Assembly (NCBI RefSeq): GCF_001311845.1
Contig: NZ_BBCC01000025.1
Coordinates: 1-52,367, forward strand
Origin: Desulfosarcina cetonica JCM 12296
GTDB lineage: Bacteria > Desulfobacterota > Desulfobacteria > Desulfobacterales > Desulfosarcinaceae
DNA: 52,367 nt
Reading direction: 5' to 3'
In this document: one piece after another, positions 1 to 52,367 of the stretch
Layout of the letters: the number at the start of each line of letters is the position of its first letter
How positions within the stretch are numbered: position 1 is the stretch's first letter
The notes under the pieces: generated by a model
Database searches by the model: none
Told to the model about the DNA's origin: nothing
Seen by the model: only the letters and a program-made list of their open reading frames with translations
Translations under genes and position numbers: made by a program

Positions 1-1535
1 ATCTTTGCGGCCATTGTGACCATGCTTGCCACATATTCTCCCACAGGAATAGGTCCAATTATTTTACCATCGTCTCCATGGTTAAAGAAAGTAACGACTT
101 CCTCATCCTTTTTACCAATACGATAAAGCAGGAGTGCTGGTTTGGGTCTCACCCTCTTGCAATCATAGTCGTATGCAAAATGAATCTTAAGGTATCCCCC
201 GGCTTGTTGACGGGATATACTATCTTGCTCATAAGATGTATTAAGAATTGCATTAAATTGATCTGCCACTTTCTCGCTGAAAAGCAAGCTTGCATGGTCC
301 TCATTAAAAGCATAGCTCATGCCAGCTTCGGCTTGTGGCCTGTCGTCCAGAAGACTGGATAGGGTAATCGTACCGTCATTGTTCGATCGTAAAGGATTGC
401 GACTTCCTTTGTAACCGTAAAACAAATAAAACTTCACGGATTCGGGTAATTTTTTCCTGTATAATGATTTGATAAAATCACCATCCGGTTGCATATCGTA
501 CCAGCTGGGAATGACTACCGGAGATTGCTTGACGCCGTATTCGGCCATCCGATCGCCGCCCCATGGTGTTGCCATTGAAAAAAAAAGTGTTACGTAAGGA
601 AATTGTGGAAAATAATTTACGATAAAAGATCTTGCGACCAAACCGCCCATGCTGTGGGCAGCAAAAATAATTTCATTAAATTGGTATTTCGCCTGGAGGT
701 TGGATAGTTTCCAGAGCAGCAGGTATGCCATGCTGTCTATGCGCAGTCCGGTTGGATAGTAAAAGAACCAAGGCTGAAAACGGGACCTATCGATGTGATT
801 AACAAGATACTGCCATCCTTTGGGCGTTCCGGTGGCGCCGTGTATAAAAAGAATCGGAATTTTATCAGGATCATATTCCTCGAGAAAATAGATAGTTCCG
901 CCAAATTGAGAGAAAAACGAGCCCGGCTCCCAAAAGCCTTTTTTCCCATTCTCCTCAGCAAAGCGCTCATCATCTAAATCCGTTATAATTCCCGCTTGCC
1001 GGCTATAGAGATGTGGAGGCTTTACCGATGAGATTATTTTCCCATGGGGTATCTCTATATTTTGATACTTTTCTGGAATGATGATATCAATATCGAAAAC
1101 AACGCCAACGGCAGGAGCTCGGACTAAAGTTGGGTCGCCATATTGACCGGCAGGTTCACCATCATCATAAATAAGGTTGCTGTTTTTATCCCGATACGCA
1201 AAGATGTAATAATTACCTTGATGAACGCCGAGCTCATACTCTCCGGAATCGTGCAAAACCGTATAGTTTACGGCTTTCATTCCATCTTCCACTGAGCAAG
1301 CAGCGACAATAATCGGCCCGTTTCCCAAGCATTTTGCATCAATATGCCCGACGATAGCTGTGTATTCCTGAAATTTATTCGTGTCTTTTTTCAATTTAAT
1401 AAGCGAGCAGCCCGTTGCGGTAAAACATATTATAAAAAGACTCATGCTCACTATTTGAAAAGTAGCCAGTATACCCGCCTTCAAGTTATTTATCGTAAAT
1501 TTTAATGTTTCACGGCAAGACTCAAATTTTTCCAT
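1..1535 (-). CDS. alpha/beta-hydrolase lipoprotein, cut by the left window edge
   Basis: The minus-strand frame stays open from an ATG at 1535 to the window edge (about 511 codons, 3' end missing). A hydrophobic stretch ends in the lipobox-like FTATGC, so the protein is probably an outer-envelope lipoprotein; a second ATG at 1445 gives a more typical short signal peptide and may be the true start. The middle region has a lipase-like oxyanion segment (FIHGATGTPKGW) and a nucleophile elbow AHSMGG (GxSxG type). Later NDGT and DHASLL could supply the acidic and histidine residues of the triad. This suggests a PGAP1/lipase-like serine esterase, with substrate unknown. The N-terminal part before the hydrolase domain resembles a beta-sandwich module but is not recognised. 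Confidence 0.72.
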   Translation of the reverse strand, partial: MEKFESCRETLKFTINNLKAGILATFQIVSMSLFIICFTATGCSLIKLKKDTNKFQEYTAIVGHIDAKCLGNGPIIVAACSVEDGMKAVNYTVLHDSGEYELGVHQGNYYIFAYRDKNSNLIYDDGEPAGQYGDPTLVRAPAVGVVFDIDIIIPEKYQNIEIPHGKIISSVKPPHLYSRQAGIITDLDDERFAEENGKKGFWEPGSFFSQFGGTIYFLEEYDPDKIPILFIHGATGTPKGWQYLVNHIDRSRFQPWFFYYPTGLRIDSMAYLLLWKLSNLQAKYQFNEIIFAAHSMGGLVARSFIVNYFPQFPYVTLFFSMATPWGGDRMAEYGVKQSPVVIPSWYDMQPDGDFIKSLYRKKLPESVKFYLFYGYKGSRNPLRSNNDGTITLSSLLDDRPQAEAGMSYAFNEDHASLLFSEKVADQFNAILNTSYEQDSISRQQAGGYLKIHFAYDYDCKRVRPKPALLLYRIGKKDEEVVTFFNHGDDGKIIGPIPVGEYVASMVTMAAK

Positions 1536-1581
1536 AACGACACGGCCTTGGTTGTCTGCTGCAATGCATGGTAAAAAAGTT

Positions 1582-2213
1582 CTAAGACTTTCCATTTGTT
1601 GACTCATGTACAGATACATTACGAAATATGGGGATAAGAAACGGCACCGCTTTCTTATATTCTAAATACGGGCGACCAAATCTTAATTCCAGCTCCCGTT
1701 CTTCAAAGAATTTTAAATAAAAGATATGGGCTGGAATAACTTCAAGTGCCAGCCATAGAGTAAAAAATGTCGAACCTGCTAAGAGGCCAAGTGCCAAACA
1801 TCCCGCATAAAAGCAAAAGACATTGGATTTCTTGACAACTTATATACATATCCATCAACTACATTCTTTGTCAGAAAAAAAGCGGCTTGACCGTGACCTT
1901 TCTCCATTAAGGCCAAATTTGAAACCGCCACAAAAAATATCCCAATAGGGATAAATATCACGCCAAGTGCTATTCCTATTGCCCTATATGGCAGGGATTG
2001 AATCCCTAAAAGCTCATCATATTTAGTAAGGCCCGGGTAGAATATCCCAATCAATACTGGAAGAAATAAAGCAACAACAACAATAAAGTGGAGAGTCATC
2101 GTTGTTGTTTCACATACTTTTTCCGTTGGATATTTCCTTAGAAAGATGCCAAGAACAACTGTACTTAGAAAAAATAGCGCGCATCCGATTATTTGTATGT
2201 ATATCATTCGCAT
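1582..2213 (-). pseudogene. ICMT-like membrane methyltransferase, frameshifted
   Basis: Two overlapping frames together make one isoprenylcysteine carboxyl methyltransferase-like protein. The first frame (from 2213) has several membrane helices and reaches the family motif SRNPMSF. The second carries the following helix and the C-terminal EERELELRFGRPYLEYKKAVPF, the family's usual EE...FG..Y..Y...VP signature. The frames meet near 1800, where one added T in the run GCTTTTATG would give FYAGCLALGLLAG and join them. Such proteins methylate small-molecule or protein thiols/carboxyls at the membrane; no substrate can be named. The break may be a sequence error or a real inactivation. Confidence 0.65.
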
Positions 2214-2340
2214 TTTAACAGTAAAATAAGTATTTGCATCTAAATCGGGATATTGACTATCTTTTGATATTCGGATTGTAATTGGTACCGACAGGCTCTT
2301 TATCCTCCCAAGGAAGCCGTGGTTCGATTATTTGATGAAT

Positions 2341-3036
2341 TTACCAAATACCAGGGATAAGCCGATATTTTATTTTTCGAGAATACTCCGAATATCCGTC
2401 CAACTCGTTCTGTAGCATCCTGTCCTCAAGAAATGTACGAATAATCGTAATGATAACAGCAAGAATTGCTGGGATCAATGAATACAACGATCCGATGATA
2501 AATGAATCCGCTAAACACGCAAAAATCATGGCCACATAACCGGGATGGCGAACAAGACCATAGGGACCGTTCATTACGACCCTGTGAGCACGATCATTTT
2601 GAATTCTTGAGCTCCCCTCAAAATGCTCATTTGTCAACATGGCCCAATAAAAAAGGAGAAAGAACCCCAAATAGAGAACAATACCCACAATCGCATAGTT
2701 GATGTTCAATTGAGACCACTGATATCTACCGACATCAAGCCCTGCCAATATTGGGATGGCCAACAAAACCAATAAAAAGTAGATTGCCAAAATTAGCTTG
2801 TCCCATCTTTTAGTACCCTGCCGGATAAATGCTCTCTGGTTTGCCAACCCGGGTGCGAACTTCCACATCAATATAGCACCGACGATCGCCCCCAGAAAAT
2901 GAATTCCAAAAGCAAGCCATGCTCTCAAGATATTCAGTTGGCCAGCCGCGAGAAAAAAGGCAACCGCCATCAGTATCGTCCAGCGTAAAGGTGCAAGCAG
3001 ATACCTGACACCTTCTTTGTTCAATCGCGGCTCCAT
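2341..3036 (-). CDS. isoprenylcysteine carboxyl methyltransferase family membrane protein
   Basis: Intact 231-residue polytopic membrane protein. Hydrophobic segments lie around residues 15-60, 80-100, 110-135 and 165-195. The C-terminal half has the ICMT/PEMT-type pattern: NGPYGLVRHPGYVAMI followed by EDRMLQNELDGYSEYSRKIKYRLIPGIW, where the RHPGY and E...L...Y..Y...V/LIP residues form the SAM pocket in this family. It lies 127 bp upstream (in transcript direction) of a second, frameshifted member of the same superfamily, so the two may form one transcription unit. Bacterial members are poorly characterised; the substrate is unknown. Confidence 0.72.
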   Translation of the reverse strand: MEPRLNKEGVRYLLAPLRWTILMAVAFFLAAGQLNILRAWLAFGIHFLGAIVGAILMWKFAPGLANQRAFIRQGTKRWDKLILAIYFLLVLLAIPILAGLDVGRYQWSQLNINYAIVGIVLYLGFFLLFYWAMLTNEHFEGSSRIQNDRAHRVVMNGPYGLVRHPGYVAMIFACLADSFIIGSLYSLIPAILAVIITIIRTFLEDRMLQNELDGYSEYSRKIKYRLIPGIW

Positions 3037-3085
3037 TGGCTTCCTCCCGTCACCTTCTAAATAGAATCTGTGTTCAGACCAAAGC

Positions 3086-3126
3086 TGATGAACCCGTAAA
3101 AAGTCGCATTTCCGACGGATTCGTAA
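3086..3126 (+). repeat. dispersed intergenic repeat, copy 1
   Basis: A 41-base segment beginning TGATGAACCCGTAAAAAGTC recurs at 10819-10859 with one mismatch. Here it stands alone. The copy near 10.8 kb is part of a larger palindrome. Confidence 0.8.
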
Positions 3127-3263
3127 AAAGAAGGCCGACGACTATCACCCATTCGGGGTGGAACTATTAAACAGAAGAGATTGGCAGATGGAAGAGGATT
3201 CCACATTCTTATGACAGAACCAAATGCAGGAGGCAAGCAATTTATTATAATTTTTTCAATGAG

Positions 3264-3479
3264 TTAAAACATTGACGAATAAGGGGATTCATTGGTATTA
3301 TTTTTAAAAGAAGGGATTAGTTTGGTCCGACCAGGGCAATCAGTTAATACGCGCCAAAGCAATTCCGGCGTCGCAAAGCTGATGCGTGCGGAACCTTCGG
3401 GTTTTCCTGTCTCCCAAGCCCTTGTAAAATCCGCCATCGCATCGCCAGGCGTCCGTACATCAAGGGTTACGATTTTCAT
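3264..3479 (-). pseudogene. HVO_A0114/MarR-like antitoxin fragment, truncated
   Basis: Starts at ATG 3479, preceded by a good ribosome binding site (GAGAGGTGG). The start lies within the 3' end of the DUF6516 gene, a 20-base overlap typical of coupled toxin-antitoxin genes. The first ~45 residues (MKIVTLDVRTPG..., then ARISFATPELLWRVLT) match the N-terminus of the wHTH regulator that usually accompanies DUF6516. In the family the next residues begin the DNA-binding helix-turn-helix (K-R-W-E-L-hydrophobic). Here they are replaced by an unrelated tail and an early stop. The DNA-binding part is therefore missing, so this is probably a broken antitoxin. Confidence 0.5.
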
Positions 3480-3756
3480 GGTTCCACCTCTCGATATCAT
3501 GCTGGAAATCAGCGACCAACTGTTCCGGTATCGTGAACTCATCGGCGCGTTCCTTTCCACCCAAATGGCGATGATCGCCCTTACCGGTCTCACTATCGTA
3601 GCGCAAAACACATTCGCCACGCACAACATACGCGAGCCTGTATTTAAACCCGTGTAAAGACCCCATCAGCGGCTTTGGGAAACACCACAAAACCAGTTCT
3701 GCAAATGCCGATTGGGAATATATAATACGTGTGTGAATGAGTTTTACGGCTTTCAT
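3460..3756 (-). CDS. DUF6516 family toxin-like protein
   Basis: 98 residues. The family features are visible: an N-terminal helix-strand (MKAVKLIHTRIIY), then HGFKYRLAYVV, and the hallmark YDSETGKGDHRHLGGKE followed by LVADFQHDIERW. DUF6516 proteins are small putative toxins encoded next to a MarR/wHTH-like partner; biochemical activity is not established to my knowledge. The conserved GKGDHRH cluster suggests a nucleic-acid or nucleotide active site (inference). The downstream partner gene overlaps it and is truncated. Confidence 0.6.
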   Translation of the reverse strand: MKAVKLIHTRIIYSQSAFAELVLWCFPKPLMGSLHGFKYRLAYVVRGECVLRYDSETGKGDHRHLGGKERADEFTIPEQLVADFQHDIERWNHENRNP

Positions 3757-3766
3757 GTTGGAAACA

Positions 3767-3975
3767 CCTAAATTGAGCGATTGTCCGAGCTTGCCGCATA
3801 TACAAGGAAGATGGCTTTCCGCTATAGTCTCCTATGCGGGGAGTCATCTGACGCCGTAGATGGGGTGAGATCGGCAATCCCGGAGGGTTTCCCATTTTGG
3901 CGTTTTAAAGTGGCGTAAGGCACTCACACTACTTTGGATTACAACATGTCCAAAATGGGAAACGCTCAATTTAGG
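3767..3975. repeat. nested inverted repeats, possible MITE or IS-end remnant
   Basis: Two perfect 13-bp inverted repeats share one right arm region. CCTAAATTGAGCG at 3767-3779 pairs with CGCTCAATTTAGG at 3963-3975. TTTCCCATTTTGG at 3888-3900 pairs with CCAAAATGGGAAA at 3950-3962. No transposase is visible between them. The arrangement looks like a remnant of an element's ends. Confidence 0.55.
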
Positions 3976-4388
3976 GAACAATACCAACACCGTTGACTGT
4001 TATCAATCAGTCCAACACTTCGACCGGAATTCAGTCTTGTTGTGTCGATTCCTTTCTGCACGGGCAATGTTTGACGGGCCTTGCCCGTCTATTGTTTCTA
4101 TTCATACGTTTATATGGTGATATAGTGACATTTTATTTAGATATTTAAGGACGTCCCGGAGTTCCCGGAGTTCCCCCCAAAAAGCAGGATATAGGCAAGA
4201 GACACCTGCCAAAAGTCAACCTTATAATGTTCTTTTTGTCCTCAAAAAACTCAATATAGCTAAATTTTCAGGGGGTATTTTAAAGTCAATTAAAACAATT
4301 CTAAATAGTTGGTTTTGCCCGATGCCACGCCGAATACGGCAACGCATAGAATGAATCTCGTTACCACATTCGACTATTATATAAATAA
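3976..4388. other. gene-free stretch
   Basis: I see no supported gene or RNA. The sequence becomes AT-rich towards 4.2 kb, marking the left side of the AT-rich lipoprotein island. Confidence 0.5.
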
Positions 4389-5028
4389 TTATTTTTTTCC
4401 AATATTCTTAGCAATATCAATTATTATATCCACATTTGATCTTGCAATTGATTTTAGATCAATCCAGTAGTTTATCATTGTAACATCTTCCTTTTTGACT
4501 TTTTCTCTGCGTATCTGCGATTCTAAGTATTCAATTGCTTCAATTGAATCCTCATAATTCTTATTTTTAAATCCTATTATAGCTGCAAAATCATTAGCAT
4601 TGGGAGGTTGATTAGGATTCTGCGTTAAGTAAACCAAATAGGGTCCACTGCTATAATCTAAATTATAGCCATACCACCTGTATAATCTATCTGCATAAGT
4701 TTTTCCCATTTCAACATTTAGTCCATCGGTTTTAGGATTTTTTACCCAAACAACCAGATTGTTATTACCAATACTTTTCCCAAAACGCTTCAAACTTTTT
4801 TTTAAAGTTATTACTATCTTTTAGAGTCAAATTTTCCGTATAATAATATGAAGTTGCAAAAAACAGTGTATATGAATCATAGTTGTCTGGGATTTGATAA
4901 TTACCTATATCTTCTTCAATATAAAGAGGGGCTACTTGTTGTTTCTTCATTGTGCAGTTTATAAGGGTAAGAAATATGATCGTCAAGATGATAATATTAA
5001 CTTTTGAGGACTCTTTTTTGTTTTTCAA
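4389..5028 (-). pseudogene. AT-rich hypothetical lipoprotein, two frames joined at a poly-A run
   Basis: Two minus-strand frames (5028-4765 and 4793-4389) appear to be one gene of about 215 codons. The N-terminus is a lipoprotein signal (a hydrophobic segment ending FLTLINC). The frames meet at an A8 run on the coding strand (4796-4803). Losing one A lets TTT AAA AAA AGT TTG run into the second frame, giving FKKSLKRFGKS. This could be a sequencing miscall, a contingency-type slippage site, or a real mutation. The mature protein is unlike anything I recognise and has no catalytic motif. It lies just downstream of a lipoprotein metallopeptidase gene, with the same orientation and AT-rich base composition. 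Confidence 0.5.
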
Positions 5029-5045
5029 AACTGCAATCTCCTATG

Positions 5046-6234
5046 TTATTTGATGAATGAAAATATTGGAACTTGCAAATACTTATATGGCAGAACAACA
5101 CCCGTAACTATTTTTGATGGATTCACATATCCATTTTGAGTTTTTATATGAGTTTTTAGACTATTTTTATTATCCAACCTAATATTATTTCCATTACTAT
5201 AGATTACAAATTTTGCATTAAATGGAACTATTCCAAATCTTGGGAGTGCACATCCCCAGTATCCTAAGAAGATTTTGAGATCTGGATAGCGATTTATACT
5301 ATACAAATTGTAATTATATTCTTGACCGTGAATTGAATAATTTGAAAATTGGACAGCTAAGAATTCTTGCGATTCAATTTCTGACATTCTCTTTATATTT
5401 CTTAAGCATTTGACTCTGTGAATTAATGAATCGTTATAGTAAATATTATGATTAACATCGTTGATGTTTTTTAACTGATACTCATTCAATCCTTCTAATA
5501 ATTGGCAAAATTCTTCAATATCTATATTCATATAATCTAATAGAATTGCGGCACCGAAATCAGCAAGAAATTCGATAAATGTCCCAAGATTAACAAGTTC
5601 ATTTAAGTTGCAAGTACTATAAATTGTGTAGATATATGATATCTGGAAGATATTGAGTGAGTTTAGTCAAATCATATAAATATTTATCCTTTATGAATTG
5701 ATTATATGCATCTGCCACTTTCCATTGGTAACATATATGGCCATGTAAAATATGTATTAATTCATGTGAGATTAAAGCAATTCTTTGCTTATCATTTTTT
5801 GCAGAATATGGTCTATCACTATCCCACAAGGCTCTTGAAAAATGAATTTCACCATTTGGATAAGAGGCAGCTAAAGGCATCTGAGTTGAAAAAATTTTTA
5901 TTTTTAGGTTTGGTATATAGTATAGTCCATAGTCCCTATACGATGAAAACACACTTGAAGATCTAATAAGTTTAAAGTAAGCGCTACTAACTTTTCTGAG
6001 TAATCTGTCTGCTTTTACTTGTATTTCATTATCAGGCAAAATCTCGGTATCACCTATTTTCGCGATAACTTTATTGCAATAAACGTCTGCAGTTTCTTTG
6101 TTTGTAAAACATGGAAATGAAATATAAGCATTTGATATTGGATCGTATCCCGAAGATTCCCAGAACTGGATAATAGAACAACCTTCAATGTTGCAAAGAA
6201 AGAGAAGGATGACAAAAAAATGTTTTGTTTTCAT
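5046..6234 (-). pseudogene. M48-like zinc metallopeptidase lipoprotein, frameshifted
   Basis: Start chosen at ATG 6234, which gives a lipoprotein signal (MKTKHFFVILLFLCNIEGC); an upstream ATG at 6264 adds ten residues. The first frame (to 5617) contains RIALISHELIHILHGH, an HExxH zinc-binding and catalytic motif. The next frame, open from before 5617 to 5046, carries TFIEFLADFGAAILLDYMNI, which fits the family's ExxAD third zinc ligand. Together they give a complete gluzincin core, so the two pieces are one gene with a net +1 or -2 shift near 5617-5640, in the ATATAT stretch. Likely an envelope-facing protease with unknown target. It is low in GC, and an uncharacterised lipoprotein gene follows 17 bp downstream. 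Confidence 0.6.
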
Positions 6235-6925
6235 ATTTAATTTTACATTTTCGGGACAAGCCAAGCAAGTGGCTCACAGGAAGTAACTTATAAAAAGGGA
6301 TCAAGTCTGCCCTTGACACAGCCGCATGTTTTCTACGAATTTTTATCTATGGTAAGCCCACCTCACACATCGTTTTCAAGCACTTGACACCATCAAATGA
6401 ATATCATTTACAGCGCGGAGAAACCAGTGTCTCAAACAAAGGCTATCGTAGCCGAGTAAACCAACTTTCTTATTCACACTTGGAAATAAAAAGCCGGATC
6501 ACAAACACATCGGAATACAGCCCGATGCTGTATCCAACGCGCCTACGTCCGGCGATTAAGAAACGATTTTGTTTTCAGTTCTGAAGCATCTTTCACAACG
6601 TGGCTCAGTCCAGTTGTATTTTCAACAAAGCAAACTGTTTCTACGATGTGCTTGAATAGGAACGCTTTTGGTGGAACTGAAGGTCCACCCTCCTTTGCTC
6701 TTAAGCAAATCTACTTTTTTTATTGGCAAAGTGGCAATTTGGCTATGCAAATATCATACAATAAGCGATATATATAGATATCTGTTTAAATTTAAGAGGT
6801 TATGTTTTTTGCAGAGTCGCTGGTGTAACGATTCGTGTCGAATATTCTAATTAAGGAAGCGTATAGCTGTGAAGATAGGTTACACCCATGGAGAGAATTA
6901 GGGGCATTTTTCGGGTTTTTGGTCT
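6235..6925. other. gene-free stretch
   Basis: About 690 bp between the AT-rich lipoprotein genes and the YoeB locus. Short open frames are present, but none has a convincing start, ribosome site or family signature. No RNA gene is recognisable. Confidence 0.5.
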
Positions 6926-7195
6926 TTAATAGTGGTAACGGCAGGCTAAAATACGGATGTTGTTTTCATTGACCTGGTAAACCAAACGGTGTTCCTGGTC
7001 GATGCGGCGGGACCAGCAACCGGAAAGCTCATGCTTTAGCGGTTCTGGTTTGCCGGTACCGGTGAACGGATCGCGCTGTACCTCCTTGATCAGCTTGATA
7101 ATGCGTAGGGCCTTTTTGCGATCCTTTTCCACCCACCAAGCCAGATCCTCGAACCCGGACGGATCAAACTCCAAGCTTTTTGCAGGCTTCGTCAA
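6926..7195 (-). CDS. yoeB: YoeB/Txe family mRNA-cleaving toxin
   Basis: 89 residues from a TTG start at 7195, or slightly downstream. The protein shows the RelE-superfamily YoeB pattern: FEDLAWWVEKDRKKALRIIKLI, IQR-like EVQRDPFTGTGKPEPLKHELSGCWSR split over the core, then RRIDQEHRLVY and a terminal CRYHY. The family uses a glutamate, an arginine and the C-terminal histidine to cut mRNA in the ribosomal A site. The gene overlaps the upstream antitoxin gene by 32 bases, the usual coupled arrangement. Expected to be neutralised by, and co-repressed with, the antitoxin. Confidence 0.88.
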   Translation of the reverse strand: MTKPAKSLEFDPSGFEDLAWWVEKDRKKALRIIKLIKEVQRDPFTGTGKPEPLKHELSGCWSRRIDQEHRLVYQVNENNIRILACRYHY

Positions 7196-7367
7196 AGGGG
7201 ATGCCTTTCTTGCGGTTTTTTGCCTCCAGCAATCGTTTCTTCATCGCCTCGTTTTTAAGAAGATAGGCCGTCTCTTTTTCTGACTCAATTTCCCGCCAAA
7301 GGTCGATGGGCACAATGACCCCAACCACCCGGTTGTTTTCATCGGAGATGTATTGAATTTGGCCCAT
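7164..7367 (-). CDS. yefM: YefM/Phd-type antitoxin
   Basis: Start chosen at ATG 7367 because AGGAGG lies at 7375-7380 on the coding strand at good spacing; the longer open frame to 7424 lacks such a site. The product is about 67 residues: MGQIQYISDENNRVVGVIVP at the N-terminus, then a charged helix (WREIESEKETAYLLKNEAMKK) and a basic tail. This matches the short N-terminal beta-alpha fold plus toxin-binding C-terminus of Phd/YefM proteins. It precedes and overlaps yoeB and probably autorepresses the pair. Confidence 0.75.
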   Translation of the reverse strand: MGQIQYISDENNRVVGVIVPIDLWREIESEKETAYLLKNEAMKKRLLEAKNRKKGIPFDEACKKLGV

Positions 7368-7587
7368 GATGGTACCTCCTTTACTGCAAGGGCGCCCCGT
7401 GGGGCTGTTTCTATCGTTCGGCATCGCACTTGATCAGCACACCCGCGATCAAATGCAGACTTCACCGGCAGGGCCTACTGTGGGCATATCCGAGTTTCTC
7501 TAATGGCCGCCAATTGCTTTGAGAATAGCATAAGCTTCACCTTTTACAAGCCTATCGTTTTTTAGCTTGCATTCACCCCCCAGAACC

Positions 7588-7634
7588 ATAAAAACAAAAA
7601 AGCCGTAACTGCAGAGGGTGTCTGCGATTACGGC
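7588..7634 (-). terminator. rho-independent terminator of the tRNA operon
   Basis: Read on the minus strand, a 15-bp near-perfect stem (7634-7620 with 7616-7602, GCCGTAATCGCAGA / TCTGCAGTTACGGC) is followed by TTTTTTGTTTTT. It lies 34 bp after the end of tRNA-Glu. Confidence 0.85.
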
Positions 7635-7667
7635 CAGTACATAGGGGTGTTACATGTATTAAAAAAG

Positions 7668-7745
7668 TGGCGTCCCCAAGGGGATTCGAACCCCTGTCGC
7701 CGGCGTGAAAGGCCGGTGTCCTGGGCCAGGCTAGACGATAGGGAC
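7668..7745 (-). tRNA. tRNA-Glu (anticodon TTC)
   Basis: Minus-strand cloverleaf starting GTCCCTATCGTCTAG. The anticodon stem CCGGC/GCCGG encloses the loop CTTTCAC, giving anticodon TTC. GTTCGAATC is the T-loop, and CCA is encoded at the 3' end. It sits in tandem behind tRNA-Lys(TTT), in one short operon. Confidence 0.95.
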
Positions 7746-7764
7746 GCAAACTTTAGCTCTTTTT

Positions 7765-7840
7765 TGGTGGGCCGTGTTGGACTCGAACCAACGACTCTCT
7801 GCTTAAAAGGCAGATACTCTACCGACTGAGTTAACGGCCC
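7765..7840 (-). tRNA. tRNA-Lys (anticodon TTT)
   Basis: 76-nt minus-strand cloverleaf starting GGGCCGTTAACTCAGTCGG. The anticodon loop CTTTTAA gives anticodon TTT, GGTTCGAGTCC is the T-arm, and CCA is encoded. First gene of the tRNA-Lys/tRNA-Glu operon, directly behind a consensus promoter. Confidence 0.95.
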
Positions 7841-7855
7841 GAAAGAGAAAAACCG

Positions 7856-7884
7856 TTTCTACACGCGGCAAGCCCTTTTGTCAA
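7856..7884 (-). promoter_or_regulatory. sigma-70 promoter of the tRNA-Lys/tRNA-Glu operon
   Basis: On the minus strand, TTGACA (7884-7879) and TAGAAA (7861-7856) are 17 bp apart. The predicted start is about 8-10 bases before tRNA-Lys. Confidence 0.8.
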
Positions 7885-7924
7885 CCTTAAAATCGGCGGT
7901 CTGGTAAAAAGATGGCAAGGCCCT

Positions 7925-9371
7925 CTATTTCCTCCAGAATTCCGGTACCACCAGAATGATCAGGGTATAGATTTCGAGCCGCCCCAGCAGCATGCACCAG
8001 GCAAGCAGCCATTTCCCCAGGGCCGGAATGCCGGCGAAATTTTCCACCGGTCCCACCAGACCGAAGCCCGGCCCGATGTTTCCGATGGTAGCGGCCACGC
8101 GCCCAGGGCGGTGACGAAATCCACCCCGATGCCGGCCAGGAGCACCGTGCTCAAGGCAAACAAGGCCATGTACAGGGCCAGGAAGCCCAGCACGCTGCGC
8201 ACCACATCCTCGGGTACGCCCTTGCCGCCGATCTTGATATGCGATACCGCCCTTGGATGGATCATGCGGAACAGTTCCTTGTAGCAGAACTTGAAACAAA
8301 GCATGATGCGCAGGCACTTCATGCCACCGCCGGTGGATCCCGCCGAGGCCCCCACGAACATGCACAAAAAGATGAGTAGCTGGGACATGGCCGGCCACAG
8401 CTCGTAATCCGCCGTGGCATAACCGGTGGTGGTGACGATCGAAACCACCTGAAAAGCGGCATAGCGCAGGGACTGGCCGGCATCGGCATACACGCTTTTG
8501 TAGATGTTGGCGCCGACGACAAGGGTCAGGATCAGGCACATGGCCAGGTAGAAGCGGCATTCCGAATCCTTCCAAAAGGCCAAGGGACGCCCCTTGAGCA
8601 CCTGGTAGTGCAGGGAGAAGTTGATGCCGGCCAACAGCATGAACAGGGTGATGACCCCATCGATGTAAACGCTGTCAAAATAGGCCACGGAGGCATTCTT
8701 GGTGGAAAAGCCGCCCGTGGGCATGGTGGTGAAGGCGTGGTTCAAGGCATCGAAGAGCGTCATGCCGCCAACCATCAACAGCGCCGCCTCGGCAACGGTG
8801 AGCAGCGCGTACACCTGCCAGAGAATCACGGCCGTGTCGCGGATGCGCGGTTTGAGCTTGTCCGGCACCGGGCTGGGCACCTCGGCCTTGTAGAGCTGCA
8901 TGCCGCCGACGCCAGAAAGGGCAGAATGGCGATGGAGAGCACGATGATGCCCATGCCCCCCAGCCATTGAATGAAGCTGCGCCAGAGCAACAGCCCCGGG
9001 CTCTGCCCCTCGATGTCGGTCAGGATCGAGGATCCGGTGGTGGTGAACCCGGAGACCGACTCGAAAAAGGCGTCCACGAAGGTAAAGCCCGGGTCGGAAA
9101 AGTAGAACGGCAGGGCGCCGAAGAAGCCGATCGCCGTCCAGCCCACGGCCACGATGGCCATGCCTTCGCGCTGGCTGATGGATTCGGTCTTTTCATGCCG
9201 GAAGACCAGGGTCAGCACGCTGCCGCCCACCAGCGTCAGCCCCATGGCCTTGACCAGCGGCATCAGGCTGCCGTCCATGGCGAAAAGGGCGTAAACCAGC
9301 GGAACCAGCATGGTGGCGCCGAAAAAAAGGTTCAGCACACCGACGGTATTGAGAATATAGCGCCAGCGCAT
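7925..9371 (-). pseudogene. trkH: TrkH potassium channel subunit, two frameshifts
   Basis: Three minus-strand frames together give a complete TrkH of about 480 residues. All four selectivity-filter loops are recognisable: [34 protein letters not shown] and ATIGNIGPGFG. The first shift is near 8912, where one G added to CTGGCGTC gives [11 protein letters not shown]. The second is near 8099, where one base added gives TALGAVAATIGNIG. TrkH is the membrane pore of the Trk K+ uptake system, gated by TrkA. The gene begins at ATG 9371, one base after the trkA stop codon. Both breaks are single-base losses in a GC-rich context, so sequence error is likely. Confidence 0.85.
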
Positions 9372-9372
9372 G

Positions 9373-10737
9373 CTAGAAGTACTCCAGCTTGACGGCCAGG
9401 ATCTTCTCCACGCCGGGGATGGCTTTCCGGGTGGCGAAGATGATGATCCGGTCCTCGGGTTCGATGATGCTGTCGCCGGTGGGGATGATGATCTTTTCCC
9501 GGCGGATGATGCCGGCCACCATGGACCCCTTGGGGAAGGCGATCTTCTTGAGGGGCTTGGCGACGATACCGGAGGTGGGCAGGGCCACCGCCTCCATCAC
9601 CTCGCCCTCTTCTCCCTTGATCGAAATGGCCGAAAGCACCTTACCGCGCCGGATGTGCTGCAGGATCGTGTTGATGGCCGACAGGCGCGGGCTGACCACC
9701 TGTTCGATCCCAATGGTCGACATCAGCGGGAAATAACTGAACTTGTTGATCTGGGTGATGGTTTTCTTGGCCCCCAGGCGCCTGGCCAGAAGCGCGGCGA
9801 GGATATTGGTCTCCTCGTCACCGGTAAGGGTCACCACCAAATCGGCGTCGTGAATGTTCTCCTCTATCAGAAGGCCCTGGTCCGAACCGTCGCCATGCAA
9901 AACCACGGTTCGGTTCAACCGTTCGGCCAGGTGTTCGCAACGCGCCGCCCGTCTTTCCACGACCTTGACCGAAAGCGACTGGGCTTCCAACTGGCGGGCC
10001 AGCCGGTAGCCGATCCGACCGCCGCCGACGATCAGCACCCGTTTGACCGGTGTCGCGTGCTTGTCGAAGATGGACAGATGGCGGAAGAGTTTCTTTTCCT
10101 CACTGATAAAGTAGACCAGATCGCCGCCGCGCAGATGGTTGTTGCCCTTGGGGATGATCAGGCGATCATCGCGCACGATGGCGGCAATCAAGGGGCGGTC
10201 CTCCGGAATAACGGCGGGCAGATCGGAAAGTTTGACATCGGCCAGCCGCGATCCGGGATCCAGGTAAAGCCCCACGAACTTGATTCGCCCATCGGCGAAT
10301 TCGCCGACGTCCACCGCGCCGGGAACGCTCATCAGGCGCTGAATCGTGCGCACGACTTCGATTTCGGGGTTGATCACCGTATCGATGTGAGGTGTGTTGC
10401 TCTTGAAGGCATTATGGTAGCGATCGAAATCGGCGCCGCGCAGGCGGGCCAATTTCTTGGTGGTCGGCGCGAGAATATCGGCGACCAGGCAGGCCACCAG
10501 GTTGACCTCATCGGAATCGGTCACCGCCAGCATGATTTCGGCCTCGTGAATACCGGCCTCTTCGAGGATGGAAGGACTGCTTCCCGACCCGTTGATGGTC
10601 TGCACGTCGATGCTCTCCGAAAGGCGCTTCAAGGCCTCGGGATTGGCATCGATCACGACCACATCCTTGTTTTCAAGAGCCAGCCGACTGGCAATATGGA
10701 ACCCGACTTCTCCGGCCCCCACGATGACGATTTTCAA
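9373..10737 (-). CDS. trkA: Trk system potassium uptake protein TrkA
   Basis: 454 residues, full length. Two tandem RCK units are visible. The first starts [16 protein letters not shown] with a GxGxxG nucleotide-binding turn. The second, from about residue 233, starts [14 protein letters not shown]. Each is followed by a C-terminal TrkA_C subdomain ([18 protein letters not shown] and [18 protein letters not shown]). It is a cytoplasmic peripheral subunit that binds NAD(H)/ATP and gates TrkH. It is the first gene of a trkA-trkH operon, with trkH starting immediately after its stop. Confidence 0.95.
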
Positions 10738-10818
10738 AGGCGCACTCCTTTGGGACAGGGATTGATGGAGGTGATGATGGGTCCTTTATCAGAAAGCGGC
10801 CGGTGTGGCGACCTTTAT

Positions 10819-10970
10819 TGATGAACGCGTAAAAAGTCGCATTTCCGACGGATTCGTAACAAGCCCGAGATCAAGGCTTGCGAATCCTTAAGGAATGAGG
10901 CGTACTTGGCGTACGCCGCAGTGACGAAGGATACGCGTAACGCCGATATCGGGCTTGTTACGAATCCGTC
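10819..10970. repeat. large palindromic intergenic element (repeat copy 2)
   Basis: The left end (10819-10859) repeats the 3086-3126 sequence with one mismatch. Bases 10847-10868 and 10949-10970 form a perfect 22-bp inverted repeat around about 80 bp that contains further small repeats (GGCGTACGCC). It lies between trkA, transcribed away from it, and the end of bioN, and could fold into a long hairpin. It resembles the dispersed non-coding repeats common in large deltaproteobacterial genomes. Confidence 0.8.
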
Positions 10971-10971
10971 T

Positions 10972-11712
10972 TTATTGAATGAATACGGTTGCAGCGAGCA
11001 GCAACGCGACACCCAAGGCCACCGCATCGATGCGGCCAAAGGCAAGCGCGGGAAGGGTGCGATCGTTGGAATAGCAGCGCGCCTGCATGGCGGCGGCCAG
11101 TTCATCGGCCCCCAGAAAGACGCGCCGAAACAGCGGGATGGTGAAATGCCGAAGCCGCACCAGGGGATTCTTGCGCCGGTCGATGCAACGGGCGCGCTGG
11201 GCATCGGACATCTCCCTGGCCTGGAAGAGAATCAGGGGCAAAAAACGCACCACCAGCCCCACCATGGTGGCCGCCATGCGCGGATTTATCCCGGGAATGG
11301 GCCTCAGGAACCAGACCAGGGCGGCGCGGATGTGGGCGATACGCGTGCTGGCCATCAGCAGAATGCCCATCAGCACCACGCTGAGCAACCGCCAGCAGAC
11401 CATGCCGGCCTCGACCAGGGCAGGAAGAGAAACCGACGGGATCCAGCCGCCACTGAACGACACGGCGCGCACCGCGAATACAAAAACAAGAAAGTAAAGG
11501 AAGTAGCGTGTTTCCGCGATCGTGCGGCCCAGGGAGAGGCCCGCGGAACGGCCCAGGATTCCCAATGCAAGGGTCACCACCCCCAGGAAAGTCACGCCGG
11601 CGTTGAGACTGAGTCCCCCCAGAAGAAAAAGCAGCATCTGCTTGGTGCGGGGATCCAGGCGATGGAGTAGCGACCGGCCGGGGATGAACCCGATGGCGGT
11701 CAGCTCACCCAC
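10972..11712 (-). CDS. bioN: ECF transporter transmembrane subunit (biotin, EcfT/BioN)
   Basis: 246 residues with about five membrane helices (residues ~25-65, 75-100, 105-125, 140-160 and 225-246). It carries the CbiQ/EcfT coupling-helix signatures: AQRARCIDRRK near residue 165 and ELAAAMQARCY near residue 205, two AxR-type motifs that contact the ATPase. It is the last gene of birA-bioY-bioM-bioN and overlaps bioM by 13 bases, so it should be the T-component for BioY-bound biotin. Confidence 0.88.
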   Translation of the reverse strand: MGELTAIGFIPGRSLLHRLDPRTKQMLLFLLGGLSLNAGVTFLGVVTLALGILGRSAGLSLGRTIAETRYFLYFLVFVFAVRAVSFSGGWIPSVSLPALVEAGMVCWRLLSVVLMGILLMASTRIAHIRAALVWFLRPIPGINPRMAATMVGLVVRFLPLILFQAREMSDAQRARCIDRRKNPLVRLRHFTIPLFRRVFLGADELAAAMQARCYSNDRTLPALAFGRIDAVALGVALLLAATVFIQ

Positions 11713-12464
11713 GGTTGAATGCCCTTGCCCAGTTGCACGGAGCAGGGTGGCCGGATCCCGTATTGGGCGATGCCGGCAACCACCGCTTCGGGAATGCCGT
11801 CGCTGACCACCCGGCCCTTGGCCATGACCACCAGGCGCCGGGCATGGGCGATCACCTTCTCCAAATCGTGGGTGGTAATGATGATGGTGTGTCCTTGCCG
11901 GTGCAGATCGAGGATCCGCTCCAACACGCGGCAGGTGGCCGGAAAATCCAGGTTGGAGAAGGGCTCGTCCATGAGCAGAACCCGCGGCTGCATGGCCAGT
12001 ACGCCGGCGATGGCCAGACGCCGCTTCTGCCCGCCGGAAAGGTGGTGGGGGCGCTTGTTCTCCAGCCCGACAAGATCCACGGCCGATAGGGCCTGGTTCA
12101 CCCGGCGATCGATCGCCTCGCGGTCCAGTCCCAGGTTTTCGGGGCCGAAGGCGGTATCGTCGTACACCGTCTCGCCGACGATCTGGCTGTCAGCATCCTG
12201 AAACACCATGCCCACCGCCTGGCGGGCGGCCAGGGGATCGTCGCGCACCGATCGGCCACACACCCGGACGTCGCCGCTCTGGGCCATCAGCAAGCCATTG
12301 AGATGCCGCAGCAAGGTCGTCTTGCCCGAGCCGTTGGCACCGGCGATGACCGTCAGCTCGCCGGCATTGAAATCCAGACTGACCGCGTCCAGGGCCAGGG
12401 TCCCATCGGCAAAGCGGTGGGTCAGATGGTGGGTCTGAATGATCGGCGCCATCCTATCCGGCAA
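11700..12464 (-). CDS. bioM: ECF transporter ATPase (biotin, BioM)
   Basis: 254-residue ABC ATPase. Walker A is GANGSGKTTLLRHLNG near residue 40. The Q-loop region is GMVFQDADSQIVGETVY, the signature is HLSGGQKRRLAIAGVL, and Walker B is VLLMDEPFSNLD with the switch histidine in IIITTHDLE. It energises the BioY-BioN complex at the inner membrane. It overlaps bioY (upstream) and bioN (downstream) by 11 and 13 bases, indicating translational coupling. Confidence 0.92.
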   Translation of the reverse strand: MPDRMAPIIQTHHLTHRFADGTLALDAVSLDFNAGELTVIAGANGSGKTTLLRHLNGLLMAQSGDVRVCGRSVRDDPLAARQAVGMVFQDADSQIVGETVYDDTAFGPENLGLDREAIDRRVNQALSAVDLVGLENKRPHHLSGGQKRRLAIAGVLAMQPRVLLMDEPFSNLDFPATCRVLERILDLHRQGHTIIITTHDLEKVIAHARRLVVMAKGRVVSDGIPEAVVAGIAQYGIRPPCSVQLGKGIQPWVS

Positions 12465-13014
12465 CCCTCACCGGACCGGTCAGGCCGTCGAGCATGGGCC
12501 GCAAGGCCCGGACAATGGGAATGGCCACGGCGATCTTCAATCCATCGCCAATCAGAAAGGGCAGCATGCCTACGGCGGCGGCCTTGGACCAGGTCATTCC
12601 GGTGATCAGTTTGAGCCAGGGCACACCAAAGGCATAGATCGTCAGCGTACCGGCCAGCATGGCCATCAGGTCCACCGCCACGCGGCCGCGCCCCTTCTCG
12701 GCGATCATTCCCACCAGGTAGACGGCAGGCACATACCCGAACAGGTAACCGCCGGTGGGGCCGACAAACTTGCCGATCCCGCCGGTGCCGCCGGCAAAGA
12801 CCGGCAGTCCGGCGGCACCGGCCAAAAGATAGACCGCGATGCTGATCACGCCCCAGCGCCCGCCCAGAAGCAGGCCGGCCAACAGGGCAAAGAGGTTTTG
12901 CAGGACAATCGGCACCGGACCGATGGGAATGGCGATATAGGCGCCCACTGCCGTCAGGGCCGCCATCAGGGAAGCGTAGATCATGCGTTTCAATTGCAGG
13001 GTGGATGAATCCAT
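12454..13014 (-). CDS. bioY: biotin-binding S-component BioY
   Basis: Start chosen at ATG 13014 (MDSSTLQLKRMIYASL), because the 13 extra residues of the longer frame are polar and non-conserved; the ribosome site is weak either way. The protein has six hydrophobic helices and the BioY hallmark PIVLQNLFALLAGLLLGGRWGV, then FAGGTGGIGKFVGPTGGYLFGY. BioY binds biotin with high affinity in the membrane and transfers it together with BioMN. It lies 90 bp downstream of birA. Confidence 0.92.
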   Translation of the reverse strand: MDSSTLQLKRMIYASLMAALTAVGAYIAIPIGPVPIVLQNLFALLAGLLLGGRWGVISIAVYLLAGAAGLPVFAGGTGGIGKFVGPTGGYLFGYVPAVYLVGMIAEKGRGRVAVDLMAMLAGTLTIYAFGVPWLKLITGMTWSKAAAVGMLPFLIGDGLKIAVAIPIVRALRPMLDGLTGPVRVAG

Positions 13015-13104
13015 GGAAGTACTCTCTGAGTTAGTTTTGGGTGTCAAAATCAATGCCTGTCGGCCATGCGCTGCAAGGCTGACAGGCCAATCCGGCGCCA
13101 GTGG

Positions 13105-14031
13105 TTATTGGTGAAAGCAGTCGCCGTAAATCACCGTCCGCAGGGTCCCGTCGTCCTGTTTCAGGATCAGGCCCCCCTGGGCGTCCACATCCATGGCCAG
13201 GCCCTCGACCGTCTCTTGCAAAATAAATACACGCACGCGCTGGCCCACGGTAACGTTGAAGGCTTTCCACTGCTCAATCACGACCGCGGGATCGAAAGTG
13301 CGGATACGTTGTTCGAATCGATCGAGGAAGGCTAGCAGGATTTCCCGGCGCGGCACCGGCCGGCCAAGCAAATGCTTCAACGAGACGGCAACGGGCGTTT
13401 CGGTTTCCGGGGCATTGTTGACGTTCAGGCCGACACCGATGCCCATGTAGGCCACCTGGTCCCCTTCGGCTTCCATCTGGGAAAGGATGCCGCAAATCTT
13501 GCGTTGGCCCACCAGGATGTCGTTGGGCCACTTCAGACAGGCATCGACTTCGTAATGCTCCCGCAGCACCTCGGCCATGTCGACGGCCGCCGCCAGGTTG
13601 ACCAGGCCGACCAGCTGGAGGGGAATCGCCGGACGAACCACAAGGGTGAAATAGAGGCCGCCATCGCCCGACGCCCAGGTACGTTGCATGCGTCCCCGGC
13701 CCTCGGTCTGGCGCTCGGCCACCACCACACTGAAATCGGGGCATCCCTCACGCGCCAATTCGATGGCTTCGTTCATGGTCGAGGTGGTTTCGGGAAAATA
13801 GTGGATCTGCGCCTGCCGCTCGCCGAAAGCCCACGGCGTCAGGCTGTCCGGGTCCTGGAGGAGCCGGTAGCCCTTGGGGGTGGTCTCGATGGCCGCGCCC
13901 TGCTGGACGAGTCCCTGAATGTGCTTCCAGATCGATACGCGGCTGATCCCCAGCCGTTCACTGAGAACTTCGCCGGAGACCACATCGTCGACGCTTTTCA
14001 ACAAGGAAATGATTTTGTCTTTGGGTGTCAT
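13105..14031 (-). CDS. birA: bifunctional biotin-protein ligase / biotin operon repressor BirA
   Basis: 308 residues. An N-terminal winged helix-turn-helix (residues ~1-60, GEVLSERLGISRVSIWKHI) makes it the repressor type. The ligase core has GRGRMQRTWASGDGGLYF (biotinyl-AMP loop) and CLKWPNDI with the catalytic-region lysine. The C-terminal domain (residues ~265-308) is SH3-like. It makes biotinyl-5'-AMP, transfers biotin to carboxylase carrier proteins, and represses transcription when loaded. It is the first gene of birA-bioYMN, and an inverted repeat touches its start codon, pointing to autoregulation of ligase and transporter together. Confidence 0.95.
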   Translation of the reverse strand: MTPKDKIISLLKSVDDVVSGEVLSERLGISRVSIWKHIQGLVQQGAAIETTPKGYRLLQDPDSLTPWAFGERQAQIHYFPETTSTMNEAIELAREGCPDFSVVVAERQTEGRGRMQRTWASGDGGLYFTLVVRPAIPLQLVGLVNLAAAVDMAEVLREHYEVDACLKWPNDILVGQRKICGILSQMEAEGDQVAYMGIGVGLNVNNAPETETPVAVSLKHLLGRPVPRREILLAFLDRFEQRIRTFDPAVVIEQWKAFNVTVGQRVRVFILQETVEGLAMDVDAQGGLILKQDDGTLRTVIYGDCFHQ

Positions 14032-14032
14032 T

Positions 14033-14065
14033 TGGTTAACTCCTTTGTGTATAAAAGGTTAACCA
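14033..14065 (-). promoter_or_regulatory. BirA operator overlapping the birA ribosome site
   Basis: TGGTTAAC (14033-14040) and GTTAACCA (14058-14065) are perfect 8-bp inverted arms separated by 17 bp. The known BirA operators of many bacteria are GTTAAC-type half-sites with similar spacing. On the coding strand the spacer contains a TATAC -10-like box and AAAGGAG, so bound BirA would block both the promoter and translation start. Confidence 0.82.
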
Positions 14066-14105
14066 GATTTACCCATGGATGTCAACCGTGGAAACAACGC
14101 GGCCC

Positions 14106-14257
14106 AGGGCAATCGCATTTGGAGCCTATTCACCCAAAAAATGGTCGCAGGCAAGGCCAGCTCCTACAACAAACGACGATATACATTGACATAACAAGAA
14201 TTTGTAGGAGCGGGCCATGCCCGCGAAAATAGAAATCGATCCAAATGCGATTGCCCT
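14106..14257. repeat. REP doublet (REPIN-like), left of the nitronate monooxygenase gene
   Basis: AGGGCAATCGCATTTGGA (14106-14123) and its exact complement (14240-14257) form the outer arms. Inside are two oppositely oriented REP-like units of the type TGTAGGAGCGGGCC...GCCCGCGA, at about 14144-14168 and 14200-14227. The right half matches 15308-15362 in inverted orientation over about 55 bases. Confidence 0.75.
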
Positions 14258-14280
14258 ACAACGCGGCCGTGCGGTCCCTG

Positions 14281-15294
14281 CTATTCGCCCAATTGTTGGG
14301 CAAGGCGCTGCAGCTCGTTTTCGGCGTCGCCGAGCAGTTCATCGAAGATACCCTGAAGCGGCAGGATCCGGTCGGCCAGCCCCACGCTCTGGCCGGCCAT
14401 CAGCGAGCCTTTTTTCGTGTCGCCATCCATAACCGCGTGCCGCAGGGCCCCCATCCAGAAGCGTTCGACCTCGAATTGCGCCTCCATGCGATCCATGGCC
14501 TGGGTTTCGAGTTTGTGAATCAGATCCAATTGCAGCTTGCCGAACGCGTCCGTCCCTTCGTTTTTCAGTGCCCGCACGGGAATGACCGGCAGACGACTGT
14601 CAAACTGCGGCGTGGCCACCGCATCGCGGGCCTTGGCCCGCCGAAAGGTTTCCTTGAATTCCGGGTGTACGGCACACTCCTCGCTCATCACAAAACGGGT
14701 GCCCATCTGAATGCCGGCCGCGCCCATCATCAACAAATGCGCCATCATGCGGCCCGTGGCAATTCCGCCGGCCACGAAAATCGGCACGGAATCGACCTTG
14801 AACAGGATCTGCTGGATCAAAACGGTCAGGGAGACCGGACCGATGTGGCCGCCCGCTTCGGAGCCTTCGAGGATCAACGCGTCGGTGCCCATCTTGATCA
14901 GCTTCAGGGCCAACTGCTCGGTGGGGGCGAAACAGATGACCCGCGCCCCGCTCTCCTTGGCCCGATGGATGTCGTTTTCCCTGGGGATGGATCCGGCAAA
15001 GACCACCACCGCGCATTTCATCCGGCAGACCATGTCCAACTGTTCCGCGTAGGCCGGTGCGATGGTGATCAGATTGACGCCGAAGGGGTCTGCCGACAGG
15101 GACCGGGTTTCCTCGATCTGCTGCTGCAATACCGCCACCGGGGCGTTGCCGCCGGCGAGCAGACCAAACCCGCCGCAACGCCCCAAATGGCTCACCAACT
15201 GCGGGTTGCTGACCCAGGTCATGGCCCCGCACAGGATCGGATAGCGGCATCCTAAAAATTGGCGACCCTTTTCAAAGAAGCGATCGAGCAGCAT
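14281..15294 (-). CDS. nitronate monooxygenase family / FabK-like flavoprotein
   Basis: 337-residue FMN TIM-barrel. Family features: PILCGAMTWVSNPQLVS at the N-terminus (FMN P-loop-like region), GVNLITIAP, then EGSEAGGHIGP with the conserved histidine, and VAGGIATGRMMAHLLMMGAAGIQMGTRF, the glycine-rich phosphate-binding segment. Members oxidise alkyl nitronates or, as FabK, reduce enoyl-ACP; sequence alone cannot separate the two here. No fatty-acid genes are adjacent, so nitronate monooxygenase-like is the safer name. The gene is monocistronic and lies between two REP doublets. Confidence 0.8.
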   Translation of the reverse strand: MLLDRFFEKGRQFLGCRYPILCGAMTWVSNPQLVSHLGRCGGFGLLAGGNAPVAVLQQQIEETRSLSADPFGVNLITIAPAYAEQLDMVCRMKCAVVVFAGSIPRENDIHRAKESGARVICFAPTEQLALKLIKMGTDALILEGSEAGGHIGPVSLTVLIQQILFKVDSVPIFVAGGIATGRMMAHLLMMGAAGIQMGTRFVMSEECAVHPEFKETFRRAKARDAVATPQFDSRLPVIPVRALKNEGTDAFGKLQLDLIHKLETQAMDRMEAQFEVERFWMGALRHAVMDGDTKKGSLMAGQSVGLADRILPLQGIFDELLGDAENELQRLAQQLGE

Positions 15295-15307
15295 GATGTT
15301 ATCCCCC

Positions 15308-15420
15308 AGGACAATCGCATTTGGATCGATTTCTATTTTTCGCGGTCATGGACCACTCCTACAACATACTGTGATTCCACCATTTTCCAGATTTTGCAGG
15401 AGCTGTCCATACCTGCGCCA
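15308..15420. repeat. REP doublet (REPIN-like), right of the nitronate monooxygenase gene
   Basis: Bases 15308-15362 are an inverted, slightly diverged copy of the 14203-14257 REP unit (ACAATCGCATTTGGATCGAT..., then CGCGG..CATGG..C.CTCC). A second opposing unit (TGCAGGAGCTGTCCATACCTGCG) follows near 15392-15416. Confidence 0.65.
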
Positions 15421-15452
15421 AGGGACTTCCCTCTTGGATGCCAACCGGCACC

Positions 15453-16877
15453 TCAGAGGAGATCGAGCAGCCTTTCGTGGATATTGTCGAAGCCGCCATT
15501 GGACATGACCAGAATAATGTCACCGGGTTTGGCGGTGCGTTGGAGGTCCGCCAGGATGGCCTCCGTATCGTCGAAATGAAGGGCATCCCGCCCCCTGGAC
15601 TTGAGGTCGGCGACCAGCTGCAGGCTGGAAAAACGCTCCCCTTCGGGGACTTTTTGCAGCATCGAGGGTTTACGGATCAAGATCCGGTCGGCGGCATCGA
15701 AAACCGTGGCATAGTCCTGCTGGAAGACCTTGCGCATGCTCGAGTTGGTGCGCGGCTCGAAAACGGCCACAAGACGATTGTTCGGGAAATGCGTTTTTAC
15801 CGCCTGGACCGTTTCGCGGACGGCCGTGGGATGGTGGGCGAAATCGTCCACCACGGTGATGCCGTTTTTTTCGCCCCGGATCTCCTGGCGCCGTTTGACG
15901 CCGGCAAACCGTTCCAATGCACCGGCGATCTGGTCCGGGGTCACGCCCAGGTCATGGGCCACGGCCACGGCGGCAAGGGTGTTTTTTAGATTGTGCATGC
16001 CGATCATGGGGCTCTTGAAACAGCCATATTCCCGGCCGCCATGCAGAATACGAAAATGGGTCAGCGGTGCCTGGATGCGGATATCCGCCAGCTGCCAGTC
16101 CGACGCCGCTTGCAGCCCGTAGGACTCACGCCGGCAGGCCGCCCTGCCGGCCAAGCGGATGACGTCGGCATTGTCGTCGGCGCTCACCAGCAAGGCCTCG
16201 GGCCTGAAAAGGGTAACAAACCGCCCGAAGGCCTCGCGCACATGATCCAAGTCGCGGTAGATATCGGCATGGTCGAATTCAATACTGGTCAGCACGGCGG
16301 CGTCCGGCGTGTAGTGGAGAAATTTGGGTCCCTTGTCAAAAAAGGCGGTGTCGTATTCGTCCGCCTCGATCACGATGCAGTCCCCGCTCCCGCTGCGATA
16401 GTTGCTGTTGAAATTCGGCAGGATGCCGCCGATGATAAATGAAGGATCCCGGCCCGCCCAATGCAGGATCCAGGCAATCAGGGCCGACGTCGTCGTTTTA
16501 CCATGGGTTCCCGCGACCAGCAGTTGGTGTTTGCCGGCGGCGGCAAAACGGTTCACCGCCTGGGGCATGGAGCAGTAGTACAGGCCCATCTGACCTGCGG
16601 CGACCACTTCCGCGTTGTCCCGCGAGACGGCATTGCCCACCACCACGAGATCCGGCTTGGAAGACAAATGCGACGGATCGAATCCGTTCATGATCAAAAC
16701 GCCCTGCTCTTCCAGAAAGCGGCTCATGGGCGGATAGATGTTGTTGTCCGAACCGGTGACCCGGTAGCCCATCTTTTTGAGCATGCAGGCCAGCGCCCCC
16801 ATGGCCGTGCCGCAGACGGCAATCAGGTGGATGGTGTCCACCCGTTCGGGAATGCGATTGTTTTCAGGCAGCATCAT
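15453..16877 (-). CDS. mpl: UDP-MurNAc:L-Ala-gamma-D-Glu-meso-DAP ligase Mpl
   Basis: 474 residues, full-length Mur-ligase. The N-terminal Rossmann part has HLIAVCGTAMGALACMLKKM and VTGSDNNIYPPMS, a pattern typical of Mpl rather than MurC. The ATP loop is LLVAGTHGKTTTSALIAW. IEADEYDTAFFDKGPKF and VDDFAHHPTAVRETV are the central and C-terminal ligase motifs, followed by FEPRTNSSMRK. Mpl re-attaches recycled murein tripeptide to UDP-MurNAc in the cytoplasm. It is a single-gene unit; the start is set by the conserved N-terminus. Confidence 0.93.
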   Translation of the reverse strand: MMLPENNRIPERVDTIHLIAVCGTAMGALACMLKKMGYRVTGSDNNIYPPMSRFLEEQGVLIMNGFDPSHLSSKPDLVVVGNAVSRDNAEVVAAGQMGLYYCSMPQAVNRFAAAGKHQLLVAGTHGKTTTSALIAWILHWAGRDPSFIIGGILPNFNSNYRSGSGDCIVIEADEYDTAFFDKGPKFLHYTPDAAVLTSIEFDHADIYRDLDHVREAFGRFVTLFRPEALLVSADDNADVIRLAGRAACRRESYGLQAASDWQLADIRIQAPLTHFRILHGGREYGCFKSPMIGMHNLKNTLAAVAVAHDLGVTPDQIAGALERFAGVKRRQEIRGEKNGITVVDDFAHHPTAVRETVQAVKTHFPNNRLVAVFEPRTNSSMRKVFQQDYATVFDAADRILIRKPSMLQKVPEGERFSSLQLVADLKSRGRDALHFDDTEAILADLQRTAKPGDIILVMSNGGFDNIHERLLDLL

Positions 16878-17207
16878 TGGTGAATGATCCTTTGATCAAG
16901 AGGCCGGTGTCGTCTTTGGTTGAACGCCACAATACCCTGTTTGGGGTAACATCACAAGGTTTTGCAATAAAGGCCTTTTGATCGGCCTTTATGCTGCCGA
17001 TAACCCCTATACCGGCTTGGCCAAGCAAGCCGGCCGGAATGGTTTTCATCGGAACGCCGGTAGTAAACCGGCACGAAGGATGCGTGTCAAGGATGGGTCG
17101 TCACGCATGATCAACACGCTTACCACGTCAACCCGTAGTGCTGGATTAAGCGATACTATTTCCCACCGGCATTCACATTTGCCGGCAACCAACGCGATAC
17201 GCCAACA
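16878..17207. other. divergent intergenic region between mpl and the sigma-54 activator
   Basis: 330 bp with several short inverted repeats. ATAAAGGCC (16967-16975) pairs with GGCCTTTAT (16984-16992), and GCCGG-containing repeats lie around 17025-17075. It must hold the promoters of both flanking genes, but I cannot pick out a convincing -10/-35 or -24/-12 pair. Confidence 0.4.
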
Positions 17208-18715
17208 ATGATACATACGGATACCGTGGACGCCACCGCCCCCATTGAGCAACTGAAGGCCATTTCGTCCTGGGTCTCTTCCGTTCAGGACCTGGACAAA
17301 CTGCTTCAGTTGATAATCGAGTCGGCCACCAATGTCGTTCGCGCCGAAGCCGCCTCCCTGCTGCTGGTCGACGCCAAGACAGGCAGCCTCTATTTCAAGG
17401 TGGCCACCGGCACCAAGGGCGCCGAAGTCAAGGAATTCAGGGTCAAAATCGGAGAGGGCATCGCCGGTCATGTCGCCCGCACCGGCCAGCCCCTGTTGAT
17501 CGCCGATGCCAAGCAGGACAGCCGCTGGATGCGCACGATCAGTGACCGGGTGGATTTCGAGACGCGTTCCATGGCTTGCGTGCCCCTGAAGATCAACGAT
17601 CGCACCATCGGCGTCGTGCAGGTCCTCAACAAGCGCGATGCCAGCCGCTTTACCCAGGCAGACATGGACGTGCTCGAAGAGTTTTCGAACCTTGCCGCCC
17701 TGGCCATCGGCAGCGCGCGAAGCCTTGAGCAGGTTCGCCAGGAGAACCAGGATCTGAAAAAGGCGTTGGGCGAAAAGCATCAGATCATCGGCAAAAGCCT
17801 GACCCTCGCCAAGGTGCTGGAGGATGCCCAGAAGCTCTCGCGCACCAAAACCACGGCGTTGATCCAGGGCGAAAGCGGAACCGGCAAGGAACTTTTGGCC
17901 CGCCTGATCCATCGTGAGAGTCCGCGCAAGGAGAACCCATTGGTGGTGCTCAACTGTGCCGCCCTTCCCGAAACCCTCTTGGAATCCGAGCTGTTCGGCT
18001 ATGAAAAAGGGGCCTTTACCGGTGCGACCAGCCGGAAAACCGGCAAGTTCGAAGCCGCCCATGAAGGCACCCTCTTTCTCGACGAAATCGGCGAGATGGC
18101 CCCGGGTATCCAGGCCAAATTATTGCGGGTGCTGCAGGAAGGCGTTTTCTATCGGGTTGGCGGCAATACCCCCATCACCGTCGACGTGCGGGTCCTCTCG
18201 GCCACCAACAAGGATCTGAAGAAAGAGGTTGAAGCGGGCAACTTCCGTGAAGATCTGTACTATCGATTAAACGTCGTCCAGCTTACCATCCCCCCTTGCG
18301 CGAACGTCTCGAGGACGTCCCGCCCCTGGTCGAGCACTTCCTGGATCTCTTTAAAAAAGAGACCGGTCTGTCCCACCTGACCATCTCCGATGCGGCCATG
18401 GACAAGATGGCGAGTTACGATTGGCCCGGCAATATCCGCGAACTGCGCAACGCCATCGAGCGGGCGGTGGTCATGGGGAATGGAAAAAGCATCGTTCCGG
18501 AGGATCTGCCCATTACGGCGTCGCTGCCGAAGATCAGCGGGATGCGCGTGGGGCTGACCCTCGAGGAAGCCCTCAATGAATTCAAGAAGGCATTTATCCT
18601 GCTCAACCTGAAACATACGGGAGGGAACAGAAGCAAAGCCGCTCGGATCATGGACATCCAGCGGACCTACCTCTCAAGGTTGATTACCCGCTTCAACATT
18701 CGGGACTTGGCCTGA
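17208..18715 (+). pseudogene. GAF-domain sigma-54-dependent activator, one frameshift
   Basis: Domain order: GAF sensor (residues ~15-170), sigma-54 AAA+ (~190-415) and Fis-type HTH. AAA+ motifs are intact: Walker [23 protein letters not shown] (the GAFTGA loop that touches sigma-54), Walker B LFLDEIGE and the arginine-finger region [18 protein letters not shown]. The next conserved residues ([11 protein letters not shown]) are in another frame. The C-run at 18290-18295 has six C; seven would give ATC CCC CCC TTG CGC GAA CGT and restore the family sequence. The C-terminus GGNRSKAARIMDIQRTYLSR is the DNA-binding helix. It lacks a receiver domain, so it probably senses a small ligand or redox signal. 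Likely a base-call loss rather than a dead gene. Confidence 0.88.
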
Positions 18716-18801
18716 TTTGTCCATCGGCCGGTTGCCAATTGAGGAAAATCAAGATATAAGAATGACATCCCCAGCCCATTAGAAACTCTGGAGATTGCCC
18801 A

Positions 18802-19140
18802 ATGGCATTGTCTGCCTCCAAAATCGATCGGCGAGAACCCATCGTTCCGGCCTTATTGGCGTCGGCCGTCATATTTTTCATAACCGTTTTCAGCGGTGGC
18901 TGGCAACCCGTGTATGGCGCCGCGACATCGCCGGATCCAGTGGTCCAAACAAGCAAGCCGACCACTCTGGACCAGGACGACGAGCCCGGCGTCAGCATAG
19001 CGCTTTCCAATCACTCGACGCTGGACATCAATGTCCAATGCATCTTCGATTACGTCCAAGGTGAGGAAAACACATTTACCGATTTGCAAGAATGGCAGCG
19101 GGCACTGATCCCGTGGGTCCGTCTGCATTTTTCCTTCTGA
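18802..19140 (+). CDS. small putative exported protein
   Basis: 112 residues, unrecognised. An N-terminal basic segment is followed by a hydrophobic stretch (ALLASAVIFFITVF) and a possible cleavage site after PVYGAA. The rest is acidic and Ser/Thr-rich, with one short strand-like part (SIALSNHSTLDINVQCIF). A GGAG lies about nine bases before the ATG, and the frame stops shortly before a terminator, which favours it being real. The C-terminus could be altered by an undetected shift. Confidence 0.4.
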   Translation: MALSASKIDRREPIVPALLASAVIFFITVFSGGWQPVYGAATSPDPVVQTSKPTTLDQDDEPGVSIALSNHSTLDINVQCIFDYVQGEENTFTDLQEWQRALIPWVRLHFSF

Positions 19141-19187
19141 CGCCGTGGCACCGATGCCTTGCCCATGGGTAAGGTGAACAGTAAACA

Positions 19188-19235
19188 CACCCCCCTTGTC
19201 GGCACCTGGGTTCGACAAGGGGGGTGGTCTTTTGA
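19188..19235. terminator. bidirectional hairpin terminator
   Basis: CACCCCCCTTGTCG (19188-19201) pairs perfectly with 19213-19226, loop 11 nt, followed on the plus strand by GTCTTTT. It lies between the convergent small exported-protein gene and hemL. Confidence 0.7.
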
Positions 19236-19245
19236 AGAATCGTTT

Positions 19246-20527
19246 TTAAAGGATGGCAAATACCGCTTCGGCCGCAGCCAACGTCTGAGCGATGACCTGG
19301 TCATCATGGGCGGCGGAAAGGAAAAGCGCTTCGAACTGGGAGGGGGCCAGATAGACGCCTTTTTCCAGCATGGCCTGGTAATAGGCGGAAAATCGCTTCA
19401 GATCGGACGTTTTGGCATCGGCATAGTTGTGCACCGGCTGGTCGGTGAAAAAGAGCCCCAACATGCTGCCGACCCGCGCACAGGCGACCGGAATGCCCGA
19501 TTTTTCAGCGGCAGCCGAAAGGCCGTCCAACAGGCGTTGGGCATGCTGGTCCAATTCCGCATAAAACCCCGGCCGGTTGATCTCTTTGAGGGTGGCAATC
19601 CCGGCCGCCATGGCCAACGGGTTGCCGGACAGGGTGCCGGCCTGATACACCGGGCCCACGGGCGCGACGTGTTCCATGATCTCCCGTCGGCCACCATAAG
19701 CCCCCACGGGCAAGCCCCCACCGATGATTTTGCCAAAACAGGAGAGGTCCGGCGTGATCCCGTAATATTGCTGAGCCCCGCCCAGGGCGACCCGGAATCC
19801 GGTCATCACCTCGTCAAAAATCAGCACGCTCCCATGGGCCTCGGTGGTCTGCCGTAGGGTCTCGAGAAAGCCGTCCAGGGGAGGCACCAGCCCATGTTTC
19901 CGGCGACCGGCTCGACGATGATACAGGCAATCCGATCCCCCTGCTGGTCCATGACCTTTCGAAGGGCCTCGCTGTCGTTGTAAGGCAGGGACAAGGTATG
20001 GCCGACAAATTCAGCCGGCACACCGGGACTGCCGGGAATCTGTAGGGTGGCAACACCGGAGCCGGCCTCCACCAGCAGGGCATCGGCATGGCCATGATAG
20101 CAGCCGTCGAATTTAATGATCTTGTCACGGCCGGTATATCCCCTGGCCAGGCGGATCGCGCTCATGGTGCTTCGGTTCCCGAATTGACCATGCGGACCAT
20201 ATCCACCGAGGGGACGGCCGCAACGATCAGCTCGGCGAGCTCGATTTCCAGGGCGGTGGGCGCCCCGTAACTCGTGCCCTGCTCCAGAACCGCGGCCAAT
20301 GCGGCAATCACGGCTGGATGGCGGTGCCCCAGAATCATCGGTCCCCACGAACCGATATAATCGATGAACGTATTGCCATCGGCATCATACAGCCGGCATC
20401 CGTCAGCGCGCTGGATGAACAGCGGATCGGTCCCCACGGACCGGCAGGCCCGCACCGGACTGTTGACGCCGCCGGGGATCAGTTTCTGAGCCCGTTGAAA
20501 AAGTTGCCTGGAACGATCGGTTTGCAT
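19246..20527 (-). pseudogene. hemL: glutamate-1-semialdehyde 2,1-aminomutase HemL, two frameshifts
   Basis: Three minus-strand frames form one full-length HemL of about 427 residues. Start taken at ATG 20527 ([27 protein letters not shown]), the family's N-terminus. Segment order: [10 protein letters not shown], then [20 protein letters not shown] and GCYHGHAD, then [11 protein letters not shown], then [10 protein letters not shown] and [11 protein letters not shown], and [18 protein letters not shown] with the PLP lysine. One base is missing near 20165 (GAAGCACC) and one G near 19885 (ATGGGCTGG). HemL makes 5-aminolevulinate for haem, sirohaem and cobamides. An essential gene broken twice by single-base losses argues for sequence error. 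Confidence 0.9.
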
Positions 20528-20764
20528 GGAGCGGATCCTTTCTGTTGAATTCACGAAACCGGTTGACTTTATCCGTGATGGCAGGCGAAACTATCAAACC
20601 CGCCCCGGGAGGTCAAGCAGGCAAACCGGGATGAAACCGGGGCCGGGCGACACTCGGGACGAATGGGTTTTGCCGAGCCGAGGGCGTGCATCCGGCTTGC
20701 CGCCGACCGCCGCCTCTTTTGCCCACCATGCCGGCGCCCGCGCCCCATGCATTGATGAGAACCG

Positions 20765-21532
20765 GTGGGTACAGGATCGCCGTTGAGCAAGCATCGCCAC
20801 CAAATCGAAAAACTGGCTAAATTCCTCACCTACATCCTCGGCCGCCGGCCGGATGAATTCGGTCTGGTTCCCGATGAGCGGGGTTTCGTAAAAATCAAGG
20901 ACCTGTTGAAGGCACTGGACGAAGAGGCCGGCTGGCGTCACGTGCGGCAGAATCATATCCGTGAAGTGGTCTACACATTGGCACCGCCACCGTTGGAAAT
21001 AGATCGGAATCTGATCCGGGCCATTGATCGGTCCCAGCTGGTAAAAGCGGAAATGGCCGGCGATATTCCCAAGCTATTGTACCATGCGCTTCGCCGCAGG
21101 GCGTATCCCGTGGCGTTGGAGAAAGGGGCGTGGCCGAGGGACACCATGTCGTATGTCGTACTGGCCCGAGACCGCCAAATGGCCCAACGCCTCGGCCGAA
21201 GAATGGACAGCGATCCGATCATCCTGACGGTGAATACGGCGCAGTTGAGACAAAAAGGAAGCCAACTGCTTTGTTTCGGCGACCACTTGATGTTGGCCGA
21301 CGCACTTCCGGTAGGAAGTTTCAGCGGCCCGCCCCTGCCGGAGCCACGGGAAGCGCCCCGAACGACCGAGGCCGCCCCGATCCCGACGTTGCCCAAGACA
21401 CCGGGCAGCTACTTTCCCGATCTCGCCTCGGCCGCAACCCCGGCCAAAAGAAACATCAAGCGTTTGGAAAAACAAAAGAACGCCTGGAAGCGGGATCGCA
21501 AGCGCCAAAGCAGATCCAATGGAAAGCGTTGA
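20765..21532 (+). CDS. KptA/Tpt1-like RNA 2'-phosphotransferase, divergent
   Basis: 255 residues from GTG 20765; TTG 20783 is an alternative. The N-terminal winged-helix half is typical of KptA/Tpt1: KLAKFLTYILGRRPDEFGL, then DERGFVKIKDLLKAL. The C-terminal ADP-ribosyltransferase-like half keeps LLYHALRRRAYPVALEKG and YVVLARDRQMAQRLGRRM, but the usual YHGT is YHAL and the usual HLS is VLA, so the expected catalytic histidine is lost. The last ~50 residues are a basic tail (RNIKRLEKQKNAWKRDRKRQ). The family removes 2'-phosphates from RNA using NAD; this copy may have changed activity. Confidence 0.7.
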   Translation: MGTGSPLSKHRHQIEKLAKFLTYILGRRPDEFGLVPDERGFVKIKDLLKALDEEAGWRHVRQNHIREVVYTLAPPPLEIDRNLIRAIDRSQLVKAEMAGDIPKLLYHALRRRAYPVALEKGAWPRDTMSYVVLARDRQMAQRLGRRMDSDPIILTVNTAQLRQKGSQLLCFGDHLMLADALPVGSFSGPPLPEPREAPRTTEAAPIPTLPKTPGSYFPDLASAATPAKRNIKRLEKQKNAWKRDRKRQSRSNGKR

Positions 21533-21635
21533 CCAAGATCGTGAGCGCCCCTCTTTTTGGATTAAGTATAAAAAACACATTGACAACTTGCCTTCAGACT
21601 GTTAGGTAGCGCTTTTGTTTCACGGGCTTGAATGA

Positions 21636-21712
21636 GGGCCGTTAGCTCAACTAGGCAGAGCACCTGACTCTTAATCAGTAGGTTATTGGTTCGATTCCAA
21701 TACGGCCCACCA
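21636..21712 (+). tRNA. tRNA-Lys (anticodon CTT), likely ICE attachment gene
   Basis: 77-nt cloverleaf starting GGGCCGTTAGCTCAACTAGG. The loop CTCTTAA gives anticodon CTT, GGTTCGATTCC is the T-arm, and CCA is encoded. The mobile element begins right after it, and tRNA 3' ends are the usual target of tyrosine integrases. The matching direct repeat is not seen inside the window. Confidence 0.95.
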
Positions 21713-21722
21713 AAATACACTA

Positions 21723-21758
21723 AGCGAAATCGGTTAGTTATACCGGTTTCGCTTTTTT
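21723..21758 (+). terminator. rho-independent terminator after tRNA-Lys(CTT)
   Basis: AGCGAAATCGG pairs with the ACCGGTTTCGCT arm (G-U tolerant), followed by a run of T. Confidence 0.8.
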
Positions 21759-21788
21759 GTTTTTAGGGGGTTTCTATATAGAAAATGA

Positions 21789-21965
21789 CAAGGAAATGAC
21801 AAGCTGGGCGACCTTGTGATCGAACAGATAGATATTCTATCTACCATTTCAAGGTTCTTTGATGGAATTAAAGCCGAATGTCCGGGCCAATACGATGACA
21901 TGCCAGCCATTGCAAATGGTTTTCCTAAAAATGGTTGGCCCGAACCAAAAAGTTTCAGTGAGTAG
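21789..21965 (+). pseudogene. short open remnant between tRNA-Lys and the initiator gene
   Basis: An open frame of 58 codons with no ATG (GTG possible at 21816), coding a polar tail that includes FFDGIKAECPGQYDDMPAIA and ends in SFSE. It looks like the C-terminal fragment of a larger protein, perhaps a gene truncated when the element inserted. Not recognised; no ribosome site. Confidence 0.3.
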
Positions 21966-22057
21966 GTGCGAGATGCGCCTTCCATCGGCAAAATACACGC
22001 AGATAAAACCATCATTGATTTTGCTCAGGCGTTAATGTCCGTGAGGAGGGCATGTCT

Positions 22058-23473
22058 ATGAACGAAAATCACGCCCAAATCAATCCTGTTTGTCATCAGA
22101 TGTTGAACTGCCGGTTGACCGGGAACATCACGCCAATCAGCTGGTTCCGCAACATATTGACTGGATCGGGTAAGCCCGATGTGGTCGCTATCATCCTTTT
22201 ATCCGATATCGTCTATTGGTACACACCGGTAATGACCCGGGACGAACACACCGGCGATGTGATCGGGATCCAGCAAAAATTCCAGGCCGACAAGCTCCAG
22301 AAAACCTACCAGGAATATGCCGACATTTTCGGTTTCTCCAAAAACCAGATTAAAAACGCCATCGACAATCTGGTCAGCCAGAATCTGATCACCCGCGAGT
22401 TTCGCCATATCAAAACGGGAAGCGGCCTTGCCATCACGAACGTGATGTATATCGAGCCGAACATCGAAAATATCGTCAAAATTTCCTATAAATCCAGATC
22501 CCCCCAAAAAGCAGGGGGATATCCCCCTAAAAAGTTGGGGGATATCCCACCAAAAAGTTTGGGGATATCCCCCAAAAAATGGGGGACCTCCCCCCAAAAA
22601 GTTGGGGGTCATCCCCCAAAAAATGGGGGGACGTATACAGAAACCACTACAGAGATTACTACAGAAACCACAACAACAACCACCGAAGCGGCGGCTGTCG
22701 ATCTTAAAAATCGTTTTCCAAAATCCATCCGCTCCCGCATCCCCAGGATTTACCAGGATCACAAGGACGTGTTGGATAGCATCGACACGTATCTAAAAAC
22801 TCACGGCAAGCCATATGTCACTGCTGAGCTCGATTATGCCATCCACAATTCGACCAAGGATGGCGGATTTCCCGCATTCCTGAAGCGATCGCTGGAAAGT
22901 GGGTGGGGCACCGAGGATCTGAAGGTTCGGCAGGCAGCCCAAAACGAGCAGCGTATTTTGGAGCGCCGGCAGAAAGAAAGCGATCTTGAAGCGCTACGCG
23001 CCGAACAAGAGCTCCTGGCTGACATCGAAAAGTGGGATCGGCAGATCGATCAGAAAGTTCAAGAAACCCTCGAGTGTATCTCCCCAACGGAGCTGAACCG
23101 CATCAAAACAGAGGCCTGGGAACAGGCCGAAAAGAAAACACCCTGCCTCAAAAGCCAGAAAAGCCAAATGTTGGCAGCGGCAAAGGAAAAGCTGTCCACC
23201 CTTTCTGATCCCGAACGAAAGACCCTCTTTGAGGTCGCCAAAGCAGCCGTGCGTGCCTCGATCGGCAACCTGTTGGGAGATAATCATCCCGGATTCCACA
23301 GGGCGGTGGATAACCAGGTGCTCAAGGAAATCCAGGAAAGGTATCCCCTTCATACGCCGCTGGCAGACCTCTGGAACAAGCGGGTCAAGACCGAAGCCGA
23401 TCGGATTTTGAAAGTCATGGTCATTCGAAATTACGGGCTTTTGAAAAGCCAAAGCACCGGGGAGTCACCATGA
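22058..23473 (+). CDS. winged-helix replication initiator-like protein
   Basis: Start set at ATG 22058: the GAGGAGG at 22043-22049 is too close to the ATG at 22052 but ideal for this one. The N-terminal ~140 residues resemble plasmid/phage initiator winged-helix domains (IILLSDIVYWYTPV; QKTYQEYADIFGFSKNQIKNAIDNLVSQNLI is a clear HTH). Residues ~148-190 are a Pro/Lys/Gly repeat encoded by an iteron-like DNA array, followed by a Thr/Glu-rich linker. The C-terminal part (~210-470) is charged and helical with a coiled-coil-like stretch (ERRQKESDLEALRAEQELL). This layout parallels lambda O, whose gene also contains the origin. First gene of the element; it overlaps the next small gene by 4 bases. 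Confidence 0.6.
   Translation: MNENHAQINPVCHQMLNCRLTGNITPISWFRNILTGSGKPDVVAIILLSDIVYWYTPVMTRDEHTGDVIGIQQKFQADKLQKTYQEYADIFGFSKNQIKNAIDNLVSQNLITREFRHIKTGSGLAITNVMYIEPNIENIVKISYKSRSPQKAGGYPPKKLGDIPPKSLGISPKKWGTSPQKVGGHPPKNGGTYTETTTEITTETTTTTTEAAAVDLKNRFPKSIRSRIPRIYQDHKDVLDSIDTYLKTHGKPYVTAELDYAIHNSTKDGGFPAFLKRSLESGWGTEDLKVRQAAQNEQRILERRQKESDLEALRAEQELLADIEKWDRQIDQKVQETLECISPTELNRIKTEAWEQAEKKTPCLKSQKSQMLAAAKEKLSTLSDPERKTLFEVAKAAVRASIGNLLGDNHPGFHRAVDNQVLKEIQERYPLHTPLADLWNKRVKTEADRILKVMVIRNYGLLKSQSTGESP
22500..22630 (+). repeat. six iteron-like 22-23 bp repeats inside the initiator gene
   Basis: Consensus ATCCCCCAAAAAGTTGGGGG. The A-runs start at 22506, 22529, 22552, 22574, 22596 and 22618, a period of 22-23 bp. 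Each unit is itself an imperfect inverted repeat (C5 / G5 around A5). Immediately downstream (22638-22685) is an ACA/ACC-rich, strand-biased segment coding Thr repeats, which could serve as an unwinding region. Period and position suggest an origin of replication. Confidence 0.7.
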
Positions 23474-23646
23474 AACACATCCTTTACGCAATCATTGCTA
23501 TTGCCGTGTTGGTCGGTTGCGCCAAACAGCCGGTCACCACCTACAGGGACGCCACAATAAATGTCGCCGAGCCGAGGATTTTTCATGGCAGCGATATCAT
23601 CGATTGCAAAATCATCCATCAACAACACCACCAAAGGGAGGACTAA
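23470..23646 (+). CDS. small lipoprotein
   Basis: 58 residues. MKHILYAIIAIAVLVGCAKQ is a lipoprotein signal with lipobox LVGC, and the short remainder is polar. It overlaps the initiator gene's stop by 4 bases and is followed by traA 4 bp later. Small lipoproteins at the head of tra operons are common, but this one has no recognised family. Confidence 0.6.
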   Translation: MKHILYAIIAIAVLVGCAKQPVTTYRDATINVAEPRIFHGSDIIDCKIIHQQHHQRED

Positions 23647-23650
23647 AGCC

Positions 23651-23985
23651 ATGCAAGCCGTCCGAAAATTAACTATCGCATTGATTGTTTTAACCGTCGG
23701 CTTTTGTCCGGCGGTGGCATCCGCCTTCCAGGCGCGGCCTCCGGAAGTTTTGCGTACAGCGTCTATGACCTTTTCATGAACGAGATCCTGACGGGCGCCA
23801 TTGGTTTCGTCATTGCCGCCGGCCTGGTGCTCTACGCCATATTCTGGGCGGTCCGCAGCAACGTCTTCGGCACCATCGTCTGTGCCATCTGTGCCGGGTT
23901 GATCATCTTCATCGAGGATGTCGTGATCTCGCTTGGAATAACCATCGCGGAGGTTGGAAACATCGTCTCGAAATCTCTGTTTTAA
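23651..23985 (+). pseudogene. traA: TraA-like conjugative pilin, one frameshift
   Basis: The first frame gives a signal peptide (MQAVRKLTIALIVLTVGF, cleavage around AVASA). The second frame carries the mature pilin: GAASGSFAYSVYDLF, then two hydrophobic helices (LTGAIGFVIAAGLVLYAIFW and GTIVCAICAGLIIFIEDVV). A missing G in the CAGG at 23729-23732 explains the change of frame. The length of about 111 residues, the two-helix layout and the position just before traL fit the F-pilin subunit. It would be processed and assembled into the mating pilus. Confidence 0.7.
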
Positions 23986-24011
23986 CAACCTTGGTTCGTG
24001 GAGGTGGCCCC

Positions 24012-24284
24012 ATGCGATACCAGATACCCCGCTACTTGAACGAGCAGGTCCGGTTTGTCGGGCTGCAAAGCGATGAGTTCATCATGTGCCTTCTGTCCGT
24101 CTACTTTTGCACGATCTTTCGATTTCAGTGGATGGTTCTGATGCTCAACCTGGCAATGATTTTTTTCATCATCTGGCTCAATCGCAATTTCCCCAGGGGT
24201 TTTATTCGGCATCTTGCCTATTTCAGTGGATTTTACAGGTTCGTCAATTATCCGGCTTTTTTTGCCAACAGGTTTATCGAATGA
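24012..24284 (+). CDS. traL: TraL pilus assembly membrane protein
   Basis: Start at ATG 24012, behind GGAGGTGG; the longer frame from 23991 is not needed. About 90 residues: a conserved amphipathic N-terminus (YQIPRYLNEQVRFVGLQSDE) and two adjacent membrane helices, then RFVNYPAFFANRFIE. This matches F-type TraL, an inner-membrane T4SS subunit comparable to VirB3. It overlaps traE by four bases (ATGA). Confidence 0.85.
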   Translation: MRYQIPRYLNEQVRFVGLQSDEFIMCLLSVYFCTIFRFQWMVLMLNLAMIFFIIWLNRNFPRGFIRHLAYFSGFYRFVNYPAFFANRFIE

Positions 24285-24841
24285 AGTTATCCATTTACGG
24301 CAATAAATTGGCCAATGCCATGGCCGAAAACAGGCTCCTCAAGTTCTGCCTGGTGCTGACCATGGGTGTCACCATTGTCAATTCACTCGTGGCCTACCAC
24401 GCGATGAACAACCAGAAAGTGGTGATCCTGCCACCAATGGTGGATCATAAAATCGAGATCAGGGGCAATGATGCAGATGACGACTATCTCAAATTGATGA
24501 GTCGATATTCGATCAAGCTGCTGCTTGACTATACGCCGAGCAACGCAGAGCAGAACTTTTCCGATTTTCTTAAACTGGCGTCCCCCCGCGTATTCAGATC
24601 CATGCGAAGTGACCTCGATAAAATCATCGAAGAGGTAATTCGTCTGAAAATCAGCTCCTCGTTTCAAATTAATACGATTAAAAAATTGGGAACCACAGAC
24701 CGGATCGAACTGATCGGCCTGCGAAGTAAGTTTGCCGATGACGTGCGCATCGAGGAAGCCATCGAAAACCACATCATCGAATATGAAATCGATGATGGTA
24801 CCTTCAGGATTACGGGAGTATCCCAAAAAAATGGTGCATAA
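24281..24841 (+). CDS. traE: TraE, VirB5/VirB8-like T4SS subunit
   Basis: 186 residues. An N-terminal membrane anchor (LLKFCLVLTMGVTIVNSLVAY) is followed by a periplasmic domain with VVILPPMVDHKIEI and YSIKLLLDYTPSNAEQNF, both typical of TraE. In F the protein is a periplasmic, membrane-anchored core subunit. It starts inside the traL stop codon and overlaps traK by 11 bases. Confidence 0.85.
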   Translation: MKLSIYGNKLANAMAENRLLKFCLVLTMGVTIVNSLVAYHAMNNQKVVILPPMVDHKIEIRGNDADDDYLKLMSRYSIKLLLDYTPSNAEQNFSDFLKLASPRVFRSMRSDLDKIIEEVIRLKISSSFQINTIKKLGTTDRIELIGLRSKFADDVRIEEAIENHIIEYEIDDGTFRITGVSQKNGA

Positions 24842-25609
24842 CCAATTATCCAAATTTTTGGCCATCGTTTTAGCCGCCTCACTGTTTCCGGTGCTTTCCC
24901 AAGCCTCCGAGCAGATCACAACACCGACAACCAGTTACGGGAGATCGGAACCGCTGCCCCCGATCAAGCTGGCGCCGGGGGCCATCAACCGTATCCATTG
25001 CAGCGAGCCGATCCAATACATCAACGCCCTCCATAGGCTACAAATGGAAGTGGAGTACCAGGGTAACGATGCCTTCGTTACCTGGGTAAAAACGCAAAAC
25101 AGGGGGTCATTTACGTCGGTACGAAAAGCGGGGATGTATTCTCACTGGAAATCATCCCCAAAAATGGTGTCAAGGCCAGGGTCATCATGCTGGAGTCGCA
25201 AAGCCGCAAAGCCAGGGAGAACCAGCTCAAGTTCGCCGGGCTGGACAAGGAAACGGCCGCTGTGGACCTGATTCGAAACGCCTTTGCCGACACGTTTCCC
25301 GAAAACGTCAATGTGATTTCAAAGGATCAGGAAATCGATGGGATCGAGCATTTACGGATCCGACTGAGGCGTATCGTGACTATCGATGGCGTTCCCCTTC
25401 GGCTGAACGAATACCTGGTGAGCTTCGCACCTTCGGCGGACATGAAAGAGATGACGGTAGACGAAACCAGTTTTCTGGTTCCGGAACTGACCCGCAATCC
25501 AACGGCCATCTGCCTGGGAAGGGATCTGGCGCATTTTACAGACGGCAAAGCGCCCTTGCGCGCCGGCAAATACATGCGCCTGTTTATCGTTGAACATTCA
25601 TCCGATTGA
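24831..25609 (+). pseudogene. traK: TraK secretin-like outer-membrane core subunit, one frameshift
   Basis: The first frame has a signal peptide (MVHNQLSKFLAIVLAASLFPVLSQA split over residues 1-25) and IKLAPGAINRIHCSEPIQYI, the TraK N-terminal domain. The second frame continues GVIYVGTKSGDVFSLEIIPK and the C-terminal domain to LRAGKYMRLFIVEHSSD. The break is at the G5 run 25102-25106; G6 would read AAC AGG GGG GTC ATT and join the frames. TraK forms the outer-membrane pore ring with TraV and TraB. Confidence 0.82.
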
Positions 25610-25618
25610 TTGAATCCA

Positions 25619-26890
25619 ATGAAAAAACTCATCGAGCTGTTTCGCGACTTAAAAAGCAAGGACAAAAGCCGGCTGGTAAAAATCGCCATCGGTTTGGTGC
25701 TGGTTGTCGTTGTGTTCAGCGCCTATCAATTCACCAAGGACAAAGACAAGCAGATCCCGACCCGCGCGGATGTCAAGAAAAACACGCTACAATTCGATAA
25801 GCGGACCTTCGAGAAAACCATCTATAACAAGACCCGTGCGGACGTCGAAGAACTGCGAAACGAGCTATTGGCTTTCAAAAAGGAGGTGCGGGACATGCTC
25901 GCCGAGAACTTCCAGGCGGCCCTAAAAAAACAGCGGTACGGAGAGAAAAAGGGAACGCCGGACTTCCTTTCGAATCCCCCTGCCAGCGACAAGTCCATCG
26001 GCAAGGTTCCACCCAAGAACCTGTCGTTTACCACACCGCTGCCCGTTGTCGAAAAAATGCAAAAACAGAAGGCTGCCGCCCCTGAAAGTAACTATTTCCA
26101 GGAACATCGGATCCAGGGGAAATCCTCCTACAACAATAAAAATGAGCCTCCCGTTAAACAGATTGCGGTTTTTGCGAATCCTCATTCAACCGCAGGTGGT
26201 TCGCAGGAAACCGATGACATCGAGGTTCACCTGCCGCCATCCTTCATGGAAGCCAACCTGCTCAATGGCGTCACCGCACCGGCCACGGATGTGGGCAGGA
26301 ACAATCCGATCCCCATGCTGATCCGGGTCAACAACCTGGCGGTGCTGCCCAACAACGTGAAAAGCAATACCAAGGGCTGCTTCGTTGTGGCGGAGGGGTA
26401 CGGTAGTCTGGCCGACGAACGGGTTCACGCCCGGTTGTTGTCCTTGTCCTGCATCAATCAGAAAGGGGGCACCGTGATCGATCAGGCCATCAAGGGATTT
26501 GTGGTCGATACCGACGGCAAGGAAGGAATGAAAGGCCATGTTTACGCTAAATTCGGGCAGCAGATCGCCCGGGTGGCGGTCGCCGGCTTTCTGGAAGGGT
26601 TGGGAGACGCCATGAGCCTGGGGCAGCAGGAATTCACTTACGGCGTCAATACCGGCGTTCGAACCGGCCAGTTCAAGGATACCGATCCAGGAACCCTTTC
26701 CAAGGCCGGCATCGGCCAGGGCATTGTCAATGTGGCCCAGGATCTTCAAAAATTCTATCTGGATCTGGCCGAACAAAGCCTGCCGGTCATCGAGGTTCAC
26801 CCCACCAAGAATATCACCATCGTGATCAGCGAAGGGGTGAATATCGCCATCAAGAAACAAGAAACCTCAAAGGTGGAGCTGGAAGGATAA
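25619..26890 (+). CDS. traB: TraB, VirB10-like core channel protein
   Basis: 423 residues from ATG 25619. A single inner-membrane anchor (residues ~22-42) is followed by a coiled-coil region (FEKTIYNKTRADVEELRNEL) and a long periplasmic linker. The C-terminal VirB10/TrbI beta-barrel domain begins around LPPSFMEANLLNGVTAP and includes CFVVAEGYGSLADERVHARL. TraB spans the envelope and couples inner-membrane ATPases to the outer-membrane ring. Confidence 0.9.
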   Translation: MKKLIELFRDLKSKDKSRLVKIAIGLVLVVVVFSAYQFTKDKDKQIPTRADVKKNTLQFDKRTFEKTIYNKTRADVEELRNELLAFKKEVRDMLAENFQAALKKQRYGEKKGTPDFLSNPPASDKSIGKVPPKNLSFTTPLPVVEKMQKQKAAAPESNYFQEHRIQGKSSYNNKNEPPVKQIAVFANPHSTAGGSQETDDIEVHLPPSFMEANLLNGVTAPATDVGRNNPIPMLIRVNNLAVLPNNVKSNTKGCFVVAEGYGSLADERVHARLLSLSCINQKGGTVIDQAIKGFVVDTDGKEGMKGHVYAKFGQQIARVAVAGFLEGLGDAMSLGQQEFTYGVNTGVRTGQFKDTDPGTLSKAGIGQGIVNVAQDLQKFYLDLAEQSLPVIEVHPTKNITIVISEGVNIAIKKQETSKVELEG

Positions 26891-26891
26891 A

Positions 26892-27350
26892 ATGAAAACG
26901 ATATGGCTATTGCTCATCCTAACGGTCTTCCTGTCGCTGACCGGCTGCCAGACACTGAACCCTTATGATGAGGTAAGTGACTGCCCGGATCCGTTTAACG
27001 GCGATTGTGTCCCCATGGATACCGCCTACCGACGATCCAAGGCCGATCCAAAAAACACGGCAGTCATCGACATCGATCCACAGCATGATTCACCGTTAAT
27101 AAAAGATCGACCCGAAACAAACGAAACCGGGGAAGCACCCCGACATCTCCAGGAGCAGGTTTACAAAAACGAACTGTATCAGGAGATCGCCGGTCTGGTG
27201 AGGCGTCCCATCACACCCGTCCGGATTCCCGCCAAATTGATGCGGGTTTTAATTTTAGGATACGACCGCGAGGATCGCTTTTACAGCCATCGTTATATCT
27301 TTTTCGAAAGCGACAGATCCCGCTGGATCCTGGATATCATCGACGAGTAG
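26892..27350 (+). CDS. traV: TraV outer-membrane lipoprotein
   Basis: 152 residues. The signal ends FLSLTGCQTLNPY with lipobox LTGC. It has a short Cys pair (SDCPDPFNGDC), a polar linker, and the conserved C-terminal RRPITPVRIPAKLMRVLILGYDR region split across the strand-rich end. It anchors the TraK/TraB ring to the outer membrane. It starts 2 bp after traB. Confidence 0.85.
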   Translation: MKTIWLLLILTVFLSLTGCQTLNPYDEVSDCPDPFNGDCVPMDTAYRRSKADPKNTAVIDIDPQHDSPLIKDRPETNETGEAPRHLQEQVYKNELYQEIAGLVRRPITPVRIPAKLMRVLILGYDREDRFYSHRYIFFESDRSRWILDIIDE

Positions 27351-27351
27351 G

Positions 27352-29848
27352 ATGATGCTGCTACTGGATAAAATATTGGGTGTGGGCGACGCATTCAACG
27401 CAAAGCGGTTTGTCAACCTGGCCAATCGTGACAAGCTGTCGGACTACCTTCCTATCAGGCCTGGGACAGGAAAGCCGGCGTCTACCATAGCGCCGATGAC
27501 ACCTTTGGCTATGTGTGGGAATGCACCCCCCTGGTGTATGCCTCCGCAAAGGTGTTCGAGAACCTGAAAGGGTGCCTCCACAGCGGGATTCCCTTTGGCA
27601 GCGTTCTCCAGTTCATGATGTACGCCGACCCGGACTGCACCGGCCTTTTCGACCATTACCGGTCGCTGAAAAGCCGCCAAAATCCATTTTTGGATACCCT
27701 CACCGACAACATGATTCATCATCTCTCCGAAGCCGAGTTTGGACTGAGGAGCACCAACAGCATTCCCGTGAGAAATTTTCGATTGCTGGTGAGCCTCAAG
27801 TTCCCGCCGGGAGAGCAGCTGAGCGATCAGTTCGAATTCGCCGCCCTTTCGGTGGCCGAGGCACTCAAGGGGGCCGGCCTGGATCCCATGCCCCTGGATC
27901 CCAGCGGCCTGATCGGTCTTTTGTCAAAGATTCTCAACAACGGGGCCAATCCACAGTTTTCCCCTTATGACCCGGATCTGGAAATCCGCAAACAAATTAT
28001 CCGCGCCGGTATGATCGATGCCAAATTCACCCATGTGGAAATACGCGGCGGGTGTGACGCAAAATTTTTAAAGGCCCAGACCGTAAAAGGATGGCCCATA
28101 GGAGAAATCGAGCCCCTCACCATGAATCGCATCATGGGCGGCATCATGGGCGCCAATGATGACAACAATCAGATTACCTGCCCGTTCTGGGTTACCGTTA
28201 ACATTGTTTTCGAAGGGCTGTCCAAACGCATTCGCTCCAAAACCGAATTGATGATCCGCCAGGAAAAAAGAGGCGTTCGCGGTCAGAAAGAAAACGAAAG
28301 GGAAGCCGAGTATCGTTGGGCGGCCAAGGAATTGATCAGCGGCAACACCTTCGTGCGCGTCATCCCCATCATCTGGAATATCGGCCGTTCAACCGAGGAG
28401 ATCGATACCAACTGCGCCCAGATCAGTCGGATCTGGCATTCCCAGGGAGGCGGGTTCGTGCTCCAGGAGGATATGGGGATCCTGACGCCGCTTTTAATCG
28501 CATCGTTGCCACTGGGTCTTTACAACATCGGCACCAATGTCGATTTCATGGAGCGCGACAAGATCATGCCGGCGGAAACCGCCCTGCGCCTTCTGCCCGT
28601 ACAAGGGGATTTTACCGGGTCCGGACAGCCCACGGCCCTGTTTTTGGGGCGTAAAGGCCAGGTGGTCTCCTACGGCATGTTCAACGAGGGTTCCACCAAC
28701 AACAATGCGGTGGTCACCGCAACGACCGGTGCGGGCAAATCCTACCTGATGAACTATCTTCTCAAGGAGATCTATTCCAATGGCGGATTGATCCGGATTT
28801 TCGATCTGGGCAGAAGCTACGAAAAACTGACCAAGATATTGGGCGGCACCTTTATCGAGTTTAATGAAAACTCCACTGTATCGCTCAACCCGTTCACCCA
28901 TATCCGGAATATCGACGAATCCATCGATTCCATTTCGGCGATCCTGTACCAGATGTGCTACTCGGCAACAGGCCAGATGCCCACGGAAACCCAAATGACC
29001 ATCTTGAAAAACACGGCGCGCATGGCCTGGGAAATGGAGGGGAACGATGCCGGTATCGATGCGATCTACCAGTTCCTGAACCGTTTCACGGAAGTGTCCA
29101 AGCGCATGGAATCCGATATCGATCTGTCCAAAATCAAGGACATCGATTCCATTGCCGCCGAGCTGGGATTCAATCTGAAAGATTTCACCACCAAGGTCCT
29201 TATGGCAAGTGGTTTGCCGGACCCGCCACCTTGAACATCGGCAGCGATGAGTTCGTGGTCCTCGAGGTCGACTCGCTGAAAGACATGGATTCACTGTTTC
29301 GGGTGGTTTGCATGCAGATCATCCACTACATCACCCAGAATCTCTATCTTTCCGATCGTATGCGCCCGCGTGTGATCGTCTTCGAGGAGACGGCCCAGTG
29401 GGTCAGCAAGGACAGCTTCATCGCCATGGTCATCGAGTCCGGGTACCGACTGGCGCGCAAATATTTCGGATCCTTCATCACCGTGTTGCAATCGCCCTTG
29501 GACATCGTCAATTTCGGCAAGGTCGGCCGGGTGATCAATTCCAACTCGGCCTACAAATTCTACTTGCAATCCAGAGACTATCCCCAGGCAATCGAAGAGA
29601 AAATCATCGAATATGGCGAATTCATGGGCGCCATTCTAAACTCGGTGCGTCTGGTGAAGCCCAAATACTCCGAGTTCTTGATGGAAACACCCAACGGAAC
29701 CGGTGTGGCACGGTTGTCCCTCGATCCGGTGGCCTACTATGCCTTTACTTCCGATCCCCAGGACAATGCCCGCATCAACGCCCTTTTAGGGGAAGGATAT
29801 CCATATCATGAAGCGATTCAAAAGCTCGCCGGTCAAAGGCGTTATTGA
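27352..29848 (+). pseudogene. traC: TraC, VirB4-like T4SS ATPase, two frameshifts
   Basis: About 832 codons in three frames. The first frame gives residues 1-33 (MMLLLDKILGVGDAFNAKRF). The second runs from YQAWDRKAGVYHSADDTFGY through Walker A (TATTGAGKSYLMNYLLKEIY) to DFTTK. The third runs from GPYGKWFAGPATLNIGSDEF through VIVFEETAQWV (Walker B region) to the end. A C is missing at 27451-27452 and a G at 29195-29196; each restored base joins the frames. TraC powers pilus assembly from the inner membrane. The 3' end overlaps traW by 41 bases. Confidence 0.9.
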
Positions 29849-30392
29849 AATCGGCGTCCTGATACTTTGCCTTTTCATGAACGAAGGCGATCTCCAGGCC
29901 AAAAACCTGGGCCGTGTGGGACCGGTATACCCGATCATTGAAAAAAGTGTCGCGTTTTCAAGAAATAGTCAGGCGCAACGAGACAAGTCCCCCACCCCCA
30001 TGACACTGCGGACCGCGTCGGTTGAAGTGGAACAATTTCTGGATCTAACCTACACGGTTCCCTGGGATATCACCGATGCCGAAGGAACTATCGTCTACCC
30101 GAAAGGGTATCGCTACAACCCTCTAACGAATCGCCGGTTTCGCACCATGATCGTCATCGATGGAAGTGAACCGGATCAGCTTGACTGGGTCGATCATGTA
30201 GAGAGCGCCGCCGATCCCATGACGCGGATCGTGATTACCCAAGGCGACCTTGCCGCCGTATCCCGACGATTCAATCGGCGTGTTTATCGATTACATCCCC
30301 AGGTGGCCCAACGATTCGGGATCGAAACCGTACCCACCATCATCCAACAGAAAGGAGCAGTCCTTGCGGTTACATCCACACCTGTCCATTAG
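29808..30392 (+). CDS. traW: TraW pilus assembly protein
   Basis: 194 residues. The N-terminal signal is VIEIGVLILCLFMNEG, then NLGRVGPVYPIIEKS, the TraW hallmark. The C-terminal TrbC/thioredoxin-like part contains RFRTMIVIDGSEPDQLDWV and VAQRFGIETVPTIIQQ. Periplasmic; needed with TraU and TrbC for pilus extension. It starts within traC behind GGGGAAGGA. Confidence 0.82.
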   Translation: MKRFKSSPVKGVIEIGVLILCLFMNEGDLQAKNLGRVGPVYPIIEKSVAFSRNSQAQRDKSPTPMTLRTASVEVEQFLDLTYTVPWDITDAEGTIVYPKGYRYNPLTNRRFRTMIVIDGSEPDQLDWVDHVESAADPMTRIVITQGDLAAVSRRFNRRVYRLHPQVAQRFGIETVPTIIQQKGAVLAVTSTPVH

Positions 30393-31296
30393 TTTGATTT
30401 TGATTCTCAGCCTGCCCTTGCTGGCAGGTGGGGCGTGTATCGAGCAGGAATGGAACCCGGGCGGATTCGACTACGAATTCGAGGTGATCGGCGCCTGTGA
30501 ATGCTGTTACGGTGAGTGGTGTCGACAAGGCATGTTGATCGCATTCTGGGAGCCTCACAGGGTGATCGAAACGGTGAAGGACCCGTATTGTTCGCCAACC
30601 GCCTCCCAATCCCTGCTACTCAGCCAATCATCCGATGTAGGTTTCATGGATGAAGTGTTTCTCGGCGGGACCCACGCCGATCATTCCAACACGGAAGGGG
30701 CCACTGTTTTCGCGCAAGTTCACTATCTCACGCATCCCATGCTCGATGCCATGATCGATGAATTCGACGACATGTGTTGGGAGTCTTCCGACAACGGTAT
30801 GGAATACATATCGGAAACCGACAGTGAATGGCAGGGTATCTACGGCTCTATGTGGTGGCCGGAAGCTTCGCTGTTCGCCACCTATCCCATGGTCGAAACC
30901 TGCATGGCCGATGCGGCAGCGGCTCAGTTCGGTATACCCATCGATGCGCTTTACTGGTGTTTGGGCGCATGGGGAACCCTGTTTAACATGAACGGCCATT
31001 TTAACCAAGACGAATACACCACGGGTAATGTCGGTCTCGCCGCTCGAACCATCGCCCATATGGGTCGCCGTGGTTTGTTGATGGATGCGGCATCCGTATA
31101 CTGCTACGCCATTTCGATGCCCATCTGGATAAAAAGCTATTTCAAGCTGCAACCCATACGTCCCAATGAATACCCCTTTAAAATCCCCATCGGCATGGAT
31201 CCACTGTTTTGGTCCGAGGGCCTGAATCGTGTCGGTCTGGGCGGGGATAATTTCGCATGGCTTCTATGGCGGCTGCGTATTTGCTGTGCCAGCTGA
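30364..31296 (+). CDS. traU: TraU pilus assembly protein
   Basis: Start set at TTG 30364, because AAAGGAG lies six bases upstream and a signal peptide follows directly (LSISLILILSLPLLAGGAC). 310 residues, Cys- and Trp-rich: GACECCYGEWCR, YCSPTASQSLLLSQSSD, MCWESSDNG, DALYWCLGAWGTLFNMNGH. This matches TraU, a periplasmic protein needed for DNA transfer and pilus assembly. It overlaps traW by 29 bases. Confidence 0.88.
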   Translation: MRLHPHLSISLILILSLPLLAGGACIEQEWNPGGFDYEFEVIGACECCYGEWCRQGMLIAFWEPHRVIETVKDPYCSPTASQSLLLSQSSDVGFMDEVFLGGTHADHSNTEGATVFAQVHYLTHPMLDAMIDEFDDMCWESSDNGMEYISETDSEWQGIYGSMWWPEASLFATYPMVETCMADAAAAQFGIPIDALYWCLGAWGTLFNMNGHFNQDEYTTGNVGLAARTIAHMGRRGLLMDAASVYCYAISMPIWIKSYFKLQPIRPNEYPFKIPIGMDPLFWSEGLNRVGLGGDNFAWLLWRLRICCAS

Positions 31297-31308
31297 TCGC
31301 AGGTGAAT

Positions 31309-31980
31309 ATGAAATCAATCGCCTTGGCAATATCATTGATCGCCATTTCAAGCCTTCTTTCAAGTGGGCAGAATATTGAAGGAATGGTCAATGGGATTGA
31401 AAAAAGCCCCTATTTCCAGCGGGCTGAACAGGCCGTTAAACGAAATGAAAAAACGCTGCATCACAAGGTGCAACAAAAAATTGAAGAAAAGAATGTTTCC
31501 ATCAACGCCATCAATGAGCAAATAAGAAACGGACTCATCCAAGCGGCGGCGCCTGAAAATGCAGATCCCCATGTCGATACAAAATCCCGAATTTATATTT
31601 TCGTGTCCCGGTCGATCCCCCTTGCCGTTCTCAGGTCCTTTGCCGCCGACATCGATACCCTTGGAAGCGACACGCTACGCCTTGTGTTCAGGGCGTTCCC
31701 GAAGAATTTCCTGTATACGTTTTTACAAAAAGACCAGTCCAGTAACAACGGAGATGGTGTGGTCAGGGCAAAGATCATCGTCGGCGAGAAAATTTTCGAT
31801 CGCTATCACGTGGACCGGGTACCGGCCGTGGTTTTTGATCCCGATCCCATGACCTCACACGATGACTGGTTGCTCGTTTATGGGGCGGACTCCCTGCATC
31901 AGGCATTGACATTGTTTTATCGGGAGTCCGGCCGGGACGAATTGAAAATGGCGGCAAATCGGGTGGCCAAAATTGAATAA
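31309..31980 (+). CDS. trbC: TrbC, F-type pilus assembly protein
   Basis: Start taken at ATG 31309. 223 residues: signal peptide (MKSIALAISLIAISSLLSS), a helical coiled region (residues ~30-70), then the TrbC_Ftype domain with RIYIFVSRSIPLAVLRSFA and FDRYHVDRVPAVVFDPDP, a thioredoxin-like fold without CxxC. In F it forms a periplasmic complex with TraW. It overlaps the next gene by 8 bases. Confidence 0.85.
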   Translation: MKSIALAISLIAISSLLSSGQNIEGMVNGIEKSPYFQRAEQAVKRNEKTLHHKVQQKIEEKNVSINAINEQIRNGLIQAAAPENADPHVDTKSRIYIFVSRSIPLAVLRSFAADIDTLGSDTLRLVFRAFPKNFLYTFLQKDQSSNNGDGVVRAKIIVGEKIFDRYHVDRVPAVVFDPDPMTSHDDWLLVYGADSLHQALTLFYRESGRDELKMAANRVAKIE

Positions 31981-32437
31981 ACCGAAGCTGAACGCCAAAT
32001 TTTCATGCTGCCTGGCGCTGCTCTGTTTATCGCTTGCCATCGGCATGGCCATACCGGACCGCCTGACCATGACCAAGACTGACAGCGTCAAATACCATCT
32101 GTTTTGGGAGATCGATCGGAAGGCCCTCCAGATAGGCGATTACGTCCGTCTTCCCTTGTTCGAGCCGAGTGTGGGCTGCAACCCGTGCAGCATTGTCAAG
32201 CGCGTCGGTTGCCTGCCGGGAGATCTATTGGTAGGCGAGGATATGAACTACTACTGCAATGGCAAGTATTTGGGTCAATGCAAAACCGGCAAAAATATCG
32301 CGCCATTTCGATTCACCGGCAAGGTGCCGCCTGGCATGGTTTTTCTGATTGGTGACAGGGATAACAGCTATGACTCACGATACTTCGGGCTTAAATCGAT
32401 CAGCGACATCGAGACGGTGCTTTCTCCTCTTTTTTAG
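31973..32437 (+). CDS. S26 signal peptidase of the conjugation system (TraF/TrhF type)
   Basis: 154 residues. After one membrane anchor come the S26 motifs: DSVKYHLFW with the nucleophile serine, SIVKRVGCLPGD with the general-base lysine, and GDRDNSYDSRYFG. This is the RP4 TraF / TrhF-type peptidase family, which matures or cyclises conjugative pilins; F itself lacks it, while SXT-like systems have it. It overlaps the following traF by 68 bases. Its target is presumably the TraA-like pilin. Confidence 0.85.
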   Translation: MNKPKLNAKFSCCLALLCLSLAIGMAIPDRLTMTKTDSVKYHLFWEIDRKALQIGDYVRLPLFEPSVGCNPCSIVKRVGCLPGDLLVGEDMNYYCNGKYLGQCKTGKNIAPFRFTGKVPPGMVFLIGDRDNSYDSRYFGLKSISDIETVLSPLF

Positions 32438-33233
32438 CCTGCTTCTCATCGCAGCACCCGCATGGGCTGCAGACACGTTCTGGGAGGATCGCCAAAGAGG
32501 TTACTTTTGGTATGAAGACCCTGACCTGCCAGTTTACGAGCAACAAGACGTTCCGGTTGAGGATAAACCGATGATTGGCAATACCGGACAAGATGCCAGG
32601 CCCGATCAATACACCTATGACGAACTGTTCGAGTTGCACCCGGACCGATTTCAAGTGGTGATCGACGCGAGGCTCAAACATGCGGTTCATCGTCCAACCG
32701 AAGAGAATGTGCTGCGGTTTCTGGAAGCCACGGACGTGGCCAAAAAGAAAAGCCGCCTGATGGCCAATGTGGCCGGCTATGTGGCCATGCAGAACCCGTG
32801 GTTGACCGGGGAGTCCCGATATCCCTATTCACAGCCCGGCCGCGGCGTATACGTCCAGCAGCGCAATAAAGACATCCAAACAACGCTTGCAGAATTCAAG
32901 GAACGATATGCCATCATCGCCTTTCATCAAGCCGGATGCGGATATTGCACGGCACAAGAGGAAATTCTGGATCACTTCGAACATCTGAACAGCTGGACCG
33001 TAAGGCGGATCGATATCACCGAAAACCCGGGTTTGGCGGCCAAATTCCATGTCGAAATAACCCCGACATTGCTTTTGGTTTCTCGCAGCACCCAACAATC
33101 GAGAATCCTCTCTTCGGGCGTGATCTCGTTGGATCAACTCACCACACGTGTTTACCAGCTGATCCGCCTCATGGAGCGCCGCGCCGATCCAACGGCGTTT
33201 TATCCCATGGCCTTTCACGAAGCCGTAAAATAA
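32370..33233 (+). CDS. traF: TraF, thioredoxin-like conjugal protein
   Basis: Start set at ATG 32370. 287 residues: signal peptide (CFLLFFSLLLIAAPAWA), then DTFWEDRQRGYFWYEDP, a TraF hallmark. The C-terminal thioredoxin fold has CGYC in HQAGCGYCTAQEEIL and a cis-Pro region VEITPTLLLVS. Many F-type TraF proteins lack the CxxC; this one keeps it and could be an active disulfide enzyme serving TraU and TraH. Confidence 0.9.
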   Translation: MTHDTSGLNRSATSRRCFLLFFSLLLIAAPAWAADTFWEDRQRGYFWYEDPDLPVYEQQDVPVEDKPMIGNTGQDARPDQYTYDELFELHPDRFQVVIDARLKHAVHRPTEENVLRFLEATDVAKKKSRLMANVAGYVAMQNPWLTGESRYPYSQPGRGVYVQQRNKDIQTTLAEFKERYAIIAFHQAGCGYCTAQEEILDHFEHLNSWTVRRIDITENPGLAAKFHVEITPTLLLVSRSTQQSRILSSGVISLDQLTTRVYQLIRLMERRADPTAFYPMAFHEAVK

Positions 33234-33246
33234 CCGGGAGATAGCC

Positions 33247-34661
33247 ATGCATAAACACTTCCTGATCAGCATCGTCTTTATTCTGACGGCAACCGGCGCC
33301 TGCTTTGCCGATGATTGGATCGACAATTGGATCCAACAGGCCACCGCCAACGGACCCAATATGTTCGAGAGCCAGAAGCGGGGCTACGCCTCGGCCGGGA
33401 GCCTGTCCCTTCGCTTTAAAAACGAAAAGGACTACCTGGTCAGTTTCGCGCCGCCTCGCTTTCGGGCCGGCTGCGGCGGCATCGACATGTTCCTGGGTAG
33501 TTTTTCCTACCTGGATGCGGAATATCTGATGGAGAAGCTGGAGCGCATTGCGGAAGGTGGTGTGGCGACCTTTGTTTACGATATCGCCATGTCGGTGCTT
33601 TCCGAGCCCATTCAAAAATCCATGAAATCGTTGGAGGCGCTGGTGGATCGGCTCAATCAATTGCAGATCGATGACTGCCAGGCCGCCAAGGGCGTGTCAG
33701 CCTATCTGAAGAGCACCTCGTCGGGAGAGGATCAATCCGAGGCACTTCAAAAATTCCTGATCGAAAGCGGTATCAACGATTTTTATCAGGGCGCTCAGGA
33801 CGATTACAACAGCTCAAACACCGAACAGGTCATGCAGGATGCCGGGGTGACGGTAAGCGACATGACCTCAGGCTGCCCCGAAGAAATGCGGCGCGTATTT
33901 TTCAAAGACGGTTCACTGCTCGCCAACGTTGCCGTGGAAAACAATATCCCCGAATCCCAGACCCGGATCATGTCGGCTTTTGTGGGGGATGTGCTGATCG
34001 ACAGTGGCCGCTATTTCATGATCGGTCCATGCTACAACGATCCCGGGGATGTGGATGCGCTGGTCTACGGGGACCTGATCACCCGGGATGCCGGCGGCGC
34101 GTGCAGTCAGCTGGATCACGTTCATATCGACGGCGTGAACTATGACTCTTTATACGATTGGGCGTATGCATGATACGCGAGGTCATCACGTCCATCGGCA
34201 CGAAAACGGATCTATCGCCGGCGGCACAAGCCTTCATCGAAAGCATGCCGTCGCCGGTGTATATGCTTGTATTAAATGACATCAAGGCGGTCGGGGATTT
34301 GAATGACGTGGAAGAGATCTCCGGCCGTCTCGCCTACGTGGGTGCCCTCTCCTACGCCTACCAGATGAGCAAATCGCTTTTGTTCAACACCTATAAACTC
34401 TATCACGATGCCATGCGCATCGCCCACAATCAACTGGGTCCGGATGCCGGCGGCAGATGCGTGCAGCAGCTTGTGGAACAACCGGCCGGTTATATCGAAA
34501 CCATACTGGGCCGTTTGGACAGCATGTATGGTTATCTCGAACAAGCCTATTCAGCCTCGCTGCAGCGGATCACCAACGATCTGCAGCAGGAACGGTTGAT
34601 CCAGGCCCGAAGTGATCGGTTGAATCGTACTTCTTTCGACCAAACGGGAATCCGCAAATGA
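33247..34661 (+). pseudogene. traH: TraH pilus assembly protein, one frameshift
   Basis: The first frame encodes a signal peptide and the N-terminal two thirds (GYASAGSLSLRF, FRAGCGGIDMFLGSFSYL). The second, open from 34158, encodes IREVITSIGTKTDLSPAAQA, FIESMPSPVYMLVLNDIKAV and a coiled C-terminus. Together they give ~474 residues, close to F TraH (458). The shift lies at 34168-34171, where one inserted base (GCA ATG) restores continuity. TraH is an outer-membrane-associated pilus extension factor. Confidence 0.87.
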
Positions 34662-37600
34662 AACGATTCTGGATAATTCTCACCCTGTTGATTTTGCTCG
34701 CTCCAGGTTATGCCATTGCAGACATTCCGGATACATTCAGGGAGTATGTCACCTATGGGGGGTTCCACAGTATTCACAACGCCTTGAACCGGATCGCCTT
34801 GAGTTTCTCGGACAATTCCTATGAGGGGCTTTTCGTTGCCTTCATGGTGGTGGCCCTCACCTTCTGGTTGGGCTGGGGCGCCATCGGTTATTTTCGAAAT
34901 GGCAGCGCCCTGGGTTTCATCTACATGGCGTTTACCATTTTAACCGGAGCCATCGTCTATATCGCCTTGATCCGCCCCACAACATCCATGGTGGTGTATG
35001 ACGAGCTTTTGAATGTTCATCAGGAAGTGGCCGATGTTCCCGAGGGCGTGGTGCTTTTAGCCGGCATGCAAAACAGCTTTACCCGCACCATGACCGACAT
35101 CATATGGACATCCGCCGATCCGGAAGTCTACGACTACCGGGAAAACGCCAACGGGGATGTCTACAATATCGTTCGCCAGGTCTATAATCGAGAGATCGAT
35201 ATCTCTACCCAAAATGGAAACGGACGCTACATCAATGCGTCCTTGCGGCGTTATTGCGAGGATTGCGTCGCTTTTGAAATCCTGCGGCCGCAAAGCGATC
35301 TGAATGTCAATATGTTCGCCACCAGTTCGGATCTGACCGAGCTTTTGGAGGCAGCCCGCAGCCCTTCGGTATTCACGGTGTATTTCAATAGTGATAGTCC
35401 CACCGGTACGACCATGAGTTGTGCCGACGCCTATGATCAAATTGTCGGTGACTTGAACGCCATTACCGACGTCTCGGATGAGAACATGAATTTCTGGCAA
35501 ACCAAATGCGCGGAGGCCGGCTATCATAACAGCACGGGAATGATCGGTGAGGATCAGATCGAGCGCTGCATGCAGCGCACCACACAATTTCTATCCTACA
35601 TCACCCAGGGCAACGTGGCCCCATCGGAAGTTACCCGCAACCTGCTGATCGCCCGTGAACTCTGGAACGCGGCCCTGAATGCCGATATCGCCGCTCTCGG
35701 GGATTATAAAATCGGCACGGCCCTTACAGGTGAAGCCATTTCCACGGATCGATGGCTGCCGCTGATCAAGGAGGTGATGACCGCCATCTATCTGGGCCTG
35801 GTGCCCTTTCTGGTCATTTTATTGCCGACACCGCTTATCGGCCGGGTCGGCGGTCTCATCATCGGTTTTTTCTGTTTTCTGACAGCCTGGGAAGTCTGTG
35901 ATGCCTTGGTCCACAGCTATGCCATGGATCATACCATCAACTTCTTCGATGAAATTCGTCGCAACGGGCTGAGCTTTAAATCCATTGCCATGATGGAGAG
36001 CCATAGCCACCAGTCCATGCTGATGTTCGGCAAGACACGTGCCGCCACGATGATCCTGGCCGGTGTAATTTCTGGGGTGATCGCCAAGTTCGGCGGCGCT
36101 GCCCTGGCCCACTTTGCCAATACGATGAACTTCGGTCATTTGGGCCGCGAGGCGGCAACCCAGATAAACGATCCGAGCGGGCAGGCAAGTGCCCTGGAGT
36201 CCTATGCCAAATCGCCGGTTCCGGTTGAGACACACCGCAACCAGGGCTATCATGAGATGGTCCGCCTCTCCAATCTCGCTTACGCCGGTAACATATCGGG
36301 AAGCGAAATTTTGATCGACGACAGTGACGGATCGTTTACGGCCGCGGCCGCACATAAGGGCCGGGAAACCACCAACCGCACACTCGATGGGTCCGCCAGA
36401 TATTCCGCCGTCGACAAACAGTCCGGGATCAGGGACATGAACGCCCAGGATGCCCGCGAACTGATGCAGGAGAGCCAGGTGGCAAGCGGCTTGGCGTCGG
36501 CGGTGACGGCCGAGCGTCTTGGCATGGAAGAGCACTACGACCGGACCAGTACGGAAATGATCAGAAGCGATTCTGCCTTGAAAGCCTTGGGAAAAGATGG
36601 TGATCTAAGTGAAAGGCAGGCCCAAGTGGGAACCATTCAGGGAACGCAACAGCGCGGGACCCTGGACGCCAACCGCGCTGTCGGCACTCAGGGTGTATAT
36701 CAGGCAGCCTACACTGACACGGCCCGCCACAGCGCCCATTCCATCATGGCAAACATTGCGGCAACGGATATTCTCCAGAATGGGGCCGTCAGTCCGGGAA
36801 ACCGTGATCTTCTCAATCGATTGAATGAAGACCCGAATGTAAAAGGCTATCTTCAGACGGCTACCCATATGGACGTTTCTCCAAACGCGGATGAAGCCGC
36901 CGCCCTGGCAACCTATTTTGGTTCTCATGGTCATCATTTTACGCCAGGCATGCTCCAAGGCTCCCAGGTGAGTTTTAAAATGGCCTATGATCCGAAAAGC
37001 GGCGGCATTGTTCCATCCAATATCAACGTATCGACCGGCGCTGGCTTCCATAATTTCGGTCGATACTTCGAGCGGCCCATTACGCCGGCCAGTCCTTATG
37101 CCCTGACCAATCCATCATCAGGGGATACCGTGACGATTACATCGGGACGGGTTTACGGACAATCCGGCGTTTATCAGCAAGCCGAAGGTTTTACGGCTGA
37201 CGGGACACCCGTCAGCTTGGGGTCTTCCGATGGTCACGTATTGGATCGGATGTCATTGGGTGAGCGATTCAACGGGTTCGGGACCCCTTATGTGCTGTCT
37301 CGTCTGAGCCAGGGTCTCGACTCGATGATCAGGGGGATCGATCTTACGGAAGCGTCACAACGGGCCGAAGTGATTCCTCAAATTGCTAAGGCTGTTTCTT
37401 CCAATTTTGTATCTGCAAATCAAAGCTATGTTGATCAGGTGGCTTCTGCAATGGGAGGTTCTATTGGTGGTGGCTTAAGTAAATTTATAGGCGCTTCAGG
37501 AAACGTAGGTGCCTCGTTCACCAAACGGGATGTGAACGAATTTGCCCGTAACGTTATCACCCAACGACTTATGGATGTGACTGCCAATGCTACTAATAAT

Positions 37601-37816
37601 GAAACGGCAAGAGAAGCTCTACAAAATGAAATCAGTTCCATGACAGCCGATGACTACAGATATATGAAATCAGCCATTAATGAATATAGCCGCAATCACA
37701 TCAAGGATATGGCTAACGAGACTGTGGATAAGATGAAGAATGGTCTTAAGGATTTCGATAAAAACATTAATAACATGGACGAACATCTCAAGGACTGGGA
37801 TGATATGGGCATGTAA
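34658..37816 (+). CDS. traG: TraG mating-pair stabilisation protein
   Basis: 1052 residues, somewhat longer than F TraG (938). The N-terminus has a signal segment and TIRE-like DTFREYVTYGGF, then membrane helices near residues 60-115 and 365-430 (VPFLVILLPTPLIGRVGGLI). The second half is a large soluble, periplasmic/extracellular domain rich in Ala, Ser and Gln. TraG joins pilus assembly and, in F, entry exclusion. The last ~150 codons are more AT-rich than the rest, suggesting a recombinant C-terminus. Confidence 0.88.
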   Translation: MKRFWIILTLLILLAPGYAIADIPDTFREYVTYGGFHSIHNALNRIALSFSDNSYEGLFVAFMVVALTFWLGWGAIGYFRNGSALGFIYMAFTILTGAIVYIALIRPTTSMVVYDELLNVHQEVADVPEGVVLLAGMQNSFTRTMTDIIWTSADPEVYDYRENANGDVYNIVRQVYNREIDISTQNGNGRYINASLRRYCEDCVAFEILRPQSDLNVNMFATSSDLTELLEAARSPSVFTVYFNSDSPTGTTMSCADAYDQIVGDLNAITDVSDENMNFWQTKCAEAGYHNSTGMIGEDQIERCMQRTTQFLSYITQGNVAPSEVTRNLLIARELWNAALNADIAALGDYKIGTALTGEAISTDRWLPLIKEVMTAIYLGLVPFLVILLPTPLIGRVGGLIIGFFCFLTAWEVCDALVHSYAMDHTINFFDEIRRNGLSFKSIAMMESHSHQSMLMFGKTRAATMILAGVISGVIAKFGGAALAHFANTMNFGHLGREAATQINDPSGQASALESYAKSPVPVETHRNQGYHEMVRLSNLAYAGNISGSEILIDDSDGSFTAAAAHKGRETTNRTLDGSARYSAVDKQSGIRDMNAQDARELMQESQVASGLASAVTAERLGMEEHYDRTSTEMIRSDSALKALGKDGDLSERQAQVGTIQGTQQRGTLDANRAVGTQGVYQAAYTDTARHSAHSIMANIAATDILQNGAVSPGNRDLLNRLNEDPNVKGYLQTATHMDVSPNADEAAALATYFGSHGHHFTPGMLQGSQVSFKMAYDPKSGGIVPSNINVSTGAGFHNFGRYFERPITPASPYALTNPSSGDTVTITSGRVYGQSGVYQQAEGFTADGTPVSLGSSDGHVLDRMSLGERFNGFGTPYVLSRLSQGLDSMIRGIDLTEASQRAEVIPQIAKAVSSNFVSANQSYVDQVASAMGGSIGGGLSKFIGASGNVGASFTKRDVNEFARNVITQRLMDVTANATNNETAREALQNEISSMTADDYRYMKSAINEYSRNHIKDMANETVDKMKNGLKDFDKNINNMDEHLKDWDDMGM

Positions 37817-37881
37817 TCTGCCCAACCACATAAAATCCAAGGGGAATCAAAATCCATAATAAATAGTTACGGAGGTCGAGA

Positions 37882-38124
37882 ATGGACGATGAAACATATT
37901 TTCTACTATTATTGTTCTTTGGGATGCTTTTTATCCTGGTTTGCCTGTATCGGTTATTATCCAACCGATATAAGCCACGAGGAGAAAAGAAAAATGAAAA
38001 AATCGTCCATTCCACGGCCCTGGATATGGACAAGGAGTTTGATGATGATGTGGTTACAAATCCTGCATTTTCATCTCTAAAAGCAAACATCTTCCATAAA
38101 GACAGATATGACGATGATAAATAG
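37882..38124 (+). CDS. small single-span membrane protein
   Basis: 80 residues behind a GGAGG site. One N-terminal membrane helix (YFLLLLFFGMLFILVCLYRL) is followed by a charged cytoplasmic tail. Located after traG, where F-type elements often place exclusion or accessory genes. No family recognised. Confidence 0.6.
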   Translation: MDDETYFLLLLFFGMLFILVCLYRLLSNRYKPRGEKKNEKIVHSTALDMDKEFDDDVVTNPAFSSLKANIFHKDRYDDDK

Positions 38125-38142
38125 GAACTATTCAATTTACTG

Positions 38143-38409
38143 ATGATCCCTTGTCTCCTTGGCCTGCTCGGTTGCGGAGGGTCGTCGGATTCTTCTGTAT
38201 CAAATAACTTCTCATCGTCCGAGGACAGTGGTCCATTGGCAGGCGTGTGGATCGGATCAGCAAATGGCGTCACGCACACGATTACGACCCACGGTCAGGA
38301 GAATACCTGTTTGATGGGATGGAATACAAGCGATGAATACTTTACCAGGACATTTATAAAAATACGGGATCGTCGAGTCCATGGAGCAATCATCAATAAA
38401 CCTGAATGA
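38143..38409 (+). CDS. small lipoprotein
   Basis: 88 residues. The start gives MIPCLLGLLGCGGSSDSS, a short lipoprotein signal with lipobox LLGC followed by a Ser-rich linker, then GVWIGSANGVTHTITTHGQ, which is beta-strand-like. The function is unknown; a surface lipoprotein after traG could act in entry exclusion (speculative). It overlaps the next gene by 29 bases. Confidence 0.5.
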   Translation: MIPCLLGLLGCGGSSDSSVSNNFSSSEDSGPLAGVWIGSANGVTHTITTHGQENTCLMGWNTSDEYFTRTFIKIRDRRVHGAIINKPE

Positions 38410-39094
38410 AATCACGGAAGGCGCTGCCTACCAGGCCATCGAAACGGCCATCATCCAGTATTTTCAGGTACGGGATTGTATTGTCAATTTCGACACCCAA
38501 AGCGCTTGCATTCTCTTCGATCCTGTTGTTCATCGAAGATGGATTGCACGGTTCAATGGGCATATTGATTCCTGCGATTCAAAGGACATCCCGATTTCGG
38601 TACCGCTGAGGCGTCTGCCACCCCAAATCAAACAGATGACCCGGCCCATATTAGAAAATCTTATGGGGGGACAGGAGTCGCTGGAGTCATATCTTAAATG
38701 GAAACCCCTCGAACGTAAAATCGTACCCGGAACCATCACCGAAGTACACCATACTCACTACAAAATCAGTTTGAAGGGGGAAACAGGTAGATTGGATACC
38801 AGGGATGCAATCAAACGCGAAAACTACTCGCTTGGGAAAACCCATTTATTTCATGTAAAGCGGGTTCGGATGGATGGTGAAAATGTCCGGATTCATCTAT
38901 CGCGCAGGTCCAAAAGTCTTCCAGAGTTCGTTCTATCAAGCAAATTTCCCAAGTACCGGTTCAAATGCTATCGGCGCCTGCCGGGCATCAAATCCTGGAT
39001 TCGAACAACTGCACCTCGATTCAGGTGGAGCTTGTTTTTTTCCAAGGAGATTCGCCAATCCCTGGCAGGAGAATACCTTCAATTTTATTCTTGA
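38381..39094 (+). CDS. NusA-like S1/KH RNA-binding protein
   Basis: 237 residues. It follows the NusA order: an N-terminal domain with YQAIETAIIQYFQ and VNFDTQSACILF; then IKQMTRPILENLM; an S1 domain with GTITEVHHTHYKISLKGETG, IKRENYSLGKTHLF and VRIHLSRRSKSLPEFVLSSK; then a shortened KH-like part (FPKYRFKCYRRLPGIKSWIR) and EIRQSLAGEYLQFYS. NusA binds RNA polymerase and nascent RNA to control pausing, termination and antitermination. It lacks the second full KH and acidic repeats, so it is an element-encoded mini-NusA, possibly for reading through the long tra operon (inference). Confidence 0.6.
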   Translation: MEQSSINLNEITEGAAYQAIETAIIQYFQVRDCIVNFDTQSACILFDPVVHRRWIARFNGHIDSCDSKDIPISVPLRRLPPQIKQMTRPILENLMGGQESLESYLKWKPLERKIVPGTITEVHHTHYKISLKGETGRLDTRDAIKRENYSLGKTHLFHVKRVRMDGENVRIHLSRRSKSLPEFVLSSKFPKYRFKCYRRLPGIKSWIRTTAPRFRWSLFFSKEIRQSLAGEYLQFYS

Positions 39095-39110
39095 GGAAAA
39101 GGAGTGGACA

Positions 39111-39476
39111 ATGACGGAGACACAAAAAAGCCCCAGCAACGGACCGACGAAAGGTAGAGATTTTTTCATCGAAATGGCAAAACACCCGCGATCCCGGGTC
39201 ATCATGGCCAATACATCGGACACTTACATGATGGCCGATATCACCCGCCAGGGGGACATCATCATCAGCAGATTGAGGGATGAATTGATGCGATCGATTA
39301 CCATCGAGGATTTCACCCGTTACATGGATGAATACTATAAAATCATTTTCGGTCTCGAGGACCATCTGCAACTCATCGGATCTATGGTGGGCATCGACTA
39401 TCGTCCCTCACGCACCTACAAATCCATGAAAAAGAAGAATAATCAGGATTCGATGAACACTCCAACAGAGACTTAA
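39111..39476 (+). CDS. hypothetical ICE protein
   Basis: 121 residues from ATG 39111 behind AAAGGAG; the longer frame from 38874 only overlaps the previous gene. Soluble and mainly helical (FIEMAKHPRSRVIMANTSDTYM split over the middle, RLRDELMRSITIEDFTRYM). No family recognised. Part of the small-gene cluster between traG and the coupling genes. Confidence 0.6.
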   Translation: MTETQKSPSNGPTKGRDFFIEMAKHPRSRVIMANTSDTYMMADITRQGDIIISRLRDELMRSITIEDFTRYMDEYYKIIFGLEDHLQLIGSMVGIDYRPSRTYKSMKKKNNQDSMNTPTET

Positions 39477-39490
39477 AATACCACAACGAT

Positions 39491-39778
39491 ATGTTTGAAT
39501 TTTTCTCAAAGAAAAAGAGATCCCGTTCTTCGAACGTCCGCACCGTATCCATTGTGGACCTGGCACCCCTCTGGCGTGATCCCAATGAAGGTATCACAGG
39601 TAATGGTCAAACTGAGGATGACAATTCCGATGACTCACAAAAGGGGGTGGTGGGCGGCGGATCCGACAGCAATACAAACATGGAAGACCGGACAATTAAT
39701 TCCGATTCGAAACCAAAGGAAGGAATCTTAGAGGATGAGAATGAGGCATGGTTTGATGAAAACGTTTTTCGGAGTTGA
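39491..39778 (+). CDS. hypothetical acidic protein
   Basis: 95 residues. A basic N-terminus (FEFFSKKKRSRSSNVRTVSI) is followed by a low-complexity Asp/Ser/Gly/Glu tail, likely disordered. It overlaps the next gene by four bases, consistent with an operon. No family recognised. Confidence 0.5.
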   Translation: MFEFFSKKKRSRSSNVRTVSIVDLAPLWRDPNEGITGNGQTEDDNSDDSQKGVVGGGSDSNTNMEDRTINSDSKPKEGILEDENEAWFDENVFRS

Positions 39779-40110
39779 AGGTTAAATTGGACGTAAATCA
39801 GGCCTCAGCCTTCCGGTACAACGGAAATGCATACTATAGCCTCGACACCGTTGCCCGGGCGTTGAACCGTCAACGGCAAGATAAATATCTCGAACCCATG
39901 CAGCCCCAAGCCGTCATCGATTTTATTCAATCCAGACGCATATTGAAAAGCGGCAAATACATAATGCGGTTCGATGCGGGCTTGCCCGCTAAAATCTACC
40001 TCTACTCGCACCACTGCCAAGAAAGTGAGAAATCGAAAAGCAAGCTCCTCGTCACTGAAAACGGCCGCCGTCTGCAAAGCATAAAACCCATTAAAAAGAG
40101 CGAACCATGA
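39775..40110 (+). CDS. hypothetical ICE protein
   Basis: 111 residues from TTG 39775, which overlaps the preceding stop. It is basic and contains a small helical motif (YSLDTVARALNRQRQDKYL, PQAVIDFIQSRRIL) that could bind nucleic acid. It overlaps the following gene by four bases. Confidence 0.5.
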   Translation: MKVKLDVNQASAFRYNGNAYYSLDTVARALNRQRQDKYLEPMQPQAVIDFIQSRRILKSGKYIMRFDAGLPAKIYLYSHHCQESEKSKSKLLVTENGRRLQSIKPIKKSEP

Positions 40111-40364
40111 TTTTTCCCAGGGTAAAAGCCGTGATCGGTATCATAACACTGTTGGTTCTGATTGCCGGATTCCACTATCGGATGGAAATCCAGCAGCGAT
40201 ACCCGGAATTCGATCCAACCCTGATGGCGACAGGCATTTTTTTTCTTGCGGGGATAATCTATGCGGTCATCGACCGGAATATCATCATTGCCTTCATCAC
40301 AATGGCCGTTGCCGTCGCTATCCCTTATTTAAGGCAGTGGATAGTGGTCTACTGGCCCTATTGA
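40107..40364 (+). CDS. small membrane protein
   Basis: 85 residues with three hydrophobic segments (VIGIITLLVLIAGF, ATGIFFLAGIIYAVI, IIIAFITMAVAVAIPYL). It sits directly before the coupling-protein genes. No family recognised. Confidence 0.55.
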   Translation: MIFPRVKAVIGIITLLVLIAGFHYRMEIQQRYPEFDPTLMATGIFFLAGIIYAVIDRNIIIAFITMAVAVAIPYLRQWIVVYWPY

Positions 40365-40400
40365 ATCCCCAACCCTGTTCGTGTGCTTTAAGGTTGCGAC

Positions 40401-41131
40401 ATGCCCAAAGACGAAAATATTAACGCGATTCCCATTGGCAGTAACGCTAGTGCCGGCACGCGCACCTATTTCAAAAATATCATCGATGCCATTTCGCAGA
40501 TTCAACAATTTGCCGTCATGGAAAAATCGGATTACGATATTCCCGAAGATTTTCTCACCCTTCGCGGATCGCTTAACTTTTTCAGCATCGGATTTGGCAA
40601 CGGCTTTATCGAAGGCATGGTGTTTGCGCTTCTGTTGGCCATCATCATGCCGCTCACGCACAGCGAGTATCTGATGGAGCTGGTTTCCCTCAGCTTCCCG
40701 CTGGCTCGATCGCGTGCCTTCCTGTGGATGTTGAACCTGTTGCCCGTCATCATCGCGGTAACGCTTTGCTCCTATCTGAGCCGATATCGGATAGGCAAAA
40801 TTGCCAAGCGTGCCGTCGATGCACTTTTGGTGGGTCGCATGTTCAGTTTGATCATCAAGCCATCATCATTTTCGTTTTGTTGATTGCCTTTTACAACTAC
40901 AACGATGTCGTTGCCTATGGTTTGGGTCGTGCATTGGCAAAAATTAATGTCGGCTTCGGACACGGTGTTTTTTTGACCATCAGCAGAATGAAAGAACACC
41001 TTTTGATCACCGCCTTTCGAATTCTGGCCATTTTCACTGGAGCGATACTGGCCCCATTTTTCACGATCTGGCTGGTTTCCCTTTACCGGGCGTATCAGCG
41101 AAAAAAAGCCGAACGATTTTGGATGGAATAA
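40401..41131 (+). pseudogene. polytopic membrane protein paired with TraD, one frameshift
   Basis: Two frames make a 243-residue protein. The first has a soluble N-terminus (MPKDENINAIPIGSNA) and two helices (MVFALLLAIIMPLTH, LLPVIIAVTLCSYL). The second has IIIFVLLIAFYNYNDVV and LITAFRILAIFTGAILAPFF, ending RKKAERFWME. The join is at 40857-40860, where one added base gives FSLIIKAIIIFVLLIAFY. The stop overlaps the traD start (TAATG). The TraD that follows has no membrane segment, so this protein may supply the membrane domain of a split coupling protein. Confidence 0.6.
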
Positions 41132-42461
41132 TGCTCTGGTCACGAAAGCGTAGCACCCTGATCGGCACGGTGTGCCTATACACGATTTAAAAGGTGCCAT
41201 CCGCAGGATCGACCTACCGGACAGAGACCGGATTGGCCACATCGGATGCTTCGGCACTACCCGCATCGGCAAATCCAAGTTGATAGAGAACATGGTCGCA
41301 CAGGACATCGCCAAGGGCTATAGTGTTGTTATAGTGGATCCCAAAGGGGATCTGGAGCTTTTTTCCAAAATCGTACAGATTGCGCATGATAACGATAGAG
41401 CAAGAGAACTGTGCCTGATCAACCCCATCTACCCCGAATTTTCGGCCACGATCAACCCCCTGGCCTATTATTTCAGTCCGGAAGAAATCGTCAATCATGT
41501 GGTCGCAGGCGTCCAGGCCAAGGATGCCTATTTTCATAATGTAGCCTATGAAACGACACTCATGATCGTTTTAAGCCTGTTGGCATTAAAGGCGAAGGTA
41601 GATCCAGAGTTGCCCATCAATTTCGCGGAAATCAGCAGACGATGCGGGGCTGAAGAGATAGAGGCCCTGATGAGCGCCCTGACCAAAATCGAAGATCCCA
41701 GTACACGGGAGATCGTTCATATTGCCAACAAAATTCTTCAGGCCAAGGAAGAGTTTTTCGGAAAGGTTACCTCCTCTCTTCGCACGGTGCTGACGGCTTT
41801 ATCCATTGGAAATATGGGCAGGATTATCGGCAAAGCCCGTTCAAATCGCTTCGTGAAAAGCCTGGAAAATGGAAAACGGGTCATCCTGGTGGTTCAGACC
41901 GGCAGCATGCTTTCCGGCAAGGTCAGCGACATGATGGCTCGGATTCTGATCTCCATGATCCAAAGTTTTATCGGCCGGCGTTTTGCGTCGGGTCAAAAGA
42001 TTGATCCTCCCCTATCCATCTATATCGATGAATTTTCCAACGCCTGCTACATGGGCATCGAGGATCTATTCAACAAGGCCGGCGGCGCCGGCGCCATGGT
42101 GAGCGTGTTCACCCAATCGCTGGCTGATATTACCGCAGCTATCGGCGATCAGATGGCCCGCAAGATCCTGGACAACCTGAATACCAAGATATTCATGCGC
42201 GTCAACGACCCCTTGACAGCCAGGTATGTCAGCGAGTCCTCGGGTACTCGAAAGAAATACGATCCTTTTCTTCAGTTGGGGGGCGGTATCACCATGCGCT
42301 GTTCGGAGGAAGCGGCCGTGCGCCCGGAAGATGTACTCAATTTGAACAGACGTATCTTCTTTCTATTCGGCATCAATGGCCGGTACAAGGGAAAGACCGA
42401 ACTGGTCAAACCGTCCAGGTTGAAGGTGGAGTACCCGGACATTATCTCCAAAGCGGTTTAA
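41131..42461 (+). pseudogene. traD: TraD type IV coupling ATPase, one frameshift near the start
   Basis: The start ATG at 41131 gives MLWSRKRSTLIGTV. Restoring one G at 41167-41172 (GTG GTG CCT) continues as PIHDLKGAIRRIDLPDRDRI. About 443 residues: Walker A GCFGTTRIGKSKLIEN, then VVIVDPKGDLELF, Walker B region LSIYIDEFSNACYMGIEDLF, and the sensor VFTQSLADITAAIGD. This is the TraD/TraG coupling family, which brings the transferred DNA-protein complex to the T4SS. It has no membrane helices of its own, unlike F TraD. Confidence 0.88.
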
Positions 42462-42489
42462 ATATGGCTCGCTCAAAAAGGAATCCTCC

Positions 42490-43248
42490 ATGAAAAAGAT
42501 CGGTATCTGCAATAATAAGGGCGGTGTGGGCAAAACCACCATCACCCTATGTCTGGCCGGAGCCCTGGCCGAGATGAATCTGAATGTGCTCCTGGTGGAC
42601 ATGGACCAGCAAGGATCTTTAAGTTCCTCCTTTTTGCCCGATATTCACAACCTGCCGTTGGTGGTCACGGATGTGATCCGGGATGATGGCGTATCCATCG
42701 AAGCGGCAATTCATCGGACCCAATATGCCAACATCAAGATCCTCCCTTCCAATTTGAGTCTGGCCAAACTGGAGAGCGAACTTCAATCCGAGCGGGACGC
42801 TCATTATTATCTTGCCGACAGGCTTGATGAGATCAATGGTCAATACGATGTGGTCATTATTGATTCTCCTCCCAATTTAGGACTGGCCACCTGGTCGGTA
42901 TTGACCGCTGTTCAAGATCTGATCATCCCTTTGGAGGCCCAGGATTACAGTGTCAAGGGCACGGGGTATGTCCACGGGTTGATCGACAAGGTAAAAAAGC
43001 GGGCCAATCCCCGGCTTGAGATTTTGGGTTACCTGATCAATAGATACGATGGCCGCCGACGTATCGAACAGGATTTCAAGGCCATGATCCAGAACCACCT
43101 GGGCAGCCGGGTGTTTGATCAAGTGCTGAAAGACGCCGTTGTGTATGTGGAAGCCGTCACCTTGGGCACACCTGTTACCATGCTTTATCCCAAAAGCGAG
43201 CATGCCGAGGAGTTTCGCAAGCTTGGCAGGAGGGTCATGTATGGCTAA
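42490..43248 (+). CDS. parA: ParA partition ATPase
   Basis: 252 residues. Deviant Walker A KGGVGKTTITLCLAGAL, Walker A' VLLVDMDQQGSLSSSF, and VVIIDSPPNLGLAT. It lacks an N-terminal HTH, so it is the chromosomal/Soj-like (type Ib or short Ia) form. It positions the element's DNA with ParB. parB starts eight bases before its end. Confidence 0.93.
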   Translation: MKKIGICNNKGGVGKTTITLCLAGALAEMNLNVLLVDMDQQGSLSSSFLPDIHNLPLVVTDVIRDDGVSIEAAIHRTQYANIKILPSNLSLAKLESELQSERDAHYYLADRLDEINGQYDVVIIDSPPNLGLATWSVLTAVQDLIIPLEAQDYSVKGTGYVHGLIDKVKKRANPRLEILGYLINRYDGRRRIEQDFKAMIQNHLGSRVFDQVLKDAVVYVEAVTLGTPVTMLYPKSEHAEEFRKLGRRVMYG

Positions 43249-44173
43249 GGATTTCTCTCAAGATGCCCGGGACCGATCTCTTTTCCTGGTCCCTTCGACA
43301 TTGGATACAGCTGCAAATAGGGGCGATCGTTTAGATACCCGCCCGCTCCGGGAGGCAAGGTGGATTGAAATCCAGCGTATCCAGCCGGACCCGAACCAAC
43401 CCAGAAAAACCTTTGTTCAGGAAACCCTTGAGTCCCTTGCCCGATCCATCCGCGAGATCGGCGGCATCATCGATCCGATAACGGTCCAATTTTCTGAAAA
43501 TGAAGATGGTTTCCTGATCATCAGTGGAGAGCGGCGTTATCTGGCCGCCAAGATCGCCGGTCTCGACACGCTTCCCTGTATCATTAAACAACCCGATGAC
43601 AAAACCCGCTTTCTCATGCAGTTTATTGCCAACATCCAGCGGGAAGATATCCCGCCCCTGGAAGAGGCCGCAGCCATTCGGCGATTGGTTCAGACCTACG
43701 GGTTCACACAACATGAAATCGCAAAACTGATAAATAAATCAAAAAGCTATGTCAGTCAGGTCCTGGGCCTGGAGCGACTCTCCGATGAAGCCAAAAAGAA
43801 GGTTCAGACGTCTGAACTTTCCAAAGAGGTTCAGATCCAGGCATCCCGGGAGACGGAGCCTGGAAAGCAGATTGAAATTCTGAAGATGGCATCCGATGAC
43901 AAAAAAACCGTTCGGGATATCCGCAATCAAAGCAGACAGGTCGGAACCCAAAATTCGGATCACAATGAGACTTTCAGCCAGTGGAGTTGGCGATCAAAGA
44001 AGGGACGGTTCACGGTATCGGTACGGTTTATGGAGAAGCATCCATTCGAAAACAAGGCTAACATGGTTCAGGCGGCTCTAAATGAAGCGATCGGCCAGAT
44101 TTATAGTGAGCGCATAGAAACCGGCGGCGAGTTGAAGGAGCATGAGGCCCGCACCAATGAGAATGAAAAATGA
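43241..44173 (+). CDS. parB: ParB centromere-binding protein
   Basis: 310 residues from ATG 43241. The N-terminal ParB/Srx domain has WIEIQRIQPDPNQPRKTF, GGIIDPITVQ and ISGERRYLAAKIAG (the GERRxxA CTP-binding motif). The central HTH is YGFTQHEIAKLINKSKSYVS, and the C-terminal region is charged. It binds a parS site, which I could not locate by eye. It forms a partition pair with parA. Confidence 0.93.
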   Translation: MAKDFSQDARDRSLFLVPSTLDTAANRGDRLDTRPLREARWIEIQRIQPDPNQPRKTFVQETLESLARSIREIGGIIDPITVQFSENEDGFLIISGERRYLAAKIAGLDTLPCIIKQPDDKTRFLMQFIANIQREDIPPLEEAAAIRRLVQTYGFTQHEIAKLINKSKSYVSQVLGLERLSDEAKKKVQTSELSKEVQIQASRETEPGKQIEILKMASDDKKTVRDIRNQSRQVGTQNSDHNETFSQWSWRSKKGRFTVSVRFMEKHPFENKANMVQAALNEAIGQIYSERIETGGELKEHEARTNENEK

Positions 44174-44293
44174 GTCGGTGAGCTGGTCGATGGATAGGCC
44201 CAGTTTCTCCAGAGTTGACACCAAATGAAATCTTTGCCAACTTGGACATATCCTGCCAATCATTTTCACCATCAATAAAACGGAGTTCCTCCT

Positions 44294-44578
44294 GTGGCAC
44301 TAACGAAAAACGATATCGTTGAGCGTATCTATAATGACCCCGGGTTGCCGAAAAATAAGGCCATTCAAGCTGTTGAATCTTTGATCGAACTGATAAAGTC
44401 CGCTTTGGAATCAGGTGATGATGTGTTGGTTTCAGGTTTTGGTAAATTCTGTGTCAATAAAAAACATCCACGGAAAGGCAGAAACCCGGCTACAGGTGAA
44501 GATTTAATTTTACCGGCGCGGAGTGTAGTGACGTTCAAGTGCTCAGGAAAATTGCGCGAGAAGGTGAATGGTGGATAA
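44294..44578 (+). CDS. IHF/HU family DNA-bending protein
   Basis: 94 residues from GTG 44294. The IHF-alpha/HU pattern is MALTKNDIVERIYNDPGLPK, then VSGFGKFCVNKKHPRKGRNP (the DNA-intercalating arm) and ILPARSVVTFKCSGKLREKV. Likely an IHF-alpha-like nucleoid protein encoded on the element, useful for integrase/excision complexes or for origin and oriT architecture. Confidence 0.9.
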   Translation: MALTKNDIVERIYNDPGLPKNKAIQAVESLIELIKSALESGDDVLVSGFGKFCVNKKHPRKGRNPATGEDLILPARSVVTFKCSGKLREKVNGG

Positions 44579-44656
44579 TGATACTCACTTCTACCAAACT
44601 CCCTGATGGCTTAACAATTACTCAATAATCTAAATGTGTTTGCTCGAGTGTGTGGT

Positions 44657-45583
44657 TCAAACCCCTATTAAATCATTCGGCAAAAACCGACTCCACCAGC
44701 CTTTCTGTGGCTGCCAAGCGTCCACGAACGTAATAATCTCGTCAGGACCGGCAAACGACACATGCAACACAAAGGTTTCATATTCGTTCGCCCACTCCCT
44801 GTCATGGTGCAAATTTTCAAGCATGGCGGTAAGGCGCTCGGCCGGGTCCTGAGGCGCCTCCCCTCCTCCCCGGCTGGCGTCATTTTCCGCGATTTGCCGA
44901 ACCAGCCTTACGAATTCCGGCGCGTTTCCGATATGGCTTTCAAGAGCCGCCAGGTCGTACAGGTGACGGATGACGGCTGGATCGTCATTTTCCGCCCCTC
45001 GTTTGCGGGTACATACGCGCCAAGCCAAGGCGCTTAATTTGTCAGCGGCTGTTTCTATTGGGTCAACGCAGGGGAAACTCAGAATTTCGGGAGGCATTTT
45101 TTCAAACTGTGCGATCATGGACCGAATAGGTCGTCTTATGGGTTGCAACGCCGGCGCAAAGAAAGACATTTCTATACGTATATAAGGCCTCAGGCCCGGA
45201 CCTGTTTGGAAATGACTGTGATAGGCCAAGTCGGCCGAGAAAAAGCGGCTTTCATTACCTTTTTTAACAGCGATCAAATTAAAATCGGCAGCAGCCAGGG
45301 CTGATAAAACCTGCTCGCGGTAACCGCTACGCTGTTTTCGCTGTATAGCGTTACTCGCGTCGGCGGGCATGGAGACCTTGAAGTCGATATCTTCTGAAAA
45401 GCGCTTGATATGCCCCCAGCCCTTCGATAACGACGTACCGCCTGAAAAAACGGGTATCGCCGCAGCATCATCGAGGGACGAAATCACACGTATGGCTTGA
45501 ACGACATGCCAATCCTTCTCGACCAGGCGTTCGTCGCTCAAAAACGCGCCAGCAACCCGCTCAATAAGTTTCCGCTCAAGCAC
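44657..45583 (-). CDS. AbiEii-type nucleotidyltransferase toxin
   Basis: 308 residues. The nucleotidyltransferase motif is FSGGTSLSKGWGHIKRFSED followed by IDFKV, which carries the catalytic acids. Further family segments are CVDPIETAADKLSALAWRV and RHLYDLAALE. AbiEii toxins transfer nucleotides, e.g. to tRNA, and cause abortive infection or stasis. It overlaps the antitoxin gene by 8 bases. It is on the opposite strand to the rest of the ICE, so it is cargo. Confidence 0.9.
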   Translation of the reverse strand: MLERKLIERVAGAFLSDERLVEKDWHVVQAIRVISSLDDAAAIPVFSGGTSLSKGWGHIKRFSEDIDFKVSMPADASNAIQRKQRSGYREQVLSALAAADFNLIAVKKGNESRFFSADLAYHSHFQTGPGLRPYIRIEMSFFAPALQPIRRPIRSMIAQFEKMPPEILSFPCVDPIETAADKLSALAWRVCTRKRGAENDDPAVIRHLYDLAALESHIGNAPEFVRLVRQIAENDASRGGGEAPQDPAERLTAMLENLHHDREWANEYETFVLHVSFAGPDEIITFVDAWQPQKGWWSRFLPNDLIGV

Positions 45584-45981
45584 GTTCGAAACTCATAAAA
45601 ACACCTTTATAACCGATTTTGCGGCGTACCCTCTTCCGGGTGGCGATCACACGGCCTGCCGGGACTTGGGTTGTTTTCCCGGCATTATAGGCTTTTTCAA
45701 AGCGCGTTGGGGCGCTTTTGACTCCCAACCGGCTAAGCGCCTCGGCCGTCAATGAATAGAGCCCCTTGACCGGCGTCGGTGTACCGTCGAAGGGCGATGG
45801 CACGGCGCGCGTGTAAAGCCCTTGGCCTATTTTCATAAGCTTACCCTTCTTCACAAGTTCCCGAAGCACGACCCACCTGGTCATAGCCGCCCAGGTCTTT
45901 AAAATCGGCACGCAGAAAGACGTCGCCGCGCTTGCGGTCGATACGTTTCATCAAGCGTGTTTCCAAACTTTCGGTTCCCAT
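45576..45981 (-). pseudogene. AbiEi/DUF6088-type antitoxin, one frameshift
   Basis: Start at ATG 45981 behind GAGGTG. The first frame gives METRLMKR-type LETRLMKRIDRKRGDVFLRA and DFKDLGGYDQVGR. The second gives LRELVKKGKLMKIGQGLYTR, SLTAEALSRLGVK and a basic end (RKRVRRKIGYKGVF). A net +1/-2 shift near 45870-45880 separates them. This is the wHTH antitoxin-repressor of AbiE systems. If the break is real, the toxin would be unopposed and also likely unexpressed; sequence error is simpler. Confidence 0.72.
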
Positions 45982-46275
45982 CTTGCACCTCGCGCTCAAT
46001 GTCAATTTACGACACTTATGCGATGTTTTCAATAGCTAATCAATTGGTTAAGAGAAAAAACACGATTTTCCCCTTAATATTCGCCCAAGGATAAAGCTCA
46101 TCCCATCTTGCGACGATCTGCAACATGCTTTTTATCCCTTTTCGGCTCTTTCGTGTGTCAAAGGAAAGATGCTTCTGAAGTACTGCTTAAAAATGCAAAT
46201 AGCATCTTCCGCGCACAGTTGAAATATTGAATAAATCTATTATGGTTAAATATGCCGCAAAGAAGTAATTTTTAC
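45982..46275. other. gene-free AT-rich spacer upstream of the AbiE pair
   Basis: AT-rich DNA between the divergent AbiE genes and the ssb promoter. It should contain the AbiE promoter, but no clear -35/-10 pair was found. Confidence 0.4.
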
Positions 46276-46304
46276 TTGACGATCCGTGTTTCTTTCTTTA
46301 AAAT
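46276..46304 (+). promoter_or_regulatory. sigma-70 promoter of the ssb-primase-radC block
   Basis: TTGACG (46276-46281) and TAAAAT (46299-46304) with 17-bp spacing. The predicted start near 46311 implies a leader of about 360 nt before ssb. Confidence 0.65.
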
Positions 46305-46322
46305 TTACATAATTATTCGCTC

Positions 46323-46341
46323 AATGAAATCTCATTTCATT
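46323..46341 (+). promoter_or_regulatory. perfect palindrome just downstream of the promoter, putative operator
   Basis: AATGAAAT-CTC-ATTTCATT, perfect 8-bp arms, about +13 to +31 from the predicted start. The position suits a repressor; no binding protein is assigned. A second inverted repeat, GATCCATT (46404-46411) / AATGGATC (46421-46428), lies downstream. Confidence 0.55.
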
Positions 46342-46594
46342 GTTCCTCCGCCGCTGAGCGGGCCTCGGGATGACAGGATTCTTCCTGAATAATCCTTATT
46401 TCAGATCCATTCTTTCCTTTAATGGATCGGTGTCAATCAATCGACCGTAATTCCCAAAACGGCATAAGCCAAACCTTGGGTAGATGATTTTCTGCAACGG
46501 CCAAGCCAAACAGCAGAATTGCCATTCGGCGGTCGTGTCATATCCACACTCCACACATTACTATCAAAAGCCTCCAATAAACATCCATTAACGA

Positions 46595-46646
46595 GGGACC
46601 AAAGCACTTGTGCGCTTTTTGGGCGCTACAGGTGTTTTTGGTGCCC
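46595..46646 (+). promoter_or_regulatory. structured leader upstream of ssb
   Basis: An outer stem (46595-46607 with 46632-46646, ACCAAA/TTTGGT core, small bulges) encloses a GCGC/GCGC hairpin, just before the AAAGGAG of ssb. The architecture resembles the leaders of DUF932 and radC, but pairing to the ribosome site is weaker here. Confidence 0.4.
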
Positions 46647-46667
46647 GTCAAACGAAAGGAGCGTCTT

Positions 46668-47372
46668 ATGAACAAGGCAATCATCATTGGAAGGTTGGGA
46701 AAAGAGGCCACGTTTTTTAACGGTGGCGATCAAACCGCCTGTCGATTTCAATTGGCGGTAAAAGAGACATGGAAAAGCAAAAACAACGAACCGCAGGAAC
46801 GAACCGAGTGGGTAAATGTGGCTGCCCTTGGTTCCGTTGCCGAACAGATGAAACGTGTTGCCAAAGGCACGCTCGTGTTTGTTCAGGGATCGGCCAACAC
46901 AGGCAGCTACACGAAGAATGATGAAACCCGCTACTATTTTGAAATCCGGGCCAGGCTGCTTCGAATTTTGCCTGAAACAGGAAGACAATCACTTAAGGAT
47001 CTGGACCAGAATGAGATCGCCTTGGTCGGTCGTCTTGGACAGGATCCGGTTACTCCCAAGGAGGGAATTACCCACTTCTCTTTGGCATGCAACGAATATT
47101 TCAAAGGTAATGACACTACCCAGTGGATCAGCGTTGCCACATTCAACGGTTTGTCGGACAACGCGGCCAGAATATTAAGCAAAGGCCGGTTGGTCTTCGT
47201 GGAAGGGAAAGTACGAACGAGAAAATACGATAAGGATGGGCAAACCCGCCATGCCACAGGTGTTGTCGCACACCGGTGGCGCGCGCTGGACGCCAGGCCC
47301 AAAAGGCAAGAATCAGATGAGTATCACGAATCCGCACCCTATGATCATGTGGATGACGATATCCCGTTTTAA
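46668..47372 (+). CDS. ssb: single-stranded DNA-binding protein with two tandem OB folds
   Basis: Start at ATG 46668 behind AAAGGAG. 234 residues: OB-fold 1 (residues ~1-110, MNKAIIIGRLGKEATFFNGG, ERTEWVNVAALGSVAEQM, LVFVQGSANTGSY) and OB-fold 2 (~118-210, NEIALVGRLGQDPVTPKEG, TTQWISVATFNGLSDNAARI, LVFVEGKVRTRKY), then an acidic linker and the canonical C-terminal tip DDDIPF that recruits partner proteins. Most bacterial SSBs have one OB fold and form tetramers; two per chain, as in Deinococcus, implies a dimer. It protects single-stranded DNA during transfer or replication. Confidence 0.9.
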   Translation: MNKAIIIGRLGKEATFFNGGDQTACRFQLAVKETWKSKNNEPQERTEWVNVAALGSVAEQMKRVAKGTLVFVQGSANTGSYTKNDETRYYFEIRARLLRILPETGRQSLKDLDQNEIALVGRLGQDPVTPKEGITHFSLACNEYFKGNDTTQWISVATFNGLSDNAARILSKGRLVFVEGKVRTRKYDKDGQTRHATGVVAHRWRALDARPKRQESDEYHESAPYDHVDDDIPF

Positions 47373-47377
47373 TCCGT

Positions 47378-47419
47378 GCCCCTGGATCTCGAATGGAACA
47401 GCCCCTTGGATCCAGGGGC
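47378..47419 (+). promoter_or_regulatory. alternative hairpins between ssb and the primase gene
   Basis: GCCCCTGGATC (47378-47388) can pair with GATCCAGGGGC (47409-47419). A competing local hairpin uses GCCCCTTGGATCCAGGGGC (47401-47419). No U tract follows. Possible attenuator or RNA-processing site. Confidence 0.45.
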
Positions 47420-47441
47420 CTTATAACCTGTGAGGCTATCG

Positions 47442-48221
47442 ATGGAGCGTATTTTAAAAAAACTCGAGCGATATTTTGGCACATGGAAAATCGGCATCCT
47501 AAATCCGGACAGGGGGCTATGGTCGCTTTCGCCCTCGGTGAATAAGCTGGGATATCTGAAAGCAATGAATGCCAGCGGCTATCACATCTTCATGAAACCC
47601 GTGGATGAAAGCCGCTTCCTGCTTTTGGATGATATTCCGGAAAACAAGCTGCCATACCAAAAGGAATTGAAACGATTTAAGCCCGGACGTCTGGTGGTGG
47701 AAACCAGCCCCGGCAATTTTCAGGTATGGATCAAATCCGCTCGGAACATAGACAACCCGGAAAAAAGATACTGGATCAGGTTTTTCCGCGCAGATTCTGC
47801 CTGCGATCCGAATTTGCGTTGGGGCCGCTGTCCGGGATTCCGCAATTGTAAACCCAAATATGGTAAAAATGGACAATTTCCCCTTTCCCGGCTTGTTTGG
47901 GTAGACTGGGAAAATGTGGCCCAAGTACCAAAGGTAGCCCTACCGAAAAAAACAGTTGACCGACAGCCAATCAAGGTAAGAGGAATAACGCAGCGTCTAT
48001 CGGGCAATCCCATTTTGCGTACTGATTATGATCGCGGGGATGAATCCGCCACTGATTTTGCCTATGCGCTCGCATTGCTTCGTCGAGGAACGGATCCGGA
48101 AGTCGTTGCCGATAGGCTGTTGCAAGAAAGAAAAGATTGGACCCACCACAAAGGCCAACGGCGCCAGGCCGCTTACCTTCAGCGCACGATCAACCGCGCC
48201 GTCAAGATCATCAATCAATAA
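47442..48221 (+). CDS. RepB-like DNA primase
   Basis: Start taken at ATG 47442 (MERILKKLERYFG). 259 residues. It matches the RepB-type primase of plasmids and phages: HIFMKPVDESRFLLLDDIPE with a catalytic Asp pair, VVETSPGNFQVWIKSA, and the late motif GRCPGFRNCKPKYGKNGQFP. The C-terminal ~70 residues form a helical tail (DFAYALALLRRGTDPEVVADRL split). It would prime complementary-strand synthesis of the element's single-stranded DNA. It lies in one block with ssb, DUF932 and radC. Confidence 0.75.
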   Translation: MERILKKLERYFGTWKIGILNPDRGLWSLSPSVNKLGYLKAMNASGYHIFMKPVDESRFLLLDDIPENKLPYQKELKRFKPGRLVVETSPGNFQVWIKSARNIDNPEKRYWIRFFRADSACDPNLRWGRCPGFRNCKPKYGKNGQFPLSRLVWVDWENVAQVPKVALPKKTVDRQPIKVRGITQRLSGNPILRTDYDRGDESATDFAYALALLRRGTDPEVVADRLLQERKDWTHHKGQRRQAAYLQRTINRAVKIINQ

Positions 48222-48246
48222 AGAAGATGTCTAATTCTTAAATCCA

Positions 48247-48333
48247 ACCCCAAATCCGGGGTACCGCAATGGTCCCCCGATACGGTGGTGTTCTCCCTAT
48301 GGTGGGAACCATTGCGGTTTTACCCAAAGGGAG
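48247..48333 (+). promoter_or_regulatory. pseudoknot-type leader of the DUF932 gene
   Basis: Hairpin ACCCC/GGGGT (48247-48262), then a perfect 10-bp stem CCGCAATGGT (48264-48273) / ACCATTGCGG (48308-48317) extended by CCC/GGG. Its loop contains TCTCCC (48292-48297), complementary to GGGAGA (48329-48334) at the ribosome binding site. The same plan is found before radC. Confidence 0.7.
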
Positions 48334-48340
48334 ACAGACA

Positions 48341-49141
48341 ATGAAATCACAAAGTATTCCCCTGACCAATGACCAAATCGTCGAGTTAGCTCCGGCTGCG
48401 GGAGCGATAAACCCGCACGAAACGGTTTCCGACCGATATAGCTTTGTGCCAACCATCGAGGCTGTTGATTTGTTGAGGTCGGTCGGTTGGCAACCCGTGC
48501 ATGTGAAGCAATCCGGAACAAGGAAAAATGATCGCAGCGGCTATCAAAAACACATCATCCGATTCATGCAGGGAGCCCTTTCAATCGATCAAGAACGCGT
48601 CGATCTGGTGATGACCAACTCTCATGATCGTGGGTGTGCGTTTCAGCTTTGTGCCTCGATCTGGCGCAAAATATGCGGAAATGGATTGATGGTATCCTCG
48701 AAACTGTTCAATTTTTCACACAGACATGTCAATTTTGACACAACGAGTTTCTTGAATTCTGCCTACCAGATTGCCGAAGGTGCCGGAGACATCGCTGTAC
48801 AAGCCAATGATTTAAAGGCGATAGACCTCTCTCCGAATGAAAAAGACGTGTTCGCCATGGCTGCGCACAAACTGGTCTATGACGATATCGAAAAGGCACC
48901 GATTTTGCCATCACAGTTACTTGAAGAGCGGCGTTACGACGACCAAGGCAATGATCTATGGACGACATTCAATGTGGTCCAGGAGAACATCATGAAGGGG
49001 GGCATATATGGAAGTAAGCAAAATGCGAATGGCCATATTCGTCGAGTCAAAACCCACCCTGTGAAATCTATTGATCGGGATGTAAAGCTCAACAAGGCAC
49101 TGTGGGTGTTGACCGAAGAGATGGCCAGACTAAAAAGCTGA
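48341..49141 (+). CDS. DUF932 family protein
   Basis: Start at ATG 48341 behind AAAGGGAGACAG. 266 residues. It has the DUF932/DUF945-type layout: SDRYSFVPTIEAVDLLRSVGW near residue 40 (split motif), HIIRFMQGA, then VMTNSHDRGCAFQLCASIWRK followed by CGNGLMVSS. Such proteins are common on plasmids and phages; function unknown, sometimes linked to anti-restriction genes. The C-terminus is basic. It sits between primase and radC. Confidence 0.75.
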   Translation: MKSQSIPLTNDQIVELAPAAGAINPHETVSDRYSFVPTIEAVDLLRSVGWQPVHVKQSGTRKNDRSGYQKHIIRFMQGALSIDQERVDLVMTNSHDRGCAFQLCASIWRKICGNGLMVSSKLFNFSHRHVNFDTTSFLNSAYQIAEGAGDIAVQANDLKAIDLSPNEKDVFAMAAHKLVYDDIEKAPILPSQLLEERRYDDQGNDLWTTFNVVQENIMKGGIYGSKQNANGHIRRVKTHPVKSIDRDVKLNKALWVLTEEMARLKS

Positions 49142-49202
49142 ATAAGTAGACAGACAACGCTGTACGGTTCTTCAAAATATTCTTTAAATCAAAGATGAAA
49201 TC

Positions 49203-49285
49203 CCCCGAATCGGGGAACCGTAAAGGTTTCCCGGTGGGGATGCCCTCCCTATTCATGGGAGCCTTTGCGGCTAACAATAGGGAGG
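49203..49285 (+). promoter_or_regulatory. pseudoknot-type leader of radC
   Basis: Hairpin CCCCG/CGGGG (49203-49215), then stem CCGTAAAGG (49218-49226) / CCTTTGCGG (49262-49270, one G-U). The loop segment CCTCCCTATT (49244-49253) is perfectly complementary to AATAGGGAGG (49276-49285), which contains the radC ribosome binding site. This forms an H-type pseudoknot that can hide the site. Confidence 0.75.
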
Positions 49286-49291
49286 ATGAAA

Positions 49292-49840
49292 GTGAACAAA
49301 AAAGAATATCGTTTTTATGCCTACAAGCTGCATATGGTCAAAGAACAAGAAATCCGCTTCTTGAGTGACCAGGCAATCCACAATAGCTACTCCGGCTCCA
49401 AATTAATCAAAAAAGTGATCCGCCAAATCGGTCAGACTGATCGGGAAAACTTCGTTGTAGTGATGCTTAATACGAAGCTAATACCCATCGGCACAAACCT
49501 GGTATCCACTGGAAGCCTTACCCGATGTATCGTGCAGCCCAGGGAGATCATTAAAGCGGCATTGAACATGCCTTGCAAGGCCTTGATCCTCGGACACAAT
49601 CATCCATCAGGAGATCCTTCGCCTTCCATGGAAGACAAGCTGATCACCCTCATGATAATGGCGTCTGCGCATCTGTTCGATGTTGATATTCTGGATCACA
49701 TTATCGTGGACATGGATTCTGATGCCTACCTGTCTTTCGCGGACGAGAAAATCATTGAAGATACGAAACGAAAAGTGTGTTCCGTATTAGATCAAATTTC
49801 AAGGATGCAAACAAAAATAGGAAGTAAGGAGACATCATGA
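49292..49840 (+). CDS. radC: RadC family JAB-domain protein
   Basis: Start set at GTG 49292, six bases after GGAGG; the upstream ATG 49286 is too close to it. 182 residues. The JAB/MPN zinc motif is ALILGHNHPSGDPSPSMED followed by DHIIVD. The N-terminal HhH domain of full-length RadC is missing, as in most mobile-element copies. Its role is uncertain; such copies travel with anti-restriction and replication genes. Its stop overlaps the next start (ATGA). Confidence 0.88.
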   Translation: MNKKEYRFYAYKLHMVKEQEIRFLSDQAIHNSYSGSKLIKKVIRQIGQTDRENFVVVMLNTKLIPIGTNLVSTGSLTRCIVQPREIIKAALNMPCKALILGHNHPSGDPSPSMEDKLITLMIMASAHLFDVDILDHIIVDMDSDAYLSFADEKIIEDTKRKVCSVLDQISRMQTKIGSKETS

Positions 49841-50190
49841 TCAACAATACAGGCAAAGATTTTGAAAATCCTTACGCACATGTGGTGGAATGGATTAATC
49901 GGCATGAAGGTACGGGTTCGGCAAATGGGCTGGCGAAACTGATTCTCTCACTATGGTCTGAAGATGCGGCGTTTAGCTTCCGTGAATGTATATCATCATT
50001 CGACGATACGCGTCTTGCATGGGCTGAAGAAATGACCACACACTTCATTCGTTTTCGCTTCGACCGATTTTTGGAAGATGCCGCAAAACAAGTTGCTTTG
50101 ATATGCCCTCATCTCATTGAAAAAGGACTTGCCGGATGCCATGCCAAATGCGATTGGGAACGCTCTAAGACCACAGTCAAGAAACATTGA
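49837..50190 (+). CDS. hypothetical protein downstream of radC
   Basis: 117 residues, soluble and helical, with several His and Cys residues near the end (ICPHLIEKGLAGCHAKC). It is translationally coupled to radC through the ATGA overlap. It resembles the small conserved proteins that follow radC on mobile elements, but I do not recognise the family. Confidence 0.6.
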   Translation: MINNTGKDFENPYAHVVEWINRHEGTGSANGLAKLILSLWSEDAAFSFRECISSFDDTRLAWAEEMTTHFIRFRFDRFLEDAAKQVALICPHLIEKGLAGCHAKCDWERSKTTVKKH

Positions 50191-50203
50191 CCGATCAAAC
50201 TAC

Positions 50204-50248
50204 CCGACCGTCTGTTTTTGAGGCTTGCCGAAAAAAACAGACGGTCGG
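50204..50248 (+). promoter_or_regulatory. perfect 16-bp hairpin
   Basis: CCGACCGTCTGTTTTT (50204-50219) pairs exactly with 50233-50248, loop 13 nt. U-rich and A-rich arms close the loop and no T tract follows, so it could be a terminator of the radC operon or a protein-binding or attachment-region structure. Confidence 0.6.
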
Positions 50249-50494
50249 CAAACCTGATTAATCCATGAATATGCCAACAAGTCTTACTACATGAAATAAT
50301 AAGATTATCTTTACACCTTCGATCGATGTTTTCCCATCTACTCACGCCCTGAAAAAACAAATTAACGACTGACGACCATTTTTTTCGGCACACGACAAGG
50401 GCAAAAGGGAAAAGATCACAAATACCAAATTCCCATTCTTTGTAACCGCTGATCAATACATCAGCGAATATATAAAGCGATTATCCTTACCCTG

Positions 50495-50533
50495 TACCCA
50501 TTTCCGGGGCGTCGCCTACGGCGATGCGGGGTA
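50495..50533 (+). promoter_or_regulatory. compact stem-loop in the integrase leader
   Basis: TACCC/GGGTA (50495-50499 / 50529-50533) encloses CGTCGCC-TAC-GGCGATG (50510-50526). A second small hairpin, CGGTG-AGC-CCACCG, follows near 50562-50577. Together these form a structured region ahead of the integrase start. Confidence 0.45.
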
Positions 50534-50613
50534 AAATCGCATTAACCAAAACTTTTATTAATTCGGTGAGCCCACCGTTTTAATAGATCGCTAAAAGATT
50601 ACAAAAAAGGGAG

Positions 50614-51576
50614 GTGATCAAGCTGAGCAACTCAACGAGGACAGACACCCTGGTAATGCAAGCGATACGAGGTATAAAACAAACCAAATCGGGATCCGCC
50701 AAAACCAGACACAATCATATAAAAGAGGCACGCAGATTTGTAATGACCATTCGAGAGTTGGGTTACGGTGTCAAAAGATGGAAAAATGTAACCAATATTC
50801 ATATTCAAAAAGCGGTCGACAAATGGAAGGAAGAGGGTTTGCAGGCAGCAACGGTTAAAGAGTATTTATCCGGTGTTCGAACCGTTTGCAGGATTTATGA
50901 TAACGATCAAATCAAACCGGACAATACACAATTCGGCATCCCCAATCGAGTGTTTGTGGATAATCGTGACAAGTCGATACCAGAGGAAGTGTTCCAAAAA
51001 GCGGTGACAGAATTGAAGCAAAGCAGCAACAGTGATGACAAAAGAGTGGCCGCCCAACTGCAATTAGAACGCTATCTGGGATTAAGAGTGGAAGAAGCAT
51101 GTAAATTTAATGCCCACCAAGCAGTCCTGTCAGATGGAAGGGTGTTCATTCAGCATGGAACCAAGGGCGGAAGGGAGCGGATAATAAACGAACTAACCGA
51201 AAATGGAAAAGCAGCGATTGAATATGCAAAAGCGATATCAGGTATCAACAACTTAATTCCGAATGATCACAGCGAAAAACAGTGGATTCAAAAGTATTAT
51301 CGAATAACAAGAGCGAAAAGTATTTCAAAGAAAGAATGCGGAGCATCAAGTCATGGATGTCGACATTCTTATACGCAGGATCGCTATGAAACAATCACCG
51401 GATTTAAGGCACCATGTAAGTTTGAATCAAAAAAAGAATTCAGAAAAAACGCGATAACAATAGCCGGCAAAAAATGGGTAAAGCTAAACCAGGACGCAAG
51501 GCAAATAATAAAATCTGAGTTAGGTCACGGCCCGGACCGTGATGATGTGGTAAGTCAATATTTGGGCGCAACATAA
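50614..51576 (+). CDS. int: tyrosine recombinase (ICE integrase)
   Basis: 320 residues as read from GTG 50614. That codon overlaps GGGAGGTGATC, so the true start may lie a few codons later. An N-terminal SAM-like core-binding domain (TVKEYLSGVRTVCRIYDNDQ) is followed by a catalytic domain with LGLRVEEACKF (first Arg), HGTKGGRERII (Lys), SSHGCRHSYTQDRYE (His-x-x-Arg) and GHGPDRDDVVSQYLG, where the usual final Tyr lies in SQYLG. It belongs to the Integrase_1-like group seen in ICEs. It probably recombines at the tRNA-Lys(CTT) 3' end (inference). Confidence 0.88.
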   Translation: MIKLSNSTRTDTLVMQAIRGIKQTKSGSAKTRHNHIKEARRFVMTIRELGYGVKRWKNVTNIHIQKAVDKWKEEGLQAATVKEYLSGVRTVCRIYDNDQIKPDNTQFGIPNRVFVDNRDKSIPEEVFQKAVTELKQSSNSDDKRVAAQLQLERYLGLRVEEACKFNAHQAVLSDGRVFIQHGTKGGRERIINELTENGKAAIEYAKAISGINNLIPNDHSEKQWIQKYYRITRAKSISKKECGASSHGCRHSYTQDRYETITGFKAPCKFESKKEFRKNAITIAGKKWVKLNQDARQIIKSELGHGPDRDDVVSQYLGAT

Positions 51577-51601
51577 AAATGAAAAAGCTTTGACGCAGTT
51601 T

Positions 51602-51639
51602 AAAAGCCTTCGCCTTAAAAGCGAGGGCTTTTTCTTTTT
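51602..51639 (+). terminator. rho-independent terminator of the integrase gene
   Basis: AAAAGCCTTCGC (51602-51613) pairs with GCGAGGGCTTTT (51621-51632), one G-U, followed by a T-rich tract. Confidence 0.85.
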
Positions 51640-51704
51640 CAAGAAAATAGATAAGGCGATGATTATCCCAAAATTGGGCCTTGATCATCGTTTCGGCCAC
51701 TTGC

Positions 51705-52367
51705 CTAAGCGCAAACAATGAGAGGTATTTTCTCTTTCGGCGCATGGCGCTTCTTTGCTGGCCTTCCCGGAAGATCCACCGTTTCCAAAAGAAACGAAAA
51801 CAATTCTCTTGGCTTTGTGCCAAAGAAGCGTTGCGCTGCAGTTGTTCCATCCCGGCGTTTGATGAAAAAATTATGAACCGCGGTAAGCGCGGACAGCTTC
51901 CTGTCACTCAGACGATGCAACCCGTGATGCCGAAGAGACAGCTGGCCGTTGCGGCCCTCCACACACGAACTGGAACGTTGAAACAGTCCCGCGCATTCTT
52001 GCGCAACGCGTTCGATGACCACTCGTTCATCTTCGCCAAGCCCTGCAAACGGGGTGTCGCCGCCATTTAGCCGATTGAGCAGTTCATCAGATTGGGTTCG
52101 CAAACGATGGCGAACATCGGCGCTCTTGGCCTTGTCGGCCGCTCGGCGAATATAAAGCGCCGGAATCAGCATCTCCAATACGGCCGCCTCCACTGAGGGG
52201 ATCAAGCCAAGGGCTTCGATTTTCGCTTGAATCGTGAGAAGGAAAAACGCCATGGTGGCGATCATGTCCACAACGACCCTCCAGCCTTGGTGATCCTTTT
52301 GAAACTGACATGTGATAACTGGGCTTGGCAAGCCACGGTTTCGATTTCATAAAAACATTGATTGATG
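51705..52367 (-). pseudogene. DUF6399-type transposase C-terminus, cut by the right window edge
   Basis: The minus-strand frame codes QKDHQGWRVVVDMIATMAFF, then SSSCVEGRNGQLSLRHHGLH, RLSDRKLSALTAVHNFFIKR and RDGTTAAQRFFGTKPRELFSFL, a pattern found at the C-terminus of DUF6399 / IS-type transposases. Upstream, the matching segment CFYEIETVACQAQ is in another frame, so there is a shift near 52300. The 5' part lies outside the window. The gene converges with the integrase, so the element may have inserted at or near the ICE's right end. Confidence 0.65.

Follow-up and report, generated by a model that had tools for sequence, protein, structure and literature searches.

A probable lambda-type replication origin inside the initiator gene of an F-type integrative and conjugative element of Desulfosarcina cetonica

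Several phages carry an origin of replication within a replication gene, among them the lactococcal phages Tuc2009 and TP901-1. Phage lambda has four annotated iterons inside the O gene, which start at positions 39034, 39054, 39078 and 39101 of its record. The starts are 20, 24 and 23 bp apart and fall into the codon phases 0, 2, 2 and 1. When O was recoded with its protein sequence preserved, the iterons had repeat structure beyond that given by the protein (p 0.003, best lag 20). For the lambdoid phages, the origin is described as lying in the middle of the O gene, two iterons and the AT-rich region being enough for unwinding, and O binds the AT region in its single-stranded form (PMC7466680, in excerpt). 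The oriL of phage SPP1 lies within the initiator gene 38 and consists of direct repeats bound by the initiator and an AT-rich unwinding element (PMC6316719, in excerpt). The iterons of plasmids are described as mostly direct repeats (PMC5043065, in excerpt).

The window analysed here is a stretch of 52,367 nucleotides from Desulfosarcina cetonica JCM 12296 (contig NZ_BBCC01000025.1, forward strand). An integrative and conjugative element (ICE) has its left end at an initiator gene beside tRNA-Lys. We propose, with a probability of about 0.78, that a repeat array and an A-rich tract in this gene make up a replication origin of the lambda type, embedded in the sequence that codes for its own initiator. 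Judged from the sequence, they are probably the oriV of an F-type ICE that carries ParAB, SSB and a RepB-like primase. Close homologues from complete genomes were found in G001 and Desulfosarcina widdelii, which together with the window make up the Desulfosarcina trio. The features of the left end are:

21636 to 21712, plus strand: tRNA-Lys (CTT), probably the attachment site at the left end of the ICE (tRNA search)
22052 to 23473, plus strand: initiator gene of 473 aa, which holds the predicted origin (ORF list and PHROG profile matches)
22115 to 22489, plus strand: predicted winged-helix DNA-binding domain, about residues 22-146 (AlphaFold2 model, weak profile matches)
22498 to 22520, plus strand: array unit 1 (sequence, Tandem Repeats Finder)
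22521 to 22543, plus strand: array unit 2 (sequence, Tandem Repeats Finder)
22544 to 22566, plus strand: array unit 3 (sequence, Tandem Repeats Finder)
22567 to 22587, plus strand: array unit 4, 2 bases shorter than in both relatives (sequence)
22588 to 22610, plus strand: array unit 5 (sequence, Tandem Repeats Finder)
22611 to 22632, plus strand: array unit 6, 1 base shorter than in both relatives (sequence)
22636 to 22684, plus strand: TACAGAGATTAC-type tract with a 12-bp period, predicted strand-opening element (Tandem Repeats Finder, codon counts, duplex weakness)
22682 to 23473, plus strand: helical C-terminal region of the initiator (AlphaFold2 model)

The 473-aa product was compared with the PHROG profiles and matched PHROG 270 (replication initiation protein, E 1.3e-12), PHROG 186 (DnaD-like, E 5.5e-9), PHROG 391 (O-like, E 3.4e-7, via the N-terminal part) and PHROG 678 (E 0.0062). 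The NCBIfam search gave no match, and in the Pfam search every match was below its family cut-off. AlphaFold2 modelled residues 2-147 as a winged helix (pLDDT 88.9, pTM 0.83), and HTH and GntR-like profiles matched this domain weakly. When the model was searched against the PDB with Foldseek, nothing was found at E<=0.001, generic winged helices being at the top of the list. The N-terminal domain is common to the window protein and the phage initiators of PHROG 270, 391 and 186. The C-terminal region was modelled with a pLDDT of 81.9 but a pTM of 0.45 (two sequences in the alignment), and none of the PHROG initiators matched it. About 66 residues near its start are 33% identical, over 66 aa, to the tail of L008, a Rep3 plasmid-type initiator with Rep3_N and Rep3_C. 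Profile searches found neither of these two winged-helix domains in the window protein. This common stretch suggests an exchange of modules between phage-type and plasmid-type initiators.

The six-unit array occupies positions 22498-22632 of the ORF and sits between the predicted winged helix and the helical C-terminal region. The original prediction had placed it there, in the coding linker between the DNA-binding and C-terminal domains, and the ORF, the Tandem Repeats Finder result and the AlphaFold2 models bear this out. Tandem Repeats Finder reported 22498-22631 with a period of 23 bp, 6.0 copies and a score of 163, which rose to 183 for a double unit of 44 bp. The local tandem score of the linker was 52.8 at lag 23, above 200 of 200 dinucleotide shuffles. 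A control of the same length, taken from the sequence coding for the winged helix, scored 9.6. A search of the 7.09 Mb draft assembly for CCCCCNAAAAANNNGGGGGAT with at most one mismatch returned two matches only, units 1 and 2. The dyad symmetry of the array had a p of 0.015.

The A-runs of the units start at 22506, 22529, 22552, 22574, 22596 and 22618, which gives spacings of 23, 23, 22, 22 and 22 bp and the codon phases 1, 0, 2, 0, 1 and 2. In both complete-genome relatives all five spacings are 23 bp and the codon phases are 1, 0, 2, 1, 0 and 2. Of the predicted spacing of 22-23 bp, the value of 23 bp is upheld five times over in both relatives, whereas the 22-bp spacings of the window are doubtful and may be assembly errors, because many single-base gaps occur elsewhere in the window. 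Compared with both relatives, bases are missing from C and A runs where the spacing is shorter. The three long blocks aligned with G001 between 22058 and 44202 contain 14 gaps whose length is no multiple of three, and in 10 of these the window lacks a single base. Two of the gaps, at 29197 and 34170, coincide with places where a TraC-like and a TraH-like profile are divided between overlapping ORFs. To judge from the alignments, the single-base gaps of the window may be assembly errors or decay. Further single bases are missing against G001 at 27453, 39759, 40859 and 41166. The two gaps that the array of the window has against both relatives had been considered as a natural frame-shift experiment, which was dropped because of the many single-base gaps elsewhere.

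Relatives of the initiator were collected from two sources. With tblastn, 17 plasmid and 40 phage records were among the matches listed, and 15 of these 57 were fetched. A scan of viral contigs gave 234 relatives, of which the best 80 were kept; an earlier scan with the N-terminal domain of the window alone as query had confirmed no relative. With the three Desulfosarcina genes this made 98 genes. Seven genes without the domain-end motif were left out (L026, L027, L036, L037, L038, L054 and L056), and the remaining 91 were reduced to 39 representatives at <=90% winged-helix identity. The best repeat lag of the linker, sought between 10 and 40 bp, was 22 in 17 representatives, 23 in 15, 24 in 3 and another value in 4. 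It was therefore 22-24 bp in 35 of the 39; significance at about 0.01 was reached in 29 of all 39, and equal-length winged-helix controls had such a lag in 4 of 39 only. By Tandem Repeats Finder alone, 7 of the 15 phage and plasmid genes that had been fetched contained a 22-23 bp array. Dyad symmetry was seen at p<=0.05 in 16 and at p<=0.01 in 11 of 38 arrays; L080 was lost from this and the recoding test by its short pattern-defined region. The unit sequences vary from element to element. In the comparison of homologues that had been proposed, the period of 22-24 bp is kept, but the unit sequence and the linker protein both change. In the most distant plasmid homologues, such as L024-L027, the array-plus-tract layout is absent. 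A gene for a helicase, a loader-like or a DnaA-like ATPase is annotated next to or near the initiator in 9 of the 15 fetched homologues. Plasmid pBN31-16k, which carries a family member, was set aside as proof of replicon function; it is not decisive because a second replication initiation gene is annotated there. We found no description of the family-wide layout in the literature searched, and an earlier one is possible since most subscription journals were outside its scope.

In most representatives the array is followed on its 3' side by a TACAGAGATTAC-like repeat, and ACAGAGA occurs in 34 of 39 linkers. Of 73 glutamate codons in the tract 66 are GAG, where the genes themselves would predict 24.3, and at the Thr-Glu-x-Thr places the first threonine is ACA in all 59 counted. 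The tract belongs to the weakest 20% of its gene in 29 of the 33 genes included in the duplex-weakness count, and A exceeds T in 33 of 33. Neighbouring copies are 12 or 15 bp apart in 35 of 39 spacings. In L042 and L066 they are 13 or 14 bp apart, and because of this spacing one copy is read in a different frame. The tract pattern found nothing in L023, L025 and L039, and its matches in L024 and L050 are probably false. A literature search on the tract strings returned nothing related by title.

In the window, Tandem Repeats Finder reported the tract at 22636-22683 with a period of 12 bp, 4.0 copies and a score of 54. The strand bias noted in the original prediction for a tract after the array was borne out: the composition of 22632-22684 is A25 C17 G5 T6. 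The tract is also weak, only 2% of the 40-bp stretches of the gene being weaker. Over 21714-23474 the tract was the 68th weakest of 1761 stretches of 50 bp, the weakest being intergenic, near 21823. Its threonine codons are ACA or ACT in 8 of 12 cases versus 6 of 24 in the counted rest of the gene. The window tract is degenerate and obeys the GAG rule poorly, with 1 GAG and 3 GAA.

The locus resembles lambda O/ori in several respects. The iterons lie in the middle of the initiator gene at a spacing near two helical turns and in three codon phases, the units are built of a C-run, an A-run and a G-run, and an A-rich tract adjoins the last iteron. The claim that the lambda O/ori design is copied therefore holds for the layout, as given by the annotated lambda iterons and by the description of lambdoid origins (PMC7466680, in excerpt). 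The proteins differ in winged-helix subfamily and in C-terminus, but both match PHROG 391 and PHROG 678. With lambda O as query, PHROG 391 was matched by the C-terminal part and PHROG 678 by residues 1-172; the best family of lambda O, PHROG 277, was absent from the matches of the window protein. Unlike lambda, the system is carried by an F-type ICE, no lambda P homologue was recognised for the window, and the tract of the family is a 12-bp repeat where lambda has an A+T region. The window has six units and lambda four; six are also described for some lambdoid phages (PMC7466680, in excerpt). A lambda-iteron pattern with two mismatches allowed had two matches in the window, both in the array, and 1 of 100 shuffles reached two; array units 4 and 6 match the pattern with one mismatch. 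With a matrix made from the four lambda iterons, units 4 and 6 were joint second in the 52-kb window and the top match, at 49200, was outside the array. A direct likeness of the tract to the lambda A+T region was rejected, the alignment not being significant (p 0.10).

The SPP1 oriL, compared by layout, likewise has its repeats and AT-rich element inside the initiator gene, as in the window (PMC6316719, in excerpt), and differs in belonging to a lytic phage with a second origin. Among the phage initiators of PHROG 270, 391 and 186, most representatives examined have the array-plus-tract layout of the window. The Rep3 iteron plasmids share part of the C-terminal region, but the window protein is without the Rep3 domains. 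The original prediction had likened the array to plasmid iterons, for their 22-bp spacing, as well as to lambda. The units look more like the inverted-repeat iterons of lambda than like the mostly direct repeats of plasmids (PMC5043065, in excerpt), with the reservation that dyad symmetry was seen in 16 of 38 arrays only.

Across the family the array varies together with the winged helix. Array similarity was correlated with that of the winged helix when the C-terminus was controlled for (partial r 0.29, p 0.001) and with that of the recognition helix when the whole domain was controlled for (0.183, p 0.007), and no correlation with the C-terminus was observed (0.029, p 0.28). These values come from 36 representatives (L023, L024 and L025 left out, the L080 region shortened), and the p-values are generous because the representatives are related to each other. 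A tracking of this kind is compatible with any binding role, and the array may instead be a site at which the initiator acts in autoregulation or copy control, with replication elsewhere or by rolling circle at oriT. A plasmid with a family member indeed has another annotated replication initiation gene, and the ICEs SXT/R391 and ICEBs1 are described as replicating via their relaxase (PMC4489591, in excerpt). We consider this alternative unlikely. In most cases a weak and strand-biased tract of similar kind comes after the array, which makes an origin-like pair, a site in the middle of a gene is odd for an operator, and this position in the gene is the one that serves replication in lambda and SPP1 (PMC7466680, PMC6316719, both in excerpt).

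The setting of the proposed origin was analysed in the rest of the window. Homology starts at 22058 with the G001 element and at 22029 with the D. widdelii element; it covers 22058-44202 and 46022-51636 in the former and 22029-49811 in the latter, with interruptions in both. These starts, and a truncated second G001 copy beside a tRNA-Lys (CTT), speak for tRNA-Lys as the attachment site. Against it, no tRNA was found in 80 kb of sequence surrounding the intact copy of G001, and the D. widdelii stretch had a tRNA-Ser only. A search for attR as a direct repeat within the window did not find it, a 12-bp match being seen at 52174. The ICE encodes a tyrosine recombinase, recognised by profile search, and the F-type tra proteins TraE, TrbI, TraC, TraU, TraH, TraG_N, TraV, TraF and the coupling protein. 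None of the scanned ORFs of the window, which do not include those at 23561-24284, was recognised as a relaxase or a helicase loader. Three sets of genes bear on replication and partition:

42490 to 44173, plus strand: ParA and ParB in overlapping ORFs, 42490-43248 and 43139-44173 (AAA_31; ParB_N, HTH_ParB)
46608 to 47372, plus strand: SSB, two SSB stretches in one chain (SSB, E 3e-37)
47430 to 48221, plus strand: RepB-type primase, beside the double SSB (RepB_primase, E 5.7e-18)

For other ICEs, those of the pKLC102 group, replication and the possession of partition genes have been reported (PMC4489591, in excerpt). A literature search for Desulfosarcina ICEs found none. The element also encodes an IHF/HU-like DNA-binding protein (44294-44578), a possible origin-bending factor. 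An AbiEii-type nucleotidyltransferase toxin gene of a type IV toxin-antitoxin system (44657-45583) lies in the stretch 44202-46022 that does not align with G001. Among the tra genes, the protein at 38381-39094 resembles NusA over one stretch (E 1.2e-10, a match that falls well short of the family cut-off). G001 has a second, truncated copy beside a tRNA-Lys (CTT) (L006, G001:C1:1554194-1557787). There, sequence matching window positions 20789-21864 joins straight onto the last array unit (window 22611), and the DNA-binding domain, nearly the whole array and the C-terminal end are missing.

The constraint on the array was analysed by recoding and by comparison of the relatives. The tandem score of the window linker was above 300 of 300 protein-preserving recodings (mean 13.5, 99th percentile 26). 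In the family, 32 of 38 arrays had a repeat that recoding with the protein fixed cannot explain at p<=0.01; the test was above p 0.01 in L014, L024, L025, L039, L041 and L052. At fourfold-degenerate sites, G001 and D. widdelii differ in the array at 1 of 20 and in the tract at 2 of 11. The winged helix has differences at 20 of 45 such sites and the C-terminus at 40 of 83. Of the 45 amino acids encoded by the array, 7 differ. For all bases the difference is 9% in the array, 16% in the winged helix, 22% (13/60) in the tract and 27% in the C-terminus. By these percentages, the array is conserved in the Desulfosarcina trio, but the tract, taken as a whole, is not more conserved than its flanks. 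The fourfold-site comparison of the window with G001 (array 1/20, winged helix 2/51) has no power, and that with D. widdelii (array 2/17) crosses a gapped stretch. These results support that the array is constrained as DNA and not as protein. The PPKK-GG protein repeat had been regarded as a by-product of a constraint on the DNA, with DNA units conserved while the amino-acid phase drifts. Both statements were supported, the first by the recoding, fourfold-site and frame tests and the second by units that occupy all three frames. Homologues that keep the protein linker without the DNA units were not found among the 39 representatives.

The origin might also be a phage relic that worked in a donor phage and is no longer used by the ICE. 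In a sample of the phylum, the N-terminal domain profile matched 4 of 395 genomes, the window's own and three weak ones, a rarity that fits, on such profile counts, an acquisition from a phage. A relic would also agree with the many single-base gaps of the window copy and with the second copy of G001, which lacks the N-terminal domain, nearly the whole array and the C-terminal end. However, the fourfold sites of the array are conserved in the two complete relatives where the flanks differ by 44-48%, and the par, ssb and primase genes have been kept; we regard a relic as improbable. The third explanation, a plain Pro/Lys/Gly linker repeat at the protein level or a slippage product without a DNA function, is highly improbable, for although the PPKK-GG pattern is visible and homopolymer-rich units slip easily, protein-preserving recoding fails to give the DNA repeat, the units stand in different frames with nearly frozen fourfold sites, and one period is found with different unit sequences across the family; a protein-driven repeat was rejected on the recoding, frame and fourfold-site tests.

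The array and tract are best classed as an intragenic origin of the lambda type that occurs in a new setting, one instance of a design seen across the family. We infer the mechanism, from the binding of the initiator and the recruitment of the helicase to replication of the ICE after excision, as follows. The N-terminal winged helix would bind the iterons, about two helical turns apart, and the bound winged helices would build an O-some-like complex. This complex would melt the neighbouring tract, which is rich in A and poor in T, and the replicative helicase would be recruited by the C-terminal part or by a partner. Once excised, the ICE would replicate from this oriV with the aid of its own primase, SSB and ParAB. 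For the family as a whole, which would be widespread in phages, plasmids and ICEs, we tentatively suggest an origin of two parts within the initiator gene. The iteron sequence would co-evolve with the recognition helix, and a conserved, strand-specific TACAGAGATTAC element would do more than supply A+T-rich DNA: it would be read as single-stranded DNA, in steps of three bases, by the initiator or the helicase loader. Such a reading would have left its mark in the 12- and 15-bp steps and in the codon choice imposed on ACA before GAG.

If the lambda-type origin is true, the sequence of the initiator gene would directly give the origin of the many phages, plasmids and ICEs with this domain, and the specificity of initiators for their iterons would be decodable from natural co-variation. 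An ICE of sulfate reducers would then have a theta-type origin dedicated to it, along with par, ssb and primase genes, unlike SXT/R391 and ICEBs1, for which replication by relaxase and oriT is described (PMC4489591, in excerpt).
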